From Pseudomonas tritici (GTDB taxonomy: Bacteria > Pseudomonadota > Gammaproteobacteria > Pseudomonadales > Pseudomonadaceae): a DNA stretch of 64,000 bases. A model generated the notes under the pieces. That model was not told the DNA's origin, did no database searches, and worked only from the letters and a program-made list of their open reading frames with translations. The position numbers and the translations under genes were made by a program. Positions 1-64,000 of this stretch are shown one piece after another (the stretch's first letter is position 1; the number at the start of each line of letters is the position of its first letter). The stretch spans positions 3,658,001-3,722,000 of the forward strand of contig NZ_CP077084.1 in the NCBI RefSeq assembly GCF_014268275.3. Direction: 5' to 3'.

Positions 1-846
1 GTGTCTGAATACCGCGCGCTGCGCACCAGCGTGCTCAGCCAGTGGCTCCAGCAGGTCAAACACGGCACGCCGCTGGATATCGATGACATGAACCGCTTTC
101 ATGAAGCCATCGATCAAGCCCTCACGGAGTCCATTGCCAGTTACTCACGGGCGGTAGAAGCCTCGCGCAATGTGTTCCTGGGTATCCTCGGCCATGATTT
201 GCGCACGCCCTTGGGCGCCATTCTGCTAGGCGCCGACATACTTCGGCGTTCGGAAGAGCTCGGGGAACGCGGCAACAAAGTCGCCGGGCAGATTTACACC
301 AGTGTTCAACGGGCGAGCCAGATTGTCGGCGACCTGCTGGATTTGACCCGGTGCCAGATGGGCCCCGGCATCCCCGTGAAACGGGTGGACGTTGACTTGG
401 CCCCCATTTGCGAACGCATCGTCGAAGAAATGCGCTCGTTTCACCCCCACGCGCAACTCAAATATGAAACCACAGCGCCCGCGCTTGGGGCGTTCGACGG
501 CGCGCGCATGGAGCAGGTGTTCTCCAATATCATCAGTAATGCGGTGCAGCACGGCGATGCTCGCCTGCCGATCACGGTACGGCTCGCGGTTTCAGAGGGC
601 AGCCTGGTGTTCACCGTTCACAATCAAGGCGCGCCGATTCCAGAGGATGTGTTGCCGTTCATTTTCAATCCCATGGGGCGTTTTTCGCAGCGCTCGGTGA
701 TTGAGCATGGCCCTGCAGAAGGCCTCGGGCTGGGGCTTTTCATCGCGTCCGAGATCGTGGCGGCCCATGACGGTTCGATCGAGGTCACGTCAACGTCGCA
801 GTGGGGTACGGAGTTTCGGGTGACGGTGCCGCTGGTTGCAGCTTGA
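1..846 (+). CDS. Sensor histidine kinase, 5' end probably outside window
   Basis: Cytoplasmic sensor kinase module. The HisKA dimerisation domain carries the phospho-acceptor His65 in GHDLRTP. A HATPase_c domain follows, with an N-box near residues 174-185, a G1-like HNQGAP stretch and a G2 motif GLGLGLFI (242-249). No transmembrane segment is visible. The reading frame is open from the first base of the window, and related kinases usually have a longer N-terminal input domain, so the GTG at position 1 may be internal. No response regulator is visible downstream. The kinase call is firm; the signal and partner are unknown. Confidence 0.85.
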   Translation: MSEYRALRTSVLSQWLQQVKHGTPLDIDDMNRFHEAIDQALTESIASYSRAVEASRNVFLGILGHDLRTPLGAILLGADILRRSEELGERGNKVAGQIYTSVQRASQIVGDLLDLTRCQMGPGIPVKRVDVDLAPICERIVEEMRSFHPHAQLKYETTAPALGAFDGARMEQVFSNIISNAVQHGDARLPITVRLAVSEGSLVFTVHNQGAPIPEDVLPFIFNPMGRFSQRSVIEHGPAEGLGLGLFIASEIVAAHDGSIEVTSTSQWGTEFRVTVPLVAA

Positions 847-938
847 CACACTGATAGCTACTCGCCAGCAAGGCTCCGAAAACGCGTCGGAAACGCTTAC
901 AATCGCGCTTTCAAACGCACCCCAGGCGGCCCGGCAAC

Positions 939-2099
939 ATGACGCTCGACCCTCCTACGATTTTGGCACTTTCCGTTGCCCTGGCAGCCGCTGCCGCCCT
1001 GTACCTGGCCGTTGAATGGCGCAGCGTGCGCGAACCGTCGCTGCTGTGCTGGAGCGCCGGTTTCGCCACTATCGGCCTTGGCTCCACGCTCGCCCTGCTG
1101 CGCATCAATGGCTTTATGATAATCGGCATCTGGTTCGCCAATGGCTTGCTGGTGACCGCACACTTCCTGTTTTTACTTGGGGTGGCGCGATTTACTCAAA
1201 CCCGCCTGTCGCCGCTGTGGCTGCTGATGTTGTTGACCTGGCTGGGCATGCTGATGCTGCCGGTGGACCCGTCATGGTCCAAAGCCATGCTGGCGGTGCA
1301 GTCACTGTTGGTGGCGTTGCCGACGCTGCGCGCCAGCTTTTTGCTGCGGCCCCATGGCAAATCCTTGAGCATCGGCGCGGTGCAATTGCGCTACGTGCTG
1401 CTGATCCATGGCGCGTTCTATGTGGCCAAGGCGTTATCGGTGCTGATCCCGGGCACCTTGATCGACCTCGCCGCATTCAAGGGCGAGATCATCCAGATTT
1501 CCCTGGTGGAAGGCGCCATGGCGATCATGTTGATTGCATTGTCGATGACCGGCTCCGAGCGATACCGCCGCGAACAACAGATCGCCCGCCTCGCCGCCCG
1601 TGACCCACTGACCGCCCTGTACAACCGCCGCGCCCTCGACCTGCGCGCGCCGCGCTTGCTGGCCCAGGTATCGCCCGCACAACCCGGCGCCTTACTGCTG
1701 ATCGATATCGACAATTTCAAATTGGTCAACGACCTTCATGGCCACACCGCCGGCGACCGCTTGTTGATCGCCTTGAGCGAATTGATTCGTGGCGCGATGC
1801 CTCAGGGCGCGCTGGCTGCGCGTTTGGGTGGGGATGAGTTCGTGATCCTGTTGAATCCGGCCTCGACTGAGCAGATTGTCGAACTGGGCAGCAGCCTGCG
1901 CGAACAGTTTCATCACCTGGCCTCGCAGACCTTCATGACGCCTGCACCCGTGACCCTGAGCATCGGCGCCAACCTGTTCGACCAGCCACCCCCCAGCCTC
2001 GCGGTGCTGATTGAGCAAGGTGACAGCATCTTGTATGAATCCAAGCGTGGCGGGCGGGATAGCATCCGGTTGGTGGATAGAACGGGAGCTGCATCCTAA
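939..2099 (+). CDS. Membrane-anchored diguanylate cyclase (GGDEF)
   Basis: Likely makes cyclic di-GMP from two GTP at the inner membrane. Residues 1-200 form about six hydrophobic segments of a membrane sensor region that I do not recognise. A GGDEF domain follows from about residue 215, with RDPLTALYNRR at its start and an intact GGDEF at 297-301 (RLGGDEFVILL). The inhibitory I-site RxxD that normally lies five residues before GGDEF is absent: the equivalent positions are Pro and Ala. No EAL domain is present. The stop overlaps the stop of the convergent MAPEG gene by 4 bp. Confidence 0.9.
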   Translation: MTLDPPTILALSVALAAAAALYLAVEWRSVREPSLLCWSAGFATIGLGSTLALLRINGFMIIGIWFANGLLVTAHFLFLLGVARFTQTRLSPLWLLMLLTWLGMLMLPVDPSWSKAMLAVQSLLVALPTLRASFLLRPHGKSLSIGAVQLRYVLLIHGAFYVAKALSVLIPGTLIDLAAFKGEIIQISLVEGAMAIMLIALSMTGSERYRREQQIARLAARDPLTALYNRRALDLRAPRLLAQVSPAQPGALLLIDIDNFKLVNDLHGHTAGDRLLIALSELIRGAMPQGALAARLGGDEFVILLNPASTEQIVELGSSLREQFHHLASQTFMTPAPVTLSIGANLFDQPPPSLAVLIEQGDSILYESKRGGRDSIRLVDRTGAAS

Positions 2100-2536
2100 A
2101 CGTGAATGGGAAAGTCCATCAATCTGGCGCTCAGCGTGATGCCCAGCCCGAACAAGCAAATGCAGCCCAGTCCATACGCGAGTGTGCGCCAAGGCTGGCA
2201 GCCAGCCAGATACATCAGCGTGTGTGCGACCCGGGCAAGGGTAAAACACACAAACAGCCCTGCAGTCAGAGTGCCGGTAGCTCCCAGCCCGATGCAAAGT
2301 CCCCCCAACACGAAAAATATTGGAATGTTCTCCAAGTCATTCGCCCAGGCCTTGGCCGCCCTGGCGACTTGCGGCACCTCCTCTGAATGCACGGCCCGAT
2401 TGAAGAACGCCGCATCCTCACGATTGGTAAATGCGAAACCCCGTATCCGAAAAAAGCCCTGATAGCAGGAAATCGCAAACATCTTCAGGCACAGCACCAG
2501 CACACACAGCGCGTAGACCTGCAAAAGCTCATTCAT
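2096..2536 (-). CDS. MAPEG family membrane protein
   Basis: A 146-residue integral membrane protein with four hydrophobic helices and the MAPEG-type pattern of a charged loop after helix 1 (FTNREDAAFFNRAVHSEEVP) and an R-x-x-H-T motif in helix 3 (LARVAHTLMY). The family includes glutathione-dependent enzymes of eicosanoid and xenobiotic metabolism in eukaryotes; the substrate of bacterial members is usually unknown. It overlaps the upstream DUF2834 gene by 8 bp on the same strand, so the two are probably translated from one message. Confidence 0.85.
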   Translation of the reverse strand: MNELLQVYALCVLVLCLKMFAISCYQGFFRIRGFAFTNREDAAFFNRAVHSEEVPQVARAAKAWANDLENIPIFFVLGGLCIGLGATGTLTAGLFVCFTLARVAHTLMYLAGCQPWRTLAYGLGCICLFGLGITLSARLMDFPIHV

Positions 2537-2834
2537 CTCGGTACCCGTTCACCACGAGATACAGCAACGGCCCCACCGACACAAACACCGCCGTGAGCAC
2601 CCAGTACGGCACCACCGAAGCCATCGACCGTCCTCGCCGCCGCGCATCCCGGTACATCCATACGCACGCCAGCACCGCCATCAAGTACAGGTCTATCACC
2701 ACCTGCGCCGTGTCCGGCCGCGACATCAGTTCCAGCCCAAATGCCAGCAGCGACTGCTCCGCCGTCAGCATCGTCGCCAGGGTGTACAACGAAAATCCCA
2801 GCAAGCTCGCCAGGGCAATAGAGGGTCGTCTCAT
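2529..2834 (-). CDS. DUF2834-like small membrane protein
   Basis: A 101-residue protein starting MRRPSIALASLLGF with three predicted membrane helices and a short basic loop (YRDARRRGRS) between the last two. This layout matches the DUF2834 family, whose function is unknown. A longer in-frame start exists at 2933, but the added 33 residues are hydrophilic and overlap the divergent XRE gene, so the ATG at 2832-2834 is preferred. It is coupled to the downstream MAPEG gene by an 8-bp overlap. Confidence 0.75.
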   Translation of the reverse strand: MRRPSIALASLLGFSLYTLATMLTAEQSLLAFGLELMSRPDTAQVVIDLYLMAVLACVWMYRDARRRGRSMASVVPYWVLTAVFVSVGPLLYLVVNGYRDE

Positions 2835-2917
2835 GGTCGCATCCTTGGAATGATGAAGGCCTAAGTTAGTGATAAGGTTCAGCCCTTCGCAATGACCTCG
2901 GAGGTCATGACCACGCC

Positions 2918-3706
2918 ATGGACGCCCCTTCAACTGCCGGCGAACAACTGCGCCAATTACGCCGACAGGCCAAGCTGAGCCAACTCGACCTGGCGCTCAT
3001 CACCGGCTTTTCCCAGCGCCACCTCAGTTGCCTCGAAACCGGCCGCGCCAAGCCGAGCCCCGTCACCTTGCATAACCTGCTGACGGCGCTGGAGGCACCG
3101 TTGGACCAGTGCAACCGCGTCTTCCTTGCGGCCGGATTCGCCCCGCGCTATACCGCCACTCCGCTCGCCTCGCCCGCCATGGCCGCGATTCGCGAAGCGG
3201 TCAGCCATGTACTGCACGCCAACAACCCAGCGCCTGCGATCCTGTTGGACAGCCAGTGGCAAGTACTCGCAGCGAATGCCAGTACCGGCGTGTTGTTGGC
3301 ATTGGTGGGTATCCCGCCCGATGCGGCTGAAGGTTTGAACCTGCTGACCACCCTGCTCCAAGCCGGCGGCCTCGGCGATCATCTGCTCAATGCCGATGAG
3401 ATCCGCACCCTGGCCTGGCAGCGTGCCACTCGCGAGGCGCTGGGCAATCCGGAACTGGCCGCGCTACTGGCGAGCCTGCCAACCCCGACCAACGCTGAAC
3501 TGCCCGCGCACCTGCCACCGCTGGTGCTGACCCGCCTGCGCTCAACCCAGGGCGAGCTGAGCTTTTTGTCCACCTTCACCACCTTCGGCATGCCCCAGGA
3601 CATCACCCTCACCTCCCTGCGCATCGAACACCTGATTCCCGCTGACGAGGCGACGTGGCAGGTGATGCGCGGCGCCTATGCGGATTATGCGGCGCTGGTT
3701 TTGTGA
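2918..3706 (+). CDS. XRE-family transcriptional regulator with MmyB-like ligand domain
   Basis: A 262-residue DNA-binding regulator. An N-terminal helix-turn-helix (about residues 8-65, with GEQLRQLRRQAKLSQLDLAL then SQRHLSCLETGRAKPS) is followed by an MmyB-like PAS-type domain (about 95-255) of the kind that can bind fatty-acid-like ligands. The amidase gene begins 57 bp downstream on the same strand and the small membrane gene pair is divergent, so it may control either. No operator could be picked out with confidence. Confidence 0.85.
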   Translation: MDAPSTAGEQLRQLRRQAKLSQLDLALITGFSQRHLSCLETGRAKPSPVTLHNLLTALEAPLDQCNRVFLAAGFAPRYTATPLASPAMAAIREAVSHVLHANNPAPAILLDSQWQVLAANASTGVLLALVGIPPDAAEGLNLLTTLLQAGGLGDHLLNADEIRTLAWQRATREALGNPELAALLASLPTPTNAELPAHLPPLVLTRLRSTQGELSFLSTFTTFGMPQDITLTSLRIEHLIPADEATWQVMRGAYADYAALVL

Positions 3707-3763
3707 AATATCTGTACGTAGACTGCCGCCATCCCCCCATTTGAAGGCGGCGAAAAAAACGTG

Positions 3764-5470
3764 ATGCAAGTTACTGAAGTCTCCATTGCCCAATTGCGCG
3801 CGGCGCTTGAGTCCGGCCAGACCACGGCCGTTGAACTGGTCCAGGCATACCTGGCGCGAATCGATGCCTATGACGGTCCGCAGACCGCCACCGCCTTGAA
3901 CGCCGTGGTGGTGCGCAACCCCGAAGCGCTGAAAGAAGCCGAGGCGTCCGATGCACGCCGGGCCAAAGGCGAAACCTTGGGGCCCTTGGACGGCATTCCT
4001 TACACCGCCAAAGACAGCTACCTGGTCAAGGGCCTGACTGCGGCATCCGGCAGCCCGGCGTTTGCCAAGCTGGTCGCGCAACGTGATGCGTTCACCATCG
4101 AGCGTCTGCGCGCCGGCGGTGCCATCTGCCTGGGCAAGACCAATATGCCGCCGATGGCCAATGGCGGGATGCAACGTGGCGTGTATGGCCGCGCAGAAAG
4201 CCCGTATAACGCCGATTACCTGACCGCGCCGTTCGCCTCCGGCTCGTCCAACGGCGCTGGCACCGCGACGGCGGCGAGCTTTGCGGCCTTTGGCCTGGCA
4301 GAAGAAACCTGGTCGAGCGGGCGCGGCCCGGCGTCCAACAATGGCCTGTGCGCCTACACCCCGTCCCGCGGGGTGATTTCGGTGCGCGGCAACTGGCCGC
4401 TCACGCCGACCATGGACGTGGTGGTGCCCTACGCCCGCACCATGGCCGACCTGCTGGAAGTGCTCGACGTGGTGGTCGCCGAAGACCTGGACACCCGTGG
4501 CGACCTGTGGCGCCTGCAGCCGTGGGTGCCGATCCCGAGCGTCACCTCGGTACGCCCTGCTTCCTACGCTGAATTGGCGGCGCCTGCCGAATCCCTGGCG
4601 GGCAAACGCTTTGGCGTGCCGCGCATGTACATCAACGCCGACCCCGACGCCGGCACCAGCGAAAAACCCGGGATCGGTGGCCCGACCGGGCAGAAAATCA
4701 ACACCCGCGCCAGCGTGATCGACCTGTGGCAAGACGCGCGCCAGGCGCTGACAGCGGCCGGCGCGGAAGTGATTGATGTGGATTTCCCGCTCGTGTCCAA
4801 CTGCGAAGGCGACCGCCCTGGCGCACCCACCGTGTTCACCCGGGGGCTGGTGTCCAAGGAATTCCTCCACGATGAACTGTGGGAACTGTCAGCCTGGGCG
4901 TTTGACGACTTCCTGCGCGCCAACAACGACCCGGCGCTCAACCGCTTGGCGGATGTGGACGGGCCAAAGATCTTCCCCCACGACCCAGGCACCTTGCCCA
5001 ACCGTGAGGACGACTTGGCCGCCGGCATGGACGAATACGTGCGCATGGCCGAGCGCGGCATCACCCCGTGGGACCAGATTAGTACCGTCCCCGACGGCCT
5101 GCGCGGATTGGAGCAAACCCGGAGGATCGACTTGGAAGCCTGGATGGACAAGCTCGGCCTCGACGCCGTGCTGTTCCCCACCGTGGCCGACGTGGGCCCG
5201 GCGGATGCCGACGTGAACGAAGCCTCAGCCGATATCGCCTGGAGCAACGGCGTCTGGGTGGCTAACGGCAACCTCGCCATCCGCCACCTGGGCGTACCGA
5301 CCGTTACCGTGCCGATGGGCGTAATGGCGGATATTGGCATGCCGATAGGGCTGACATTCGCCGGGCGCGCCTATGATGATTCGGCGCTGCTGCGGTTTGC
5401 CTCGGCGTATGAAGCGACGGGCAGCAAGCGCCAGATTCCACCGCGCACACCGCCGTTGGCGCCGATGTAA
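3764..5470 (+). CDS. Amidase signature family hydrolase
   Basis: A 568-residue amidase expected to hydrolyse an amide or related C-N bond; the substrate is not predictable. The Ser-Ser-Lys triad can be located: Lys in GIPYTAKDS (about residue 83), cis-Ser in ASGSSNGAGT (about 160) and the nucleophile in ETWSSGRGP (about 184), where most relatives have DTGGSIR. An Ala/Gly-rich core follows. A GTG lies one codon upstream at 3761; the ATG is chosen because neither has a strong ribosome site. It is probably cotranscribed with the XRE regulator gene. Confidence 0.85.
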   Translation: MQVTEVSIAQLRAALESGQTTAVELVQAYLARIDAYDGPQTATALNAVVVRNPEALKEAEASDARRAKGETLGPLDGIPYTAKDSYLVKGLTAASGSPAFAKLVAQRDAFTIERLRAGGAICLGKTNMPPMANGGMQRGVYGRAESPYNADYLTAPFASGSSNGAGTATAASFAAFGLAEETWSSGRGPASNNGLCAYTPSRGVISVRGNWPLTPTMDVVVPYARTMADLLEVLDVVVAEDLDTRGDLWRLQPWVPIPSVTSVRPASYAELAAPAESLAGKRFGVPRMYINADPDAGTSEKPGIGGPTGQKINTRASVIDLWQDARQALTAAGAEVIDVDFPLVSNCEGDRPGAPTVFTRGLVSKEFLHDELWELSAWAFDDFLRANNDPALNRLADVDGPKIFPHDPGTLPNREDDLAAGMDEYVRMAERGITPWDQISTVPDGLRGLEQTRRIDLEAWMDKLGLDAVLFPTVADVGPADADVNEASADIAWSNGVWVANGNLAIRHLGVPTVTVPMGVMADIGMPIGLTFAGRAYDDSALLRFASAYEATGSKRQIPPRTPPLAPM

Positions 5471-5489
5471 CTGACTCAACGCAATCAAA

Positions 5490-5581
5490 ATGTGGGAGCG
5501 GGCTTGCCCGCGAATGCGGTCTTTCAGTGACAGATATGCCGACTGATCCACCGCTTTCGCAGGCAAGCCAGCTCCCACATT
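5490..5581. repeat. REPIN: two inverted REP cores
   Basis: ATGTGGGAGCGGGCTTGCC at the left end and the inverted GGCAAGCCAGCTCCCACAT at the right end enclose about 55 bp, with partly complementary inner flanks (GCGAATGCGGT / ACCGCTTTCGC). This is the common P. fluorescens-type REP doublet. It lies between the amidase stop and the decayed CPBP gene. Confidence 0.85.
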
Positions 5582-5598
5582 TTCGCCTGCATTTCACA

Positions 5599-5950
5599 TC
5601 AAGCCATCTGAGGCACGGCAACCAGCAGGATTGCCGTGCCATGGGTCAGCGTCGCCGCCAACACCCCGTAGCGCATGCGCACCAGCGCACAGGCCAACCC
5701 TTCGACCAGCGTGAACAACAACACCGGCCAGCCCAACTGGGTGACGCTCAGTGCCAGGAACGCATGGCAAGCCGCAAACGCCACTCCGCTGGCCAGTGCG
5801 GCGCGTAAGGGCGCGACATGCTGTTCCAGATAACCCTGCAAATAACCGCGAAACAACACTTCTTCCAATGCATTTGGCGCCGTAGGCCCGGCGCCAGATA
5901 CGTGCCGTAGTTAATCAGTACCGCCATTCCCTGGGTAATCATCGGTCGCT
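5599..5950 (-). pseudogene. Remnant of CPBP intramembrane metalloprotease (frameshifted, N-terminus lost)
   Basis: The lower-strand frame 5599-5868 encodes the C-terminal core of a CPBP/Abi-type protease, including the EExxxR motif (MEEVLFRGYLQGYLEQ), the second-motif region FAACHAF and a final TLTHGTA segment. Just upstream, the expected continuation (ITQGMAVLINYGTYLAPG) is in a different frame. The two join if one base is restored near 5888-5895 (LAPG then PTAPNALEE). Even then the N-terminal 100 or more residues are missing because the RidA gene ends at 5950. The gene is therefore both frameshifted and truncated. Confidence 0.75.
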
Positions 5951-6420
5951 CAACCGTGTGCCACCGCAATCATATCGACCTCCACCGCCGCCGACTTCGG
6001 CAACTGCATCACCCCCACCGACGTACGCGTGTGCGCCCCGGCGGCACCCAGAATTTCGTGCAACAAATCCGACGCGCCGTTGGCCACTTCACTCTGCTGA
6101 TCAAAATCCTCGGCACTGCGCACGTACACGGTGATGCGCGGGATCGCCCTGACCTGGTCCAGCGAACCCAACGCCTGCTTGAGCAACCCCAAGCAACGCA
6201 AGGCACTGATACCGGCGGCGATTTGCGCCTGGGCCACGGTCAGGCTTGCCCCAACCTTGCCCGGCAGCACGATCGCATCGCCGACGCGGGGGATCTGGCC
6301 ACTGATGTAGAGGTGGTTGCCGTCGCGAACCAACGGCGTGTAGTTGCCGCCGATTTTGAATTCGTCCAGCTGATAGCCAAGGCGTTGCTGGGCGGCCTGG
6401 TATTTCTCATCGGGTGTCAT
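5950..6420 (-). CDS. RidA family protein (YjgF/YER057c/UK114)
   Basis: A 156-residue member of the RidA superfamily, whose best-known activity is hydrolysis of reactive enamine/imine intermediates made by PLP enzymes. Visible features are GNHLYISGQIP near residue 40, TVAQAQIAAG, and the C-terminal stretch HTRTSVGVMQLPKSAAVEVD. The Arg of RTSVG sits where RidA enzymes bind carboxylates. The protein resembles the longer subfamily of this superfamily more than classical RidA. The ATG at 6418-6420 overlaps the stop of the upstream DUF6434 gene (ATGA), which supports this start. Confidence 0.88.
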   Translation of the reverse strand: MTPDEKYQAAQQRLGYQLDEFKIGGNYTPLVRDGNHLYISGQIPRVGDAIVLPGKVGASLTVAQAQIAAGISALRCLGLLKQALGSLDQVRAIPRITVYVRSAEDFDQQSEVANGASDLLHEILGAAGAHTRTSVGVMQLPKSAAVEVDMIAVAHG

Positions 6421-6635
6421 GGGCGTGAATCCTCGTTTCGGCGCAGCCACTCATCCACCACGTCGCCCAGGGTCTTGGGCTGGTCGTTGCGAATCCAGGC
6501 CATAAAGGGACGATCGAATTTGAACCCCGGACCGCAGTGCTCAAGCATGAAGCGGCGTACGTTTTGAGTATTTTTGTAGTGTGGGGTCACGGGGGTGCTG
6601 CGGGTGATGGAGTCGCTGTGCCAATTGAAGTCCAT
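6417..6635 (-). CDS. Small DUF6434-like protein
   Basis: A 72-residue soluble protein beginning MDFNWHSDSITRSTPVTPHY, with a basic/aromatic middle (FKFDRPFMAWIRN) and a C-terminal helix. It resembles the DUF6434 (SAP-associated) family, which has no assigned function. Its stop overlaps the RidA start by 4 bp, so the pair should be translationally coupled. A longer upstream start exists, but the extra residues are not family-like. Confidence 0.7.
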   Translation of the reverse strand: MDFNWHSDSITRSTPVTPHYKNTQNVRRFMLEHCGPGFKFDRPFMAWIRNDQPKTLGDVVDEWLRRNEDSRP

Positions 6636-6731
6636 TTGCTTGACGCTCTGATGCCTCAGGAGCCAGCAGCATAGCGCCAAATGCCACGATGAACGCCTGC
6701 CAACCGACGCCCATCGTGTTTTTTTTACACG

Positions 6732-7829
6732 TTAGCTGCCGAAGCCGGCGTCCCGCGTATTGACGAACAACGCGTAGATCGAATGGCTGCCGGCCATGAA
6801 CAGGCGGTTGCCTTCGCGACCGCCAAAACACAGGTTGGGGCAGCGCTCGGGCAACGAGATATGCCCGATGGCCTTGCCTTGTGGATTGAACACACGCACA
6901 CCATCGAGTTTTTCCAGGTCGGCCTTGGGGTCACCATTGCCGCCCCAACCGCACCACAGGTTGCCGCTCTCGTCACACTTGATGCCGTCCAGCGCTGCGT
7001 AGTCGAAACCTTCGATGTGCTTGCGACGGGCGCCGAGCGTGCCGTCGTCCTTGACATCGATGGCCCAGATCAACCGGTTGGGTTTGGCCCGACCTTCCAC
7101 TACGTACAAGACTTGTTCATCAGGTGAAAAACACAGGCCATTGGGCCCGTTGAGGTCGTCGATCACTCGCGTGACCGTGCCGCTTTCGCCATCGATGCGA
7201 TAGACGCCATGGGGTTGGGTGGGCGTGATCTTGTGCCCTTCGTAGTTGTTGCCGGTTTGGAACGGCGGGTCACTGAACCACACTGAGCCATCTCGCTTGC
7301 ACACGATATCGTTGGGCGAATTGAAAGGTTTGCCGTCAAAGCTGTCGGCCAGCACGGTGATGCTGCCGTTGTGTTCGGTGCGGGTAATTCGCCGGCCCTC
7401 GCGGGTGGTCGTCGAACCTTCGCACACCAACAAGCGGCCCTGGCGATCGCGGCACATGCCGTTGGAGAAATTAGCGTTTTCGCGGTAGACCGACAGGCTG
7501 TCGGTCACTTCGTCCCAGCGCACGATACGGTTATTGGGAATATCGCTGACCAGCAAGTAGCGGCCATCGCCGACCCACACCGGCCCCTCGGCCCAGCGCA
7601 AACCTGTCGCCAGCCGTTCGACACTGGCGTTGAACAGACGCAACTCCAGGAAACTGTCATCGAGCACTTTGATCAGTGGGTCTGGATAACGCTGGCTCAA
7701 CGGCTCGACGGCTTCTGCCAGGTGAGGCAGGTTGCCCAGCACCGCGACCGATGCGGAAACCGCCAAGGAACGCTTGAGGAAGACGCGGCGACTGTGGTCA
7801 GTCCGCGCAGGCAGAGGGGGAAGATTCAT
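6732..7829 (-). CDS. SMP-30/gluconolactonase family protein with Tat signal
   Basis: A 365-residue six-bladed beta-propeller lactonase-like enzyme, predicted to be exported folded. The N-terminus has a twin-arginine signal (SRRVFLKRSLAVSASVAVLG) ending near LAEA. Metal-site residues typical of the family are visible: Glu in RWAEGPVW, Asn in SPNDIVCK and GPNGLCFSP, and Asp in ALDGIKCDE. A sugar-lactone or similar substrate in the periplasm is likely. It is divergent from the NTF2-like gene, with matching palindromic half-sites near both starts. Confidence 0.88.
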   Translation of the reverse strand: MNLPPLPARTDHSRRVFLKRSLAVSASVAVLGNLPHLAEAVEPLSQRYPDPLIKVLDDSFLELRLFNASVERLATGLRWAEGPVWVGDGRYLLVSDIPNNRIVRWDEVTDSLSVYRENANFSNGMCRDRQGRLLVCEGSTTTREGRRITRTEHNGSITVLADSFDGKPFNSPNDIVCKRDGSVWFSDPPFQTGNNYEGHKITPTQPHGVYRIDGESGTVTRVIDDLNGPNGLCFSPDEQVLYVVEGRAKPNRLIWAIDVKDDGTLGARRKHIEGFDYAALDGIKCDESGNLWCGWGGNGDPKADLEKLDGVRVFNPQGKAIGHISLPERCPNLCFGGREGNRLFMAGSHSIYALFVNTRDAGFGS

Positions 7830-7888
7830 TGTGTGTCTCCGTTATTTTATTGTTAGACGGGACAACATTCTTAATCAGTGATGGGACA

Positions 7889-7993
7889 TCGTACAAGAAC
7901 AATGAAACCTCAAGCCCCATGCAATGCAGGAACTCTGTAAATAATCAAAAATTTAGTTTTCAAAATAAGCGTGGATAGAGCAATGTTGTACGA
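7889..7993. promoter_or_regulatory. Spaced inverted repeat TCGTACAA / TTGTACGA between divergent genes
   Basis: TCGTACAA at 7889-7896 and its exact complement TTGTACGA at 7986-7993 lie in the 218-bp gap between the SMP-30 gene (start 7829) and the NTF2-like gene (start 8048), one half near each promoter. TTGTACGA resembles GntR/FCD half-sites. The assignment to a regulator is inference; no regulator gene is adjacent. Confidence 0.4.
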
Positions 7994-8047
7994 CGACACA
8001 AACAGTAACGTGTTGTCCGCTACCCCAACAACAATAAGGAACCCCAC

Positions 8048-8479
8048 ATGCAAAAAATCAAAGTACTGATCGGTTTTCTCTGCCTGTTTACCGGCTATGT
8101 CGCCGCAGCGCCTGCCCCTGCGGAAAAGGAGGTGGCCCAAGCGGTCGACCAACTGACCCAAGCCATGCTGCACCTGGACCTCAAGCAGCTTGATGCGCTG
8201 ACGTCCGACAAACTCACCTACGGCCATTCCAGCGGCAAGGTGCAGAACAAAGCGCAATTCATCGCCGACCTGGAAACCCACACCAGCGCCTTCAAGACCC
8301 TGGAAATGCAGAACCAGACCGTCACCCTGCAAGGCGACACCGCCCTGGTGCGCAACCACTTCCACGCGCTGGCCGTGAACAGTGGCGTTGAAGTGCCCAC
8401 CGACATCGACAATTTCCAGGTTTGGCAGAAGCAGAAAGGCAAGTGGCTGCTAATCGGGCGCCAGGCTTACAAGTACTGA
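8048..8479 (+). CDS. Secreted NTF2-like (DUF4440) protein
   Basis: A 143-residue protein with a signal peptide (MQKIKVLIGFLCLFTGYVAA, cleaved near APA) followed by a SnoaL/NTF2-like cone fold: DQLTQAMLHLDLKQLDALTS, TYGHSSGKVQNKAQFI and the C-terminal WQKQKGKWLLIGRQA. Such domains act as small-molecule binders or isomerases; no specific activity can be named. RBS AAGGAACCCC precedes the ATG. It is divergent from the SMP-30 lactonase and could share its regulation. A 9-bp hairpin (8488-8512) lies just after the stop, over the end of the convergent MocR gene. Confidence 0.8.
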   Translation: MQKIKVLIGFLCLFTGYVAAAPAPAEKEVAQAVDQLTQAMLHLDLKQLDALTSDKLTYGHSSGKVQNKAQFIADLETHTSAFKTLEMQNQTVTLQGDTALVRNHFHALAVNSGVEVPTDIDNFQVWQKQKGKWLLIGRQAYKY

Positions 8480-8507
8480 TGGCCAGCGGTGAGCCGCGTG
8501 CGCCGGC

Positions 8508-9833
8508 TCACCACTCCACCACCTTGCGCACTGTCAGCAATGCCTCGCGCAGCGCCGACATGTCCACCGAACCCAGCGCCAGGCGCAGCGCGTGCGGCAC
8601 ATAAGCCGTGACGGCAAACGGCTCGGCGGTGGACACCGAGATATTCTCGCACTGCAAGGCCATGGCGATCTGGTCGGCGCGCGCGTCCTCCGGCAGGGGT
8701 AACCACAAGAAATACGATGAGGGATGGCTGGTGTAGGCCAGCCCTTTCAACACCTGCGCCGCCAGGGCTTGCCGCGCCTGGGCATCCCGGCGCTTTTGCG
8801 CTTCCAGTTGCGCCACCGTGCCATCTTCGATCCACGCCACGGCAATGGCGCTCATGACACCGGGCACGTTCCAGGTGGTGGCCATGATGGTGCGCTCAAG
8901 TGCTTTAACCCAGTCACTCGGCGCCGCGACAAACCCCACGCGCAAACCGGTCGCGACACTTTTTGAGAGCCCGCCCACATACACCGTGCGTTCCGGCGCC
9001 AGGGTCGCCACGGGTGGCGGTGCGTTTTCGACCAGGAACGCGTAGGCCGCGTCCTCAATGATCATCAGATTGTGCTGCCGGGCGATGGAGACCAACTGCT
9101 CGCGCTGGTCCCTGTCCATCACCCAGCCAAGGGGATTGTGCAGGGTCGGCATGCTGTACACGGCGCGCACCGGGCGTTTGCGACACAGGTTTTGCAAGGC
9201 GTTCAGGTCGGTGCCGGTGGGCGTAACCGGGATCGCGACAACTTCCAAGTGCAGGGTTTCGGCCAGCACCTTGAACCCGGAATAGGTCAACGCATCGACC
9301 GCGACTACATCCCCCGGCTTGAGCAACGCCATCATCGTCACCGCCAAGCCGTGCTGGGCGCCGCTGACCAGCAGCACCTGGTCGGCCTCTACGGTTAGCC
9401 CTCGGCTCAGTAAATGCCGTGCGACGGCAGCCCGCTCATGCAAACGCCCTGCGTGAGGCTGGTAACGCAACAGGGCCTCGAGGTCGCCGGACAGCGCCAA
9501 CTGGCGTAACGCCGTGCGCAACAGGTCAGCCTGGCCCGGCAATGAGGGATAGTTGAAATTGAGGTCGAGCATGCCCGCCGCAACCGTCATCTGCCCACTG
9601 CCCTGCCCTGGCGGCAGCGAGATCTCGCGCACAAAGGTGCCGCGTCCGGTTTCACCGCTGACCAGCCCCATGGCCTCCAGCTCGGTATAAACCCGGCTCG
9701 CGGTCACCAGCGCCAGGCCATGATCGGCGGCCAGTTGCCGGTGCGTCGGCAGGCGCGTACCCGGCGGCATTTTCCCCGAACGGATGCCCTCGGCAAAAGT
9801 GTCGACCAGCGACTTGTAGCGGGCGCGTGGCAT
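8508..9833 (-). CDS. MocR-type GntR/aminotransferase regulator
   Basis: A 441-residue fusion of an N-terminal GntR winged helix (about 1-75; LPTHRQLAADHGLALVTASR, ending GRGTFVRE) with a fold-type I aminotransferase domain. The PLP-binding Lys is in YVGGLSKSVATGLRVGF, and the Asp that contacts the pyridine ring is in IIEDAAYAF. MocR proteins usually act as PLP-responsive regulators. It is divergent from the EamA exporter gene with only 90 bp between starts, so that exporter is the probable target. Confidence 0.9.
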   Translation of the reverse strand: MPRARYKSLVDTFAEGIRSGKMPPGTRLPTHRQLAADHGLALVTASRVYTELEAMGLVSGETGRGTFVREISLPPGQGSGQMTVAAGMLDLNFNYPSLPGQADLLRTALRQLALSGDLEALLRYQPHAGRLHERAAVARHLLSRGLTVEADQVLLVSGAQHGLAVTMMALLKPGDVVAVDALTYSGFKVLAETLHLEVVAIPVTPTGTDLNALQNLCRKRPVRAVYSMPTLHNPLGWVMDRDQREQLVSIARQHNLMIIEDAAYAFLVENAPPPVATLAPERTVYVGGLSKSVATGLRVGFVAAPSDWVKALERTIMATTWNVPGVMSAIAVAWIEDGTVAQLEAQKRRDAQARQALAAQVLKGLAYTSHPSSYFLWLPLPEDARADQIAMALQCENISVSTAEPFAVTAYVPHALRLALGSVDMSALREALLTVRKVVEW

Positions 9834-9847
9834 AAGGATGTATCCAT

Positions 9848-9865
9848 GACAATTTTTTGATTGTC
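9848..9865. promoter_or_regulatory. Palindrome GACAAT-N6-ATTGTC between mocR-type gene and exporter
   Basis: A perfect 6+6 inverted repeat with a T-rich spacer lies 15 bp upstream of the MocR start and 59 bp upstream of the exporter start. The position suits an operator for divergent control. Binding by the adjacent MocR protein is inferred, not shown. Confidence 0.45.
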
Positions 9866-9923
9866 CTAATGCTCGCCCCTAGGATGGCTTCGATGCAACC
9901 CCTCATTCTTCGGGCGCCTCCTC

Positions 9924-10814
9924 ATGGAACGTACATCCCCCTTCAGCACCCTGGATACCCGCACCCAAGGCTGGATCAATGGCTTTATCGGCGTGGTGAT
10001 TTTCAGCGGCTCGTTGCCCGCCACGCGCCTGGCCGTGATGGAGTTCGACCCGGTGTTCCTCACCATGATCCGTGCCGCCATCGCCGCCAGCCTGGGGTTG
10101 TGCCTGCTGGGGCTGTTCAAGGAAAAACGCCCCGCGCGCGACCAATGGATGCCCCTGGCGATCGTTGCCCTTGGCGTGGTGATCGGCTTTCCCCTGCTGA
10201 CCGCACTGGCGCTGCAGTACGTGACCTCGGCCCACTCCATCGTGTTTATCGGCCTGCTCCCCCTCGCGACCGCGGTGTTTGGCGTACTGCGCGGTGGTGA
10301 GCGCCCGCGTCCAGTGTTCTGGTTGTTCTCGATCCTGGGCAGCGTATTGGTGATGGGTTATGCCGTCGCCCAGGGTTTGACCGCCGCACCCGCCGGCGAT
10401 TTGCTGATGTTGCTGGCAGTGTTGGTCTGCGGCCTGGGTTACGCCGAGGGCGCCACCTTGTCGCGCAGCCTGGGCGGCTGGCAGGTGATCTGCTGGGCGT
10501 TGGTGGTGGCGATGCCGGTGGTGCTGCCCTTGAGCCTGCTCCTGGCACCGCCAAGCTTGCGCGGCATTAGCCTGTCGGCCTGGCTGAGCCTGGGTTATGT
10601 GGCGTTGTTCAGTATGTTGATCGGCTTTGTGTTTTGGTACCGCGGCCTGGCTCAGGGGGGCATTGCCGCCGTCGGCCAGTTGCAGTTGCTGCAACCGTTT
10701 TTCGGCCTGGCATTGGCGGCGGGCTTGCTGCATGAGCAGGTCAGCCTGGGCATGGTGCTGGTGACGGTCGCGGTGATCGGCTGCGTGGCGGGCGCGAAGA
10801 AGTTCGCCCGTTAA
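9924..10814 (+). CDS. DMT/EamA family transporter
   Basis: A 296-residue inner-membrane protein with ten hydrophobic segments arranged as two EamA repeats (about residues 15-145 and 155-290). Characteristic sequence includes VTSAHSIVFIGLLPLATAVF at the end of repeat 1 and the closing QLQLLQPFFGLALAAGLLHE. Such proteins usually export metabolites or amino acids; the substrate is unknown. It is divergent from a MocR regulator that may sense the exported compound. Its stop overlaps that of the convergent YceI gene by 3-4 bp. Confidence 0.88.
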   Translation: MERTSPFSTLDTRTQGWINGFIGVVIFSGSLPATRLAVMEFDPVFLTMIRAAIAASLGLCLLGLFKEKRPARDQWMPLAIVALGVVIGFPLLTALALQYVTSAHSIVFIGLLPLATAVFGVLRGGERPRPVFWLFSILGSVLVMGYAVAQGLTAAPAGDLLMLLAVLVCGLGYAEGATLSRSLGGWQVICWALVVAMPVVLPLSLLLAPPSLRGISLSAWLSLGYVALFSMLIGFVFWYRGLAQGGIAAVGQLQLLQPFFGLALAAGLLHEQVSLGMVLVTVAVIGCVAGAKKFAR

Positions 10815-11377
10815 CGCTGCGGCGCGACCATCTTGAACTTGATGTTGATGTCATTCGACACCACGCTGTTGCCGGCCCACTCGCCCTCGCCGATCTTGAA
10901 ATCGCCGCGCTTGAGGATGAATTCGCCGTCGAACACGCCGATACCGCTTTGCTCCTTGAGCACCACGTCGACGTCCACCGGGCGTGTGGTGCCTTTGATG
11001 GTCAGGTTGCCGCTGATCTTGAAGCGGTTATCCCCCAGGACCGCGACGCCGGTGGATTCGTAAACGCCCACTGGATAGGTCGCGGTGTCAAACCACGACG
11101 CACGCTGCAGCTCGTCATTCGCGTCCGGGCTACCGGCGTCGATGCTGGCAAGCTGGATCTTGAGCAATGCATGCCCGGCTTCCGGCTTTTGCGTATCGAA
11201 CGTCAAGGTGCCTTCGAACTCACTGAAGGTGCCGTACACCCGCTGCCCCAACTGTTTATAGGTAAAACTGATCTGGCTGGCGGTGCGGTTGACGTCGTTG
11301 TACTCCACCGCCTGGGCGCTGGAATAGAAAGCTAGGATCAGGACCAATATGGCGACCGGGGACATTCGACGTTTCAT
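10811..11377 (-). CDS. YceI family periplasmic protein
   Basis: A 188-residue secreted protein with a signal peptide (MKRRMSPVAILVLILAFYSSAQA) and a YceI lipocalin-like barrel: RTASQISFTYKQLGQRVYG, then ISGNLTIKGTTRPVDVDVVL and the closing SNDINIKFKM. Family members bind isoprenoid-like lipids in the periplasm. It stands alone between a convergent exporter gene and a divergent thioesterase gene. Confidence 0.9.
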   Translation of the reverse strand: MKRRMSPVAILVLILAFYSSAQAVEYNDVNRTASQISFTYKQLGQRVYGTFSEFEGTLTFDTQKPEAGHALLKIQLASIDAGSPDANDELQRASWFDTATYPVGVYESTGVAVLGDNRFKISGNLTIKGTTRPVDVDVVLKEQSGIGVFDGEFILKRGDFKIGEGEWAGNSVVSNDINIKFKMVAPQR

Positions 11378-11498
11378 GCAACGCTCCGCAGAGGAAAAGA
11401 CACAGGTACCGAGCTAACACTCTGTAACAGGGATTTGTTCCCATCAGGCGTTTGTCCTGCTAAACAGAGTAGTCGCCCCAGAATAATAAGGACGCTCC

Positions 11499-11993
11499 AT
11501 GCACGCCCCTTCGCTTCAGGACCTCACCGCGCCGGACGGCATCTGCTACGGCTGCGGCGGCAGCAACCCCCACGGCCTGCATATCAAGAGCCGTTGGGAC
11601 ACGGACGGCATCCACCTGATCGCCGAGCATATGCCCGAAGCAAAATACAGCGGCTGGCCCGACCTGGTCTATGGCGGCCTGATCGCCATGTTGGTCGACT
11701 GCCATTCCAACTGGACCGCCATGGCCTACCACTACCGCGCCGAAGGGCGCGAACCCGGCAGCCTGCCCCGCATCGACTGCGTGACCGGCAACCTGGGCAT
11801 CAAATTCATCAAGCCAACGCCCATGGGCGTCACCCTCACCCTGCGCGCACGGGTCGAGGGCGACGTGGGGCGCAAGACCCGCGTGATCTGCGAGGTGTAC
11901 GCGGGTGACGTGCTCACCGCCATGGGCGACTCGGTTTTCGTGCGCGTCGATACCGGCCAATTGGCAGCCGCCGCCCATGGGCGTGAGGGCTGA
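11499..11993 (+). CDS. PaaI-type hotdog thioesterase
   Basis: A 164-residue hotdog-fold protein, likely an acyl-CoA thioesterase. It opens with an unusual Cys-rich stretch (GICYGCGGSNPHGLH) common in one PaaI subfamily, then has the fold signature DLVYGGLIAMLVDCHSNW, in which the Gly-Gly and acidic residue on the long helix form the active site, and IKFIKPTPMGVTLTLRARV. The C-terminal tail is Ala-rich. The dienelactone hydrolase gene starts 43 bp downstream on the same strand. Confidence 0.85.
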   Translation: MHAPSLQDLTAPDGICYGCGGSNPHGLHIKSRWDTDGIHLIAEHMPEAKYSGWPDLVYGGLIAMLVDCHSNWTAMAYHYRAEGREPGSLPRIDCVTGNLGIKFIKPTPMGVTLTLRARVEGDVGRKTRVICEVYAGDVLTAMGDSVFVRVDTGQLAAAAHGREG

Positions 11994-12036
11994 TCCTGAT
12001 CTACATTGACTGCCACCGCTAATCGAGGATGCACCG

Positions 12037-12924
12037 ATGACTCGTCTCACCGCGAAAGACTTTGCCCCCGAACTGCTGGAACTCTACGACGGCTACGCCC
12101 ACGGCAAGATCAACCGCCGCGAATTTCTCGACCGCGCCGCGCTGTTCACCTTGGGTGGCCTCACCGCCTCGGCTCTGCTCGCAGCCCTCAGCCCCAACTA
12201 CGCGCTGGCCGAACAGGTAAAATTCACCGACCCGGACATCGTTGCCGACTACATCACCTACCCCTCGCCCAAAGGCAACGGCACCGTGCGCGGCTACCTG
12301 GTGCGCCCGGCCAAGGCCGCGGGCAAGTTGCCCGCCGTGGTGGTCGTGCATGAAAACCGTGGCCTCAACCCCTATATCGAAGACGTCGCCCGGCGCCTGG
12401 CCAAAGCTGGCTTCATCGCCCTGGCGCCGGATGGCCTGACCTCGGTGGGCGGCTACCCCGGTAACGACGAAAAAGGCGTGGCGCTGCAACAGACGGTTGA
12501 CCCGACCAAGCTGATGAACGATTTTTTCGCCGCTATCGAATGGCTGATGCACCACGACAGCAGCACCGGCAAAGTCGGCATCACCGGGTTCTGCTACGGC
12601 GGCGGCGTGACCAATGCGGCAGCCGTGGCCTATCCGGAATTGGGCGCGGCGGTGTCGTTCTATGGGCGCCAGCCGGAGGCCAACGACGTGCCACGGATCA
12701 AGGCGCCGATCATGCTGCATTTCGGTGAGCTGGATACACGGATCAATGAGGGGTGGCCGGCGTATGAAACGGCACTCAAGGCTGCAGGCACGAACTATGA
12801 GGCGTACATCTACAAGGGCGCCAACCATGGTTTTCACAACGACTCGACGCCGCGATATGACGAGGCGGCGGCGAATCTGGCATGGGAACGAACGTTGGGA
12901 TGGTTTCGCAAGTACTTGGCTTAA
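12037..12924 (+). CDS. Dienelactone hydrolase family protein with Tat-like segment
   Basis: A 295-residue alpha/beta hydrolase. An N-terminal extension of about 25 residues precedes a twin-arginine-like segment ([20 protein letters not shown]), so it may be exported or membrane-tethered. The triad fits the family: Cys186 in GFCYGGG, Asp233 in GELDTR and His264 in GANHGFH. The [18 protein letters not shown] stretch is also typical. Substrates may be lactones or esters. Its stop overlaps that of the convergent ampR gene by 4 bp. Confidence 0.88.
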
Positions 12925-13796
12925 CCACGGACCCGCTCTTGCAACCACCCCTTGAAGACGAGCATCGCCGACGTCTCGGCCCGCGACTGCAATCGCGTGA
13001 GCCAATAGCTGCCGGTGGTGATGCCGACGTCGAACGGCTGGCGAATCACATCACGCTCCAGCTGCCGCGAAAACATCATCGCTGGCGCCAATGCCACCCC
13101 CGTTCCTTGCAAGGCCGCTTCCATCATTGCCAACGAGGAATCAAACACGATACTGCGCGGCACCAGGGTGTCGGCGGGCAGACCGACGGCCTGGAACCAC
13201 AGGCTCCACTCATCAGCGCGGTAGGAGCGCAGTAACGTGTGGTTCAACAGGTCAGTGGGGGTGTGCAGTTGCTCGGCCAGTTGCGGCACGCAAAGCACGG
13301 TGAGGGGCGCTTCCAGCAGTTCGCAGGCATCGGTGCCGTGCCAGGCTCCCGCGCCAAAGCGGATCGCGTAGTCGAGGCCTTCGGCGGCCACGTCGACACG
13401 GTTGTTGTGGGTGGACAACCGCAGGTCGATAAAGGGGTAACGCGCGTGAAAATCCGCCAGGCGTGGCAGCAACCAGCCCACCGCAAAGGTGCCGACTGCG
13501 CCCACGGTGAGCACTTCGCGGTAGTGCCCGCTTTCGAACTGGCTGAGCGTCTGGGCGATGCGGTCGAACGACTCACGCACCACCGGCAGCAAGGTTTCGC
13601 CTTCACGGGTGAGCATCAAGCCTCGAGGCAGACGCTTGAATAATGTGACATTAAGTTGTGCTTCCAGGCTCTTGACCTGATGGCTGACCGCTGCCTGAGT
13701 CACGCATAACTCAATGGCCGCGCGGGTGAAGCTCAAGTGGCGAGCCGACGCTTCGAAGGCACGCAGTGCGTTGAGGGGCAGATGGGAGCGCAACAT
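12921..13796 (-). CDS. ampR: LysR-type regulator of beta-lactamase, AmpR
   Basis: A 291-residue LysR regulator starting [20 protein letters not shown], with the N-terminal winged helix [20 protein letters not shown] and a periplasmic-binding-fold effector domain. It is read divergently from ampC with 131 bp between starts, the classical ampR-ampC arrangement in which AmpR senses muropeptides and activates or represses ampC. Upstream in-frame starts exist, but the ATG at 13794-13796 gives the usual family N-terminus. Confidence 0.9.
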
Positions 13797-13927
13797 GCTT
13801 GACCCTAAAATTTCTAATGACTGGCCTGAGATATCATCGTTTGCCGAGGGAACAAAATCCACCTAGATTTGCGGCGCCTGCGCAGGCCTTGATCATCAGT
13901 GCATCATCGAAATGGAAGCAAATTGCC
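13797..13927. promoter_or_regulatory. ampR-ampC divergent control region
   Basis: The 131-bp gap between divergent ampR and ampC should hold both promoters and the AmpR operator. An AT-rich stretch CCTAAAATTTCTAATGA (from 13804) has a partial dyad and T-N11-A spacing options like LysR sites. The exact bases bound cannot be fixed from sequence alone. Confidence 0.5.
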
Positions 13928-15070
13928 ATGAACCATCACGTACAAAAAATTGTGCTATCAACCTTGCTGTTGGGCTCCGGCACCTGTATGGCCGCCACCG
14001 ACCTGCGCACGCTCGTGGACAGCCGTGTTGCACCGCTGATGCAGCAACAGAACATTCCTGGCCTGTCGGTTGCCGTGGTGGATAAAGGCCAGGTGCAATA
14101 CTTTAACTATGGCGTTGCCGCCAAAGACACCCAGCAGCCGGTTACCGAAGACACCCTGTTTGAAATCGGCTCATTGAGCAAAACCTTCAACGCCACTCTG
14201 GGCGGCTACGCCCAGGCCATCGGCACGCTCAAGCTTTCGGACAAGGCCAGCGCACACGTGGCCAGCCTGCGCGGCAGCGCTTTTGACAGCATCAGCCTGC
14301 TGCAATTGGCCACCTACACACCCGGTGGGCTGCCGCTGCAGTTTCCCGACGCGGCCGACAGCGCCGAGACCATGCTCGATTACTTCCAGCGCTGGAAACC
14401 CAAATACGCGCCCGGCGAACAGCGCCTCTACTCCAACCCGAGCATTGGCTTGTTTGGCTACATCGCCGCGCAAAGCCTCGGTCAGCCCTTCAACGACGCG
14501 ATGGAAAAAACCCTGCTGCCCAAGCTGGGCTTGAAGAACACTTACGTGAGTGTGCCTGCCGACAAGGCAGGCCTCTATGCCCAGGGCTACGACAAGGATC
14601 AAAAACCGGTTCGCGTAAGCCCCGGCGCGCTGGACAGCGAAGCCTATGGCGTCAAGACCAGCACCCAGGACCTCGCGCGTTACGTCATCGCGAACATGCA
14701 CCCGGACACCCTGGAAAAAGCGCTGCAGCAAGCCATCGCCACCACTCATACCGGCTACTACACCGTGAAGGGCATGACCCAGGGCCTGGGCTGGGAGTCC
14801 TACCCTTACCCGATCACGCTGCAAGCGTTGCTTGACGGCAACTCCACCCCAATGGCGATGAACCCGCACAAGGTCAACTGGCTGAAACCTGCTCAGACGC
14901 ATCGTGCTCAGGTCCTGTTCAACAAGACTGGCTCTACCGCCGGGTTCGGTGCCTACGTGGCGTATGTGCCAGCCAAGGATATAGGCGTGGTGATCCTGGC
15001 GAACAAGAACTACCCGAACGCCGAACGCGTGAAGGTGGCGCATGCGATTCTGAGCGCTATGGATAACTGA
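13928..15070 (+). CDS. ampC: Class C beta-lactamase AmpC
   Basis: A 380-residue periplasmic serine beta-lactamase that hydrolyses cephalosporins and penicillins. A signal peptide (MNHHVQKIVLSTLLLGSGTC, cleaved after MAA) is followed by all three class C motifs: SLSK at 82-85 (nucleophile Ser82), YSN at 168-170 and KTG at 333-335. Length and motif spacing match intact AmpC enzymes. The ATG at 13928 has GGAAG 8 bp upstream; a longer frame from 13799 has no signal peptide at its start and is rejected. Induction by AmpR is likely from the divergent arrangement. Confidence 0.95.
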   Translation: MNHHVQKIVLSTLLLGSGTCMAATDLRTLVDSRVAPLMQQQNIPGLSVAVVDKGQVQYFNYGVAAKDTQQPVTEDTLFEIGSLSKTFNATLGGYAQAIGTLKLSDKASAHVASLRGSAFDSISLLQLATYTPGGLPLQFPDAADSAETMLDYFQRWKPKYAPGEQRLYSNPSIGLFGYIAAQSLGQPFNDAMEKTLLPKLGLKNTYVSVPADKAGLYAQGYDKDQKPVRVSPGALDSEAYGVKTSTQDLARYVIANMHPDTLEKALQQAIATTHTGYYTVKGMTQGLGWESYPYPITLQALLDGNSTPMAMNPHKVNWLKPAQTHRAQVLFNKTGSTAGFGAYVAYVPAKDIGVVILANKNYPNAERVKVAHAILSAMDN

Positions 15071-15195
15071 AGTTTGCTTCCACCGCGCTTACGGTTCCGT
15101 CGATGCCAGCCTCAACAGCCATTTTGGCGACCGTAACGACCTGCAGACCGGGTACGACGTCACCACCGGCCAGGGCAGGAGCAACTGTAGTGTTG

Positions 15196-16473
15196 TTAAT
15201 CGGCGTACGCCCACGTCATCCGGAACGACGCCCCGCCCCATTCCGAATCCAGCACTTGCACCTGGCCGCCGTGCCACTGCGACACCCGTTGTACCAGCGC
15301 CAGTCCAAGGCCGAAGCCGCCGGTGCGACGGTCGCGGCTGGCGTCGAGGCGCATGAAGGGTTGGAAGATCTTCGAGCGGCCCTCCTCCGGCACACCGGGG
15401 CCGTCATCACACACCCGCACTTCATAGCCGCTGCCGAACTTGACCAGCGACACCTCCACACGGCGCTCGGCGTATCGGATCGCGTTGCGCAGCAGGTTGA
15501 TCACCGCTCGCGCCATAAAGCGCGGCTCGATCTGAATAAAGTCCACTTCGCACGTACGCAGCGACAGTTGAATGCCGGCCGCTTCGGCTTCGAGGGCCAC
15601 GCTGCCGATCACACTGTCGAGCCAGCTGTGGGCTTCGATGCGCTCGCGGGTGACCTGGGTGGCACCGCGTTCCAGGCTAGCGTAGGTGAGCAGCTCGGAG
15701 ACCATGTCTTCCAGCTCGCCGAGGTCAGCGTACATGTCCGCGATCAATTCGCCGCGCTGGCGCGGGTCGGTCTGTTGCTTGAGCTGGTCGAGTTCGAACG
15801 ACAGGCGCGCAATCGGCGTGCGCAACTCGTGGGACACGGCGTTGGTCAGCTCGCGCTGGTTAGCGATCAAGCTTTCAATGCGCTCGGCCATCTGGTTGAA
15901 GTGCCCCGCCAGCTCGCGCACGGTGGAGCGGCGTGGCAGCAGGATGCGGGAACTGAGGTCGTTGTCACCGAAACGCTGTGCAGCCAGGCGAATATGCTCC
16001 AGGTCGCGCCAGTGCGGACGAACCCAGAAATACAGCACGATTGCCAAGCTCAATCCCAGTAGGCCGTAGGCCCACAGGTACAACCATTTAGGCTCTTCAG
16101 GCAGCTTGATATTGAGCAGTTGGGGGCCGCCATCGATATTGGCGATGAACTCCATGAAGTCGCCACGTACCACTAATTGCCCGGCCGCGAGCAATTGCTG
16201 CTCGCGTTGGCTCAGCGCCAACTCATCGCGCTGCACCAAGTCCAGACGCAGACCGTAATGCTGCTGCAATTCGCTCAGGCGCACCTCGCGCGCCTCGGCC
16301 GGCACAGGACGCAATTGCTCGACCAGGCCATAGGCGGGGCCGCGCAGGGCTTCGCGGTTATAGGTTTCGTTGGCCTCGGGGAGCAACTCATCGAAGGTGT
16401 AGTTAACCAGCCAGATTGCCCCCGCCAGGCCCAGCGCCAGGATGATGTACAGGCGGATATAGAGCCGCAGCAT
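15196..16473 (-). CDS. RstB-like sensor histidine kinase
   Basis: A 425-residue inner-membrane kinase. TM1 lies at about 8-26 and TM2 at about 132-150, enclosing a periplasmic domain of about 105 residues. A HAMP linker, a HisKA domain with His215 in SHELRTP, and an ATPase domain follow, with an N-box (INLLRNAIRYA), DDGPGVPEEGR and GFGLGLALV. Overall layout and partner resemble RstB of enterobacteria. The start abuts the stop of the regulator gene with no gap, so the two form one operon. The signal is unknown. Confidence 0.88.
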   Translation of the reverse strand: MLRLYIRLYIILALGLAGAIWLVNYTFDELLPEANETYNREALRGPAYGLVEQLRPVPAEAREVRLSELQQHYGLRLDLVQRDELALSQREQQLLAAGQLVVRGDFMEFIANIDGGPQLLNIKLPEEPKWLYLWAYGLLGLSLAIVLYFWVRPHWRDLEHIRLAAQRFGDNDLSSRILLPRRSTVRELAGHFNQMAERIESLIANQRELTNAVSHELRTPIARLSFELDQLKQQTDPRQRGELIADMYADLGELEDMVSELLTYASLERGATQVTRERIEAHSWLDSVIGSVALEAEAAGIQLSLRTCEVDFIQIEPRFMARAVINLLRNAIRYAERRVEVSLVKFGSGYEVRVCDDGPGVPEEGRSKIFQPFMRLDASRDRRTGGFGLGLALVQRVSQWHGGQVQVLDSEWGGASFRMTWAYAD

Positions 16474-17181
16474 CTAGACCTCCCACGCAAACGGATTGAA
16501 CAGGTAGCCCTTGCCCCAGATGGTCTTGATGCACACCGGTTCGCGCGGGTTGTCGTTGAGTTTGCCGCGCAGTTTGCTGATGTACACATCGACACTGCGG
16601 TTGAGGCCGTCGAACGCGATACCGCGCATGCGGTTGAGGATGTCATCACGGGACAGGATCGTCCCCGAGTTGCTCGCCAGCAGCCACAACAGCTCGAATT
16701 CCATGGTGGTGAGGTCGATCTTGTCATCCCCCAGGCTGACCACCCGGCAACTGCGGTCGATGGCCAACCGCCCGAAAGCGAGGGCCCCGCGCACCGTCGG
16801 CTCTGGCGCCTGCCGCCGCTGCAGGGCGCGCAGGCGTGCGAGCAGCACCGGGGGCTTGATCGGCTTGATCACGTAGTCGTCGGCACCAGACTCCAGGCCG
16901 AGGATGTGGTCCAGGTCATCTTCCTTGGCGGTCAGGATCACGATAGGCGTGTCGGACACCGTGCGGATCCCGCGACACACATGCAGGCCGCTCTGGCCGG
17001 GCAGCATCAGGTCAAGCACGACAATCTTCGGTTTGAAGTCCAGGAACGCCGCCAGAGCCTCATCGCCTCGATGCACCACGCGCACCTCGAAACCATGCTG
17101 TGACAGAAAGTGCGCGATCAGCCCTGCCAGCTTTTCGTCGTCCTCAACGAGCAAGACCTTGCCCAACCCCAGGTTTTCCAT
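16474..17181 (-). CDS. RstA-like OmpR-family response regulator
   Basis: A 235-residue regulator with an N-terminal receiver domain (phospho-acceptor Asp57 in KIVVLDLML, Lys in YVIKPIKPPVLLARL) and a C-terminal OmpR-type winged helix (FDGLNRSVDVYISKLRGKLN, then IKTIWGKGYLF). The IKP segment and the NPFAWEV tail resemble RstA. It is the first gene of the pair, followed directly by its kinase. A 565-bp gap lies upstream, shared with the divergent biosynthetic operon. Confidence 0.9.
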   Translation of the reverse strand: MENLGLGKVLLVEDDEKLAGLIAHFLSQHGFEVRVVHRGDEALAAFLDFKPKIVVLDLMLPGQSGLHVCRGIRTVSDTPIVILTAKEDDLDHILGLESGADDYVIKPIKPPVLLARLRALQRRQAPEPTVRGALAFGRLAIDRSCRVVSLGDDKIDLTTMEFELLWLLASNSGTILSRDDILNRMRGIAFDGLNRSVDVYISKLRGKLNDNPREPVCIKTIWGKGYLFNPFAWEV

Positions 17182-17746
17182 AAGTTCTCAGTGTGCGGAA
17201 GCGGATTGAAGATCGAGCATTATAGGTGGCAAGCTGGGCCGAAGAGGCCACCGAGCCTGACAGAAACCGGCTTTCACCGAAGTTTTCAGAGAAACTTCAT
17301 GTTTTTAAGAGTTTTTAACATTTCGCGTGTATTTTTTAACGCGTCAATCACCGGCCACCGTCGTCGTTTTTACGAGTGACCGTGGTTTTTTCTGACAGCC
17401 GTTGCTCACGTCTAATCAGGAAATTTCACCTCTAACATTTATCAGGCTCGCCCCCTATATTGTCACCACGCCGTGACAAAAAACCAACCGTGCTACCGTT
17501 GACAGCCTTACAACTCAAATGAAACTATCCGTGTACTTTCAGCAAGTCCTCTTCGCGAAAGTTCATGGATGACAATTAAAATAAATATCAAAGGAACTGA
17601 TATCGTGCCACTTCTCGATTTTATCTATCGCAATAACTTTGTCGACCACCCTTTATTCAACAGACCAATAATCTAGCTCAGAGATTCGCGCTAACGGCGC
17701 TGACCTTCTTTATATTATTTGTATTATTGAATGCAGGTAGCCTTTC
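17182..17746. other. Long AT-rich divergent intergenic region
   Basis: 565 bp between the two-component genes (lower strand) and the biosynthetic operon (upper strand). It is markedly richer in A/T than its neighbours, for example around 17280-17345 and 17575-17740. It must hold both promoters. Apart from the short ORF at 17605-17676 I see no gene; no known operator was recognised. Confidence 0.6.
17605..17676 (+). CDS. Possible 23-residue leader or small peptide ORF
   Basis: A GTG-initiated frame of 23 codons with an AAGGA-type ribosome site 8 bp upstream (17591-17596). The peptide is MPLLDFIYRNNFVDHPLFNRPII, given as two parts: MPLLDFIYRNNF then VDHPLFNRPII. It ends 70 bp before the AMP-ligase ATG. 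It could be a translated leader, a small product of the operon, or chance. I see no homologue or terminator that decides between these. Confidence 0.3.
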   Translation: MPLLDFIYRNNFVDHPLFNRPII

Positions 17747-19282
17747 ATGTTCTTGTATCACGACGTCATCGAGAAGATCGCGGCAAAACACCCCGAAAAG
17801 TGCGCTGTCGTTGTTGATGGAATCCGTTACACCTATGAAATGCTTCGCACACGGACGCTACAAATAGCCCATGTATTAGTCGCCAACGGCGTTCATCCGG
17901 GAGATCGCGTCGCCCTGTATTCCCCGATTTGCTTCGACCTGATCGCGGCCTATCTCGCCGTCCTGCGTACCGGTGCTATTACCGCCGCCACACACCCGAC
18001 TTACAGCCGCGAAAAACTGGTGTATCAGCTCAAGCATACTGGCGCGAAAGTTCTGATCACCCAAGGCTGCAATGCCCTGGAAACGCTGCACCTGGAAACC
18101 GATGTCGATCGCATCATTCTGATCGGCAACGATGAAACACTGCACCCGGAAATAGTCTCTCTGGACCGTGCAGTATCGACACCGGACACTCAGGCGGCCG
18201 CACTTCCCGACCTGCAGGACGATACTCGCATCACGTCGATTTTCTATACGTCCGGCTCCACCTTCAACCCGAAGGGCGTGGTGGTCAACCATCGCATCAT
18301 GGCCGCGGCGACAAGCGCCGTTACCGCTTATCTGAACAACACGCCGGACGATGTGATCCTCAGCTATTCCACATTGGCCTCTGACTACGGCGTGTACAAC
18401 ATCTTGATGCCCTTGTACTTCGGCGGCACATCGGTCATTGAGAGCTTGCCACCGACAGATGCGGACGATGTTCTTGAAGTGGTGAAACGTGAAGGCGTAA
18501 CCGGCATGCACGTCTTCCCGCCCATATTTTTCCTGCTTGCCGCGACCAAAGAGCACTGGCGACAGCAACTGCCCACGCTGCGCTATATTTCCAGCAGCGG
18601 TCAGCCGTTGTATTCCCGTCATATAGAACGTATTCGCGCTGCACTTCCCGACGTTCAAATCTTCTCCAATTATGGTCTGACTGAATGCAAACGCGTCAGT
18701 TATTTGCCACCTGAAGAAATTGATAGACGCCCTACTTCTGTTGGCAAGGCTTTGCCCGGTGTTCGCGTATTCATTGTCAATGATGACGGCGAACAAATAA
18801 CACAGCCGAACACTATCGGTGAACTTTGGGTGACCAGTGATTACTTGATGCTTGAATATTGGCAAATGCCTGAAGCCACTCACTCAGCCATAAAAACACA
18901 CGTATTCGGTGAAGCGAGACTTTATCGCACAGGCGACCTTTTCAAGAAAGACGACCGAGGCTTTCTCTATTATATAGCGCGCAAGGATGATGTATTTGCT
19001 CGCAACATATGGAATGTGAACCCACGCGAGATAGAGCAGTGCCTGGCCTCCCACCCCGCCGTCGCCCAAGTGGTTGTAATGCCGGTAGCCGACGAGTCTG
19101 CGGGTTTTTTGCCCAAGGCATTTGTAGTACTGGAACGAGACCACGATTCAACTTGCGAAGCCGCATTAAAGGAGCATTGCAAACGGCTGATGGACTGGCA
19201 CATGGTCCCGGCGCAATGGGCATTCATGGATGCGTTGCCTCAAACCGATTCCGGAAAGACCACCGGTAAAGGCTTGGCTTGA
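17747..19282 (+). CDS. AMP-forming acyl-adenylate/CoA ligase of a biosynthetic operon
   Basis: A 511-residue stand-alone adenylating enzyme that should activate a carboxylate with ATP. The phosphate-binding loop YTSGSTFNPKG (167-177), SNYGLTECKR, the RTGDLFK hinge region and the C-terminal SGK lysine are all present. No carrier-protein domain follows, and none is encoded nearby, so the acceptor could be CoA, an amine or a carrier elsewhere. The substrate cannot be predicted. It is the first gene of a five-gene run and is 17 bp from the next start. Its composition is more A/T-rich than flanking core genes, hinting at transfer. Confidence 0.85.
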   Translation: MFLYHDVIEKIAAKHPEKCAVVVDGIRYTYEMLRTRTLQIAHVLVANGVHPGDRVALYSPICFDLIAAYLAVLRTGAITAATHPTYSREKLVYQLKHTGAKVLITQGCNALETLHLETDVDRIILIGNDETLHPEIVSLDRAVSTPDTQAAALPDLQDDTRITSIFYTSGSTFNPKGVVVNHRIMAAATSAVTAYLNNTPDDVILSYSTLASDYGVYNILMPLYFGGTSVIESLPPTDADDVLEVVKREGVTGMHVFPPIFFLLAATKEHWRQQLPTLRYISSSGQPLYSRHIERIRAALPDVQIFSNYGLTECKRVSYLPPEEIDRRPTSVGKALPGVRVFIVNDDGEQITQPNTIGELWVTSDYLMLEYWQMPEATHSAIKTHVFGEARLYRTGDLFKKDDRGFLYYIARKDDVFARNIWNVNPREIEQCLASHPAVAQVVVMPVADESAGFLPKAFVVLERDHDSTCEAALKEHCKRLMDWHMVPAQWAFMDALPQTDSGKTTGKGLA

Positions 19283-19299
19283 AATCAAGGAGCGATACG

Positions 19300-20292
19300 A
19301 TGAACCCGCCGTACGACGCAGCATTAGAAAACAGTTCAATGTTCAAGTTGGCCGAGCACTTTCACAGCCTGGCCACCGGCTCGACCCAGGTTCCTTCCCA
19401 GCCACTCACCAGCCATCTTCGCGATACCATCGCGGACGTCGATGTCATTGCCTACCACGATCAATTGGTGGCTGATGCCGGCCCGTTGTTTTCGCACTTC
19501 CTGGCCAGCGTCCCGTACATTCTCGAGGAGATGGCGCGAATTGGTGTGGCGCTGACCCGACTTTCCAACGCCCGCCGCACCGGACAGGCGCAACACTTCA
19601 GTTTTTTTGAAGTCGATGCCTTCGACGGCAGCAATGGCCGCGCGCTGGCGGCCCACTCTCGCGGCTTGGTTCAGACACTGACGTGCTCGCCCAACCGCGC
19701 CAATCAGATCGCCTTTGATCGGTATGCCTCTCCTGAGCATTCACTGTTCTACCCACAATCGTTCTTCAAGGTCACCCCGTCGTTGCTCAGCTCGGCGCCT
19801 TATCAACGGTTTGCCGAGGGTTTCGACTACCTCTACGAAACCGCTGCATTCCAGTTCTACACTCAGGACCGCGACCTGCAGCTCAGTCATATCAAACCGC
19901 TGCTCAAGCCGGGCGGCCTGGCGTTCTTCTTGGAAAAACTCAATCACGCCGACCCTGAGGAATATCTGCGCCGGGAAGCGCTCAAGGATAAACGCTTCAA
20001 GACGCGCTATTTCACCGTCGAAGAAATCGAGTGGAAGCGCAGACAAATGCTCGATCAGATGGAAAACGGACAAGTCCGCAAGGAGGCTCTGGTTGCAGCC
20101 CTTCAGCGGCACTTCAAGCACGTCTTCCTGCTATGGAATAGCACCAATTTCTGCGAATTCGTCGCATCAGACGATCAGAACCACATCGAGCACTTCCTCG
20201 AACTGCTAGGCCCGGTCAATCAGCCCGGCGGCTTCTGCTTCGAAAATGCGTCCCTTGGCAAACAGCCGCAAGGGGACGCTCTCGATGCCTGA
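19300..20292 (+). CDS. Atypical SAM-dependent methyltransferase-fold enzyme
   Basis: A 330-residue protein with a helical N-terminal region of about 95 residues, then a Rossmann-like core. Motif I appears degenerate: FFEVDAFDGSNGRALA in place of the usual GxGxG. LTCSPNRANQ, FDYLYETAAFQFYT and LLKPGGLAFFLEKLN follow, consistent with strand order in class I SAM enzymes. It might methylate an intermediate, or use SAM in another way such as cyclisation; the latter is speculation. AAGGAG at 19287-19292 supports the ATG at 19300 over the upstream in-frame start at 19279. The last 8 bp overlap the next gene. Confidence 0.7.
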   Translation: MNPPYDAALENSSMFKLAEHFHSLATGSTQVPSQPLTSHLRDTIADVDVIAYHDQLVADAGPLFSHFLASVPYILEEMARIGVALTRLSNARRTGQAQHFSFFEVDAFDGSNGRALAAHSRGLVQTLTCSPNRANQIAFDRYASPEHSLFYPQSFFKVTPSLLSSAPYQRFAEGFDYLYETAAFQFYTQDRDLQLSHIKPLLKPGGLAFFLEKLNHADPEEYLRREALKDKRFKTRYFTVEEIEWKRRQMLDQMENGQVRKEALVAALQRHFKHVFLLWNSTNFCEFVASDDQNHIEHFLELLGPVNQPGGFCFENASLGKQPQGDALDA

Positions 20293-21406
20293 CGTTTATC
20301 TATCCCAGTGGCGCGAGCGGGCTGCCCTTGCGGATAAAAGCCGTAGATTGAGCGACGAAACACTGGGTGAGTTGCGCTCAAGCGGTTTGCTGAACCTGGT
20401 TTGCCCCCGCAGAGCCAAACCGCTGAAACCCGGCTGGCCAGCATTGGTTCGTTCATCAAGGATAGCGGCCAGGGCATGTGCATCGACAGGCTGGTTAATC
20501 AGCTTGGTGGGAGGACACGCCGCCATCGCAGCGCGCTTGAATCCATCGTTTGAGGCGAAACTCTACGACGGCGGCACGACACAGTTGTTTGCCTCTGCAT
20601 CGGCAGGCCCGGACAGTCGATTATCCATTGAGCCTGGGGGCATGCGTGTCAGTGGGCGCTGGCGATTCAGTTCTGGCATTGAACACGCGACGTGGTTGAT
20701 TCTGAATGCACCCTGCGCGAACCCTCCTACGGCCGACGCCAGCGAGCGCTTCCTGATTGTCGTAGCGAAGCAAGGTGTCACTGTTCTCGACTCCTGGGAC
20801 AGCATAGGCATGCGCGCCACGGGTTCGCATGATGTCGTAACACCAGAGCTGTTGGTGCCTCATCACGAAGTCTTCCCGCTTCAAGAGGTGTTCGGTGCAC
20901 GACCGGCGGGCACCGGGTCGGATTACCTTTACAGCGTGCCCATCGTGCCGTTCATCACGACCTCGATCATAGGCCCGCTATTGGGCTGCGCGGAGGGGGC
21001 GTACGACCTCCATCTCCAGGCGCTCGCGCAGCAAACTACTCCACCTTCGGCGGTGGCCCTTGAGCGGGTAGCCCACAGTGGCGCGCAGTTGACGGCGGCC
21101 AGTGCGCTGTTTGATTCACTGGTCAATCGTTTGGACGAATCAGGTCAGGCACTGCGCTCACTCAGCGAGAGCCAGTTGTCAGCCCTCAAGCGTGATCGCA
21201 GCTACCTCGCCCGCCAATGCGTTGAAGCCGTACACCGACTGGTAGAACACAGTGGCGCCTCGTTGATGACCACCGGCAATCCGTTGCATCGCCACTGGCG
21301 CGACCTGCAAACAATGGCCGCGCACCGTGACGTGCATTGGGATTCAGCCATGCTCGCCAGTGCTGCTTCAGCGCTCCACCCCCCCCTTTTAGCCTCAAAT
21401 CATTAA
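20285..21406 (+). CDS. Acyl-CoA dehydrogenase-fold flavin monooxygenase-like protein
   Basis: A 373-residue protein of the acyl-CoA dehydrogenase superfamily. It looks closest to the group D flavin hydroxylases (HsaA/HpaH/DszC type): an N-terminal helical part, a central barrel with SGRWRFSSGIEHATWLIL and DSWDSIGMRATGSHDV, and the C-terminal NPLHRHWRDLQTMAAHRDVH that lies at the flavin site in such hydroxylases. It would need a flavin reductase supplied from elsewhere. Hydroxylation or N-oxidation of an intermediate is a reasonable inference. Its ATG overlaps the preceding stop by 8 bp, so translation is coupled. Confidence 0.75.
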   Translation: MPDVYLSQWRERAALADKSRRLSDETLGELRSSGLLNLVCPRRAKPLKPGWPALVRSSRIAARACASTGWLISLVGGHAAIAARLNPSFEAKLYDGGTTQLFASASAGPDSRLSIEPGGMRVSGRWRFSSGIEHATWLILNAPCANPPTADASERFLIVVAKQGVTVLDSWDSIGMRATGSHDVVTPELLVPHHEVFPLQEVFGARPAGTGSDYLYSVPIVPFITTSIIGPLLGCAEGAYDLHLQALAQQTTPPSAVALERVAHSGAQLTAASALFDSLVNRLDESGQALRSLSESQLSALKRDRSYLARQCVEAVHRLVEHSGASLMTTGNPLHRHWRDLQTMAAHRDVHWDSAMLASAASALHPPLLASNH

Positions 21407-21418
21407 CGGGAGACGACG

Positions 21419-21805
21419 ATGTTTGTTCGCAGCAAAGCCGATATTGAAAACACCGCCCACTTTGTTGAGTGGGGTGCTGGAACCAGCCACCGCCTGCTGA
21501 CGGAAAAAGACCAGATGGGCTATACCGTCTGCCATACCGTCGTGCGCGCAGGCACCGAGTCTCTGCTGCATTACCGTAATCACTTGGAAGCCTGTTATTG
21601 CATTGCAGGTAACGGTGAGGTTGAAGATATGAACGGCAACGTCTATCAGATCCGCCCAGGGGACATGTATGTGCTGGACCAGCATGACCGCCATTACCTG
21701 CGCGGTGGTCAGGACGAGGACCTGGTACTGGTGAGTGTGTTCAACCCGCCGCTCAGGGGCGATGAGCGCCACAACCTCAGCGACACCTCTGGCTCAAGCT
21801 ATTGA
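21419..21805 (+). CDS. Ectoine synthase-like cupin (EctC-like)
   Basis: A 128-residue cupin resembling ectoine synthase along its length: [11 protein letters not shown] at the start, [20 protein letters not shown] and [19 protein letters not shown]. Residues that bind iron in characterised EctC (Tyr52, Glu57 and a His near 92-93) have counterparts at Tyr52, Glu57 and His92. No ectA, ectB or ectD is present, so ectoine itself is unlikely to be the product. A ring-closing dehydration of another diamino- or amide-bearing compound is the inferred role. GGGAG lies 8 bp before the ATG; the gap to the preceding gene is 12 bp. Confidence 0.8.
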
Positions 21806-21848
21806 TCGGCTGTCAGTTGACTCTATGATTCATTGAAACGGGAGCACC

Positions 21849-23048
21849 ATGCGCAAGGATTACCTGGCTTTTTTTATCTCACTGTTCCTGTCACGGCTGG
21901 CGGACCAGATCCTGCTGTTTATCGTGCCGCTGATTGTGTTCCAGACCACCAACAGCGTCGCGTGGGCCGGGTTGGCGTTTTTCGTCGAATCGCTGCCGCG
22001 CTACCTGGCCTTTCCCGTCTGTGGAGCGTTGTGCGATAAATTCTCGCCGGTGCGCATCCTGCATATCAGCCAGGTTTACCGCGCACTGGCGTGCGTGGTG
22101 GCCGTAGCGCTTTACGGGGTGTTTGACGGTATCTATTGGCTGGTGGCCCTGTCTGCGCTGTGCGGCGTACTGACGACGCAAGGCATCATGGCTCGCGAAG
22201 TCGTGATGCCACACATCTTCAAGCATTACACCTACGCCAAGACCTTGTCCTACTCACAAATAGCCGACCAGAGCGGCCTGGTGCTGGGGCCGCTGGTAGC
22301 GGCGTTGATGTTGGAGGTGTGGGCCTGGCATTGGGTAGTGCTGGGGGTTGCCGGGTTGTTTGTGCTGGCAGATCTGGCGATGCGGGCCTGGCAGCGCAAC
22401 ACCACGGTGAATCTTGAGAGTTTTGAACAGCATCAGGACATCTGGCTGCAACCGCTGCGCATCGCATTCGGGCATATCCGCAACCTGCCAGAGCTGAAGC
22501 GCATCATTGCCCTCGCGGTCGGCGTGAACCTGATCATCGGCGTGACGCTGGCCACGTCGGCGGCGATGGTCACGGGTCAATTCGCCGCCGGCAAGGATGC
22601 CTATGCGTTGCTACAGGCGGCCGGCGCAGTGGTCACCATCGCTATCCTGTTTTACCTGGCGCGCGCCACGCTGTCGTTGAAAGTGCTGGGCGGGCTGTCG
22701 TATTCAATGATCGGGGCCGGGGCCCTGGTCATGGCGGTCAGCCCCACGCTTTGGGCTTACACCGTGGGATTCCTGCTGGTCACCGGTTTCGACAAAATGT
22801 TCAACGTGTATATGCGCAGCACACGTCAACGGGTCATTCCGGTGCAAGACTTCGGTAAAACGGTGGGCGTGATCACGTTGCTCAACAACCTGGCACAGCC
22901 ATTGGCCGGTCTTGCGATTGCCGTACTCGCCGCGCCCTTGAGTACCCAGACGGTGATCCTGCTGCTGACCGGGATCACCGCGCTGATCGGCGTGGCCGTC
23001 GCGTCAGGCTGGCACGCCACTGTGAAAGCGGAATTCGATGTCGGGTGA
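21849..23048 (+). CDS. MFS transporter, probable exporter of the operon product
   Basis: A 399-residue inner-membrane protein with about twelve hydrophobic helices. The loop between helices 2 and 3 has GALCDKFSPVRIL, the major facilitator signature. It resembles the drug/siderophore-exporter branch of the family (EntS-like). As the last gene of the operon, 43 bp after the cupin and with a GGGAG ribosome site, it probably exports the product or gives self-protection. Its last 45 bp overlap the 3' end of the convergent miaE gene. Confidence 0.85.
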   Translation: MRKDYLAFFISLFLSRLADQILLFIVPLIVFQTTNSVAWAGLAFFVESLPRYLAFPVCGALCDKFSPVRILHISQVYRALACVVAVALYGVFDGIYWLVALSALCGVLTTQGIMAREVVMPHIFKHYTYAKTLSYSQIADQSGLVLGPLVAALMLEVWAWHWVVLGVAGLFVLADLAMRAWQRNTTVNLESFEQHQDIWLQPLRIAFGHIRNLPELKRIIALAVGVNLIIGVTLATSAAMVTGQFAAGKDAYALLQAAGAVVTIAILFYLARATLSLKVLGGLSYSMIGAGALVMAVSPTLWAYTVGFLLVTGFDKMFNVYMRSTRQRVIPVQDFGKTVGVITLLNNLAQPLAGLAIAVLAAPLSTQTVILLLTGITALIGVAVASGWHATVKAEFDVG

Positions 23049-23606
23049 CTCGATCAGCTCTTGCTCGGCCGCCCTCACCCGCTCGATCACCTGAGCGATA
23101 TCCTTGGCGTCGCCATACTGGTACGCCAGCTTCAGGTAACCCTGGAAGTGCCGCGCCTCGCTTTTCAGCAAGCCAAAGTAGAACTTGCCGAGTTCTTCGT
23201 CCAAATGCGGCACCAATGCTTCGAAACGCTCGCAACTGCGCGCTTCGATAAAGGCACCCACCACCAGCGTGTCAACCAGTTTGACCGGCTCATGGCTGCG
23301 CACGACTTTGCGCAAACCCGAGGCATAGCGCCCGGCGTGCAGCTGCCGTAGCTCGACCTTGCGCTTTTTGATCAAACGCATGACTTGCTCATGGTGTACC
23401 AGCTCTTCGCGGGCCAGGCGCGACATCATGTTGATCAGGTCAACATGGCCGTGGTACTTGGCCATCAGGCTCAGGGCGGTGCTGGCGGCTTTGAATTCGC
23501 AGTTCTTGTGGTCGATCAGCAGGGTTTCCTGATCGGCCAGCGCGGCCTGGACCCAAGCGTCAGGGGTGCGGCAACCGAGGAATTCGTGGATTTCTGGCAG
23601 GTTCAT
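23004..23606 (-). CDS. miaE: tRNA-(ms2io6A)-hydroxylase MiaE
   Basis: A 200-residue non-haem di-iron enzyme that hydroxylates the isopentenyl group of modified A37 in tRNAs reading U-initial codons. Ferritin-like di-iron ligands are visible: Glu in NCEFKAASTAL, the pair in REELVHHEQVMR, then FIEARSCERFEAL and KSEARHFQGY. The start MNLPEIHEFLGC is chosen over an upstream in-frame one because it gives the family N-terminus. It overlaps the convergent MFS gene by 45 bp. Confidence 0.92.
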   Translation of the reverse strand: MNLPEIHEFLGCRTPDAWVQAALADQETLLIDHKNCEFKAASTALSLMAKYHGHVDLINMMSRLAREELVHHEQVMRLIKKRKVELRQLHAGRYASGLRKVVRSHEPVKLVDTLVVGAFIEARSCERFEALVPHLDEELGKFYFGLLKSEARHFQGYLKLAYQYGDAKDIAQVIERVRAAEQELIESPDIEFRFHSGVPA

Positions 23607-23757
23607 CGGGCTCACGGGCAAAAGGATCACAAAAGGCCGGCGATTATACCGACCCCGCCGCAGACCACCAGTCACGGGCCTTGATGTGCATCAACATGAC
23701 GTCTGGCGGGCAGCAACTATAGTTGTTCCAGCCCCCGCCTCTTTTGGAGATCCGATC

Positions 23758-24621
23758 ATGCAAGCCATCCGCAGCATCCTGGTGGTCATCGAACCCGAGC
23801 ATTCGGAAAGCCTGGCCCTCAAGCGCGCCAAGCTGATCGCCGGGGTCACTGGCGCGCACTTGCATTTGCTGGTCTGCGACAAGAAGCATGAGCACTCGGC
23901 GCTTCTGGCGCTGCTGAAGTCGGGCTTGCAGGAAGACGGCTACAGCGTCAGCACCGAGCAGGCCTGGAATGACAGCCTGCATGAAACCATTATCGATGTG
24001 CAGCAAGCCGAGGGTTGTGGCTTGGTGATCAAGCAGCATTTCCCCGACAGCCCGCTGAAAAAAGCCCTGCTGACGCCCGCTGACTGGAAGCTGCTGCGCT
24101 ATTGCCCGTCGGCAGTGCTGCTGGTCAAGACGGCTAAGCCGTGGATGAGCGGTGTGATCCTGGCGGCGATCGATGTGGGCAACACCGATGCAGACCATCG
24201 GACGCTGCACAATTCAATCATCGACCATGGTTTTGATATCGCCAGCCTGGCCAAGGCGCAGTTGCATGTCATCAGCGCCCACCCGTCGCCGATGTTGTCG
24301 GCGGCAGACCCGACCTTCCAACTCAAGGAAACCATCGAGGCGCGTTATCGCGAGCAATGTAAGGCGTTTCAGACAGAGTTCGATGTGGACGACTCACACT
24401 TGCACATTGAGGAAGGCCCGGCGGATGTGCTGATCCCGTTCGCCGCCCATAAGTGGCAGGCGGCGGTGACGATTATCGGCACCGTGGCGCGCACCGGGAT
24501 TACCGGAGCGCTGATCGGCAATACGGCGGAGGTGATACTGGATGCAGTGGAAAGTGATGTGTTGGTGCTCAAGCCTGACACGCTGATGGATCAGCTGGAG
24601 GAACTGGCCAGCAAGCCCTGA
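23758..24621 (+). CDS. Universal stress protein, tandem UspA domains (UspE-like)
   Basis: A 287-residue cytoplasmic protein with two UspA-type domains (about 1-135 and 145-280). Domain 1 starts MQAIRSILVVIEPEHSESLA; domain 2 ends ATVSI-like with AAVTIIGTVARTGITGALIG, the ATP-site glycine loop, and then SDVLVLKP. A role in stress survival or adhesion/motility control is typical. The ATG at 23758 has TGGAG 7 bp upstream; a longer frame from 23566 runs into the miaE promoter side and is rejected. Confidence 0.88.
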   Translation: MQAIRSILVVIEPEHSESLALKRAKLIAGVTGAHLHLLVCDKKHEHSALLALLKSGLQEDGYSVSTEQAWNDSLHETIIDVQQAEGCGLVIKQHFPDSPLKKALLTPADWKLLRYCPSAVLLVKTAKPWMSGVILAAIDVGNTDADHRTLHNSIIDHGFDIASLAKAQLHVISAHPSPMLSAADPTFQLKETIEARYREQCKAFQTEFDVDDSHLHIEEGPADVLIPFAAHKWQAAVTIIGTVARTGITGALIGNTAEVILDAVESDVLVLKPDTLMDQLEELASKP

Positions 24622-24648
24622 CGGGGTCTTCAGGCAACAAAAATCAAC

Positions 24649-24676
24649 TGTGGGCGCTGGCTTGCCTGCTCCCGCC
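24649..24676. repeat. Degenerate single REP hairpin
   Basis: TGTGGGCGCTGGCTTGCCTGCTCCCGC matches the REP core seen elsewhere in the window with two changes. It lies between the convergent stops of the universal stress protein gene and the DUF1289 gene. Confidence 0.7.
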
Positions 24677-24689
24677 TTGACCGCTCCAG

Positions 24690-25160
24690 TCAGTGCCCCA
24701 GTGCATCCTTCAAAAAGTTTGGCGCGATATAGCGCTGGTAGTGCGCCTCCGACAGGATAAAAAACTCCCGATCAATGGCATCGCGCAGGTCCGGCAAGGG
24801 CCAATCGCGAAACTCCGGCAACAGCACCATGCCGTAAGCCTCCAAGTTGGAAATAACCCGCGCACCACGGGCGATCAACTGGTACGCCCAGCAATACTCG
24901 GATTGATGCGGCACAAAGCGAATCTTGCGCTGCTCCAACTGCCCACGCAGGGTCTTGGGGTCGAATACCTCGACTTTGCCGGCCATTACCTGCACCAACA
25001 GCTGCTCCAACCGCAGCCAGACCGCGCGTTTTTCTTCTTCGTTATAGCCGTTCCACTGGATCACTTCGTGGTGGAAACGCTTGCAACCACGGCACACGAG
25101 ATCGCCGTAAACCGTGGAGCACAGGCCGACGCAGGGAGTCTTGATGGTTTGGTTGGACAT
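24690..25160 (-). CDS. DUF1289 domain protein
   Basis: A 156-residue protein. The N-terminal DUF1289 module has four cysteines (KTPCVGLCSTVYGDLVCRGC, about residues 8-27), likely a metal site, followed by HHEVIQWNGYNEEEKRAVW. The C-terminal part (about 65-156) is a conserved Pseudomonas extension with HQSEYCWAYQLIARGA. No biochemical role is established. The ATG at 25160 is preferred over one four codons upstream. A 397-bp gap separates it from acnB. Confidence 0.82.
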   Translation of the reverse strand: MSNQTIKTPCVGLCSTVYGDLVCRGCKRFHHEVIQWNGYNEEEKRAVWLRLEQLLVQVMAGKVEVFDPKTLRGQLEQRKIRFVPHQSEYCWAYQLIARGARVISNLEAYGMVLLPEFRDWPLPDLRDAIDREFFILSEAHYQRYIAPNFLKDALGH

Positions 25161-25557
25161 GGGCAACGACACGCAGATCAGCGAAACAATGCGCCATGTT
25201 AGCCCTTTGTCTAACGGCTATCACCCTGCAAACTTGGCGAGGCAACTTACCTTTAGTTTTTTTTTGCCGTAGAATCATCCGGCCTTGTAAGGCGCCAATA
25301 ATCCGCTGGAAGCTGTTTTCAAAGCGTCACGAGCACAGTCGTTCCTTCAGAACGGTGTTGGCGATGGTGAATGACTCGGTAGGTCAACGCCCTCGCCAAC
25401 CCTCATCAGCTCCGTTCTGCAGGCGTAAAACTTTGAAAGCAGCTTCTGTGAGAAATGCCGGCAGCGCTGGCTTTGTGGCTCAAAAAGCCCCCGAGCGCAT
25501 GCGTGCCGTTCATTGCTGGATGAGCGTCCCGTGGGACCACTGATGAGGGTAATAACT
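25161..25557. other. Divergent region and structured acnB leader
   Basis: 397 bp holding promoters for the DUF1289 gene (lower strand) and acnB (upper strand). A long-range two-part stem is visible in the acnB leader: CAGAACGG (25348-25355) with CCGTTCTG (25412-25419), and GTTGGCGA (25357-25364) with TCGCCAAC (25393-25400). A T-run at 25255-25265 lies near the lower-strand start. I see no gene in this stretch. Confidence 0.55.
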
Positions 25558-28167
25558 GTGCTTGAAGCCTACCGCAAACATATCGAAGAGCGTGCAGCCC
25601 TGGGTATTGTTCCCCAGCCGCTTAACGCCGAACAAACCGCAGGCCTGGTTGAGCTGCTGAAAAATCCTCCGGCTGGCGAAGAAGAATTCCTCGTTGACCT
25701 GATCACCAACCGCATTCCACCAGGCGTTGACGAAGCTGCCTACGTCAAGGCCGGTTTCCTGTCTGCCCTGGCCAAGGGCGAAGCCACTTCCCCCCTGATC
25801 GACAAGAAACGCGCCGTTGAACTGCTTGGCACCATGCAAGGCGGCTACAACATCGTGACACTGGTTGATCTGCTGGACGACGCCGAGCTGGCACCTGTCG
25901 CCGCCGCCCAACTCAAGCACACCCTGCTGATGTTCGATGCGTTCCACGACGTGGCCGAAAAAGCCCGCAATGGCAACGATCACGCCAAAGCCGTGATCCA
26001 GTCCTGGGCAGACGGCGAGTGGTTCCGCAACCGCCCGACCCTGGCCGACAAGATCAGCCTGCGCGTGTTCAAGGTCACCGGCGAAACCAACACCGACGAC
26101 CTGTCCCCTGCCCCGGACGCCTGGTCCCGCCCTGACATCCCGCTGCACGCCCTGGCCATGCTGAAAATGGCTCGCGAAGGCATCGTGCCGGACGAGCAAG
26201 GCAAGACCGGCCCGATGAAGCAGATCGAAGAGATGCGCGGCCAAGGCTTCCCGATCGCCTACGTCGGTGACGTGGTCGGTACCGGTTCTTCGCGTAAATC
26301 CGCGACCAACTCCGTACTGTGGTTCTTCGGTGACGACGTTCCTTACGTGCCGAACAAGCGCGCTGGCGGCTTCTGCTTCGGCAGCAAGATCGCTCCTATC
26401 TTCTACAACACCATGGAAGATGCTGGCGCACTGCCAATCGAATTCGACGTTACCAACATGAACATGGGCGACGTGATCGACCTGTACCCGCATGCTGGCA
26501 AAGTCTGCAAACACGGCACCGACGAAGTCATCACCACCTTCGAAATGAAGACCCCGGTGCTGTTGGACGAAGTCCGCGCCGGCGGCCGTATCCCGCTGAT
26601 CATCGGTCGTGGCTTGACCGACAAGGCGCGTGCTGAACTGGGCCTGGGCCCTACCGACCTGTTCAAGCTGCCTGAAGCGCCTGTCGACACCGGCAAAGGT
26701 TTCACCCTGGCACAGAAAATGGTCGGCAAGGCGTGCGGTCTGCCAGAAGGCAAAGGCGTTCGCCCTGGCACCTACTGCGAACCGAAGATGACCACCGTGG
26801 GTTCCCAGGACACCACCGGTCCGATGACCCGTGACGAACTGAAAGACCTGGCGTGCCTGGGCTTCTCGACCGATCTGGTAATGCAGTCGTTCTGCCATAC
26901 CGCGGCCTATCCAAAGCCGATCGACGTGACCACCCACCACACCCTGCCTGACTTCATCATGACCCGTGGCGGCGTATCGCTGCGTCCAGGCGACGGCATC
27001 ATCCACAGCTGGCTGAACCGCATGCTGCTGCCGGACACCGTCGGTACCGGCGGTGACTCCCACACCCGTTTCCCGATGGGCATCTCGTTCCCGGCCGGTT
27101 CTGGCCTGGTGGCGTTTGCCGCGGCCACTGGCGTAATGCCACTGGACATGCCGGAATCGATCCTGGTGCGCTTCAAAGGCAAAATGAAACCTGGCATCAC
27201 CCTGCGTGACCTGGTTCATGCCATTCCTTACTACGCGATCCAATCGGGTCTGCTGACGGTAGAGAAGAAAGGCAAGAAGAACGCCTTCTCCGGCCGCATC
27301 CTGGAAATCGAAGGCCTGAACGACCTGACGCTGGAACAGGCTTTCGAGCTGTCCGACGCCTCGGCCGAACGTTCCGCTGCCGGTTGCACCATCAAGCTGT
27401 CGAAAGAGTCGATCACCGAGTACCTGAACTCCAACATCACCCTGCTGCGCTGGATGATCGGTGAAGGCTACGGCGACCCGCGCACCCTGGAACGTCGCGC
27501 CCAAGCGATGGAAGCCTGGGTTGCCAACCCAGAGCTGATGGAAGCCGATGCCGACGCGGAATACGCCGAAGTCATCGAGATCGACCTGGCCGACATCAAC
27601 GAGCCGATCCTCTGTGCACCGAACGACCCGGACGATGCCCGTCTGCTGTCCAGCGTTGCCGGTGAGAAGATCGACGAAGTGTTCATCGGTTCGTGCATGA
27701 CCAACATCGGTCACTTCCGCGCTGCCGGTAAGCTGCTGGAGCAGGTCAAGGGTCAGCTGCCAACCCGTCTGTGGCTGTCGCCGCCGACCAAGATGGACGC
27801 TCACCAACTGACCGAGGAAGGCTACTACGGCATCTACGGCAAGGCTGGCGCGCGCATGGAAATGCCGGGCTGCTCGCTGTGCATGGGTAACCAGGCACGT
27901 GTAGAGCCGAACTCGACCGTTGTGTCGACGTCGACCCGTAACTTCCCGAACCGTCTGGGTGACGGCGCTAACGTCTACCTGGCTTCTGCCGAGCTGGCAG
28001 CAGTGGCGTCTACCCTGGGTCGCCTGCCGACCGTCGAAGAGTACATGGGCTACGCAGCGAAACTGGACACCATGGCCAGTGACGTCTACCGCTACCTGAA
28101 CTTCGACCAGATCGCTGAGTTCCGCAAGATCGCAGCAAGCGCCAACATCCCGGTGATTCAAGCCTAA
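25558..28167 (+). CDS. acnB: Aconitate hydratase B
   Basis: An 869-residue bifunctional aconitase B (citrate to isocitrate, and methylisocitrate dehydration) of the TCA and methylcitrate cycles. The AcnB-specific N-terminal HEAT-like domain precedes the swivel domain. Family markers include [35 protein letters not shown], the cluster-binding [16 protein letters not shown] and [13 protein letters not shown]. The GTG start at 25558 gives [14 protein letters not shown], the family N-terminus, with GAGGGT 7 bp upstream; a longer frame from 25513 is not used. A strong terminator follows. Confidence 0.96.
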
Positions 28168-28200
28168 GGGTGTGTTGATGTAGCTACACCCGGTAAAAAA

Positions 28201-28235
28201 AACGCCGCGTATCGCAAGATACGCGGCGTTTTTTT
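28201..28235 (+). terminator. Rho-independent terminator of acnB
   Basis: A 13-bp perfect stem AACGCCGCGTATC / GATACGCGGCGTT with a GCAA tetraloop, followed by a run of T. It lies 33 bp after the acnB stop and isolates it from the rhl locus. Confidence 0.95.
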
Positions 28236-28510
28236 GTGCTTGAAGAACCGCCGCGCCAGATGAAACACACTGATTGCCGACCGCCTTTGTATACCGACCT
28301 ACCAGATCAGGTAGTTGTCCCCCAACACCTTGAAGACTAAAACTCTCTACAGCCTGAAACCTGCGTCATGGGATCTGCCTGCTCTGGATCTACTTCGCGC
28401 TGTAAGCCGTACTACTTCTAATAAAAAACAATCAAGCCTTGCCCCCGGCACCTGAGCTCAGTGGCAGGGGCGCTCTCGCCTGTTTTTCAAGTGCTGACTG
28501 GAGGTGTGTT
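28236..28510. other. rhlA upstream region
   Basis: With the acnB terminator this makes a 343-bp gap without a gene. It contains the lux-type box at 28297-28316, a possible -10 (TAAAAC, about 28338-28343) at the right distance, and an untranslated leader of about 160 nt. Near the rhlA start the leader has a GC-rich hairpin followed by T5 (28465-28487) and a CACCT element (28449-28453) able to pair with the ribosome site. Confidence 0.5.
28297..28316. promoter_or_regulatory. lux/rhl-type box upstream of rhlA
   Basis: ACCTACCAGATCAGGTAGTT has the CT-N12-AG form of LuxR-family operators in Pseudomonas, with a near-perfect 16-bp dyad (CTACCAGA / TCAGGTAG, one mismatched pair). It lies 195 bp before the rhlA start, similar to the long leader of the P. 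aeruginosa rhlAB promoter. RhlR encoded downstream is the probable binder. Confidence 0.8.
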
Positions 28511-29404
28511 ATGTCGCGTAAACACTATGTGATCAAGAAGGTCTTCAAGGATTATTCGGTGTCAGTGGAACAAATCGGCGATGCTCCCAATAAAAATAAC
28601 GTTTTGCTGGTCAACGGCGCCATGGCCACGACGTCGGCCTTTGCCCGTACAAGCAAATGCCTGGCCGAACACTTTAACGTGGTGCTGTTTGACTTACCGT
28701 TCGCTGGAAACTCCCGCGTTCATAACCCGGACCGGTGCCTGGTGACCAAGGACGACGAAGTGCAGATATTGCTGGCATTGATCGAGCGCTTCAATATTCA
28801 CCACCTGGTTTCCGCCTCCTGGGGTGGCTTGTCGACCCTGTTGGCGCTCGCCAGAAACCCGGGCACCGTCAAAAGCTCGGTCGTGATGTCATTCGCTCCC
28901 GGCCTCAACGCACCGATGCTCGACTACGTCAGCGGGGCCCAGGCACTCATGGCCCGGGATGACAACGCAGGTATCGGCCATTTGCTCAACCAGACACTGG
29001 GCAAGCACCTTCCGGCCCGACTCAAGACCGCTAATCAACAACACATGGCGCAGTTGATCGACGCCGAGCAGCATCAAGCGCGATTCCATATCGACCAGGC
29101 GCTCAAGCTCAACGAGGGGGCTTACCTGCCGCAACTTTCGAGCATCAACAGCCATGTGCACTTTTTGAACGGCGCCTGGGACGAATACACCAGCGCCATG
29201 GACGTGCAGTGCTTCAAACAGTACATCCGTGACTGCAGCTTCTCCACGGCCGAGAGCAGCGGGCATTTTCTGGATCTGGAATCCAGGGCGGCGGCCAACG
29301 GCGTGCACCGTGCATTGCTCGGTCATTTGCTGGCGCCTCGCTATACCCAGCCAGAGGCGCTTCACGCGTCGCCCCCGCACCGAGCGCAGTTGAGCTTCGC
29401 CTGA
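28511..29404 (+). CDS. rhlA: HAA synthase RhlA (rhamnolipid lipid-moiety synthase)
   Basis: A 297-residue alpha/beta hydrolase-fold acyltransferase that joins two 3-hydroxyacyl units to make 3-(3-hydroxyalkanoyloxy)alkanoate, the lipid precursor of rhamnolipids. Resemblance to P. aeruginosa RhlA is strong throughout: [27 protein letters not shown], the nucleophile elbow [16 protein letters not shown], the Asp region GAWDEYTSA and the His region SGHFLDLES. The ATG at 28511 has GGAGG 6 bp upstream. It is the first gene of rhlAB and is preceded by a lux-type box. Confidence 0.95.
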
Positions 29405-29429
29405 GCACTTTTCGACAAGGATGTGGATG

Positions 29430-30701
29430 ATGCGAGTAATCATGATTGCCATCGGCTCGGCCGGTGACGTTTTTCCCTTTATCGGCCTGGGCTCTGCCCT
29501 GATTCTGCGCGGTCATCAGGTGACCTTGTGCAGCATGCCGGCTTTTCAACGCACCATTGAGGCGCGAGGCCTAGACTTCGTACCGTTATGTGATGAGGCT
29601 ACCTACACCGCCGCCATGGGTGATCCCCGGCTGTGGGACCCGAAGACATCCTTCGGCGTGTTGTGGCAAGCCATCGCCGGCCTTTTAGAGCCGGTCTACG
29701 ACTATGTGACCGCCCAGGACAACGACGACACCGTGGTCGTCGGCTCGCTGTGGGCCTTGGGTGCTCGTATCGCCCATGAAAAATACGGCTTCCCCTACCT
29801 GTCCGTCCAAGTATCACCATCAACGTTGCTGTCTGCACATTTGCCGCCCGTGCACCCCACCTTCAATGTATCGCCGCGCTTGCCATTGACCCTGCGTAAA
29901 CTCCTCTGGCGCGGGATCGAATACCTAAGCCTGGACCGTACCTGTGCGCCCCAAATCAATGCCCTGCGCCGCAAACACGGGCTGCCAGGCACGGTGAAGA
30001 CTATCTTCAGCCAATGGATGCATTCGCCTCAAGGGGTAATATGCCTGTTCCCCGAATGGTTCGCCCCCGTACAGCAAGACTGGCCGCAGCCCTTGCACAT
30101 GGCCGGCTTCCCACTGTTCGACGGCGGCACCCTCGGGCTCGATGAGCAAAGCCGAACTTTTCTGGACGCAGGATCTGCCCCCATTGTCTTCACCCAAGGC
30201 TCCACTGAGCACTTTGACCATCAGTTTTATCGGTTCGCCCTCGCAGCGCTGCACAAGTCGGGCGCACGCGGCATTTTTCTGACCGGTGATCGGCCGGTCA
30301 TCAGCGACTTGCCGCCCACGGTGATGCAGCGTCCGTTCTTGCCGATGAGTTCACTGTTGCCCCGCGCGGCGGGCCTGGTCCACCCCGGCGGCATTGGTGC
30401 CATGAGCCTGGGGCTTGCGGCCGGCATTCCACAGATCGTCCTGCCGATCGCTCACGACCAGTTCGATAACGCCGAGCGACTGGTGCGCATGGGGTGCGGG
30501 ATTCGCCTCGACCTGCCCCTGGACAGCCAAGACCTGCAAGGGGCGATCGCAGCACTGTTACACGATACCCACTTGCAAAAGGCCAGCCTGCGGGCGAGTA
30601 GCCTGATGCCCGCCGACGCGGCGTCCTGTGAAACAGCGGTCAAGGCCATTGAGCAGTGCCACGCGCGCCATTCAATTCCTCGTCTGCGCCAAGCGTCATA
30701 A
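29430..30701 (+). CDS. rhlB: Rhamnosyltransferase 1 subunit RhlB
   Basis: A 423-residue GT1-family glycosyltransferase that adds rhamnose from dTDP-L-rhamnose to HAA, giving mono-rhamnolipid at the inner membrane. RhlB landmarks include IAIGSAGDVFPFIGLG, GDPRLWDPKTSFGVLWQAIA, VVVGSLWALGARIAHEKYG, FTQGSTEH and the donor-site motif LVHPGGIGAMSLGLAAGIPQ. Three ATGs are close together (29421, 29427, 29430); the last aligns best with known RhlB and has the best ribosome-site spacing. The gap to rhlA is 25 bp. dTDP-rhamnose must come from rml genes elsewhere. Confidence 0.94.
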   Translation: MRVIMIAIGSAGDVFPFIGLGSALILRGHQVTLCSMPAFQRTIEARGLDFVPLCDEATYTAAMGDPRLWDPKTSFGVLWQAIAGLLEPVYDYVTAQDNDDTVVVGSLWALGARIAHEKYGFPYLSVQVSPSTLLSAHLPPVHPTFNVSPRLPLTLRKLLWRGIEYLSLDRTCAPQINALRRKHGLPGTVKTIFSQWMHSPQGVICLFPEWFAPVQQDWPQPLHMAGFPLFDGGTLGLDEQSRTFLDAGSAPIVFTQGSTEHFDHQFYRFALAALHKSGARGIFLTGDRPVISDLPPTVMQRPFLPMSSLLPRAAGLVHPGGIGAMSLGLAAGIPQIVLPIAHDQFDNAERLVRMGCGIRLDLPLDSQDLQGAIAALLHDTHLQKASLRASSLMPADAASCETAVKAIEQCHARHSIPRLRQAS

Positions 30702-30759
30702 CACCAGCGTCTTGGGTGAAAGCACCGTGCCAGAGCCATCGGGAAAGCCTAGGAAAAGT

Positions 30760-30787
30760 TTGACAGAAATATCTCGTGGGCTAGATT
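30760..30787 (+). promoter_or_regulatory. Candidate sigma70 promoter for rhlR
   Basis: TTGACA at 30760-30765 and TAGATT at 30782-30787, 16 bp apart, lie 33 bp before the rhlR ATG. The -35 hexamer is a perfect consensus. This suggests rhlRI can be expressed independently of the rhlAB promoter. Confidence 0.5.
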
Positions 30788-30819
30788 GCCAAAGGTTTGG
30801 GGAATCGAGGCGACTGTCC

Positions 30820-31545
30820 ATGGAGAAGGAAAACGACCTCATTCGCTGGTGGAATCGCTTGCGGATAGAGATGCTCAAGCAACAGGGTGGGCCACAAGTG
30901 TTCGCGCTGCTGGAGCGGGAGGTGTTGCAACTGGGGTTCGAGTATTACGCCTATGGCGTACGCCACCTGACCCCTTTTACCCGTCCAAAAACCGAGATTT
31001 ACGGCTCCTACCCCGAAAGATGGCTGGAACATTACGAGGAGCAAAACTACGCGGCAGTCGATCCGTCGATTCTCAGTGGCTTGCGTTCCACCGAGATGGT
31101 GCTGTGGAACGACGCACTGTTTGATAACAGTCGAAAGTTATGGCTGGAAGCTCGGGACTGGGGTCTGCGCATCGGCGCCACGCTGCCGATTCGCAGCCAC
31201 GATCACTCGCTGCGGTTACTGTCCGTGGCCCGGCGCGAAGACCGGATCTCACAGGCAGAAAGCGACGAAATAGAATTGCGCCTGCGCTGCATCCTCGAAC
31301 AGGTGACGCTGCGCCTGACGGACCTTGGCCATAGCGAACGCACCCACCCATCGGTGTGCCTCAGTCTGCGTGAGCGGGAGATACTGCAGTGGACCGCCGA
31401 CGGCAAAAGTTCCGGCGAGATCGCGCTGATCCTCACCATCTCCATCAACACCGTGAACTTTCACCTCAAGGCCATCCAGAAAAAATTCGGGGCCGCCAAC
31501 AAGACACTGGCGGCTGCCTATGCCGCCGCACTGGGCTTGATCTAG
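30820..31545 (+). CDS. rhlR: LuxR-family quorum-sensing regulator RhlR
   Basis: A 241-residue regulator, the same length as P. aeruginosa RhlR. The autoinducer domain (about 15-165) has the conserved Trp, Tyr and Asp ligand contacts in RWLEHYEEQNYAAVDPSIL, and the DNA-binding domain has LSLREREILQWTADGKSSGE and NTVNFHLKAIQKKFGAANK. It should bind a short-chain acyl-homoserine lactone made by the RhlI downstream and activate rhlAB. The ATG at 30820 is preferred to upstream in-frame starts because it gives the family N-terminus. Confidence 0.93.
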   Translation: MEKENDLIRWWNRLRIEMLKQQGGPQVFALLEREVLQLGFEYYAYGVRHLTPFTRPKTEIYGSYPERWLEHYEEQNYAAVDPSILSGLRSTEMVLWNDALFDNSRKLWLEARDWGLRIGATLPIRSHDHSLRLLSVARREDRISQAESDEIELRLRCILEQVTLRLTDLGHSERTHPSVCLSLREREILQWTADGKSSGEIALILTISINTVNFHLKAIQKKFGAANKTLAAAYAAALGLI

Positions 31546-31573
31546 GGCCCGACGATCACGATAAGGACATCCA

Positions 31574-32152
31574 ATGATCAATATCATCACCCGCCATCAC
31601 CATGAACTGTCTGCAGCCCTTGAGGACGACCTGGGCCGCTATCGACACGAAGTATTCATCCAGCAACTGGGCTGGAAACTAGACTCCACCTGCGCCCTGC
31701 CCCAACGCGAATTCGACCAGTTCGACCAGGCCGACACCCGTCACATCCTCGCCCTGGACACCAAAGGCCAGGTCTGCGGTTGCGCACGACTGTTGCCGAC
31801 CACACAGCCTTATCTGCTGTCGGAAGTCTTTGGATTTCTGTGCGACCAGCCCAGCCCGCAAAGCAGTGATACTTGGGAAGTGTCGCGCTTTGCCGCCCGA
31901 GCTCTTGAGGAAGGCACCTTACCGATGCGGATCTGGTGGAACAGCCTGCACCATGCCTGGCGCCAGGGCGCCAATCGAGTGGTGGCGGTCACCACCCCGG
32001 CACTGGAGCGTTATTTCCTGAAAAATGGTGTGCAGTTGAGTCGCCTCGGCGCTGCGCAACGCGTGAACAAAGACCACCTGGTAGCGCTGAGTTTTCCGGC
32101 CTGGCAGAAAAACGGCCAAATCGCGTTGCACGCTGATTCGGCCGTTGCATAG
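31574..32152 (+). CDS. rhlI: Acyl-homoserine-lactone synthase RhlI
   Basis: A 192-residue LuxI-family enzyme making acyl-homoserine lactone from SAM and acyl-carrier protein. Conserved residues are in place: Arg and Phe in GRYRHEVFIQQLGW, the acidic pair in FDQFDQADTRH, CGCARLLPTTQPYLL, and the Glu-Arg pair in WEVSRFAAR. Resemblance to RhlI is close, so a butanoyl- or hexanoyl-type signal is plausible but not proven. It is 28 bp after rhlR with an AAGGA ribosome site. No lux box is visible in the gap, so rhlRI are probably cotranscribed. Confidence 0.92.
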   Translation: MINIITRHHHELSAALEDDLGRYRHEVFIQQLGWKLDSTCALPQREFDQFDQADTRHILALDTKGQVCGCARLLPTTQPYLLSEVFGFLCDQPSPQSSDTWEVSRFAARALEEGTLPMRIWWNSLHHAWRQGANRVVAVTTPALERYFLKNGVQLSRLGAAQRVNKDHLVALSFPAWQKNGQIALHADSAVA

Positions 32153-32203
32153 CGCTGCGTGATCCAGGTGTGAGGAAAGCCCGGGTCGAAGGTTTTGCTC
32201 ACA

Positions 32204-33481
32204 TCAAGGAATCAGCGAGTACACCACCGCAGTGATCGCCACCAGGCCAACCGCCGTGACAAACACATTGGACGCCTGCCCACGGTACTTGGCCATGGCC
32301 GGCACTTTGCGGATGGCATACATCGGCATCAGGAACAGGATCGAAGCAATGATCGGACCACCCAGAGCCTCAATCATGTGGAGAATGCTTGGGTTTAACG
32401 TCGCAACCATCCAGCACGCCACCAGCATGAAAGCGGCAGTCATGCGGTCCAGGCGCTTGGCACCCGGGCGACGACCCGTTTTCAGCACCAACCCCTTGAG
32501 GCCTTCGCTGGCGCCGATGTAGTGGCCCAGGAACGATTTGGCAATCGCCACAAACGCGATCAACGGAGCGGCAAACTCGATGGTCGGGTTATCGAAGTGG
32601 TTGGCCAGGTACGACAGGATCGACAGGTTCTGCGCCTTCGCTTCGGCCAACTGCGCCGGCGATAGGGTCAGTACGCAGCTGAATACGAAGAACAGCACCA
32701 TCACCACCATCAATACGTGTGCGCGGGACAGGATCTGCGAGCTGCGCTCATCGGCGTGGGCGCCGTACTGGCGCTTCTGGTCAACCGCAAAGGCCGAGAT
32801 GATCGGCGAATGGTTGAACGAGAACACCATCACCGGGATCGCCAGCCACAGCGTATTGAGCAGTGCAGACGGTGCCGGGACTACGCTGGCGGTGCTGAGG
32901 ATGCCGCCATTCCAATGCGGAACCAGGTACACCGCCAGGAACAGCAAGGCGACGATGAACGGATACACCATCAGGCTCATGGCCTTGACGATCACTTGCT
33001 CGCCGCAACGCACCACGGCCAGCAGGCCGAGGATCAGCACCAACGACAGAATCGCTCGTGGTGGCGGCATGATGTGCAGTTGGTGTTCCATGAAGCTACC
33101 AACGGTGTTGGTCAGCGCCACGCTGTAGATCAGCAGGATCGGGAAGATCGCAAAGAAGTACAGCAAGGTGATCAGCGCACCGGCCTTGATGCCGAAGTGC
33201 TCTTCGACGACGTCGGTGATGTCGGAGCCTTCTCGACCGGACAGTACGAAGCGGGTCAGGCCACGGTGGGCGAAGAACGTCATCGGGAAGGCCAGTACCG
33301 CGAGGATCACCAGTGGCCAGAAGCCTCCCAGGCCCGCGTTGATCGGCAAGAACAGCGTGCCGGCGCCAATGGCGGTGCCGAACAGGCCAAGCATCCAGGT
33401 GGTGTCCTGGCGGCTCCAGCGTGTGAGGGTTGCAGGTGTCGTCTCATAGCGTTGGTCGACGCTATTGGCCTGATCATTCAT
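32204..33481 (-). CDS. HAAAP-family serine/threonine permease (SdaC-like)
   Basis: A 425-residue inner-membrane amino-acid permease with about eleven helices. The start of the transport domain, TAIGAGTLFLPINAGLGGFWP, and FSFNHSPIISAFAVDQKRQYG are characteristic of the SdaC/TdcC branch, which imports serine or threonine with protons. The N-terminal 20 residues are hydrophilic. It is monocistronic here, running toward the rhlI stop from the opposite strand. Confidence 0.88.
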   Translation of the reverse strand: MNDQANSVDQRYETTPATLTRWSRQDTTWMLGLFGTAIGAGTLFLPINAGLGGFWPLVILAVLAFPMTFFAHRGLTRFVLSGREGSDITDVVEEHFGIKAGALITLLYFFAIFPILLIYSVALTNTVGSFMEHQLHIMPPPRAILSLVLILGLLAVVRCGEQVIVKAMSLMVYPFIVALLFLAVYLVPHWNGGILSTASVVPAPSALLNTLWLAIPVMVFSFNHSPIISAFAVDQKRQYGAHADERSSQILSRAHVLMVVMVLFFVFSCVLTLSPAQLAEAKAQNLSILSYLANHFDNPTIEFAAPLIAFVAIAKSFLGHYIGASEGLKGLVLKTGRRPGAKRLDRMTAAFMLVACWMVATLNPSILHMIEALGGPIIASILFLMPMYAIRKVPAMAKYRGQASNVFVTAVGLVAITAVVYSLIP

Positions 33482-33689
33482 CCGATCGGATCTCCGCTTT
33501 TACACGGTCGGGACGAGTCAGAAAAACCTGACAGGCAGCGCCCCGACCATAGAAGGGGCCGGATTGTCCGGGATTCTGTTGAATAAGCAAAGACTTAGCT
33601 GAGGAACGGTGGCGTGGTACATCGACGCGCCGCGCACAAATCAAACACATTCGTTGACAACTTGGCGCCGCTTTCAGCATGATCCAGCC

Positions 33690-33773
33690 ATGAACCGTAT
33701 TCAGCTGAACCTCACCCCCACCACCACGACCGCCTCAGGCGGGTCGTGCGGTTGCGGTGGGTGTTCACGCTAG
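33690..33773 (+). CDS. Short Cys- and Thr-rich ORF (27 residues)
   Basis: ATG-initiated frame of 27 codons. The sequence begins MNRIQLNLTPTTTTA and ends SGGSCGCGGCSR, so it has a run of four Thr and a CxCxxC cluster. The coding bases also form a strong hairpin (33725-33734 with 33738-33748, loop TCA). A rho-independent terminator follows at 33794-33825. It could be a leader peptide for attenuation of the downstream hydrolase gene or a free-standing metal-binding peptide. No obvious ribosome site precedes it, so translation is uncertain. Confidence 0.45.
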   Translation: MNRIQLNLTPTTTTASGGSCGCGGCSR

Positions 33774-33793
33774 ACACCTCACAGATTCAACCC

Positions 33794-33825
33794 AAGGCCC
33801 CGCCAGCAATGGACGGGGCCTTTTT
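33794..33825 (+). terminator. Rho-independent terminator between short ORF and hydrolase gene
   Basis: AAGGCCCCG / CGGGGCCTT stem (9 bp) with an 11-nt loop followed by T5. It lies 20 bp after the short ORF stop and 38 bp before the hydrolase start, so it can attenuate or end transcription entering the hydrolase gene. Confidence 0.85.
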
Positions 33826-33862
33826 ATTGCTCCGCCATCTGGCCATTGCAAGGAGCAACACC

Positions 33863-34387
33863 ATGACTGACGCCCTGCTGATCATTGATATGCAAACTGG
33901 CTTATACGACGGTCCGGAAAAGCCCTTCGAGCGCGAACGTGTACTCGCCACCATCAACCAACTGATTCAGCGTGCACGCCATGCAGGCGCCCCGATCTTC
34001 GTCGCCCGCCACACTGGCCCGGCAGGCTCGCCGATTGAAGCCGGCAGCGCGCCCTGGCAGCTATGGCATGGCCTGGATGTCGACGAGTCGCGCGATCTGT
34101 TGTTCAACAAAACCCGCCCCAGTTGCTTCCTGGGCACAGACTTGCAGCAGCAACTGAGGGCGGCACAGGTCAGCCAATTGGTGATCGTGGGCATGAAAAC
34201 CCAGTTCTGTATCGACGCCACCTGCCGGGTAGCGGTGGAACTGGGCTTCCAGGTGGTGCTGCCGGAAGACGGCCATACCTGCATGGACACTGCGGCATTG
34301 AAAGCCGAGGCGATTATCGAGCATCACAACGCGACGTTGGCTGGGGCGTTTGTGAAGCGCACGAGAGCGGCTGAGATCCGCTTCTGA
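33863..34387 (+). CDS. Isochorismatase-like cysteine hydrolase
   Basis: A 174-residue cysteine hydrolase of the isochorismatase superfamily. The triad is visible: Asp in LLIIDMQTG (residue 9), Lys in FNKTRPSCF (about 83) and Cys in MKTQFCIDATCR (about 117). The substrate is unpredictable; relatives include nicotinamidases and other amidohydrolases. AAGGAG lies 7 bp before the ATG. A longer in-frame start at 33746 would run through the terminator and is rejected. A 2-hydroxyacid dehydrogenase gene starts 53 bp downstream. Confidence 0.88.
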   Translation: MTDALLIIDMQTGLYDGPEKPFERERVLATINQLIQRARHAGAPIFVARHTGPAGSPIEAGSAPWQLWHGLDVDESRDLLFNKTRPSCFLGTDLQQQLRAAQVSQLVIVGMKTQFCIDATCRVAVELGFQVVLPEDGHTCMDTAALKAEAIIEHHNATLAGAFVKRTRAAEIRF

Positions 34388-34440
34388 CCACGCAAATACT
34401 GCATACTCATGCCCTCAAACCCTTCAGGAAGAGCCTTCCG

Positions 34441-35394
34441 ATGACCGCCACCGTTCTGGTCCTGGTAGAAACCATCAACGAATACCTGCCCATCATCGAG
34501 AGCAATGACTTTCACGTGATCCTGGCGCCGACGCCCACCGAACGCGCCGAAGCCATCAAAGCCCATGGCAGCCAGATCAACGCCGTACTGACCCGTGGCC
34601 CGCTGGGTTTGTACGCCGAGGAAATCGCCGCCCTGCCGCTGCTGGAAATAATCTGCGTAATCGGCGCCGGCTATGAGCATGTTGACCTGCAGGCCGCCAG
34701 CAATCGCGGAATCGTCGTCACCAATGGCGCCGGAGTGAATGCGCCGTCGGTGGCCGATCACGCCATGGCGTTGCTGCTGTCGCTGGTGCGCGGCATCCCG
34801 CAGACCGACGCAGCCGTGCGCCGTCATGAATGGCCGAAAGTGATGCGCCCGTCGCTGGGCGGCAAGCAGCTGGGCATTCTTGGACTCGGTGCGGTGGGCC
34901 TGGAGATCGCCAAGCGTGCCGCCCTGGGATTCGGCATGGAGGTGAGTTATCACAACCGCCAGCCGCGCGACGACGTGGACTACACCTACTGCGCAACCGC
35001 CGTGGAACTGGCGCGCACCTCGGACTTCCTGATCCTGGCCACGCCCGGCGGCGCCAGCACCCGCCACCTGATTGATCGCCATGCCCTGGACGCGCTGGGG
35101 CCGAATGGCTATCTGGTCAACATCGGCCGTGGCAGCGTGGTGGTCACCGCCGACCTGGTCGCCGCCCTGGAGCAACGCCGCATCGGCGGCGCCGCGCTGG
35201 ATGTGTTCGACGACGAGCCCAAGGTGCCCGACGCGCTCAAAAAACTCGGCAACACCGTGCTCACCTCCCATGTCGCGGGCCTCTCGCCGGAAGCCGCCCA
35301 TGACACCGTGCAACGCGTGGCCGACAACCTGGTGGAATACTTCGCCGGGCGTCCGGTGCTCACGCCGGTCGCCCTGCCCCCGCCCAATAAATGA
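34441..35394 (+). CDS. D-isomer-specific 2-hydroxyacid dehydrogenase
   Basis: A 317-residue NAD(P)H-dependent dehydrogenase of the glyoxylate/hydroxypyruvate reductase type. The nucleotide-binding glycine motif GLGAVG is at 148-153 (followed by Asn/Arg-rich SYHNRQPR, which suits NADPH). Catalytic residues are Arg230 (NIGRGSVV), Glu259 (FDDEPKVP) and His277 (LTSHVAG). It probably reduces glyoxylate, hydroxypyruvate or a similar 2-oxoacid in the cytoplasm. It may be cotranscribed with the hydrolase upstream. Confidence 0.9.
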   Translation: MTATVLVLVETINEYLPIIESNDFHVILAPTPTERAEAIKAHGSQINAVLTRGPLGLYAEEIAALPLLEIICVIGAGYEHVDLQAASNRGIVVTNGAGVNAPSVADHAMALLLSLVRGIPQTDAAVRRHEWPKVMRPSLGGKQLGILGLGAVGLEIAKRAALGFGMEVSYHNRQPRDDVDYTYCATAVELARTSDFLILATPGGASTRHLIDRHALDALGPNGYLVNIGRGSVVVTADLVAALEQRRIGGAALDVFDDEPKVPDALKKLGNTVLTSHVAGLSPEAAHDTVQRVADNLVEYFAGRPVLTPVALPPPNK

Positions 35395-35523
35395 CCGATC
35401 AGGCACGCTGATCATCGTCCAACACGCTAACCTATTAAGCCGCCCCGACCTTGTCGCTGGGCGGTGGTGCGCATTAGATTAGGAAATAGTCCAAGGCCTT
35501 TAGAATAAGCAGAAGGGATAAGC

Positions 35524-36591
35524 ATGGCGCTGAACGACCAATCGACCCAGATTCGCCCAGGTGAAGAACTTGATGCCAGCCTGATCGATCCCTACCTCAA
35601 GGCTCACATCCCGGGCTTGAGCGGCACGCCTACGATCAGCCAGTTCCCAGGTGGCGCGTCCAACCTGACCTACCTGTTGGAATACCCCGGTCAGGAGTTC
35701 GTGCTACGTCGCCCACCGTTTGGGCACAAAGCCAAGTCCGCCCATGACATGGGCCGCGAATACCGCATTCTCAACCAGCTCAAAGACGGCTTTCCCTACT
35801 GCCCCAAGGCCTACGTGCATTGCACCGACGAATCGGTGATCGGTGCCGAGTTCTACGTGATGGAGCGCGTCAACGGCATCATCCTGCGCTCCGACCTGCC
35901 GGCCGAGCTGGGCCTGGATGCCGCCAAGACCGAGGCGCTGTGCAAGAGCTTTATCGACAAATTCGTTGAACTGCATCAGGTGGACTACAGCGCCTGCGGC
36001 CTGGCGGATTTGGGCAAACCCGAAGGCTACGTTGAACGCCAGATCCGTGGCTGGAGCGATCGCTACGAAAAGGCTCTGACCCCCGACGCGCCACGCTGGG
36101 ATGCGGTACGCGCCTGGCTGAATGAAAAAATGCCCGCCGACCACCCGACGTCAAGCATCGTGCATAACGACTACCGCTTCGACAACGTGATTCTTGACCC
36201 GCATAATCCGATGCAGATCATCGGCGTGCTGGACTGGGAACTGACCACCCTCGGCGACCCGCTGATGGACCTGGGCAACACCCTCGCCTACTGGATCGAA
36301 GCCGCTGACCCTGCGCCGGTGCAACTGATGCGCCGTCAGCCAAGCAACGCCCCCGGCATGCTCACCCGCCGCCAGTTCGTCGATTACTACGCTGAACGCG
36401 CGGGCCTGCAGATCGACAATTTCGACTTCTACTACACCTACGGCCTGTTCCGCCTGGCCGGTATCGTGCAGCAGATCTACTACCGCTTCTTCCATGGCCA
36501 GACCCAGGACAAACGCTTTGCGCAGTTCATTCAAATGAACAAGCTGCTGGAGCAAATGAGCCTGAATGTCATCGGTAAATCAGCCCTCTAA
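35524..36591 (+). CDS. Aminoglycoside phosphotransferase-fold protein (ACAD10-like kinase)
   Basis: A 355-residue APH-family kinase-like protein. The active-site loop SIVHNDYRFDNVILD (catalytic Asp and Asn) and the metal-binding VLDWELTTLGDPLMDLGN are intact, and the P-loop-like FPGGASNLTYLL with FVLRRPP follows the usual N-lobe pattern. It resembles proteins related to the kinase domain of ACAD10, associated with fatty-acid or hydroxyacyl-CoA metabolism, rather than antibiotic resistance enzymes. The SDR gene starts 9 bp downstream, so the two form an operon. Confidence 0.87.
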   Translation: MALNDQSTQIRPGEELDASLIDPYLKAHIPGLSGTPTISQFPGGASNLTYLLEYPGQEFVLRRPPFGHKAKSAHDMGREYRILNQLKDGFPYCPKAYVHCTDESVIGAEFYVMERVNGIILRSDLPAELGLDAAKTEALCKSFIDKFVELHQVDYSACGLADLGKPEGYVERQIRGWSDRYEKALTPDAPRWDAVRAWLNEKMPADHPTSSIVHNDYRFDNVILDPHNPMQIIGVLDWELTTLGDPLMDLGNTLAYWIEAADPAPVQLMRRQPSNAPGMLTRRQFVDYYAERAGLQIDNFDFYYTYGLFRLAGIVQQIYYRFFHGQTQDKRFAQFIQMNKLLEQMSLNVIGKSAL

Positions 36592-36600
36592 GGAACCCTC

Positions 36601-37368
36601 ATGTCCAAGACCAACCTGTTCGACCTCGATGGCAAGATCGCATTCGTTTCCGGCGCCAGCCGTGGCATCGGTGAAGCGATCGCCAAGTTGCTGGCCCAAC
36701 AAGGCGCTCACGTGATCGTTTCCAGCCGCAAGCTGGAAGGCTGCCAGCACGTGGCTGATGCAATCATCGCCGACGGCGGCAAGGCCACCGCCGTGGCCTG
36801 CCACATCGGCGAGATGGAGCAGATCACCCAAGTGTTCGCCGGCATTCGCGAACAGTTTGGTCGCCTGGATATCCTGGTGAACAACGCTGCGACCAACCCG
36901 CAATTCTGCAACGTGCTGGACACCGATCTCGGTGCGTTCCAGAAGACCGTTGACGTGAACATCCGTGGCTATTTTTTCATGTCGGTGGAAGCCGGCAAGC
37001 TGATGCGCGAAAACGGCGGCGGCAGCATCATCAACGTAGCGTCGATCAACGGGATTTCGCCGGGTGTATTCCAGGGCATCTATTCGGTGACCAAGGCCGC
37101 TGTGATCAACATGACCAAGGTGTTCGCCAAGGAATGCGCCGAGTTCGGCATTCGTTGCAACGCCCTGTTGCCGGGCCTCACCGACACCAAGTTCGCCTCG
37201 GCCCTGGTGAAGAATGACGCAATCCTGAAAATGGCCCTGGCGCAGATCCCCCTCAAGCGTGTGGCGGATCCAAGCGAGATGGCCGGCGCGGTGCTGTTCC
37301 TGGCCAGCGATGCATCCAGCTACACCACGGGTGTGTCGCTGAATGTGGATGGCGGTTTCCTGTCCTGA
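36601..37368 (+). CDS. Short-chain dehydrogenase/reductase
   Basis: A 255-residue classical SDR. The cofactor motif is VSGASRGIGE (17-26), NNAA is at 94-97, and the catalytic Ser148, Tyr161 and Lys165 are in NVASING and YSVTKAA. The C-terminus GVSLNVDGGFLS is typical of beta-oxidation-type and FabG-like SDRs. Position after the ACAD10-like kinase gene suggests a role in hydroxyacyl or alcohol oxidation within the same pathway. AAGGAA precedes the ATG by 6 bp. Confidence 0.9.
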   Translation: MSKTNLFDLDGKIAFVSGASRGIGEAIAKLLAQQGAHVIVSSRKLEGCQHVADAIIADGGKATAVACHIGEMEQITQVFAGIREQFGRLDILVNNAATNPQFCNVLDTDLGAFQKTVDVNIRGYFFMSVEAGKLMRENGGGSIINVASINGISPGVFQGIYSVTKAAVINMTKVFAKECAEFGIRCNALLPGLTDTKFASALVKNDAILKMALAQIPLKRVADPSEMAGAVLFLASDASSYTTGVSLNVDGGFLS

Positions 37369-37398
37369 AAGCCGCACTCTATGTGGGAGCTGGCACAT

Positions 37399-37842
37399 TC
37401 AAGCATTCGGCGGCTGCTGCCGAAAGCTCACCGCCAGGCGGTTCCAGCCACTGATGCTGGACACCGCCATGGTCAGGTCCACCAGCTCCTGCTCACTGAA
37501 TTCCACGCGTACAGCCGCGTACAATTCATCCGATACCGTCGAGGTCGGCAGCGTCGCCACCGATTCACTCCAGGCGAGTGCCGCCTTTTCCCGTGCCGTG
37601 AAAAACGGCGAGTCACGCCATACGCACAACGCGAACAAGCGTCGCTCGGTTTCGCCGCGCTGGCGCGCCGCCATTGAGTGCATGTCTGTGCAAAACCCAC
37701 AGCCGTTGAGCTGCGAGACACGAATCTTGATCAGCTCCAGCAAGGGCTTTTCGATGGACAAACCAAAGGTTGTCGCCTCCAGCATCAGCATGCCCTTGAG
37801 CGCTTGCGGCGAGGCGGTGTAGTAATCGAGGCGAGGTTCCAT
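37399..37842 (-). CDS. Carboxymuconolactone decarboxylase / AhpD-like protein
   Basis: A 147-residue all-helical protein with the AhpD-type redox motif in QLNGCGFCTDMHS (CxxC plus His), expected to act as a thiol-dependent peroxidase or related disulfide enzyme. The start MEPRLDYYTASP is used; 11 extra residues upstream are not family-like. It is divergent from a MocR regulator (154 bp), which is likely to control it; this pairing is common in Pseudomonas. Confidence 0.87.
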   Translation of the reverse strand: MEPRLDYYTASPQALKGMLMLEATTFGLSIEKPLLELIKIRVSQLNGCGFCTDMHSMAARQRGETERRLFALCVWRDSPFFTAREKAALAWSESVATLPTSTVSDELYAAVRVEFSEQELVDLTMAVSSISGWNRLAVSFRQQPPNA

Positions 37843-37996
37843 GGAACGGTTCTCTGGCGTAGGGCGCAATGACAAACCAGCCTAGAGTCCGCAAGGCATA
37901 AGCCCTATAGCCAATCAGCCGGTTTATGCGCAGACCATTTTGAGCCTGTCACGCAGGCGCGTAATCTTGGCAAAGAGTGAATGCCCGGGATAAGAC

Positions 37997-39430
37997 ATGG
38001 AACTGCACGTTGTGATCAACGGCCGCAAGGATCTGGCCGAACAGTTGTACCAACAGCTGCACGAAGCCATCGGCTCCGGACGCCTGGCCGCTGGCGCGCA
38101 ATTGCCGCCCAGCCGCTTGCTTGCCGAGCAACTGGGCATATCGCGCAAGACCGTGTCCGACACCTACGCCACCCTCACCTACGAAGGCCTGCTGGTCGGC
38201 AAGACGGGCCGTGGCACCTTCGTCAACGCCCGCGCACCGCAGTCCGAACGCCTGCAAACCGCCACCGACCTGGCCTGCGCCGCCAACCTGGCGAAGTGGC
38301 AGTCGCTGCCCTCGCCCATGCGCCACCCCACGCGCGACAGCACGCTGCGTTACGAATTTATCGGCGGTGCCACCAGCCGCAACCAGTTCCCCCAGGATGA
38401 ATGGCGGCGCTGCACCCAGGACGCGCTGCGCCGGATTGCCCAGAACAGTGGGTTCTACAGCCAACCCGAAGGCTTGCCTGCGTTGCGCAGTGCAATCGCC
38501 GGGCATATCGCGTTCTCGCGCGGCGTGAAATGCCGCGACAGCGACATCATCGTCACCAACGGCGCACAGCAGGCGCTGGATTTGATCGCACGCGTGGTGC
38601 TGGAACCGGGCAGCATTGTCGCCATGGAAGACCCCGGCTACAGCCCCGCACGCCAGTTGTTCATGGCAATGGGCGCCAACGTTGCCAGTGTGCCGGTGGA
38701 TGCACAGGGCATTCGCGTCGACCAGATTCCCGACGGCACGCGGCTGATCTACGTGACGCCCTCACATCAGTTCCCCCTTGGCATGCCCATGAGCCCGCCA
38801 CGCCGTGAAGCCTTGCTGGCGCGGGCGCTAGAGCTGGGCGCGATCATTATCGAGGACGACTACGACAGCGAGTTCCGCTACGAGGGGCGCCCTACCGACT
38901 CCCTGCAAAGCATGGACACCCGTGGCCTGGTGACCTACGTCGGCACCTTCTCGAAAACGTTGCTGCCCGAGCTACGCCTGGGCTACGCGGTGCTGCCACC
39001 GGCGATTCATGGCGCGGTGCTCAAAGCCAAGCAATTGACCGACCAGCACAGCTCGACACTGCCGCAATGGGCATTGGCCAAATTCATCAGCGAAGGCTAC
39101 CTGCTCAAGCATATCCGCCGCTGCCACACGGTCTATGCCGGGCGCCGCGAGCGCATCCTGCAGCGCTTGGCGGGGGATTTGTCGCCGTGGTTCGACGCCG
39201 TGCCGACCGTGGCCGGGTTCCACATGGCTGCATTGTGCAAGGTGCCGGTCAACATCCCGCTGCTGATGGAGCTGGCGCGGCAGGTCGAAGTGGGTCTGTA
39301 CCCCCTGGATGTGTTCTTCCACGACGCTCCGGTACGTCCTGGCCTGATCATCGGCTTCGGCGCCATCGAAACCCTGGACATCGACCCGGCGCTGGACAAG
39401 GTCCGCGATATTCTCCAGCAGATTGGCTAG
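37997..39430 (+). CDS. MocR/PdxR-type GntR-aminotransferase regulator
   Basis: A 477-residue MocR regulator. The GntR winged helix spans about 10-80 (QLPPSRLLAEQLGISRKTVS, ending GRGTFVN) and the aminotransferase-like domain about 115-470. The PLP Lys is in YVGTFSKTLLPELRLGY and the ring-contacting Asp in IIEDDYDSEFRY. PLP-responsive control of the divergent AhpD-like gene is the likely role. An inverted repeat GCATAA / TTTATGC (37896-37929) lies in the shared gap. Confidence 0.9.
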   Translation: MELHVVINGRKDLAEQLYQQLHEAIGSGRLAAGAQLPPSRLLAEQLGISRKTVSDTYATLTYEGLLVGKTGRGTFVNARAPQSERLQTATDLACAANLAKWQSLPSPMRHPTRDSTLRYEFIGGATSRNQFPQDEWRRCTQDALRRIAQNSGFYSQPEGLPALRSAIAGHIAFSRGVKCRDSDIIVTNGAQQALDLIARVVLEPGSIVAMEDPGYSPARQLFMAMGANVASVPVDAQGIRVDQIPDGTRLIYVTPSHQFPLGMPMSPPRREALLARALELGAIIIEDDYDSEFRYEGRPTDSLQSMDTRGLVTYVGTFSKTLLPELRLGYAVLPPAIHGAVLKAKQLTDQHSSTLPQWALAKFISEGYLLKHIRRCHTVYAGRRERILQRLAGDLSPWFDAVPTVAGFHMAALCKVPVNIPLLMELARQVEVGLYPLDVFFHDAPVRPGLIIGFGAIETLDIDPALDKVRDILQQIG

Positions 39431-39514
39431 GCGGTTTTCCGCTGGATTGGTCATTGGTCACCCAGGCGCTGCGGCGTAGGGTGAAGAGGTCTCGAATGAC
39501 TTGGAAACCTCGCC

Positions 39515-39916
39515 ATGAAACGACTGCTCGCCAGCGCGCTGATGTTCACCTCGCTCACCGCCTTTGCCCACGAACCGGTTTACAACCAGGAATCGATCAA
39601 GGTTCTGCAAGAGCACGCGCTGACCAATGTGCCCGGCAAGAAAACCATCCTGCTCACCGTCGATTATGCCCCCGGCCAGGCCACTGTGCCCCATAGCCAC
39701 ACCGGCACCGCCGTGGCTTACGTGCTGGAGGGCGTGGTGACTTCGCGGGTGAATGAGGAGAAGGCGAAGACCTACACAGTGGGTGAGTCGTTCTACGAAC
39801 CGGCGGGTTCGCGGCACTTTGAATCGAGCAATGCCAGCCAGACAAAACCGGCCAAGTTGCTGGTGGTGATGGTGTTGGATGACAAGGCTGAGGTGCTGAC
39901 ACCCCTTCCACACTAA
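39515..39916 (+). CDS. Secreted cupin-domain protein
   Basis: A 133-residue protein with a signal peptide (MKRLLASALMFTSLTAFA, cleaved before HEPVY) and one cupin_2 barrel: the first motif includes TVPHSHTGTAVAYVLEGVV and the second GESFYEPAGSRHFESSNA. The metal ligands (His, His, Glu-like, His) are mostly present. Function is unknown; quercetinase-like and sensory roles exist in the family. It stands 84 bp after the MocR gene. Confidence 0.83.
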   Translation: MKRLLASALMFTSLTAFAHEPVYNQESIKVLQEHALTNVPGKKTILLTVDYAPGQATVPHSHTGTAVAYVLEGVVTSRVNEEKAKTYTVGESFYEPAGSRHFESSNASQTKPAKLLVVMVLDDKAEVLTPLPH

Positions 39917-39952
39917 TCAGCCACACCACCACCCCCCTGTGGGAGCAGGGAT

Positions 39953-40582
39953 TCAGGGCCGCTTGAACTGCCGCCGCAGCGTTTCAATTCGCGGCCGGCA
40001 ATAGCAGCCTTCCAGATGATCATTGACCATCCCCATCGCCTGCATCAGCGCATACATCGTGGTCGGGCCGACAAACGTCCAACCCCGCTTCTTCAGGGCT
40101 TTCGACAAACGTTCGGAAGCCGGTGAGGTGGGGTTACCCGTCCAGTAAGCCATGTCCACCAAGGCCGGGCGCTCATCGTCAGCGGGCTCAAACGCCCACA
40201 ACCACCGTGCCAGCGAGCCGGTCTCCTCCACCAACTCACACGCCCTGCGCGCATTGTTGAGGGTGGACACGATCTTCGCGCGATTACGCACGATGCCCGG
40301 GTCCTGCATCAGCCGCTCGATATCCGCCTCGCCGTACTGCGCCACCCGGCGAAAATCAAAACCTTCGAACGCCGCGCGAAACTGCTCGCGTTTGCGCAGG
40401 ATGGTGATCCAGGCCATGCCTGCCTGAAAACCTTCCAGGCAGATCTTCTCGTACAGCTGGATGTCATCCGCTACCGGCACGCCCCACTCACAGTCGTGGT
40501 AATGCGGGTATTCCGGCGCTGCGGTGCGCCAGGTGCAATGGGTGCGCCCGGTTTCGTCGGTGGTCAGTCCTGGCTGGTCCAT
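39953..40582 (-). CDS. tag: DNA-3-methyladenine glycosylase I
   Basis: A 209-residue base-excision-repair enzyme that removes 3-methyladenine from alkylated DNA. TagI features are present: zinc ligands Cys in RTHCTW, His in YPHYHDCEWG, and His and Cys in NDHLEGCYC; the catalytic Glu region FEKICLEGFQAGMAW-like reads LYEKICLEGFQAGMAWITIL. The N-terminus is about ten residues longer than the E. coli protein. It is a single gene between the cupin and dctA. Confidence 0.93.
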   Translation of the reverse strand: MDQPGLTTDETGRTHCTWRTAAPEYPHYHDCEWGVPVADDIQLYEKICLEGFQAGMAWITILRKREQFRAAFEGFDFRRVAQYGEADIERLMQDPGIVRNRAKIVSTLNNARRACELVEETGSLARWLWAFEPADDERPALVDMAYWTGNPTSPASERLSKALKKRGWTFVGPTTMYALMQAMGMVNDHLEGCYCRPRIETLRRQFKRP

Positions 40583-40668
40583 CTATCACCTCATAGGCCG
40601 AGCGGCGGATGATAAGCGAAAAAAATCCCGCCCCGCCAACCGCTCAAGCATCGCCCTCACCGACCAAC

Positions 40669-40735
40669 TGGTCAGACCGGGACCCGTCAACTGGCAAATA
40701 ATGACTTGTTATTTCAAAAATACCTGGCCTAGACT
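40669..40735 (+). promoter_or_regulatory. Candidate FCD-regulator operator and promoter for dctA
   Basis: TGGTCAGACCG (40669-40679) has a 4+4 dyad GGTC-A-GACC like the operators of FadR/LldR-type GntR proteins. It lies 26 bp upstream of a possible sigma70 promoter, TTGTTA (40706-40711) and TAGACT (40730-40735), spacing 18 bp. Two FCD-type regulator genes follow dctA, making one of them the natural candidate. Confidence 0.45.
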
Positions 40736-40814
40736 GGCCCCGCACTGGACTTACCGGTATGACCACAACAATTAAGCCCTGGAACCACCAGGGCACCGAA
40801 TAGAGATCCCTCCC

Positions 40815-42125
40815 ATGCTCAGATGGTGCTCGCGTTCGATTTTCCTGCAAGTCGTGATCGGCCTGATGTTAGGCATAATCTGCGGCCTGGCCCTTCCCGA
40901 ATTCTCCTCGCAACTCAAACCCTTGGGCGACGGCTTTATCAAGCTGATCAAGATGCTGATCGGCCTGATCGTGTTCTGCGTGGTGGTCAGCGGCATCTCC
41001 GGCGCCGGCGACCTGAAGAAAGTCGGACGCATTGGCCTCAAGTCGGTGATCTACTTTGAAGTGCTGACCACCATCGCCCTGGTGATCGGCCTGATCATGG
41101 CCTTCAGCACCGGTATCGGCACTGGCGCCAATATCCACCTGGAACAGCTCTCCTCCGCCGGCCTCAATGAACTGGCCGACAAGGGCCAGCACATCAAGGG
41201 CACCAGCCAATTCCTGATGGACCTGATCCCCAACTCGGTGATCGGCGCTTTCGCCGAGAACAACGTGTTGCAGGTGCTGCTGTTCTCGGTGCTGTTCGGC
41301 AGTGCGCTGAACCTGGTGGGCGAAGCGGCCTCCGGCATCACGCGGCTGATCAATGAACTGAGCCACGTGATTTTCCGCATCATGGGCATGATCGTGCGCC
41401 TGGCGCCAATCGGCGTATTCGGCGCGATCGCCTTCACCACCAGCACCTACGGCCTGGACTCGCTGCAACATCTGGGCAGCCTGGTGGGCCTGTTCTACCT
41501 GACCTGCTTCGCTTTCGTCGCGCTGATTCTCGGCTTGGTGATGCGCGTGTCGGGGCTGCGCATGTGGCCGCTGCTCAAGTACCTGCGTGAAGAACTGCTG
41601 ATTGTCATGGGCACCGCCTCTTCCGACGCCGTGCTGCCGCAGGTCATGCGTAAACTTGAGCACCTGGGTATTGGCAGTTCCACCGTCGGCCTGGTGATTC
41701 CAACCGGGTATTCGTTCAACCTCGATGGCTTTTCGATCTACCTGACCCTGGCCATCGTGTTTATCGCCAATGCCACCGGTACACCGCTGTCGATGACCGA
41801 CCTGATGACCATCTTGCTGGTGTCGCTGATTACCTCCAAGGGTGCCCACGGCATTCCAGGGTCGGCCCTGGTGATTCTGGCGGCCACGCTTACGGCGATC
41901 CCGGCGATTCCGGTGGTGGGCCTGGTGCTGGTGCTGGCGGTGGATTGGTTCATGGGCATCGGCCGTGCATTGACCAACCTGATCGGCAACTGCGTCGCCA
42001 CCGTGGCCATTGCCCGCTGGGAGAAAGACATCGATATCCAGCGTGCCAACAAGGTCCTCGATGGTCACCAAGGCTACGCCTTCCAGGCGAAGAAACCGGT
42101 GCTGCCGGCGCATCAGGAGTTCTGA
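40815..42125 (+). CDS. dctA: C4-dicarboxylate:cation symporter DctA
   Basis: A 436-residue inner-membrane transporter of the DAACS family that imports succinate, fumarate, malate and similar acids. Hallmarks are FIKLIKMLIGLIVFCVVVSG, the Ser-rich re-entrant loop MGTASSDAVLP, VIPTGYSFNLDG and the second hairpin TSKGAHGIPGSA. The N-terminus matches DctA after the ATG with a CCTCCC-flanked weak ribosome site. Two FCD regulator genes follow and may act on it. Confidence 0.9.
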   Translation: MLRWCSRSIFLQVVIGLMLGIICGLALPEFSSQLKPLGDGFIKLIKMLIGLIVFCVVVSGISGAGDLKKVGRIGLKSVIYFEVLTTIALVIGLIMAFSTGIGTGANIHLEQLSSAGLNELADKGQHIKGTSQFLMDLIPNSVIGAFAENNVLQVLLFSVLFGSALNLVGEAASGITRLINELSHVIFRIMGMIVRLAPIGVFGAIAFTTSTYGLDSLQHLGSLVGLFYLTCFAFVALILGLVMRVSGLRMWPLLKYLREELLIVMGTASSDAVLPQVMRKLEHLGIGSSTVGLVIPTGYSFNLDGFSIYLTLAIVFIANATGTPLSMTDLMTILLVSLITSKGAHGIPGSALVILAATLTAIPAIPVVGLVLVLAVDWFMGIGRALTNLIGNCVATVAIARWEKDIDIQRANKVLDGHQGYAFQAKKPVLPAHQEF

Positions 42126-42142
42126 GCAAGCGACACGGTTCA

Positions 42143-42175
42143 AATGTGGGAGCTGGCTTGCCAGCCTCCCACATT
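42143..42175. repeat. REP hairpin after dctA
   Basis: AATGTGGGAG-CTGG-CTTG-CCAG-CCTCCCACATT is a nearly perfect palindrome of the REP family, 18 bp after the dctA stop. It could also stabilise the dctA message 3' end. Confidence 0.85.
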
Positions 42176-42226
42176 GGCTCAACGCCAGTTTAATTATTGT
42201 ATTTGCAACTTAAAGGAGTGTACGAC

Positions 42227-42928
42227 GTGATCAGCACCTCAACCGTCGTCAATTCAGTCGTAGAAAAACTGCGCGCCGCACTCAAGCGGGGCCAGTGGCG
42301 ACGCGGCGAAATGCTCCCCGGCCAGCGCGAACTGGCCGAACAAATGGGCATCAGCCGCCCCAGCCTGCGCGAAGCCGTGATCGTCCTGGAAACCCTTGGC
42401 CTGGTGCGCTCCATGCCCGGCAAAGGCGTGGTGGTGCTGGAGACCAGCGTCAGCGAGCCGCAATCCAGCGACGCCGTGGCCGACGCCAGCCTGGAAGATA
42501 TCCTGCAACTGCGCTACACCCTTGAACCCTTCATCGTCGGCCTGGTGGCCCAATCCATCAGCAGCAAAGAGGTCGGCCAATTGCGCCTGACCTTGATGGA
42601 CATGCGCGAAGCCCTCGACGCCGGCGACGCCGAAGCCGGCATGAACGCCTACATCGACTTCCATGAAGAACTGTTCGCCCTGACCTCCAACCCGATCTTC
42701 CAGAACGTGGTGCAGCAAACCAGCAATGCCCTCAAGCAAAGCGCCCAAGTGCTGCGCAACTCGCCCGAGCACCTGGCGGAGCGCCTGCGAGAGAACGAGG
42801 CCGTGGTGCGCGCCATCCGCAACAAAAACAGCGCCCTGGCCAGTGCGGAAATGCGTCGGCACATCCTTCAGGAAGGCCTGCGCATGGGCATTCGTTTGAA
42901 CATCCCGGACGACCATCTGGGCAGCTGA
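42227..42928 (+). CDS. GntR/FadR-type (FCD) transcriptional regulator
   Basis: A 233-residue regulator: winged helix at about 10-75 (LPGQRELAEQMGISRPSLREAVI, then GKGVVVLE) and a helical FCD ligand domain with the metal-binding Asp/His pattern (IDFHEELF, RRHILQEG). FCD domains sense carboxylic acids, which suits the neighbouring dctA. The GTG at 42227 is chosen because AAGGAG lies 8 bp upstream; a longer frame from 42197 has none. The next regulator gene starts 17 bp downstream. Confidence 0.87.
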   Translation: MISTSTVVNSVVEKLRAALKRGQWRRGEMLPGQRELAEQMGISRPSLREAVIVLETLGLVRSMPGKGVVVLETSVSEPQSSDAVADASLEDILQLRYTLEPFIVGLVAQSISSKEVGQLRLTLMDMREALDAGDAEAGMNAYIDFHEELFALTSNPIFQNVVQQTSNALKQSAQVLRNSPEHLAERLRENEAVVRAIRNKNSALASAEMRRHILQEGLRMGIRLNIPDDHLGS

Positions 42929-42945
42929 CTTTCTGGAGACAGGCC

Positions 42946-43632
42946 ATGACCGCTCACGCGCTGCAACGCGATCCCATCCTCCCTGCCCTGCGCCTGGTCG
43001 CCGGTAAAAAGCCTTCGGTGGACGACATCTACCCGCAGCTGTTCGACGCCATCCTCGAACAACGCATTGCCCCGGCCAGTCGTTTTACCGAAGAAGGCCT
43101 GGGCGAAATCTTTGGCGTGAGCCGCAGTGTGATTCGCCGGGTCCTGGCAAAACTGTCCCATCAGCAAGTGATCATCCTGCGCCCCAACCAACGGGCCCAG
43201 GTCGCCGCGCCGGACCCGCAGCAAACCCGGCAAATTCTCGAAGCACGGCGCCTGACTGAAATGACCGTGGTGCAACTGGCCTGCGCGCACGCCACACCGA
43301 CCCAGGTACGCCAGTTACGCGAGCTGATTGCCCGCGAGCGCGAGTGCATCGAGCGCGACCAGCGTGGGCCGGCGATTCGGCTGTCGGGAGAGTTTCATCT
43401 GCAATTGGCAGCGATGGCGCGCAATGCACCGCTGGCGCAGTTCCTTAACAGTTTGGTGCCGCTGACGTCGTTGATCATTGCCCAATACGAAGCAAAAGCC
43501 TGCACGTATTGCGCGTGGCAGGAACATGCGGCGATTGTGGATGCAGTGGAGCAGCGTGACTCAACTACCGCGGTGGCGCTGATGACCCAGCATCTGGACC
43601 ACCTGGAAACTAAATTACTGAAGCACCACTGA
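42946..43632 (+). CDS. Second GntR-family FCD regulator
   Basis: A 228-residue GntR regulator with a winged helix (GLGEIFGVSRSVIRRVLAKL, then LRPNQRAQVAAPD) and an FCD domain (GEFHLQLAAMARNAPL, WQEHAAIVDAVEQRD). The recognition helix differs from that of the upstream regulator, so the two probably bind different sites. TGGAG lies 8 bp before the ATG and the two regulators should be cotranscribed. The target and ligand are unknown. Confidence 0.86.
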   Translation: MTAHALQRDPILPALRLVAGKKPSVDDIYPQLFDAILEQRIAPASRFTEEGLGEIFGVSRSVIRRVLAKLSHQQVIILRPNQRAQVAAPDPQQTRQILEARRLTEMTVVQLACAHATPTQVRQLRELIARERECIERDQRGPAIRLSGEFHLQLAAMARNAPLAQFLNSLVPLTSLIIAQYEAKACTYCAWQEHAAIVDAVEQRDSTTAVALMTQHLDHLETKLLKHH

Positions 43633-43656
43633 CCCCAAGGTAGATGGAGATCAAAA

Positions 43657-43684
43657 TGTGGGAGCTGGCTTGCCTGCTCCCACA
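43657..43684. repeat. REP hairpin between regulator and gdhB ends
   Basis: TGTGGGAGCTGGCTTGCCTGCTCCCACA, a complete REP palindrome with a short loop. Confidence 0.85.
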
Positions 43685-43720
43685 GTTGCCCTGCATCGTT
43701 TGTCAGAAGGTGTTCCAACA

Positions 43721-43758
43721 AAAAGCCCCCGAATCTCACGATACGGGGGCTTTTGTTT
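43721..43758 (-). terminator. Rho-independent terminator, bidirectional
   Basis: AAAAGCCCCCG / CGGGGGCTTTT stem with a 12-nt loop. T-rich tails occur on both strands, so it can end gdhB transcription and also the regulator message from the other side. Confidence 0.9.
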
Positions 43759-43768
43759 TACCGCTTGA

Positions 43769-46700
43769 TCAAGCCGGTTGCAGCACCGACTGACCACTCA
43801 ACGCCAGGTCCAGCAACTCACGGTTGGCCACTGCATACATGGCGTAGTCCGTGCCCACAGCGGCACGAATCTCAACCATCATCGCCACCCAACGCTCGGC
43901 CATGTCCTTGTGCTGCTCAAGCCACAGGGCCACGCGGGCTTCCATGTCTTGTGGCGCGTCGGCCATTTGCAGGACGGAGATGGTGATCGCGCGTTGCTGC
44001 CAGTCCACGTCATCACGGAAGGCTTCGCGGGCCTGGGCCTGCCAGTTGTTGGCCACTGGCAAATCGCTGATCTGCTGCAGGTACCATGGCAAGTCCAGGG
44101 CGCTGCCGACGGCGAAGTAGGCCTTGGCCACTTCAGCGGCGTCGTGCCCCGTTACATCGGCGGCTTCGATGATCGGCAGCAAGGTGTACAGGTGGGTAGT
44201 ACCTGCAACCATGCGTGCCAACAGCTCAGGAACACCGGCTTCGGTGTAGGCCTGGTAACGGTTCTGCCAGCCTTCGCGAGTCGGGCCTTCCAGCAGTTCG
44301 TCGAGCTTGAGGCCCAACGCCGCCAGGTGCGGACCAAAGTGCGCGGTGTCACGACCAGCGTCCTGCTCGTTACGACGGCTGCGCAGGAACCAGCGCGTGG
44401 CGCGCCGACCCAGGCGCATCAGCTCATCCATCAATTCCAGTTGCACGTCAGCCGACACCTGGTGGTCCAGGGCTTCGATCTGGCGGAACCAGTGCGGGAG
44501 GTGGAAGATGTCACGCACGATCACATAAGCACCCGCCACATTCGCCGGGCTCATGCCCGTCGACTCCTTGAGTCGTTGCACGAAGGTGATGCCCATGTGG
44601 TTGACCAGGTCGTTGGCGATCTGGGTGCTGACAATCTCGCGCTTCAGACGGTGGCGACGCATGGCCTCGCCGAACTTGGCCACCAGGCTCGGTGGGAACG
44701 CGGTCTCCATGTCACGGGTGAGGTACTCGTCATCCGGCACCAGCGACTTGAGCAGCGCTTCCTTGAGGTCGATCTTGCTGTACGAGATCAGCACCGACAG
44801 CTCCGGACGGGTCAGGCCCTTGCCGTTCGCGGCGCGCTCGGTGAGCTGTTCCTCGGTCGGCAGGTACTCGATGGCGCGGTCCAACTTGCCACGGCCTTCC
44901 AAGTCGCTCATCAGGCGTTTGTACTCGGCGGCACGCTCGTAGGCACGGCGCGCCGCCAGGGACAGGGCCTGGGTCTGCTTGTAGTTGTTGCCCAACACCA
45001 GGTTGCCGACTTCGTCGGTCATGCTCGCCAGCAACTGGTTGCGTTGCTTGTCGGTCATGTCACCGGCCTGCACCACTTCGTTGAGCAAGATCTTGATGTT
45101 CACTTCGTGGTCGGAGCAGTCCACGCCACCGGCGTTGTCGATGAAGTCGGTGTTGGAACCGCCGCCATTGAGGCCGAATTCCACACGACCCAGTTGGGTC
45201 ATGCCGAGGTTACCGCCCTCGCCTACCACTTTGCAGCGCAGCTCGTTGCCATTGACGCGCAGTGCGTCGTTGGCCTTGTCGCCCACATCGGCGTGGCTTT
45301 CGGTGCTGGCCTTGACGTAGGTGCCGATACCGCCGTTCCACAACAGGTCTACCGGCGCTTTGAGCAAGGCGTTCAGCAATTCGGTCGGGGTCAGCTTGTC
45401 GGCCGCGATGTCGAAGCGCTCTTTCATCTGTGGCGAGATGGCAATGCTCTTCGCGCTGCGCGAGAAGATACCGCCGCCTTCGGACATGATGCTGGTGTCG
45501 TAGTCGGTCCAGGCCGAACGCGGCAGCTCGAACATGCGCTGGCGCTCGACGAAGCTGGTGGCCGGGTTCGGGTTTGGATCGATGAAGATATGCAGGTGGT
45601 TGAAGGCCGCGACCAGTTGCAGCTTGTCGGACATCAACAGGCCGTTACCAAACACGTCACCGGCCATGTCGCCGACGCCCACAACCGTGATGCTGTCTTC
45701 CTGCACATTGATGCCGCGCTCACGGAAGTGACGCTGCACACCGACCCACGCGCCCTTGGCGGTGATGCCCATTTTCTTGTGGTCGTAACCGGCGGAACCA
45801 CCGGAAGCAAACGCATCGCCCAGCCAGAAGCCGTAGTCGATGGCGATGCCGTTGGCGATGTCGGAGAAGGTCGCAGTGCCCTTGTCCGCAGCCACCACCA
45901 GGTACGGGTCATCGTCGTCATGGCGCACAACGTTGGCCGGCGGTACCAGGGCGCCGTCTTTCAGGTTGTCGGTGATGTCCAACAGGCCGGAAATGAAGAT
46001 GCGGTAGCAGGCGATGCCTTCGGCCGCGATCTCGTCCCGGCTGCCGCCCAGTGGCAGGCGACGCGGCAGGAAGCCGCCCTTCGCACCCACTGGCACGATG
46101 ACCGAGTTCTTCACTTGCTGGGCTTTTACCAGGCCAAGCACTTCGGTACGGAAGTCTTCTTCACGGTCGGACCAGCGCAAACCGCCACGCGCGACGTTGC
46201 CGAAGCGCAGGTGCACACCTTCAACCCGTGGCGAGTACACGAAGATCTCAAACTTCGGCACTGGCTTAGGCAGCTCAGGAATCGCGTGCGGGTTGAACTT
46301 GAAGCTGAAGTACGACTTGTTCTGACCGTTGGCGTCGGTCTGGTAGAAGTTGGTACGCAGGGTGGCCTTGATCAGGTCCAGGTAGCGACGCAGGATGCGG
46401 TCTTCGTTGAGCACCTGAACATCGTCCAGTGCGGTGAGGATCGCTTGTTCCAGGCGTTGCTGCTTGTCTTCCAGGTCTTCGGCGGTGAGTTTGCGCGCCA
46501 GGTAGAAACGGGTCTTGAACAACCGGGTCAACTCGCGAGCGATGTCGGTGTGGTTGTTCAGGGTGCTGGCGATGTAACCCAGGTCAAAGCCCAGGCGGAT
46601 CTGCTTCAGGTAACGGGCGTAGGCACGCAGCAAGGCCACGTCACGCCAAGGCAGGCCGGCAGTCAGTACCAGGCGGTTGAACGCATCGTTCTCGGCGTCG

Positions 46701-48637
46701 CCATGCACGATATGCACGAACGCGTCCTGCAGGGTGTCGTTGAGCTGCTGGATGTCCAGGTTCACGCCTTCGGCGGCGATGAACGCGAAGTCATGGATCC
46801 AGAACTCACGACCATTGGCGTGGCGCAGGCGATACGGGAACTCACCCAGCACGCGCAGGCCGAGGTTTTCCAGGATCGGCAGCACGTCGGACAACGCCAG
46901 CGGGGTGTCGGCATGGTAGAGCTTGCAATGCAGCTCGCGTTGGCCGGAAACCTGGCCCAGCGGCTGATAGAAGCTCATTACCAGTGGGTTGGCTTCGGTG
47001 AGGCTGAGCAGGTGCTGCATGTCGACCACGGCCGAATGTGCGGCAAAACGCTCACGGTAGCCGGCCGGGAAGCCTTTGGGGAAGTCGGCCAGCACGTTGG
47101 TGCCGTGGGCTTCACCGAAGCTCTCCACCACCAGGCTGGCGTAGTCGTCCTGCCAGCTGCGGCAGGCTTGCACCACTTCTTTTTCCAGTTGCAGCGGGTC
47201 GATGTCCAGGCGGTTCTTCGGGTCAACCCGCAGAATCAGTTGCACGCGCGCCAGCACGGACTCGGAGAAGAAGGTCCAGAATTCGCAATCCGAGGCTTTC
47301 AGGCGATCCATCAGTACTTGCTGGATTTTCTGACGCACTTCGGTGGAATAGATGTCGCGCGGCACATAAGCCAGGCAGTAGCAGAAACGACCGTACGGGT
47401 CTTTGCGCAGGAACACGCGGATCTTGTTGCGTTCCTGGATCTGCACGATCGACATCACGGTGCTGAACAGCTCGTCGACCGGCGTCTGGAACAGGTCATC
47501 ACGCGGCAGCACCTCAACGACTTGAGCAAGCTCCTTGCCCAGGTGAGCCTTGGGCTGGAAGCCGGAACGGCGTTCGATTTCCGCGACCTTGCGACGGATA
47601 TAAGGAATGACCCGCACGCTTTCGCCATACACCGAGGACGTGTACAGGCCCATGAAACGGTGTTCCTTGATGACCTTGCCGTCGGCGCTGATCTCACGGA
47701 TCGACACGTAGTCCGGATACGCCGGGCGGTGCACGCGGCTCGGGTGCGCAGCCTTGGCGAACGACAGTACGGTCGGTTCACGCAGGTAGGCCACGGCATA
47801 GTCTTCGATGCGCAGGTCGTCGGCGGTGAGACCGGCGCGCAGCAGTTTGGTCAGACCGAGGAACGAATCGGCGTCATATTCGATATGACCGCCATCCGCC
47901 TCGTCACGTACCACAAACTCTTCATAGCCGAGGAAGGTGAAGTGGTTGCCCACCAGCCATTCCAGGAAGTTCTTGATCTCGGCTTTTTCTTCGCCGTCGA
48001 TGCTGAACTGGCTGGCGTCGATACCGGCCAGCAGGTCCTGGACCTTGGCTTTCATCGGTTCGAAATCAGCCACGGCCACGCGCACTTCGCCCAGCACCTG
48101 CTCAAGCTCTTTGCTCAGCACGTTCAGTTCGGCGGCGTTGGCGCAGCGGTCGATTTCCAGGTACATCAGCGATTCTTGCTGGATGCCTTCGCCCTGGGTG
48201 CCTTTCGGCAGGATTTCCAGCAGCTCGCCCTTGGCACCACGACGTACGCTGAGCACGGTGGTTTGCAAGGTGTGGATGCTGTAGCCACGGCGGTTCAGTT
48301 CGGTACGGACCGAGTCCACCAGGAAAGGCAAGTCATGGTGCAGCACTTCGACCGCGGTGTGGGTCGACTGCCAGCCATGACGTTCATAATCGGGGTTGTA
48401 GACCCGCACCTGCGGTTGGGTGTGGTCAAAGCGCTCAAGCAGGCGCCACGCAGAGAGGGTGCAGCCGGCCAGGTCGGAAAGGCGACGCTGGGTCAGTTCG
48501 TCCAGGGAAATGATGCCGAAGAATTGTTCAGCAAACAGCGCCACTTGTGGCAGTGCCTGTTCACTGATGTGCTGGGCCAGTGCCGCTTGCAGTTGATGCT
48601 GGAAGTCGGCCTTGCTGGCTGCGGTGAAGAACGCCAT
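43769..48637 (-). CDS. gdhB: Large NAD-specific glutamate dehydrogenase
   Basis: A 1622-residue enzyme of the 180-kDa NAD-GDH class that converts glutamate to 2-oxoglutarate and ammonia, linking arginine/glutamate catabolism to the TCA cycle. The N-terminal half (about 1-700) holds regulatory ACT-like regions. The catalytic part includes GGLRWSDREEDFRTEVLGLV, PVGAKGGFLPRRLP, VVAADKGTATFSDIAN and VVGVGDMAGDVFGNGLL. The length matches Pseudomonas homologues. GGAG lies 10 bp before the ATG. It is a single gene with a terminator directly downstream. Confidence 0.96.
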   Translation of the reverse strand: MAFFTAASKADFQHQLQAALAQHISEQALPQVALFAEQFFGIISLDELTQRRLSDLAGCTLSAWRLLERFDHTQPQVRVYNPDYERHGWQSTHTAVEVLHHDLPFLVDSVRTELNRRGYSIHTLQTTVLSVRRGAKGELLEILPKGTQGEGIQQESLMYLEIDRCANAAELNVLSKELEQVLGEVRVAVADFEPMKAKVQDLLAGIDASQFSIDGEEKAEIKNFLEWLVGNHFTFLGYEEFVVRDEADGGHIEYDADSFLGLTKLLRAGLTADDLRIEDYAVAYLREPTVLSFAKAAHPSRVHRPAYPDYVSIREISADGKVIKEHRFMGLYTSSVYGESVRVIPYIRRKVAEIERRSGFQPKAHLGKELAQVVEVLPRDDLFQTPVDELFSTVMSIVQIQERNKIRVFLRKDPYGRFCYCLAYVPRDIYSTEVRQKIQQVLMDRLKASDCEFWTFFSESVLARVQLILRVDPKNRLDIDPLQLEKEVVQACRSWQDDYASLVVESFGEAHGTNVLADFPKGFPAGYRERFAAHSAVVDMQHLLSLTEANPLVMSFYQPLGQVSGQRELHCKLYHADTPLALSDVLPILENLGLRVLGEFPYRLRHANGREFWIHDFAFIAAEGVNLDIQQLNDTLQDAFVHIVHGDAENDAFNRLVLTAGLPWRDVALLRAYARYLKQIRLGFDLGYIASTLNNHTDIARELTRLFKTRFYLARKLTAEDLEDKQQRLEQAILTALDDVQVLNEDRILRRYLDLIKATLRTNFYQTDANGQNKSYFSFKFNPHAIPELPKPVPKFEIFVYSPRVEGVHLRFGNVARGGLRWSDREEDFRTEVLGLVKAQQVKNSVIVPVGAKGGFLPRRLPLGGSRDEIAAEGIACYRIFISGLLDITDNLKDGALVPPANVVRHDDDDPYLVVAADKGTATFSDIANGIAIDYGFWLGDAFASGGSAGYDHKKMGITAKGAWVGVQRHFRERGINVQEDSITVVGVGDMAGDVFGNGLLMSDKLQLVAAFNHLHIFIDPNPNPATSFVERQRMFELPRSAWTDYDTSIMSEGGGIFSRSAKSIAISPQMKERFDIAADKLTPTELLNALLKAPVDLLWNGGIGTYVKASTESHADVGDKANDALRVNGNELRCKVVGEGGNLGMTQLGRVEFGLNGGGSNTDFIDNAGGVDCSDHEVNIKILLNEVVQAGDMTDKQRNQLLASMTDEVGNLVLGNNYKQTQALSLAARRAYERAAEYKRLMSDLEGRGKLDRAIEYLPTEEQLTERAANGKGLTRPELSVLISYSKIDLKEALLKSLVPDDEYLTRDMETAFPPSLVAKFGEAMRRHRLKREIVSTQIANDLVNHMGITFVQRLKESTGMSPANVAGAYVIVRDIFHLPHWFRQIEALDHQVSADVQLELMDELMRLGRRATRWFLRSRRNEQDAGRDTAHFGPHLAALGLKLDELLEGPTREGWQNRYQAYTEAGVPELLARMVAGTTHLYTLLPIIEAADVTGHDAAEVAKAYFAVGSALDLPWYLQQISDLPVANNWQAQAREAFRDDVDWQQRAITISVLQMADAPQDMEARVALWLEQHKDMAERWVAMMVEIRAAVGTDYAMYAVANRELLDLALSGQSVLQPA

Positions 48638-49128
48638 CTGTGGTACTCCGCTTGGGCTTGTTATTGATGGAAGCGTCGCGTGTTATCCCCTTGCGGGGAG
48701 ACCGTCAGCTCTGTTCGCTGGTAATTCTGGAAACACCATAAACGAATCAGAGTGACAGGTGGGTGAAGCTGGACAAGACAATGAGGTCACATACAACTTC
48801 CATAAGATGCGCACCTTGCCGGGTGACGTTACGACGGGCAGGTCAAGCGCCTGGCACGTGCACATCCGTTGCGCAGCTTAACGAGTGTAGGAAGACAGCT
48901 GCTTGCGACGCTGCGACATATTCGGTCATCGGTAAGCAGGCTCGGGGTTGCGACTTGGGCAACCCGGATTTCCAGGTAGAAAAACCGGCGTTTTTCAATC
49001 CCCCGAGTACCAGAAATGACTGATTCAGCCCGCCAGGTCATGCACGGGGTCTGACACAGGATGCAGCACAAAATTCGTCGCAATGGCACAATTGCCCCCA
49101 TCACGCCCTACCCCAGACAGGATTCCCC
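48638..49128. other. Intergenic region upstream of gdhB and the acidic-protein gene
   Basis: 491 bp between divergent starts. A small CCCC-TTGC-GGGG hairpin (48687-48698) sits near the gdhB leader. Short frames here have no ribosome site or family-like sequence, so I see no gene. Promoters for both flanking genes must be here but were not resolved. Confidence 0.5.
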
Positions 49129-49482
49129 ATGCTGCAGCTGAAAACCGACGCCCTGATGGTCACCCCGTGCGACGACGAAGAAGACAACATGGCCATGCTC
49201 TGCTGCCACGGCAAGAACGGCGAGATGTTCATGCTCACCCGTTACCCCGATGAAGACGAAGTCGAACTGACCTGGGATTACGAGCCGTCGACCCTGGATG
49301 GGTTGAAGGTCACGCTGAGTGAGACGACCGTGCTGGTAGAAGTCGCCGCCGGCGATGCCGACGCGCTGGGTGGTAAGGATCAGCTGCAGATCACCCATGC
49401 CACGGCCGCGTCGGACATGGCCGAAGTTGAAGAAACCCTGCAGAACATCCTCAAAGGCACCGGCACTTTCACCCGAATTTAA
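49129..49482 (+). CDS. Small acidic conserved hypothetical protein
   Basis: A 117-residue soluble protein, rich in Asp/Glu, starting MLQLKTDALMVTPCDDEEDN and ending ILKGTGTFTRI. It shows alternating beta-strand-like segments (AMLCCHGKNGEMFML, EVELTWDYE) and no signal peptide, membrane segment or recognised motif. Codon use matches flanking core genes. ACAGGA lies about 7 bp upstream of the ATG. I do not recognise the family. Confidence 0.75.
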   Translation: MLQLKTDALMVTPCDDEEDNMAMLCCHGKNGEMFMLTRYPDEDEVELTWDYEPSTLDGLKVTLSETTVLVEVAAGDADALGGKDQLQITHATAASDMAEVEETLQNILKGTGTFTRI

Positions 49483-49500
49483 ACTGCACCAACGATCAAC

Positions 49501-49741
49501 TGTGGGAGCTGGTCGTAACCCTCTACACATCTTCAAAGTGAACGTGCGTAGCAGCTGTCGAGCCCCGGCGAGGCTGCGTCAGCGGTGTGTCAGACAAGCC
49601 GCAAACGCAGCCTCGCCGGGGCTCGACAGCTGCTACGCAGAGGGCTCGCTCCTGATAGGTAGATACCAATGGTGCGATGGCATCAACCCGGTCTGGCTGA
49701 CACACCGAGTCGCCTGCATCGCAGGCAAGCCAGCTCCCACA
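49501..49741. repeat. Composite palindromic element, copy 1
   Basis: REP-like ends (TGTGGGAGCTGG at 49501, AGCCAGCTCCCACA ending 49741) enclose a 93-bp unit: perfect 34-bp arms at 49546-49579 and 49605-49638 around a 25-nt core. A second inverted repeat (TGCGATGG / GCATCGCA) lies between the unit and the right end. This fills most of the 431-bp gap before the MoxR gene; the rest (49742-49913) holds the operon promoter. Confidence 0.85.
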
Positions 49742-49913
49742 TGAACGGTGTGCTCAACAGAATTGGTGCGCCACACACAAAATTCCTACAAGTTTTCCGA
49801 AAAATACCCGTCACGCCGTTAGTCGCCACCCCCTGCCATGCATTAAAGTAAGCCCCCCAAGCCCGACGCTTTTTTCACGGCACTCAGGCTCATCTCTCCA
49901 GGAACCGTCATCG

Positions 49914-50873
<960 letters not shown>

Positions 50874-50878
50874 AACCC

Positions 50879-51811
50879 ATGAACGCCAGCGATGGAATCC
50901 GCGTCACGCTCAGCGAATTGATCGAGATGCGCCACCGTGTGCGCGAAGTGCAGCTGTTTTCCACGCCGAGCCAGCGCAGCCCGCTGATCGGCCTGCACCA
51001 CTCCAAGCTGCGCGGGCGCGGTGTCGACTTCGACCAGGTGCGCGTGTACCAGGCCGGCGACGATGTGCGCACCATCGACTGGCGCGTGACCGCGCGCACC
51101 CAGGAACCGCACACCAAGCTGTTCCACGAAGAACGCGAGCGGCCGATCTTCATCATGGTCGAGCAAAGCTGCCGGCTGTTTTTCGGCTCAGGGCAAATGT
51201 TCAAATCGGTGCTGGCGGCCCAGGCGGCCAGCCTGATCGGCTGGGCGGCGCTGGGGCATAACGACCGCGTGGGCGGGCTGGTGTTCGGCGATAGCGAGCA
51301 CTACGAAATCAAGCCGCGCCGCAGCAAACAAAGTCTGCTGCAACTGCTCAACCGGTTGGTGCGCGTCAACCAGAGCCTGAACACCGAAAGCCGCCCCGAG
51401 ACTGATGCCCTGGGCATGGCACTGCGCCGTGGCCGCGAAGTGCTGCGCCCCGGCAGCCTGGTGATTGTGATCTGCGATGAACGCGCGCTCACCGAAGGTG
51501 CCGAGCAACAGCTTAGTCTTTTGTCGCGGCACTGCGACCTGCTGCTGTTGCCCATCTCCGATCCGCTGGACCACGCTCTGCCCGCCGCCGGGCTGCTGCG
51601 TTTCGCCGAACGCGGTGCCCAGCTGGAACTGGACACGCTGAACGTCGATTTGCGCCAGGCCTACAAGGCCCAAGCCGAAGCACGCATCGCCCGCTGGGAA
51701 CTGCTCGCCCAGAAGCTGCGCATCTTATTGATGCCCTTGAGCACCCAGAGCGAAATGGTCGAGCAACTGCGCGAGTACCTCAACCCGCAACGTCCGGTTA
51801 AAAAACAATGA
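50879..51811 (+). CDS. DUF58 domain protein of the MoxR operon
   Basis: A 310-residue protein with the DUF58 signature GRGVDFDQVRVYQAGDDVRT followed by IDWRVTARTQ, and a VWA-like remainder (FIMVEQSCRLFF, LVIVICDERAL). There are no clear membrane helices. DUF58 proteins accompany MoxR ATPases. The ATG at 50879 is chosen; an in-frame TTG at 50870 would overlap the MoxR stop. The next gene starts inside its stop codon (ATGA, 51808-51811). Confidence 0.88.
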   Translation: MNASDGIRVTLSELIEMRHRVREVQLFSTPSQRSPLIGLHHSKLRGRGVDFDQVRVYQAGDDVRTIDWRVTARTQEPHTKLFHEERERPIFIMVEQSCRLFFGSGQMFKSVLAAQAASLIGWAALGHNDRVGGLVFGDSEHYEIKPRRSKQSLLQLLNRLVRVNQSLNTESRPETDALGMALRRGREVLRPGSLVIVICDERALTEGAEQQLSLLSRHCDLLLLPISDPLDHALPAAGLLRFAERGAQLELDTLNVDLRQAYKAQAEARIARWELLAQKLRILLMPLSTQSEMVEQLREYLNPQRPVKKQ

Positions 51812-52302
51812 GCAGCCTTGACCAACTGCAACCGCTGATCGCCCCGCCAGCCATCGGCTTTTGGCCGCCTGCGCCGGGCTGGTGGTTGTTGCTGCTGGTG
51901 ATTCCACTGCTCGGCTGGGGGCTTTGGTCACTGCGACGCTTTCTGCCAACCCGTCGCCCCATCGCCCGCGCCGAGCAACCGCTGGACCCATTGCGCATCG
52001 CCGCCCTCGCGGAACTGGCGCTGATGCCCAAACCCTACGACGGGGCCCCGGCCGGCGCGTGGTTGCAGCAACTCAACGGCCTGCTCAAACGCCTGTGCCG
52101 CAACGACTATCCCTACAGCCAGAGCCATACCCTCAACGGCCGAAAATGGCTGGCGTTCCTCGACAACCGCTGCCCCGCCGCGGGCCTCACACGCTGGATG
52201 GTGTTGGTGGAAGGCGCCTACAAACCCGAATGCAAACTCGACGACAAGGCCATCGCCGGCCTGACCCAAGCCGTCGACACCTGGATTCGCAAACATGTTT
52301 GA
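51808..52302 (+). CDS. DUF4381 membrane protein of the MoxR operon
   Basis: A 164-residue protein with one N-terminal membrane helix (GWWLLLLVIPLLGWGLWSL, about 24-42) after a short proline-rich stretch (LIAPPAIGFWPPAP). The remaining 120 residues, with AWLQQLNGLLKRLCRNDYPY and GRKWLAFLDNRCP, are presumably cytoplasmic. This is the usual DUF4381 partner in Bat operons. It overlaps its neighbours by 4 bp upstream and 8 bp downstream. Confidence 0.87.
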   Translation: MSSLDQLQPLIAPPAIGFWPPAPGWWLLLLVIPLLGWGLWSLRRFLPTRRPIARAEQPLDPLRIAALAELALMPKPYDGAPAGAWLQQLNGLLKRLCRNDYPYSQSHTLNGRKWLAFLDNRCPAAGLTRWMVLVEGAYKPECKLDDKAIAGLTQAVDTWIRKHV

Positions 52303-53383
52303 GTTCGCCTGGCCGTGGATCTTCGCCCTGTTGCCCTTGCCCTGGCTGATGCGGCTTGTGTTGCCGGCAGCCGACAGCGGCGAGCCGGCGTTAAAAGTCA
52401 GCTACCTCAGCGACCTTGAGGGCCTGGCTCGCCGCCGCGCCCGCGTCAACCTGCCCGGCTGGCGCCAGCAAGCGCCCTTTGTGGTGCTGTGGCTGCTGTT
52501 GTTAACCGCCGCTGCCCGCCCGGAATGGCTTGGCGAGCCGCTGCCGATTGCCGCCAGTGGCCGCGACCTTCTGGTGGCGGTGGACGTGTCCGGCTCCATG
52601 GACTTCCCCGATATGAACTGGCAAGACGAGGACGTCAGCCGCTTGAGCCTGGTCAAACACTTGCTCGGCGACTTTCTTGAAGGCCGTGAAGGTGACCGCG
52701 TCGGCCTGATCCTGTTCGGCAGCCAGGCCTACCTGCAAGCACCGCTGACCTTTGACCGCCGCACCGTGCGCACCTGGCTGGATGAAGCGCGCATCGGCAT
52801 TGCCGGCAAGAACACCGCAATTGGCGATGCCATTGGCCTGGCCTTGAAACGCCTGCGTCAGCGCCCGGCGCAGAGCCGTGTACTGATCCTGGTCACCGAC
52901 GGCGCCAACAACGCCGGGCAGATCGACCCACTGACCGCCGCGCGCCTCGCTGCTGAAGAAGGCGTGAAGATCTACCCGATCGGCATCGGCGCAGACCCGG
53001 AACAAACCGGTTCCTTGGGTATCCTCGGCGTCAACCCGAGCCTGGACCTCGACGAACCGGCACTCAAGGCCATCGCCGAGGCTACGGGCGGCCAGTACTT
53101 CCGCGCCCGTGATGGCGAAGAGCTGCAAGCGATCAAGGCAACGCTCGACAAGCTCGAACCCGTTGAACAGCAACCCACCCAGGCGCGCCCGGCCCTGGCC
53201 CTGTACAGCGCGCCGCTGGCCTTGGCGTTGGTGCTGAGCATGTTGCTGGTGATCCAGGAACGCTGGCCGAACAACGCCTTGCATCGGTGGTTCACCAAAT
53301 TGTCGAGCAAGGGGATTTTCCTGCAACAGCACCCGGAATGGCGCCAGCGCCTCAAACGCCTGCGATTGCGGAGGCGTCGATGA
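52295..53383 (+). CDS. VWA-domain membrane protein, BatA-like
   Basis: A 362-residue inner-membrane protein: two N-terminal helices, a von Willebrand A domain with an intact metal-site motif DVSGSMDFPD (near residue 92) and a distal TDGANNAG, and a C-terminal helix (LALALVLSMLLVIQ). Metal-dependent protein binding in the periplasm or at the membrane is expected. It is the BatA position of the operon. The gene overlaps DUF4381 by 8 bp and the next gene by 4 bp. Confidence 0.9.
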   Translation: MFEFAWPWIFALLPLPWLMRLVLPAADSGEPALKVSYLSDLEGLARRRARVNLPGWRQQAPFVVLWLLLLTAAARPEWLGEPLPIAASGRDLLVAVDVSGSMDFPDMNWQDEDVSRLSLVKHLLGDFLEGREGDRVGLILFGSQAYLQAPLTFDRRTVRTWLDEARIGIAGKNTAIGDAIGLALKRLRQRPAQSRVLILVTDGANNAGQIDPLTAARLAAEEGVKIYPIGIGADPEQTGSLGILGVNPSLDLDEPALKAIAEATGGQYFRARDGEELQAIKATLDKLEPVEQQPTQARPALALYSAPLALALVLSMLLVIQERWPNNALHRWFTKLSSKGIFLQQHPEWRQRLKRLRLRRRR

Positions 53384-55119
53384 TCGACCTGTGGCCGCAC
53401 TGGTTCCGCCCTTGGTCGCTGTTGCTCCTGCCATTGCTCGGCTGGTTGCTCTGGCACCTGTGGCATCGGCAAAAGCGCGCCGGGCGTTGGCAGATGATCC
53501 TGCCGCCGGCCTTCCACGCCGTGTTGCTCAGTGGTGGCAACGGGCGCGAAAGCAAATCGCCATGGGTGGTGCTCGGCATTGCCTGGCTCTTGGCCGTGCT
53601 CGCGCTGCTTGGGCCCAGTTGGCAAAGGGTTGAGCAGTCCAGCCAGAAACCCTCCGATCCTTTGGTGGTGCTGCTGGAGTTGACCCCGGAAATGCTTGCC
53701 ACCGACAGCCCGCCCAACCGCCTGGAACAGGCGCGGCGCAAGCTGTATGACCTATTGCAGGCACGCACCGATGCGCAGACGGCCATCGTCGTTTACGCCG
53801 GCAGCGCCCACACCCTGGTGCCGCTGTCAGACGACCTGGGCACCAGCCGCAACCTGCTCGAAGCCCTGCGCCCGTCAATCATGCCGGAGCCCGGACACCG
53901 CGCCGACCTGGCAGTCGAGAAAGCCCTGGGCCTGCTCAAACAAGGCGGCCTCGGCCAGGGTCGTCTGGTGCTGATTGGCTCTTCGCTGTCCAAACAGGAA
54001 CGCCAGGGCATTCGGCTGCTGCTGCAAAGTAGCCAGGCGCCGACCCTGTCGATCCTCGGTATCGGCAGCCGGGAAGGCACCCCGGTGACTCAGGAAAGTG
54101 GCGAGTTTCTCAAGGACGAACAAGGCGCGATCCTGGTGCCACGCCTGGACAGCCCGACGCTCAAGGCCTTCGCCAGCGAAATGGGCGGTCGCTACCGCGC
54201 CGCCCGCCTGGACGACAAGGACCTGCGCCAACTCGGTGTACTGGACCCGCCACACACCTTGCGCAACGACGGTCAACTGCTGCACCTCGACACCTGGGCA
54301 GACCAGGGTTACTGGCTGCTCCTGCCGCTGTTGCTGCTCGCTGCCTGCGCCGGTCGGCGTGGCTGGTTGTTCTGCCTGCCCCTGCTGCTGTTGAGCGCGC
54401 CGCAACCCAGCTATGCCTTCGGTTTGCAGGACCTGTGGCTGCGTCCCGACCAACAAGGCCAATACCTGCTGAAGAAGAAACGCCCCGCCGAAGCCGCCGA
54501 ACACTTCGAAGACCCGCAGTGGCAGGGCGTAGCGCTCTACGAAGCCGGCAACTATGCCGAGGCCATCAAGCGTTTCGCCGAGGGCAATGACGCCTACGCC
54601 CACTACAATCGGGGTAACGCCCTGGCCAAGTCCGGTGAGCTGGAGGCCGCCATCGACGCCTACGAACAGGCCCTTGAAGCACAACCCGACTTGCAACCGG
54701 CCCTGAAAAACAAAGCGCTGGTGGAAACCCTGATGCAGGAAAAAGAGCCGCCCGAACCCGATAAGCCAGCCGATAACGAGGATGACGAAACCACCCAACC
54801 CGGCCAAACTGCGCAACCGGGCGCGAGTGGGCAAAGCACCACGGGTGGCGAGCAGTCATCCCAAGGCCAGGGGGAAGCCGGCACCGGCGACACCCAGGCC
54901 GGTAATACGCCGCGCGCCCCAGGCAATGAAGTACCGGGCAGCGAACTGGGCGACGAACAAACCACCACCCCGCCGCTGCTTCCTGCCGACGCCAGCCTCG
55001 ACGGTGAACGTCGCCAGGCCCTGGAGCAATGGCTGCGGGAGATCCCGGACAACCCCGGCGAACTGCTGCGCCGCAAATTCTGGTACGAACAGCAACAACA
55101 TCAGGACAAGACTCGATGA
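53380..55119 (+). CDS. VWA-TPR fusion protein, BatB/BatC-like
   Basis: A 579-residue protein: N-terminal helices, a VWA-like domain, a third hydrophobic segment (about 308-340), TPR repeats (YEAGNYAEAIKRFAEGNDAY then AIDAYEQALEAQPDLQPALK) and a long low-complexity Pro/Gln/Gly-rich tail. The VWA metal motif is degenerate: LLELTPEML replaces DxSxS. This looks like a fusion of the BatB and BatC functions found separately elsewhere. The start at 53380 overlaps the preceding stop (ATGA). Confidence 0.88.
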   Translation: MIDLWPHWFRPWSLLLLPLLGWLLWHLWHRQKRAGRWQMILPPAFHAVLLSGGNGRESKSPWVVLGIAWLLAVLALLGPSWQRVEQSSQKPSDPLVVLLELTPEMLATDSPPNRLEQARRKLYDLLQARTDAQTAIVVYAGSAHTLVPLSDDLGTSRNLLEALRPSIMPEPGHRADLAVEKALGLLKQGGLGQGRLVLIGSSLSKQERQGIRLLLQSSQAPTLSILGIGSREGTPVTQESGEFLKDEQGAILVPRLDSPTLKAFASEMGGRYRAARLDDKDLRQLGVLDPPHTLRNDGQLLHLDTWADQGYWLLLPLLLLAACAGRRGWLFCLPLLLLSAPQPSYAFGLQDLWLRPDQQGQYLLKKKRPAEAAEHFEDPQWQGVALYEAGNYAEAIKRFAEGNDAYAHYNRGNALAKSGELEAAIDAYEQALEAQPDLQPALKNKALVETLMQEKEPPEPDKPADNEDDETTQPGQTAQPGASGQSTTGGEQSSQGQGEAGTGDTQAGNTPRAPGNEVPGSELGDEQTTTPPLLPADASLDGERRQALEQWLREIPDNPGELLRRKFWYEQQQHQDKTR

Positions 55120-56756
55120 GCCGCCGCACCACCCTACTGTTCCTGCTCGCACTCTCGGCAGGCCACGCCCAGGCGGCGAGCCTGACCGCCAGCGTCGACC
55201 GCAGCCGCCTCAATTCCGGGGAAACGGTGGAGCTCACGGTAGAGTCCAGCGATGTAACGCAGTTCGGCAAACCCGACCTGTCGCCGCTGGATGCGCAGTT
55301 CGAAGTCAGCGGTACGCGGCAGATCAACCAACTCACCACGCTGGGCGGCGATAACCACGCCACCACACGCTGGATCATCACGCTGCTGCCCAAGGAAAAC
55401 GGCACGGTGCTCATCCCGCCCCTGCAAGTAGGCGAGTACAAGACCCAGCCGATCAGCCTGCAAGTGGTAGAAACCGCCAGCCAGAACACAGCCGCCGAAC
55501 TGGCGCCGGTGTTTGTCGAGGCCAATCTTGACCAGACCAGTGTCTACGTCCAGGCCCAGGCGCTGTTGACCGTGCGCGTGTACCACTCGGTGTCGCTGTA
55601 TGACGACAGCAGCCTCACGCCGTTGCAGATTGCCGACGCACGTGTCGAGCAATTGGGCGAGTCACGCACCTACGAGAAGGTGATCAACAGCATTCGCCAC
55701 GGCGTGATCGAAACCCGCTACGCGATTTACCCGCAGCACAGCGGCACATTGGCGATTCCGGCGCAGACGTTCAGCGCGACGCTGGTGGAGTCGCGCCCGC
55801 CGCAGGAGAACACGCTGCAAGGTACCAAGCCCGGCAAGCTGATCCACGTCAGCTCGGCGGAGCTGCCGCTGGTGGTCAAGCCCAAGCCGGCGCTGTACCC
55901 CGCCGATACGCCCTGGCTACCGGCGCGCAGCCTGATCCTGAGCGAAAGCTGGAACCCGGAGCCTGAGCATGTGCAGGTCGGCGACTCCCTGACCCGCAGC
56001 CTCACGGTCAAGGCCGAAGGCCTGTCCAGCGCGCAACTGCCGGCGCTGCCCAGCACCGAGATCAACGGCCTGCGCCGCTACCCGGACCAACCGGTGCTCG
56101 GCAACCAGACCAGCGACCGCGGCCTGATCGGCAGCCGCGAAGACCGCGAAGCCCTGGTGCCCACCCGCGCAGGTGCACTGGAACTGCCCGCCGTTGAAGT
56201 GGTGTGGTGGAACACCCACGAAGATCACCTTGAGCGCACCAGTCTGCCGGCCCGCACCCTGCAAGTGGCGATCAACCCGAGCCTGGTGGTTGACGCGCCC
56301 GCCACGCCTACCGTCATCACCGCCCCCGACGACAACCACCTATGGCTGTGGCAACTCAGCACCCTGCTCCTCGCGTGCACCACCTTGCTCGGTTTTGGCC
56401 TGTGGTGGCGCGCGCGCCGGCAGCCCGCCGTACTGCGCGCCGCGCAAACCGGCCCGAGCCCGCGAACCCTGCTCGACGACCTCAAGCGCGCCACCCAGGC
56501 CAACGACCCCCAGGCCACCCGCCAAGCCCTCGACGCCTGGGCCCGGCAACAGCCGGAAACCCTGGCGGACATGGCCGCGCGGTTTGTACCGCTGTCGGAC
56601 GCGTTGGATGGGTTGAACGGCGCGCTCTACAGCGAGGGCGGCCATTATTGGCTGGGTGAAGACCTGTGGCGTGCGGTGAAGGCCATCCCGGTGGCTGAGC
56701 GTGAGCTGGATCCGGCCGCCGACACCACCAGCCTGCCGCCGTTGTATCCCAAGTAA
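55116..56756 (+). CDS. BatD-family protein
   Basis: A 546-residue protein with a signal peptide (MSRRTTLLFLLALSAGHAQA), several Ig-like beta domains (VELTVESSDVTQFGKPDLS and further repeats) and one membrane helix near 420-440 (LWLWQLSTLLLACTTLLGFG), then a cytoplasmic tail. This fits BatD (oxygen-tolerance family), a periplasmic-facing partner of the MoxR/VWA complex. It is the last gene of the operon; the next 410 bp hold a composite repeat. Confidence 0.9.
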   Translation: MSRRTTLLFLLALSAGHAQAASLTASVDRSRLNSGETVELTVESSDVTQFGKPDLSPLDAQFEVSGTRQINQLTTLGGDNHATTRWIITLLPKENGTVLIPPLQVGEYKTQPISLQVVETASQNTAAELAPVFVEANLDQTSVYVQAQALLTVRVYHSVSLYDDSSLTPLQIADARVEQLGESRTYEKVINSIRHGVIETRYAIYPQHSGTLAIPAQTFSATLVESRPPQENTLQGTKPGKLIHVSSAELPLVVKPKPALYPADTPWLPARSLILSESWNPEPEHVQVGDSLTRSLTVKAEGLSSAQLPALPSTEINGLRRYPDQPVLGNQTSDRGLIGSREDREALVPTRAGALELPAVEVVWWNTHEDHLERTSLPARTLQVAINPSLVVDAPATPTVITAPDDNHLWLWQLSTLLLACTTLLGFGLWWRARRQPAVLRAAQTGPSPRTLLDDLKRATQANDPQATRQALDAWARQQPETLADMAARFVPLSDALDGLNGALYSEGGHYWLGEDLWRAVKAIPVAERELDPAADTTSLPPLYPK

Positions 56757-57166
56757 CGGCAACATCCCTGACGCCACACAAATCAAAATGTGGGAGCGGG
56801 CTTGCCTGCGATGGCCAAAGGTATCTACACATTTTCACTGTGATAGTGCGTAGCAGCTGTCGAGCCCCAGCGAGGCTGCGTTTGCGGCCTGTCTGACACA
56901 CCGCTGACGCAGCCTCGCAGGGGCTCGACAGCTGCTACGCCTGGGGGGGGGGAATAAAGATATGTAGATACTTATGCTGCGATGGCGGTGGATCAGTCAG
57001 CTCATTTTTGACTGACACACCGCCATCGCAGGCAAGCCAGCTCCCACAGTTGATCTCCTTCGCCCGCAGGCACCGGGTTCGCATTACAGGTAAACTCCCT
57101 TCCTTTTCACCGCCCTTCTCTGTTCATGGCGGCTATTCACTTTTCTGTTTATTCACGGAGTTCGCC
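56757..57166. other. Gap between Bat operon and sbcD
   Basis: 410 bp. Most is the composite element at 56790-57048. The rest, 57049-57166, is the sbcD promoter region. No gene seen. Confidence 0.6.
56790..57048. repeat. Composite palindromic element, copy 2
   Basis: The same architecture as copy 1: outer REP cores, a 93-bp unit with 34-bp arms (56848-56881, 56907-56940; one mismatch) around a 25-nt core, then GTAGATAC and a second inverted repeat TGCGATGGCGGTG / CACCGCCATCGCA. The 25-nt core is the reverse complement of copy 1's core apart from one base, so the units are in opposite orientation. A run of ten G (56943-56952) follows the right arm. Confidence 0.88.
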
Positions 57167-58408
57167 TTGCGTCTGTTCCACACTTCCGACTGGCACCTTG
57201 GCCAAAACCTCCACGGCCAGGAACGCGACTTCGAACACGCCTGTTTCCTCGAGTGGCTGCTGGGCCAACTCAACGCCCAGCGCCCGGATGTGCTGCTCAT
57301 CGCCGGCGATATCTTCGACACGGTCAACCCGCCGCTCAAGGCCCAGGAACGGTTGTATGACTTCATCATCAGCGCCCACGAGCAAAACCCCAAGCTGACC
57401 ATCGTGATGATCGCCGGCAACCACGACTCCGGCTCGCGCATCGAACTGCCCGCACCACTGATGCGTCGCCTGCGCACCCATGCGCTCGGTCGCGTGCTGT
57501 GGCTGGATGACGGCGAACTCGACGCCGAACGCCTGCTGATCCCACTGCCGGATGCCAAGGGCAAGATTGCCGGCTGGTGCCTGGCCTTGCCATTCCTGCG
57601 CCCGGCGGAAGTCACCGGTGCACACCTGGGTGACGACTACCTGCGCGGTATCGGCCAAGTGCATGAATGGCTGATCGCCGCCGCCAACGCCAAGCGTAAA
57701 AAAGGCCAGGCGCTGATTGCCATCAGCCATGCGCACATGGCCGGAGGTTCGGTGTCGGAAGACTCCGAGCGCAGCCTGATCATCGGCAATGCCGAGGCGC
57801 TGCCGGCCAGCCTGTTCGATAAAAGTGTCGGCTATGTCGCCCTCGGCCATTTGCACAAGCCGCAAAAGGTCAATGGCGAAGAGCGGATTCGCTATAGCGG
57901 CTCGCCGATTCCGTTGTCATTTTCCGAAATCGGCTACAAACACCAGATCCTCGACGTGACGTTCCAGGGCCAATGCCTAGTGAGTGTCGAACCACTGCTG
58001 ATCCCGCGTTCGGTTGACCTGCAACGCCTGGAGGCTGCGCCGCTGGCGGATATCCTCAAGGCCCTGGCCGAGTTGCCGGACGTCGACCTGCTCGCTGAAA
58101 CCCAGCGCCATCCCTGGCTGGAAGTGCGCGTGCGCCTGGACGAGCCGCAACCCGACCTGCGCCAGCAAATCGAAACCGCCCTGCAAGGCAAAGCCGTGCG
58201 CCTGGTGCGCATCGCCGCCGAGTACGCCGGTAAGCGCGGCAGCGACAACACGGACGAAGACCGCCTGATCGAACTCGACCAGCTCACGCCCCAGGAATTG
58301 TTCAGCCGCGCCTGGCAGGACAGTTACGGCAGTGAAGTGGATGAACAGACCTTGAAGGATTTCGCTGTGCTGCTCCAGGAAGTGCAACAGGAGGAGCAAC
58401 AGCCATGA
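57167..58408 (+). CDS. sbcD: Exonuclease SbcCD subunit D
   Basis: A 413-residue Mre11-type nuclease that, with SbcC, cleaves DNA hairpins and protein-blocked ends. Phosphoesterase motifs are complete: HTSDWHLGQ, LIAGDIFDTV, IAGNHDSG, ISHAHMAGG and ALGHLHKPQ. The TTG at 57167 gives the family N-terminus LRLFHTSDWH and has GGAG 6 bp upstream, so it is preferred over an upstream start at 57008 that runs through the repeat. The last 4 bp overlap sbcC. Confidence 0.93.
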   Translation: MRLFHTSDWHLGQNLHGQERDFEHACFLEWLLGQLNAQRPDVLLIAGDIFDTVNPPLKAQERLYDFIISAHEQNPKLTIVMIAGNHDSGSRIELPAPLMRRLRTHALGRVLWLDDGELDAERLLIPLPDAKGKIAGWCLALPFLRPAEVTGAHLGDDYLRGIGQVHEWLIAAANAKRKKGQALIAISHAHMAGGSVSEDSERSLIIGNAEALPASLFDKSVGYVALGHLHKPQKVNGEERIRYSGSPIPLSFSEIGYKHQILDVTFQGQCLVSVEPLLIPRSVDLQRLEAAPLADILKALAELPDVDLLAETQRHPWLEVRVRLDEPQPDLRQQIETALQGKAVRLVRIAAEYAGKRGSDNTDEDRLIELDQLTPQELFSRAWQDSYGSEVDEQTLKDFAVLLQEVQQEEQQP

Positions 58409-61400
58409 AGATCCTCGCCATCCGCCTGAAAAACCTCGCCTCCCTGGCTGGCCCGTTCGAGATCGACTTCACCGCAGAGCCGCTGGCCAGCGCGGGTTTG
58501 TTCGCGATTACCGGGCCGACCGGCGCCGGTAAAAGCACCCTGCTGGATGCGTTGTGCCTGGCGCTGTTCGGCGCTGTGCCGCGCCTGGGCGATACCGGCC
58601 AGGCGAAGATGCCGGATGCCGACAGCGATATTTCCATTGGCGACCCGCGCACCTTGATTCGTCGCGGCACCGGGGGTGGTTATGCCGAAGTGGATTTTGT
58701 CGGCGTCAGCGGCCGTCGCTACCGTGCGCGCTGGGAAGCCAACCGCGCCCGCGACAAGGCCAGCGGCAAGTTGCAGAACAGCCGCCAGAGCCTGATCGAC
58801 CTGGACAGCGACCAACTGCTGGCCAGCCAGAAAACCGAATACAAGACCCAGTTGGAACTGGCCCTGGGCCTGAACTTCGAGCAGTTCACCCGCGCCGTAT
58901 TGCTGGCGCAAAGCGAGTTCAGTGCCTTCCTCAAGGCCAACGATAACGAGCGCAGCGAACTGCTCGAAAAGCTCACCGACACGGCCCTCTACACCCAGCT
59001 TGGCCGACGCGCCTTCGACAAGGCCAAAGACGCCAGGGACGCGCACAAGCAGTTGCAGGACCAAGCCACCGGCGTGGTGCCCCTGGCCCCTGAAGTACGT
59101 GCCGAACTGGATCAGCAATTCGACGCCGCAAACGCCCAGCTCAAGAACCAACAGGCCCAACTCAAGCAGTTGGAGCTGCAACACACCTGGCTCAAGGAAC
59201 TGCGCGAATGGCAGGAGCGCCAGCTCGCCGCCACCGAACAGCTGCAATGGGCACAGGCTGATTGGGATGCCCAGGGCCCGCAACGCCAGGACCTGAGTCG
59301 CCTGGAGCAATTGGCGCCGCAACGTCATCAGTTCGCCCGCCAAGCCGAACTCAACAGCGTGCTTGCCCCGTTGGCCGTGCAGATTCAGTTGCATATCGAA
59401 CAACAGGGCCAACTTCATAGTCGCCAGACGCAGGCCGAGCAACAGCAAGCCACCGCGCAAACCGCGTTGGCCGAGGCGCTGAAAAACCAGGCCGATGCCG
59501 TGCCTTTGCTGCGCCAAGCGTTTGAAGAGCAGAGCACCCTCGCCCACTTGACCAAAGCGCTGGCCAAGCGCGCCGAGGACAAACAGCAGCACGAACACGC
59601 CTGCACCGAAGGCCAGGCCCGGCTTAACGGTCTGCTGGAAAAGCAAAGACAAGTCGCCGAACGCCTCCAACGCCTGGCCACCGAACTTGATCGCAGCGCC
59701 GCCCTCGCCCCCTTGAGCGACGCCTGGACCGCCTACCGCGATCGCTTGCAACAGCTGATGTTGATAGGCAATCGCCTGAACAAAGGCCAGGCCGAACTGC
59801 CGCAATTGGAACAACGCGCGGCCCGCGCAGCCGAACAGTTCACCGGACAACGCGAGGCTCTGGACCTGCTGTATCAGGAGGCCGGTGCCGAGCCGCATGC
59901 CGTGGCCGAGCAAATCCAGTTGCTGGCCAGCCTGCTGCAAGACAATCGCAAACAGCAACGCGCCTTTGAAGACCTGACGCGCCTGTGGGACAGCCAGCAG
60001 CAGCTGGACCAGCAGGCCAACGTACTGACGCAGAAGCTTGCCGACGCCCAACAGCAACGCGAGCAACTGAACCAGACCGGCCTGCAAACCAAGGCGGAGC
60101 TGACCGTTGCCGAACAAACCCTGACGGTGACCAAGCAACTGCTTGAGCGCCAGCGCCTGGCCCGCAGTGCCAGTGTCGAAGAATTGCGCGAGCAGTTGCA
60201 GGACGACCAGCCCTGCCCGGTGTGCGGCAGCCACGAACACCCGTACCACCAGCCCGAAGCGCTGCTGCAGAGCCTAGGTCGCCATGACGAAAACGAGGAA
60301 GCCACGGCGCAGAAAGCCGTCGACACCCTCAAGGAAAAGCTCACCGAGCTGCGCGGCGAAGTCGGCGGTTTGATCGCCCAGCAAAAGGAATACCTGCAAC
60401 AGCAGGAGCAACTGGCGACGCAACAACAAGCACTCAAGCCCAGCCTGGATGCGCACCCACTGTCGGCCGCGCTGTTCAACCAGGATGAGGCCAAACGCAG
60501 CGCCTGGCTTGATCAACAGTTGAGTCAACTGACCCAGAGCATCGCCCAGGACGAACAACGCCAAGGTGCCCTGCTCAACCTGCAACAAAACGCCGGGCGT
60601 CTGCAGCAACAACTGCAAGCCGCCCAGGAAGCGAGCCAGCAGGCCCGTCAATTGCTGGTGGATCAGCAACGCGAGCTGGCCAGCGACCGCGAACGTCTTG
60701 AGCAGGAACTGAATGCCTTCGCCAGCCTGTTGCCCGCCGACACCCTGGACGGTTTGCGTGCCGAGCCGGCCGCAACCTTCATGCAGCTGGACCAACAGGT
60801 CAGCCAGCGCCTTGAACAGCTCGGCCATCAACGTGATGAGCTGGCCGAGCAACAAGAACGCCAACAAGCGATCGAGAAAGAACAGACGCATCAGCAGCAC
60901 CGCCAGCAGCAACTCGATGCGCTGAATCAGCAGGTCAACGAGTTGGCCGCCCAGCAACAAGCAGCTCAGGAAAAACTCGGCGCGTTGCTTGGCGAGCACG
61001 GCAGTGCCGAACACTGGCAACAGCAGTTGGATCAGGCCGTGACCCAATCACGCCAGAGTGAAACCGACGCCAACAAGCAGTTGCAAGAGATCCACAACGC
61101 ATTGATCCAGTTGGCCGCCGATCTCAAGGCCCAGCAGGAGCGCCAGCAAGCCTTACAGGCCGAACAGCAATCGCTGGACACACGCCTCGGCGAGTGGCGA
61201 GCCCGGCACCCGGAGCTCGATAACGATGGCCTCAACCGCTTGCTGGCCTACGATGACGCCCAGGTCAGCCAATTGCGCCAGCAGTTGCAGCACAGCGAAA
61301 AAGCCGTTGAACAAGCCAAGGTCCTGCTGCAAGAACGCGAGCAACGCCTGGCCGAGCACCAAGCCCTGCACAACGGCAACCTTGAAGCCGAAGCACTGGA

Positions 61401-62043
61401 CAGCGCGTTGGCTACGCTCAACCAACAGTTGGCTGAGGGAGAAAAAACCTGCGCCGAATTGCGCGCGCGCCAGTCCGAAGACCAGCGCCGCCAGGATGCC
61501 AATCAGGCCTTCGCCGAACAGATCGCCAAGGCCTATGACGAATGGCAACGCTGGGCACGCCTGAATGCGTTGATCGGCTCAGCCACCGGCGACACCTTCC
61601 GCAAGATCGCCCAGGCCTACAACCTCGACCTGCTGGTGCACCACGCCAACGTGCAACTGCGCCAATTGGTGCGCCGCTACCGCCTCAAGCGCGGCGGCAG
61701 CATGCTGGGCCTGTTGGTCATGGACACGGAAATGGGCGATGAACTGCGCTCGGTGCATTCGTTGTCCGGTGGTGAAACCTTCCTGGTGTCGCTGGCGCTA
61801 GCGCTGGGCCTGGCGTCGATGGCCTCCAGCACGTTGAAGATCGAGTCGCTGTTTATCGACGAAGGCTTCGGCAGCCTGGACCCCGAGTCGCTGCAGTTGG
61901 CGATGGACGCACTGGACGGTTTGCAGGCCCAGGGCCGCAAAGTGGCGGTGATCTCCCACGTGCAGGAAATGCACGAGCGCATTCCGGTGCAGATCCAGGT
62001 CAAGCGCCAGGGCAATGGGTTGAGCACCCTGGAGGTCAAGTGA
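58405..62043 (+). CDS. sbcC: Exonuclease SbcCD subunit C
   Basis: A 1212-residue SMC-like ATPase (Rad50 type). Walker A is GPTGAGKSTLLD near residue 38; long Gln-rich coiled coils flank a zinc hook CPVC at 604-607; the C-terminal part has the signature LSGGETFLVSLALALG and Walker B ESLFIDEGFGSLD. It drives and tethers SbcD at DNA ends. It overlaps sbcD by 4 bp and the GST gene by 4 bp, so all three are coupled. Confidence 0.95.
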   Translation: MKILAIRLKNLASLAGPFEIDFTAEPLASAGLFAITGPTGAGKSTLLDALCLALFGAVPRLGDTGQAKMPDADSDISIGDPRTLIRRGTGGGYAEVDFVGVSGRRYRARWEANRARDKASGKLQNSRQSLIDLDSDQLLASQKTEYKTQLELALGLNFEQFTRAVLLAQSEFSAFLKANDNERSELLEKLTDTALYTQLGRRAFDKAKDARDAHKQLQDQATGVVPLAPEVRAELDQQFDAANAQLKNQQAQLKQLELQHTWLKELREWQERQLAATEQLQWAQADWDAQGPQRQDLSRLEQLAPQRHQFARQAELNSVLAPLAVQIQLHIEQQGQLHSRQTQAEQQQATAQTALAEALKNQADAVPLLRQAFEEQSTLAHLTKALAKRAEDKQQHEHACTEGQARLNGLLEKQRQVAERLQRLATELDRSAALAPLSDAWTAYRDRLQQLMLIGNRLNKGQAELPQLEQRAARAAEQFTGQREALDLLYQEAGAEPHAVAEQIQLLASLLQDNRKQQRAFEDLTRLWDSQQQLDQQANVLTQKLADAQQQREQLNQTGLQTKAELTVAEQTLTVTKQLLERQRLARSASVEELREQLQDDQPCPVCGSHEHPYHQPEALLQSLGRHDENEEATAQKAVDTLKEKLTELRGEVGGLIAQQKEYLQQQEQLATQQQALKPSLDAHPLSAALFNQDEAKRSAWLDQQLSQLTQSIAQDEQRQGALLNLQQNAGRLQQQLQAAQEASQQARQLLVDQQRELASDRERLEQELNAFASLLPADTLDGLRAEPAATFMQLDQQVSQRLEQLGHQRDELAEQQERQQAIEKEQTHQQHRQQQLDALNQQVNELAAQQQAAQEKLGALLGEHGSAEHWQQQLDQAVTQSRQSETDANKQLQEIHNALIQLAADLKAQQERQQALQAEQQSLDTRLGEWRARHPELDNDGLNRLLAYDDAQVSQLRQQLQHSEKAVEQAKVLLQEREQRLAEHQALHNGNLEAEALDSALATLNQQLAEGEKTCAELRARQSEDQRRQDANQAFAEQIAKAYDEWQRWARLNALIGSATGDTFRKIAQAYNLDLLVHHANVQLRQLVRRYRLKRGGSMLGLLVMDTEMGDELRSVHSLSGGETFLVSLALALGLASMASSTLKIESLFIDEGFGSLDPESLQLAMDALDGLQAQGRKVAVISHVQEMHERIPVQIQVKRQGNGLSTLEVK

Positions 62044-62633
62044 GCGAGGCGCTGCTGTATTCGTTTCGACGCTGCCCGTATGCGATGCGTGCGCGCCTGG
62101 CGTTGCGCTATTGCGGCGTGCCCGTGCGCATTATCGAAGTGAGCCTCAAGGCCAAGCCGGCCGAGATGCTGGCGCTGTCACCCAAAGGCACGGTGCCGGT
62201 GTTGAGTGTGAATGGCGTGGTGATCGATGAAAGCCTGGCGATCATGCAGTGGGCGCTGGCGCAGCACGACCCGGATGATTGGCTGCTGCAGGGTGACCCG
62301 GCGGTATTGGCGTTGATTGCCGAGAACGATGTGGGCTTCAAGTATCACTTGAATCGATACAAGTATGCCGAACGCTACCCGGAACAACCGATGGAACATT
62401 ATCGGGCCGAGGGCGAGGTGTTCTTGCGCACACTTGAGGGATTATTGGCGAATCGCGAGTACTTATTCGCCGATCACCCAAGCCTGGCAGACATGGCCCT
62501 GGCGCCGTTTGTGCGTCAGTTCGCCCATGTGGATCGGGAATGGTTTGCCGGTGCACCGTATCCCCGGTTACAGCAGTGGCTGGAACGCTTCCTGCAATCG
62601 CCGCTGTTCATTGCCGTAATGGCAAAGACCTGA
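62040..62633 (+). CDS. Glutathione S-transferase family protein
   Basis: A 197-residue GST. The N-terminal thioredoxin-like domain has FRRCPYAMRARLAL (active-site region), SPKGTVPVL and the glutathione-contacting DESLAIMQW; the C-terminal helical domain has HPSLADMALAPFVRQ. It may conjugate or reduce electrophiles in the cytoplasm. The GTG start at 62040 overlaps the sbcC stop (GTGA), consistent with coupling. A functional link with SbcCD is not evident. Confidence 0.88.
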   Translation: MSEALLYSFRRCPYAMRARLALRYCGVPVRIIEVSLKAKPAEMLALSPKGTVPVLSVNGVVIDESLAIMQWALAQHDPDDWLLQGDPAVLALIAENDVGFKYHLNRYKYAERYPEQPMEHYRAEGEVFLRTLEGLLANREYLFADHPSLADMALAPFVRQFAHVDREWFAGAPYPRLQQWLERFLQSPLFIAVMAKT

Positions 62634-62647
62634 CCCGACAGGGCTCT

Positions 62648-62779
62648 GTAGTGAGCGGGCTTGCCCCGCGCTGGGCTGCGAAGCGGCCCCATCGAAAACG
62701 CCGCACGGTGTCAGGTATTCCTCGGCGCCTGGTTTTGGGGCTGCTTCGCAGCCCAGCGCGGGGCAAGCCCGCTCACTAC
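62648..62779. repeat. REPIN of the GTAGTGAGCGGGCTTGCCCC type
   Basis: Arms 62648-62690 and 62737-62779 are 43 bp and differ by a single base; a 46-nt loop separates them. The outer core GTAGTGAGCGGGCTTGCCCC differs from the TGTGGGAGC cores elsewhere in the window, so this is a second REP family. Confidence 0.88.
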
Positions 62780-62790
62780 TGGGATTCGGT

Positions 62791-62916
62791 TTAGCCTTCA
62801 ACCAGGTTAAGTAATCGCTCACGGGCAATCTCCGGCTCACCGTCCACCCCTTGTACGGAGGACAGGATGGGGGCGGAGTAGAGAACCAGGATGAGTGCGG
62901 CGAGTCGGAGTGCCAT
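62791..62916 (-). CDS. Small secreted protein (41 residues)
   Basis: An ATG-initiated lower-strand frame encoding MALRLAALILVLYSAPILSS followed by 21 mostly acidic residues (VQGVDGEPEIARERLLNLVEG). The first part is a good signal peptide. GGAAT lies before the ATG. No family recognised. It starts 12 bp beyond the REPIN end on the 3' side. Confidence 0.5.
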   Translation of the reverse strand: MALRLAALILVLYSAPILSSVQGVDGEPEIARERLLNLVEG

Positions 62917-63012
62917 GCTGTCGATTCCAGGAATAAATGCGTCAATATTTGAGCGTCAAATTTAAACACATGGCAATGTGATATCAATCATTTTTATTCT
63001 GCAGATGCACAA

Positions 63013-63060
63013 ACGCCAAACCACTCGAACGAGCCAGGCTTCGTTCCAGTGGTTTGGCGT
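63013..63060. terminator. Long hairpin downstream of the 59-residue secreted-protein gene
   Basis: A 13-bp perfect stem (63013-63025 with 63048-63060) extended by GAACGA / TCGTTC inside. It follows the stop of the gene at 63076-63255 (lower strand). No clean T-run follows, so it is either a weak terminator or a 3' stabiliser. Confidence 0.5.
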
Positions 63061-63075
63061 CTGCTTTTGTGCAGG

Positions 63076-63255
63076 TTATTGCTGAGTCTTGTGATCCAGT
63101 GCGGCGTAGAAGTTGGCACTTTGTTGCAGGTATTTCTGGGTGTAGGCGCTGGTGCTGGATTTTTTGCCGGAAACTTCCACGCTGGACGCCGCTGGCAGGG
63201 CGACAGTGGCGGAAACAGCGGAAGCGGCAATGATGGAGAAGAGATTCAAGTTCAT
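63076..63255 (-). CDS. Small secreted protein (59 residues)
   Basis: A lower-strand frame of 59 codons. The signal peptide is MNLNLFSIIAASAVSATVA, followed by LPAASSVEVSGKKSSTSAYT and a C-terminal QKYLQQSANFYAALDHKTQQ. AAGGGTTACCGAC precedes the ATG, giving a plausible ribosome site. Composition fits coding sequence and a long hairpin follows the stop. I do not recognise the family. Confidence 0.6.
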   Translation of the reverse strand: MNLNLFSIIAASAVSATVALPAASSVEVSGKKSSTSAYTQKYLQQSANFYAALDHKTQQ

Positions 63256-63384
63256 GTCGGTAACCCTTGTGTTCGTTTGGTTGGGTGGCCTGGGAAGGCC
63301 TTGGAACCCAACTTACGCCCGAGGGTTGAACCTTAGAAATGCTTTGAAACAGTAGCCGCTATTAATAGAATTAATACACCGGGT

Positions 63385-63407
63385 CAGGCCCCGCAGTGCG
63401 GGGCCTG
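63385..63407 (-). terminator. Hairpin after the lactonase gene
   Basis: CAGGCCCCGCA / TGCGGGGCCTG, an 11-bp stem with a minimal loop, starting 4 bp after the lactonase stop. T-run is poor on the lower strand, so efficiency is uncertain. Confidence 0.55.
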
Positions 63408-63411
63408 TGGC

Positions 63412-64000
63412 TTATTGACGCACCAGGAATTTGAGGTCACTGGGGGCGTCGATCGCCAATTTCTGCACGGTTTTACCCAGCAGACCGGTGTTGGGGTCGC
63501 GTTCAACCACCACGATTTCGTTACTTTTCTGGTTGGCGATCAGCAAAAACTTGCCGCTCGGGTCCAGGCTGAACTCGCGCGGGTGGTCGCCTTCCACGGA
63601 ACGGCGTTGCAGTTCCTTGAGGTGCGCGGTAGCCGGGTCGATGCTGAACACCAGCAACTGATTGGCCGTGCCACGGTTGCTCACGTAGAGGAATTTGCCA
63701 TCACTGGACGCGTGCAACGCAGCGCCAGCCTTGTCCGGTACCGGTTTCCCGGCGGCGAAGTCCACCAGTTGCGTCTGGGTCAGCTGGCCATCTTTGTAGT
63801 CAAACACCGCGACCTGCGCGCTCATCTCGGTGGTCAGCCAGGCATGTTTGCCATCAGCGCTGAACAACAAGTGACGCGGACCGCTGCCCGGCGGCAGTTG
63901 CACCGAGGCCGGAGTGGCCGGGGTCAATGGCAGTTCATGATTGGCCTTGGGATCGTAGTGATAGGCAAACACCTTGTCCGCGCCCAGGTCCTGCACGAAC
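63412..64000 (-). CDS. Lactonase family beta-propeller protein, 5' end outside window
   Basis: The C-terminal 195 or so residues of a seven-bladed propeller related to the 6-phosphogluconolactonase/YbhE family. Typical repeats are SGPRHLLFSADGKHAWLTTE, LHASSDGKFLYVSNRG and HPREFSLDPSGKFLLIANQK, ending in NTGLLGKTVQKLAI. The reading frame is open through the window edge at 64000, so the N-terminus, including any signal peptide, is not visible. The substrate is uncertain. Confidence 0.88.
   Translation of the reverse strand, partial: FVQDLGADKVFAYHYDPKANHELPLTPATPASVQLPPGSGPRHLLFSADGKHAWLTTEMSAQVAVFDYKDGQLTQTQLVDFAAGKPVPDKAGAALHASSDGKFLYVSNRGTANQLLVFSIDPATAHLKELQRRSVEGDHPREFSLDPSGKFLLIANQKSNEIVVVERDPNTGLLGKTVQKLAIDAPSDLKFLVRQ

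Follow-up and report, generated by a model that had tools for sequence, protein, structure and literature searches.

An operon built around an orphan-type EctC-like cupin in Pseudomonas tritici, and the small metabolite that it would make and export

Ectoine synthase (EctC) of the ectABC(D) operons belongs to a wider set of iron cupins, in which 145 of 582 EctC-type proteins are orphans whose role was left unresolved in the papers of 2018 and 2019 that treat them as solitary (PMC5924519, PMC6344544). The hallmarks described for this group are a shifted Trp, a Ser at the Cys104 position and the lack of ectAB (PMC6344544). An ectC mutant of H. elongata regained the ability to make ectoine with the solitary EctC of P. 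syringae B728a, for which a scavenging role was proposed (PMC5924519); in one genome survey, an EctC match served as the marker of an ectoine cluster (PMC8776678). A cluster named 'Ectoine-like 1', catalogued in 2021 in Pseudomonas strain Ps663, encodes an AMP-dependent ligase, a hypothetical protein, a dehydrogenase, an ectoine synthase and an MFS transporter; its entry is listed from antiSMASH only, with no function, spread, subfamily or loss pattern given there (PMC8719888).

The window analyzed here, a stretch of 64,000 nucleotides of P. tritici DNA, encodes these five products in identical order, matched to that entry by description only (Table 1). The genes LIG, SAM, FMO, CUP and MFS occupy positions 17747–23048, and their close packing on one strand, with gaps of 17, −8, 12 and 43 bp, was reproduced exactly by the gene calls. 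A sequence-only reading had placed the operon start at 17605, which is wrong: at this position a separate ORF of 23 codons opens with GTG, upstream of the first large gene. A conserved leader peptide at this ORF was considered and rejected, as just 3 of the 20 loci checked (the window, L003 and L070) have an ORF of 23–25 codons with a Shine-Dalgarno sequence at this distance (−141/−142), and the peptide sequence is not conserved. The upstream DNA is AT-rich, as that reading had noted (G+C 0.435 over 17182–17746, compared with 0.607 across the whole window), and its first ~160 bp are partly alike to the DNA 5′ of MFS in the seven enzyme-less loci compared. That reading had also not recognized the gene set from a described pathway; the five products were in fact already catalogued, albeit with no function in the entry (PMC8719888). 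Apart from this entry, no publication on the five-gene set stood out among those listed by a literature search.

Table 1. Features of the operon and its upstream DNA (positions in the window).
Feature	Position	Strand	Basis or remark
Upstream region, AT-rich, likely operon promoter	17182..17746	+	G+C 0.435
23-codon GTG ORF, possible leader peptide (weak)	17605..17676	+	SD-like AAGGAACTGATATC, 5′ of LIG
LIG, stand-alone A-domain-like AMP-forming ligase	17747..19282	+	AMP-binding + AMP-binding_C
SAM, class I SAM-dependent enzyme, CmoA-like fold	19300..20292	+	structure model; without Pfam family
FMO, acyl-CoA-dehydrogenase-fold flavin monooxygenase-like protein, nearest HsaA	20285..21406	+	Acyl-CoA_dh_2
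CUP, EctC-like iron cupin, orphan-EctC subfamily	21419..21805	+	Ectoine_synth
MFS transporter, predicted export and self-protection	21849..23048	+	MFS_1

CUP matches Ectoine_synth over the cut-off (2.7e-39) and passes the ectoine synthase models. In the numbering of PMC6344544, the iron ligands Glu57, Tyr84 and His92 are present in all 57 EctC-type rows, that of CUP among them; in 53 of these rows, again including CUP, Trp sits at position 18 instead of 21 and position 38 is Cys instead of Asn (the table and trees omit L001 and L002, which are cut-outs of the window and of G019). In the remaining four rows Trp is at 21 and residue 38 is His, which shows that position 38 varies outside the subfamily too. 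CUP further has Ser at the Cys104 position. In the genome (completeness 100), no match to EctA or EctB exceeds the cut-off (best TIGR02407 score 359.1 of 552.2 bits; best TIGR02406 score 27.9 of 120.6 bits), and an ectoine osmolyte operon was rejected on this ground. Judged by its residues and the missing ectAB, CUP is a member of the orphan EctC subfamily. It thus shares cupin type and iron ligands with EctC of ectABC(D), whereas the operon differs in its partner enzymes and CUP itself in the shifted Trp, Cys38 and Ser106.

In contrast to the solitary genes of the published orphan group, CUP sits in a recurring enzyme set. Among 42 loci found by the SAM protein alone, 31 have all four enzymes (LIG, SAM, FMO and CUP) together, a count of tblastn matches and not of proven intact genes (the L010 LIG and L028 FMO matches each contain one stop). 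This co-occurrence, for which the sequence-only reading had proposed a search across genera, exceeds chance. The cassette appears in several gene orders, with LIG and SAM fused twice; its hosts span what we take, from their genera, to be alpha-, beta- and gammaproteobacteria and actinobacteria. MFS is the most replaceable part, with an orthologue in 19 of the 31 cassette loci. Loci from the contig scan, which was limited to those matching two peptide patterns, overlap with those from the genome search (e.g., L003 and L072, whose contigs are equally long) and are not independent; genes around the loci were called by a simple script and, apart from those searched with Pfam, the neighbors were named by eye.

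LIG has the Pfam families AMP-binding and AMP-binding_C (1.3e-76). Asp213 (at the A-domain Asp235 position), Arg316 and the A10 Lys are present in all 33 aligned ligases, a set that includes L002, the cut-out of G019; the A-domain residue numbers used are 235, 330 and 517. Asp213 aligns with the Asp of both LgrA adenylation domains, and LIG is predicted to adenylate an alpha-amino acid. It resembles such NRPS domains in its Asp235-type and A10 Lys residues, but it stands alone, is sometimes fused to SAM, and lies in an operon in which Pfam finds no carrier protein or NRPS among the five genes; the earlier statement that both are lacking thus holds for the operon, while related EctC-like genes elsewhere lie beside a carrier protein or beside an NRPS. 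FMO belongs to the acyl-CoA-dehydrogenase fold family, in keeping with its description as group D flavin monooxygenase-like (Acyl-CoA_dh_2, 4e-15; 56.7 bits with a cut-off of 22.7), and falls under every NCBIfam cut-off, the best being HsaA (175.5 bits with a cut-off of 450); its nearest PDB entry is the 3-HSA hydroxylase 2rfq. It would need a separate flavin reductase; the genome has seven Flavin_Reduct matches over the cut-off, none inside the operon.

SAM had been called an atypical SAM enzyme, and it is one: no Pfam family matches at E 0.001 and no NCBIfam model matches, yet its structure model is confident (mean pLDDT 92.5) and has a class I SAM-enzyme fold, CmoA being nearest among the structure matches listed. 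To CmoA there is only a weak profile match; compared with CmoA and its homologs TglE and MccS (PMC10491745), SAM is longer and 16–17% identical in structural alignments. The group that SAM transfers cannot be read from this fold. An azetidine synthase was considered and rejected, as the AzeJ motifs PFNxxGN and RxxYYxxC (PMC11794875) each occur in none of 48 SAM-family sequences; the absence of AzeJ among the 50 structure matches listed proves nothing. The SAM tree took in 14 of the 31 cassette loci, and P0119 was excluded from the count of invariant columns.

On balance, these comparisons tip slightly toward a cassette that would make and export a small ring-closed, oxygenated amino-acid derivative, with MFS also serving in self-protection. 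LIG would adenylate an alpha-amino acid and, there being no carrier protein, pass the acyl group directly onto an amine; SAM would contribute a group taken from S-adenosylmethionine; FMO, supplied with reduced flavin by a host reductase, would hydroxylate a nitrogen or a carbon; ring closure by CUP would follow in the fashion of EctC, by loss of water between amide and amine; and MFS would carry the product out and shield the cell from it. With its Trp shifted and Cys in place of Asn38, CUP may catalyze something other than ring closure. The dedicated small-molecule operon with an exporter that had been proposed is supported by the strong co-conservation; cyclization by CUP and hydroxylation by FMO are read from their families.

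The part of MFS (MFS_1, 1.7e-22) in this scheme has to be weighed against a general Pseudomonas efflux pump that is not specially linked to the product and next to which the cassette was inserted on several occasions. This is unlikely, though MFS is far commoner than the cassette (orthologues in 124 of 398 Pseudomonas genomes; cassette in 14) and 103 of 112 cassette-less MFS loci show no remains of it. One clean upstream region of 154–157 bp is common to seven MFS-only loci of the window's clade, and cassette loci are nested and scattered among MFS-only loci on the MFS tree, many of whose forks are weak (L083 and L084, which have no MFS orthologue, and L001 and L002 are not in it); in this clade the cassette may therefore have been gained next to an MFS already present, or alleles may have been exchanged. 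Against a general pump, cassette remains lie 5′ of nine MFS copies (L089 being weak at E 5e-3, and a weak LIG-like match in L171, 42%, E 3e-7, left out of the count), MFS orthologues of 52–53% identity belong to the cassette in Burkholderia, Bradyrhizobium, Agrobacterium and Variovorax, and MFS distances track those of LIG, SAM, FMO and CUP (Spearman 0.84, 0.79, 0.78, and 0.87 across 19 Pseudomonas cassettes). Against the preferred scheme, copies lacking the cassette have a slightly higher dN/dS than those next to it (0.18 vs. 0.14). MFS is probably an exporter, as had been proposed from its sequence, and the many strains that keep it while lacking the enzymes suggest a protective function in addition to export.

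A different chemistry, in which an amino acid activated by LIG and a partner amine N-hydroxylated by FMO would give an O-acyl hydroxylamine for CUP to rearrange into a hydrazine or some other N–N product, is rather improbable. It draws on the MetRS/cupin hydrazine synthetases, where ATP-dependent amino-acid activation, an N-hydroxylase and a cupin work together, and on the acyl-CoA-dehydrogenase-type N-hydroxylase hypothesized for alanosine (PMC11705231); the amino-acid A-domain residues are kept in LIG, and FMO has a weak kinship to nitrososynthases (3mxl, 7.8e-6). However, the ligase is of A-domain type and no MetRS-like domain was found (LIG has only AMP-binding Pfam families), FMO is nearer to aromatic hydroxylases such as HsaA, and CUP is EctC-type with Glu/Tyr/His iron ligands, whereas the hydrazine synthetases described in the literature consulted are called zinc-dependent (PMC11705231).

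Equally doubtful is that SAM masks one carboxylate by methylation and LIG activates another to give a lactone or lactam, with CUP acting later, in the style of cystargolide CysG and CysF. The operon shares with cystargolide and belactosin biosynthesis a fold similar to the O-methyltransferase CysG (CysG and BelI are among the nearest folds listed for SAM) and an AMP-forming partner; methylation by CysG precedes the AMP-forming CysF (PMC11427300, PMC11408123), and LIG–SAM fusions exist. LIG, however, resembles amino-acid A domains, the five genes include no esterase and instead an EctC-like cupin and FMO, and the HHD metal motif of CysG was not located on the SAM model, an HH pair occurring somewhere in only 10 of 48 family members.

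A more specific version of SAM's step is a long shot: SAM may transfer a 3-amino-3-carboxypropyl group to an amide or amine nitrogen, giving an EctC-type N-substituted 2,4-diaminobutyrate from which exported, oxygenated antimetabolites would be made, with MFS as immunity in non-producers and, as a minimal form, the two-gene unit of a distant SAM homolog and a LysE amino-acid exporter found on E. coli plasmids. If true, this would be a route to ectoine-type rings without aspartate semialdehyde, EctB or EctA, and in the plasmid units one enzyme would turn SAM into an exported toxic amino acid. Such units were seen in E. coli, Klebsiella and Streptococcus, in plasmid gene tables that are incomplete. 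An MccD-type enzyme was rejected for the E. coli homolog, as two plasmids list no mcc gene and only the LysE translocator adjoins; at a guess, its product could resemble microcin 15m, which has been described as derived from methionine (PMC6795089). That CUP is instead an ordinary ectoine synthase that scavenges N-gamma-ADABA made by the host, the other genes being unrelated neighbors, is very improbable: CUP passes the ectoine synthase models, and a scavenging role was put forward for P. syringae B728a, the solitary EctC of which rescued the H. elongata ectC mutant (PMC5924519), but the subfamily changes at the Trp21, Asn38 and Cys104 positions, the lack of EctA or EctB over cut-off and the company of three other enzymes in 31 of 42 loci all speak against it.

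An EctC match can thus point to a pathway other than ectoine, a warning for its use as a marker. The operon gives recurring partner enzymes to part of the orphan EctC group, so that its role becomes testable, and brings to light, in small metabolite operons and two-gene plasmid exporter units, a family of SAM enzymes with a CmoA-like fold and no Pfam model. That many strains keep MFS without the enzymes hints that the product of the preferred pathway may matter between neighboring bacteria.

The cassette of an AMP ligase (LIG), an atypical SAM-dependent enzyme (SAM), a flavin monooxygenase-like protein (FMO) and an EctC-like cupin (CUP) is real, widely conserved and uncharacterised; its gene set, conservation, residue patterns and predicted fold are direct observations. 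Together with the transporter gene (MFS) it forms an operon whose intergenic gaps of 17, −8, 12 and 43 bp and AT-rich upstream DNA (G+C 0.435 vs. 0.607 for the window) agree with the sequence-only reading. The operon start given there, 17605, is instead the GTG of a separate ORF, the first operon gene beginning at 17747. An SD and ORF at the equivalent place were found in 3 of 20 loci checked (the window, L003 and L070), with a peptide sequence that varies among them, and the ORF was rejected as a conserved peptide. The flanking genes, on the opposite strand and named by eye, encode a response regulator and a histidine kinase upstream and a MiaE-like protein downstream. The earlier statement that the gene set matches no described pathway stands in part: the set is already known as a catalogue entry of 2021, because the available text of PMC8719888 gives the identical set as "Ectoine-like 1", and apart from that entry no description of the five genes as a pathway was found in the literature searched.

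Coordinates of the operon and of related loci in other genomes and plasmids
Feature	Locus	Host	Coordinates	Strand
Five-gene operon (LIG, SAM, FMO, CUP, MFS)	window	P. tritici	17747-23048	+
Short GTG ORF, 23 codons, with SD, before LIG	window	P. tritici	17605-17676	+
Two-gene units, SAM homologue and LysE exporter	L199; L200; L194; L201	plasmids of E. coli, K. oxytoca, Streptococcus	443-1393 and 1-436; 3217-4746; 7986-9575; 4953-6567	
SAM homologue near 445-468 aa protein without Pfam family	L195; L196; L203	rhizobial and Agrobacterium plasmids	4069-8960; 7956-10436; 3800-6275	
Orphan-subfamily EctC adjoining NRPS genes	L206; L207	Rhizobium, Paraburkholderia	5001-10384 (both)	
Orphan-subfamily EctC whose neighbours encode an AMP ligase, a carrier protein and an acyl-CoA dehydrogenase	L208	Burkholderia stagnalis plasmid	3215-10375	
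Distant EctC gene group	L066	another Pseudomonas	6081-13272	
SAM homologue flanked by methyltransferase and nadC-/nadA-like genes (by eye)	L032	Streptomyces sp. UNOC14_S4	3027-6749	

Co-occurrence beyond Pseudomonas, which that reading had proposed to search for, was found in many genera. A scan for SAM relatives, with one genome per species, yielded 42 loci, and all four enzymes were matched by tblastn in 31 (L003-L031, L037, L041), from Pseudomonas, a gammaproteobacterium, Burkholderia, Variovorax, Bradyrhizobium, Agrobacterium and Epibacterium to Streptomyces, Saccharothrix, Actinorugispora and Nocardiopsis. Nine of the remaining 11 hold SAM without the other enzymes (eight cyanobacterial, one Streptomyces), and two (L042, L044) appear decayed. 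Gene order differs among cassette loci, CUP being divergently placed in some and LIG and SAM forming a single ORF in L021 and L027. A transporter orthologous to MFS is present in 19 of the 31; the other twelve carry five MFS and one EamA transporter by Pfam and six MFS transporters named by eye. Next to the cassette, RidA-family genes occur in L020 (by eye), in L041 and on an Agrobacterium vitis plasmid, which may point to imine by-products. In a tree of 14 of the 31 cassette loci, the window and database relatives, cassette SAM proteins form one supported clade (47 rows) separate from cyanobacterial and plasmid homologues.

Among 398 Pseudomonas genomes, EctC occurs in 26 and SAM in 14, all within those 26. 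Besides the window, 13 of the 25 EctC loci hold LIG, SAM, FMO and CUP, four hold a distant EctC (39-43% identity to CUP) and the last eight are remnants. MFS is present in seven of these remnants, among them L069 and L073, where CUP and MFS lie at the same genomic site as in the window. At E ≤ 1e-130, an orthologue of MFS was detected in 124 of the 398 genomes, and all 125 copies are open frames (391-427 aa, a range that includes five outgroup rows). Cassette genes or pieces lie upstream of 9 of the 112 cassette-less copies, one of which (L178) is a second copy within a cassette genome, and none were seen upstream of 103. The cassette-less MFS genes evolve under purifying selection, with a median dN/dS of 0.18 and a maximum of 0.36 over 6206 usable pairs, against 0.14 for cassette-bearing MFS (70 pairs). 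Across 19 cassettes, MFS distances track those of LIG, SAM, FMO and CUP (Spearman 0.78-0.87; 0 of 2000 permutations as high), and in the MFS tree, with 47 of 127 inner branches open, the 13 cassette rows are scattered, which takes no fewer than 12 changes. The preferred reading of the Pseudomonas pattern is that the enzymes were lost while the transporter was kept, immunity being the simplest reason. Within the window's clade, where the upstream region of seven clean MFS-only sites is alike to the first part of the cassette's, cassette gain or allele exchange instead of loss is possible.

EctC iron ligands are retained in all 57 EctC-type rows. Trp at 18 (not 21), Cys38 and Ser106 are common to 53: 32 cassette proteins, the remnants L069 and L073, six proteins encoded on plasmids in other gene contexts, and 13 database sequences placed by sequence, gene neighbourhood aside. 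The other four rows, L064-L067, instead keep Trp21 and Cys106, with His38; the layout of L064, read by eye, is ectABCD-ask. In EctC, Trp21 contacts the substrate and Asn38 its carboxylate, and orphan EctC proteins have a shifted Trp and frequently Ser104 (PMC6344544, in its available portion). Because CUP shares the Trp18/Cys38/Ser106 pattern and fits this description, its sequence places it in the orphan EctC subfamily, with an altered substrate site. Besides those near NRPS or carrier protein genes (Table), further EctC proteins of this kind neighbour a saccharopine dehydrogenase-like gene, an aminotransferase or mobile elements. Separately, the distant EctC of L066 adjoins genes for an EctB-like aminotransferase, a formyltransferase-like protein, a Rieske oxygenase and a PEP-mutase-like protein (by eye), possibly a phosphonate cluster employing an EctC.

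Distant SAM relatives occur in 198 plasmid records. In 4 of 4 cases read (two E. coli, Klebsiella, Streptococcus), a LysE-family exporter gene directly follows; the Klebsiella exporter is LysE by Pfam. The two-gene unit was matched in 29 of 5426 complete E. coli genomes (in 19 the match spans 80% or more of the unit), plasmid-borne every time, and the E. coli homologue shares 32% identity with the window's SAM over 299 columns. On rhizobial plasmids, the relative lies close to quorum-sensing, transfer or regulator genes; in L195, L196 and L203 it is accompanied by LuxR/TraI or AraC and MFS genes. Because the one-enzyme unit carries an amino-acid-type exporter, it suggests that this enzyme family can convert S-adenosylmethionine into a small amino acid for export, and the unit is a candidate minimal amino-acid antimetabolite system. 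It is also the seed of the case for transfer of the 3-amino-3-carboxypropyl group of SAM instead of methyl, which has precedent, amino groups included, among enzymes of methyltransferase fold (PMC10491745, in its available portion).

For the cassette itself, we infer every reaction, the step order and the direction of transport. It is best filed among small adenylation-based metabolite operons, and it makes the orphan-EctC question testable.
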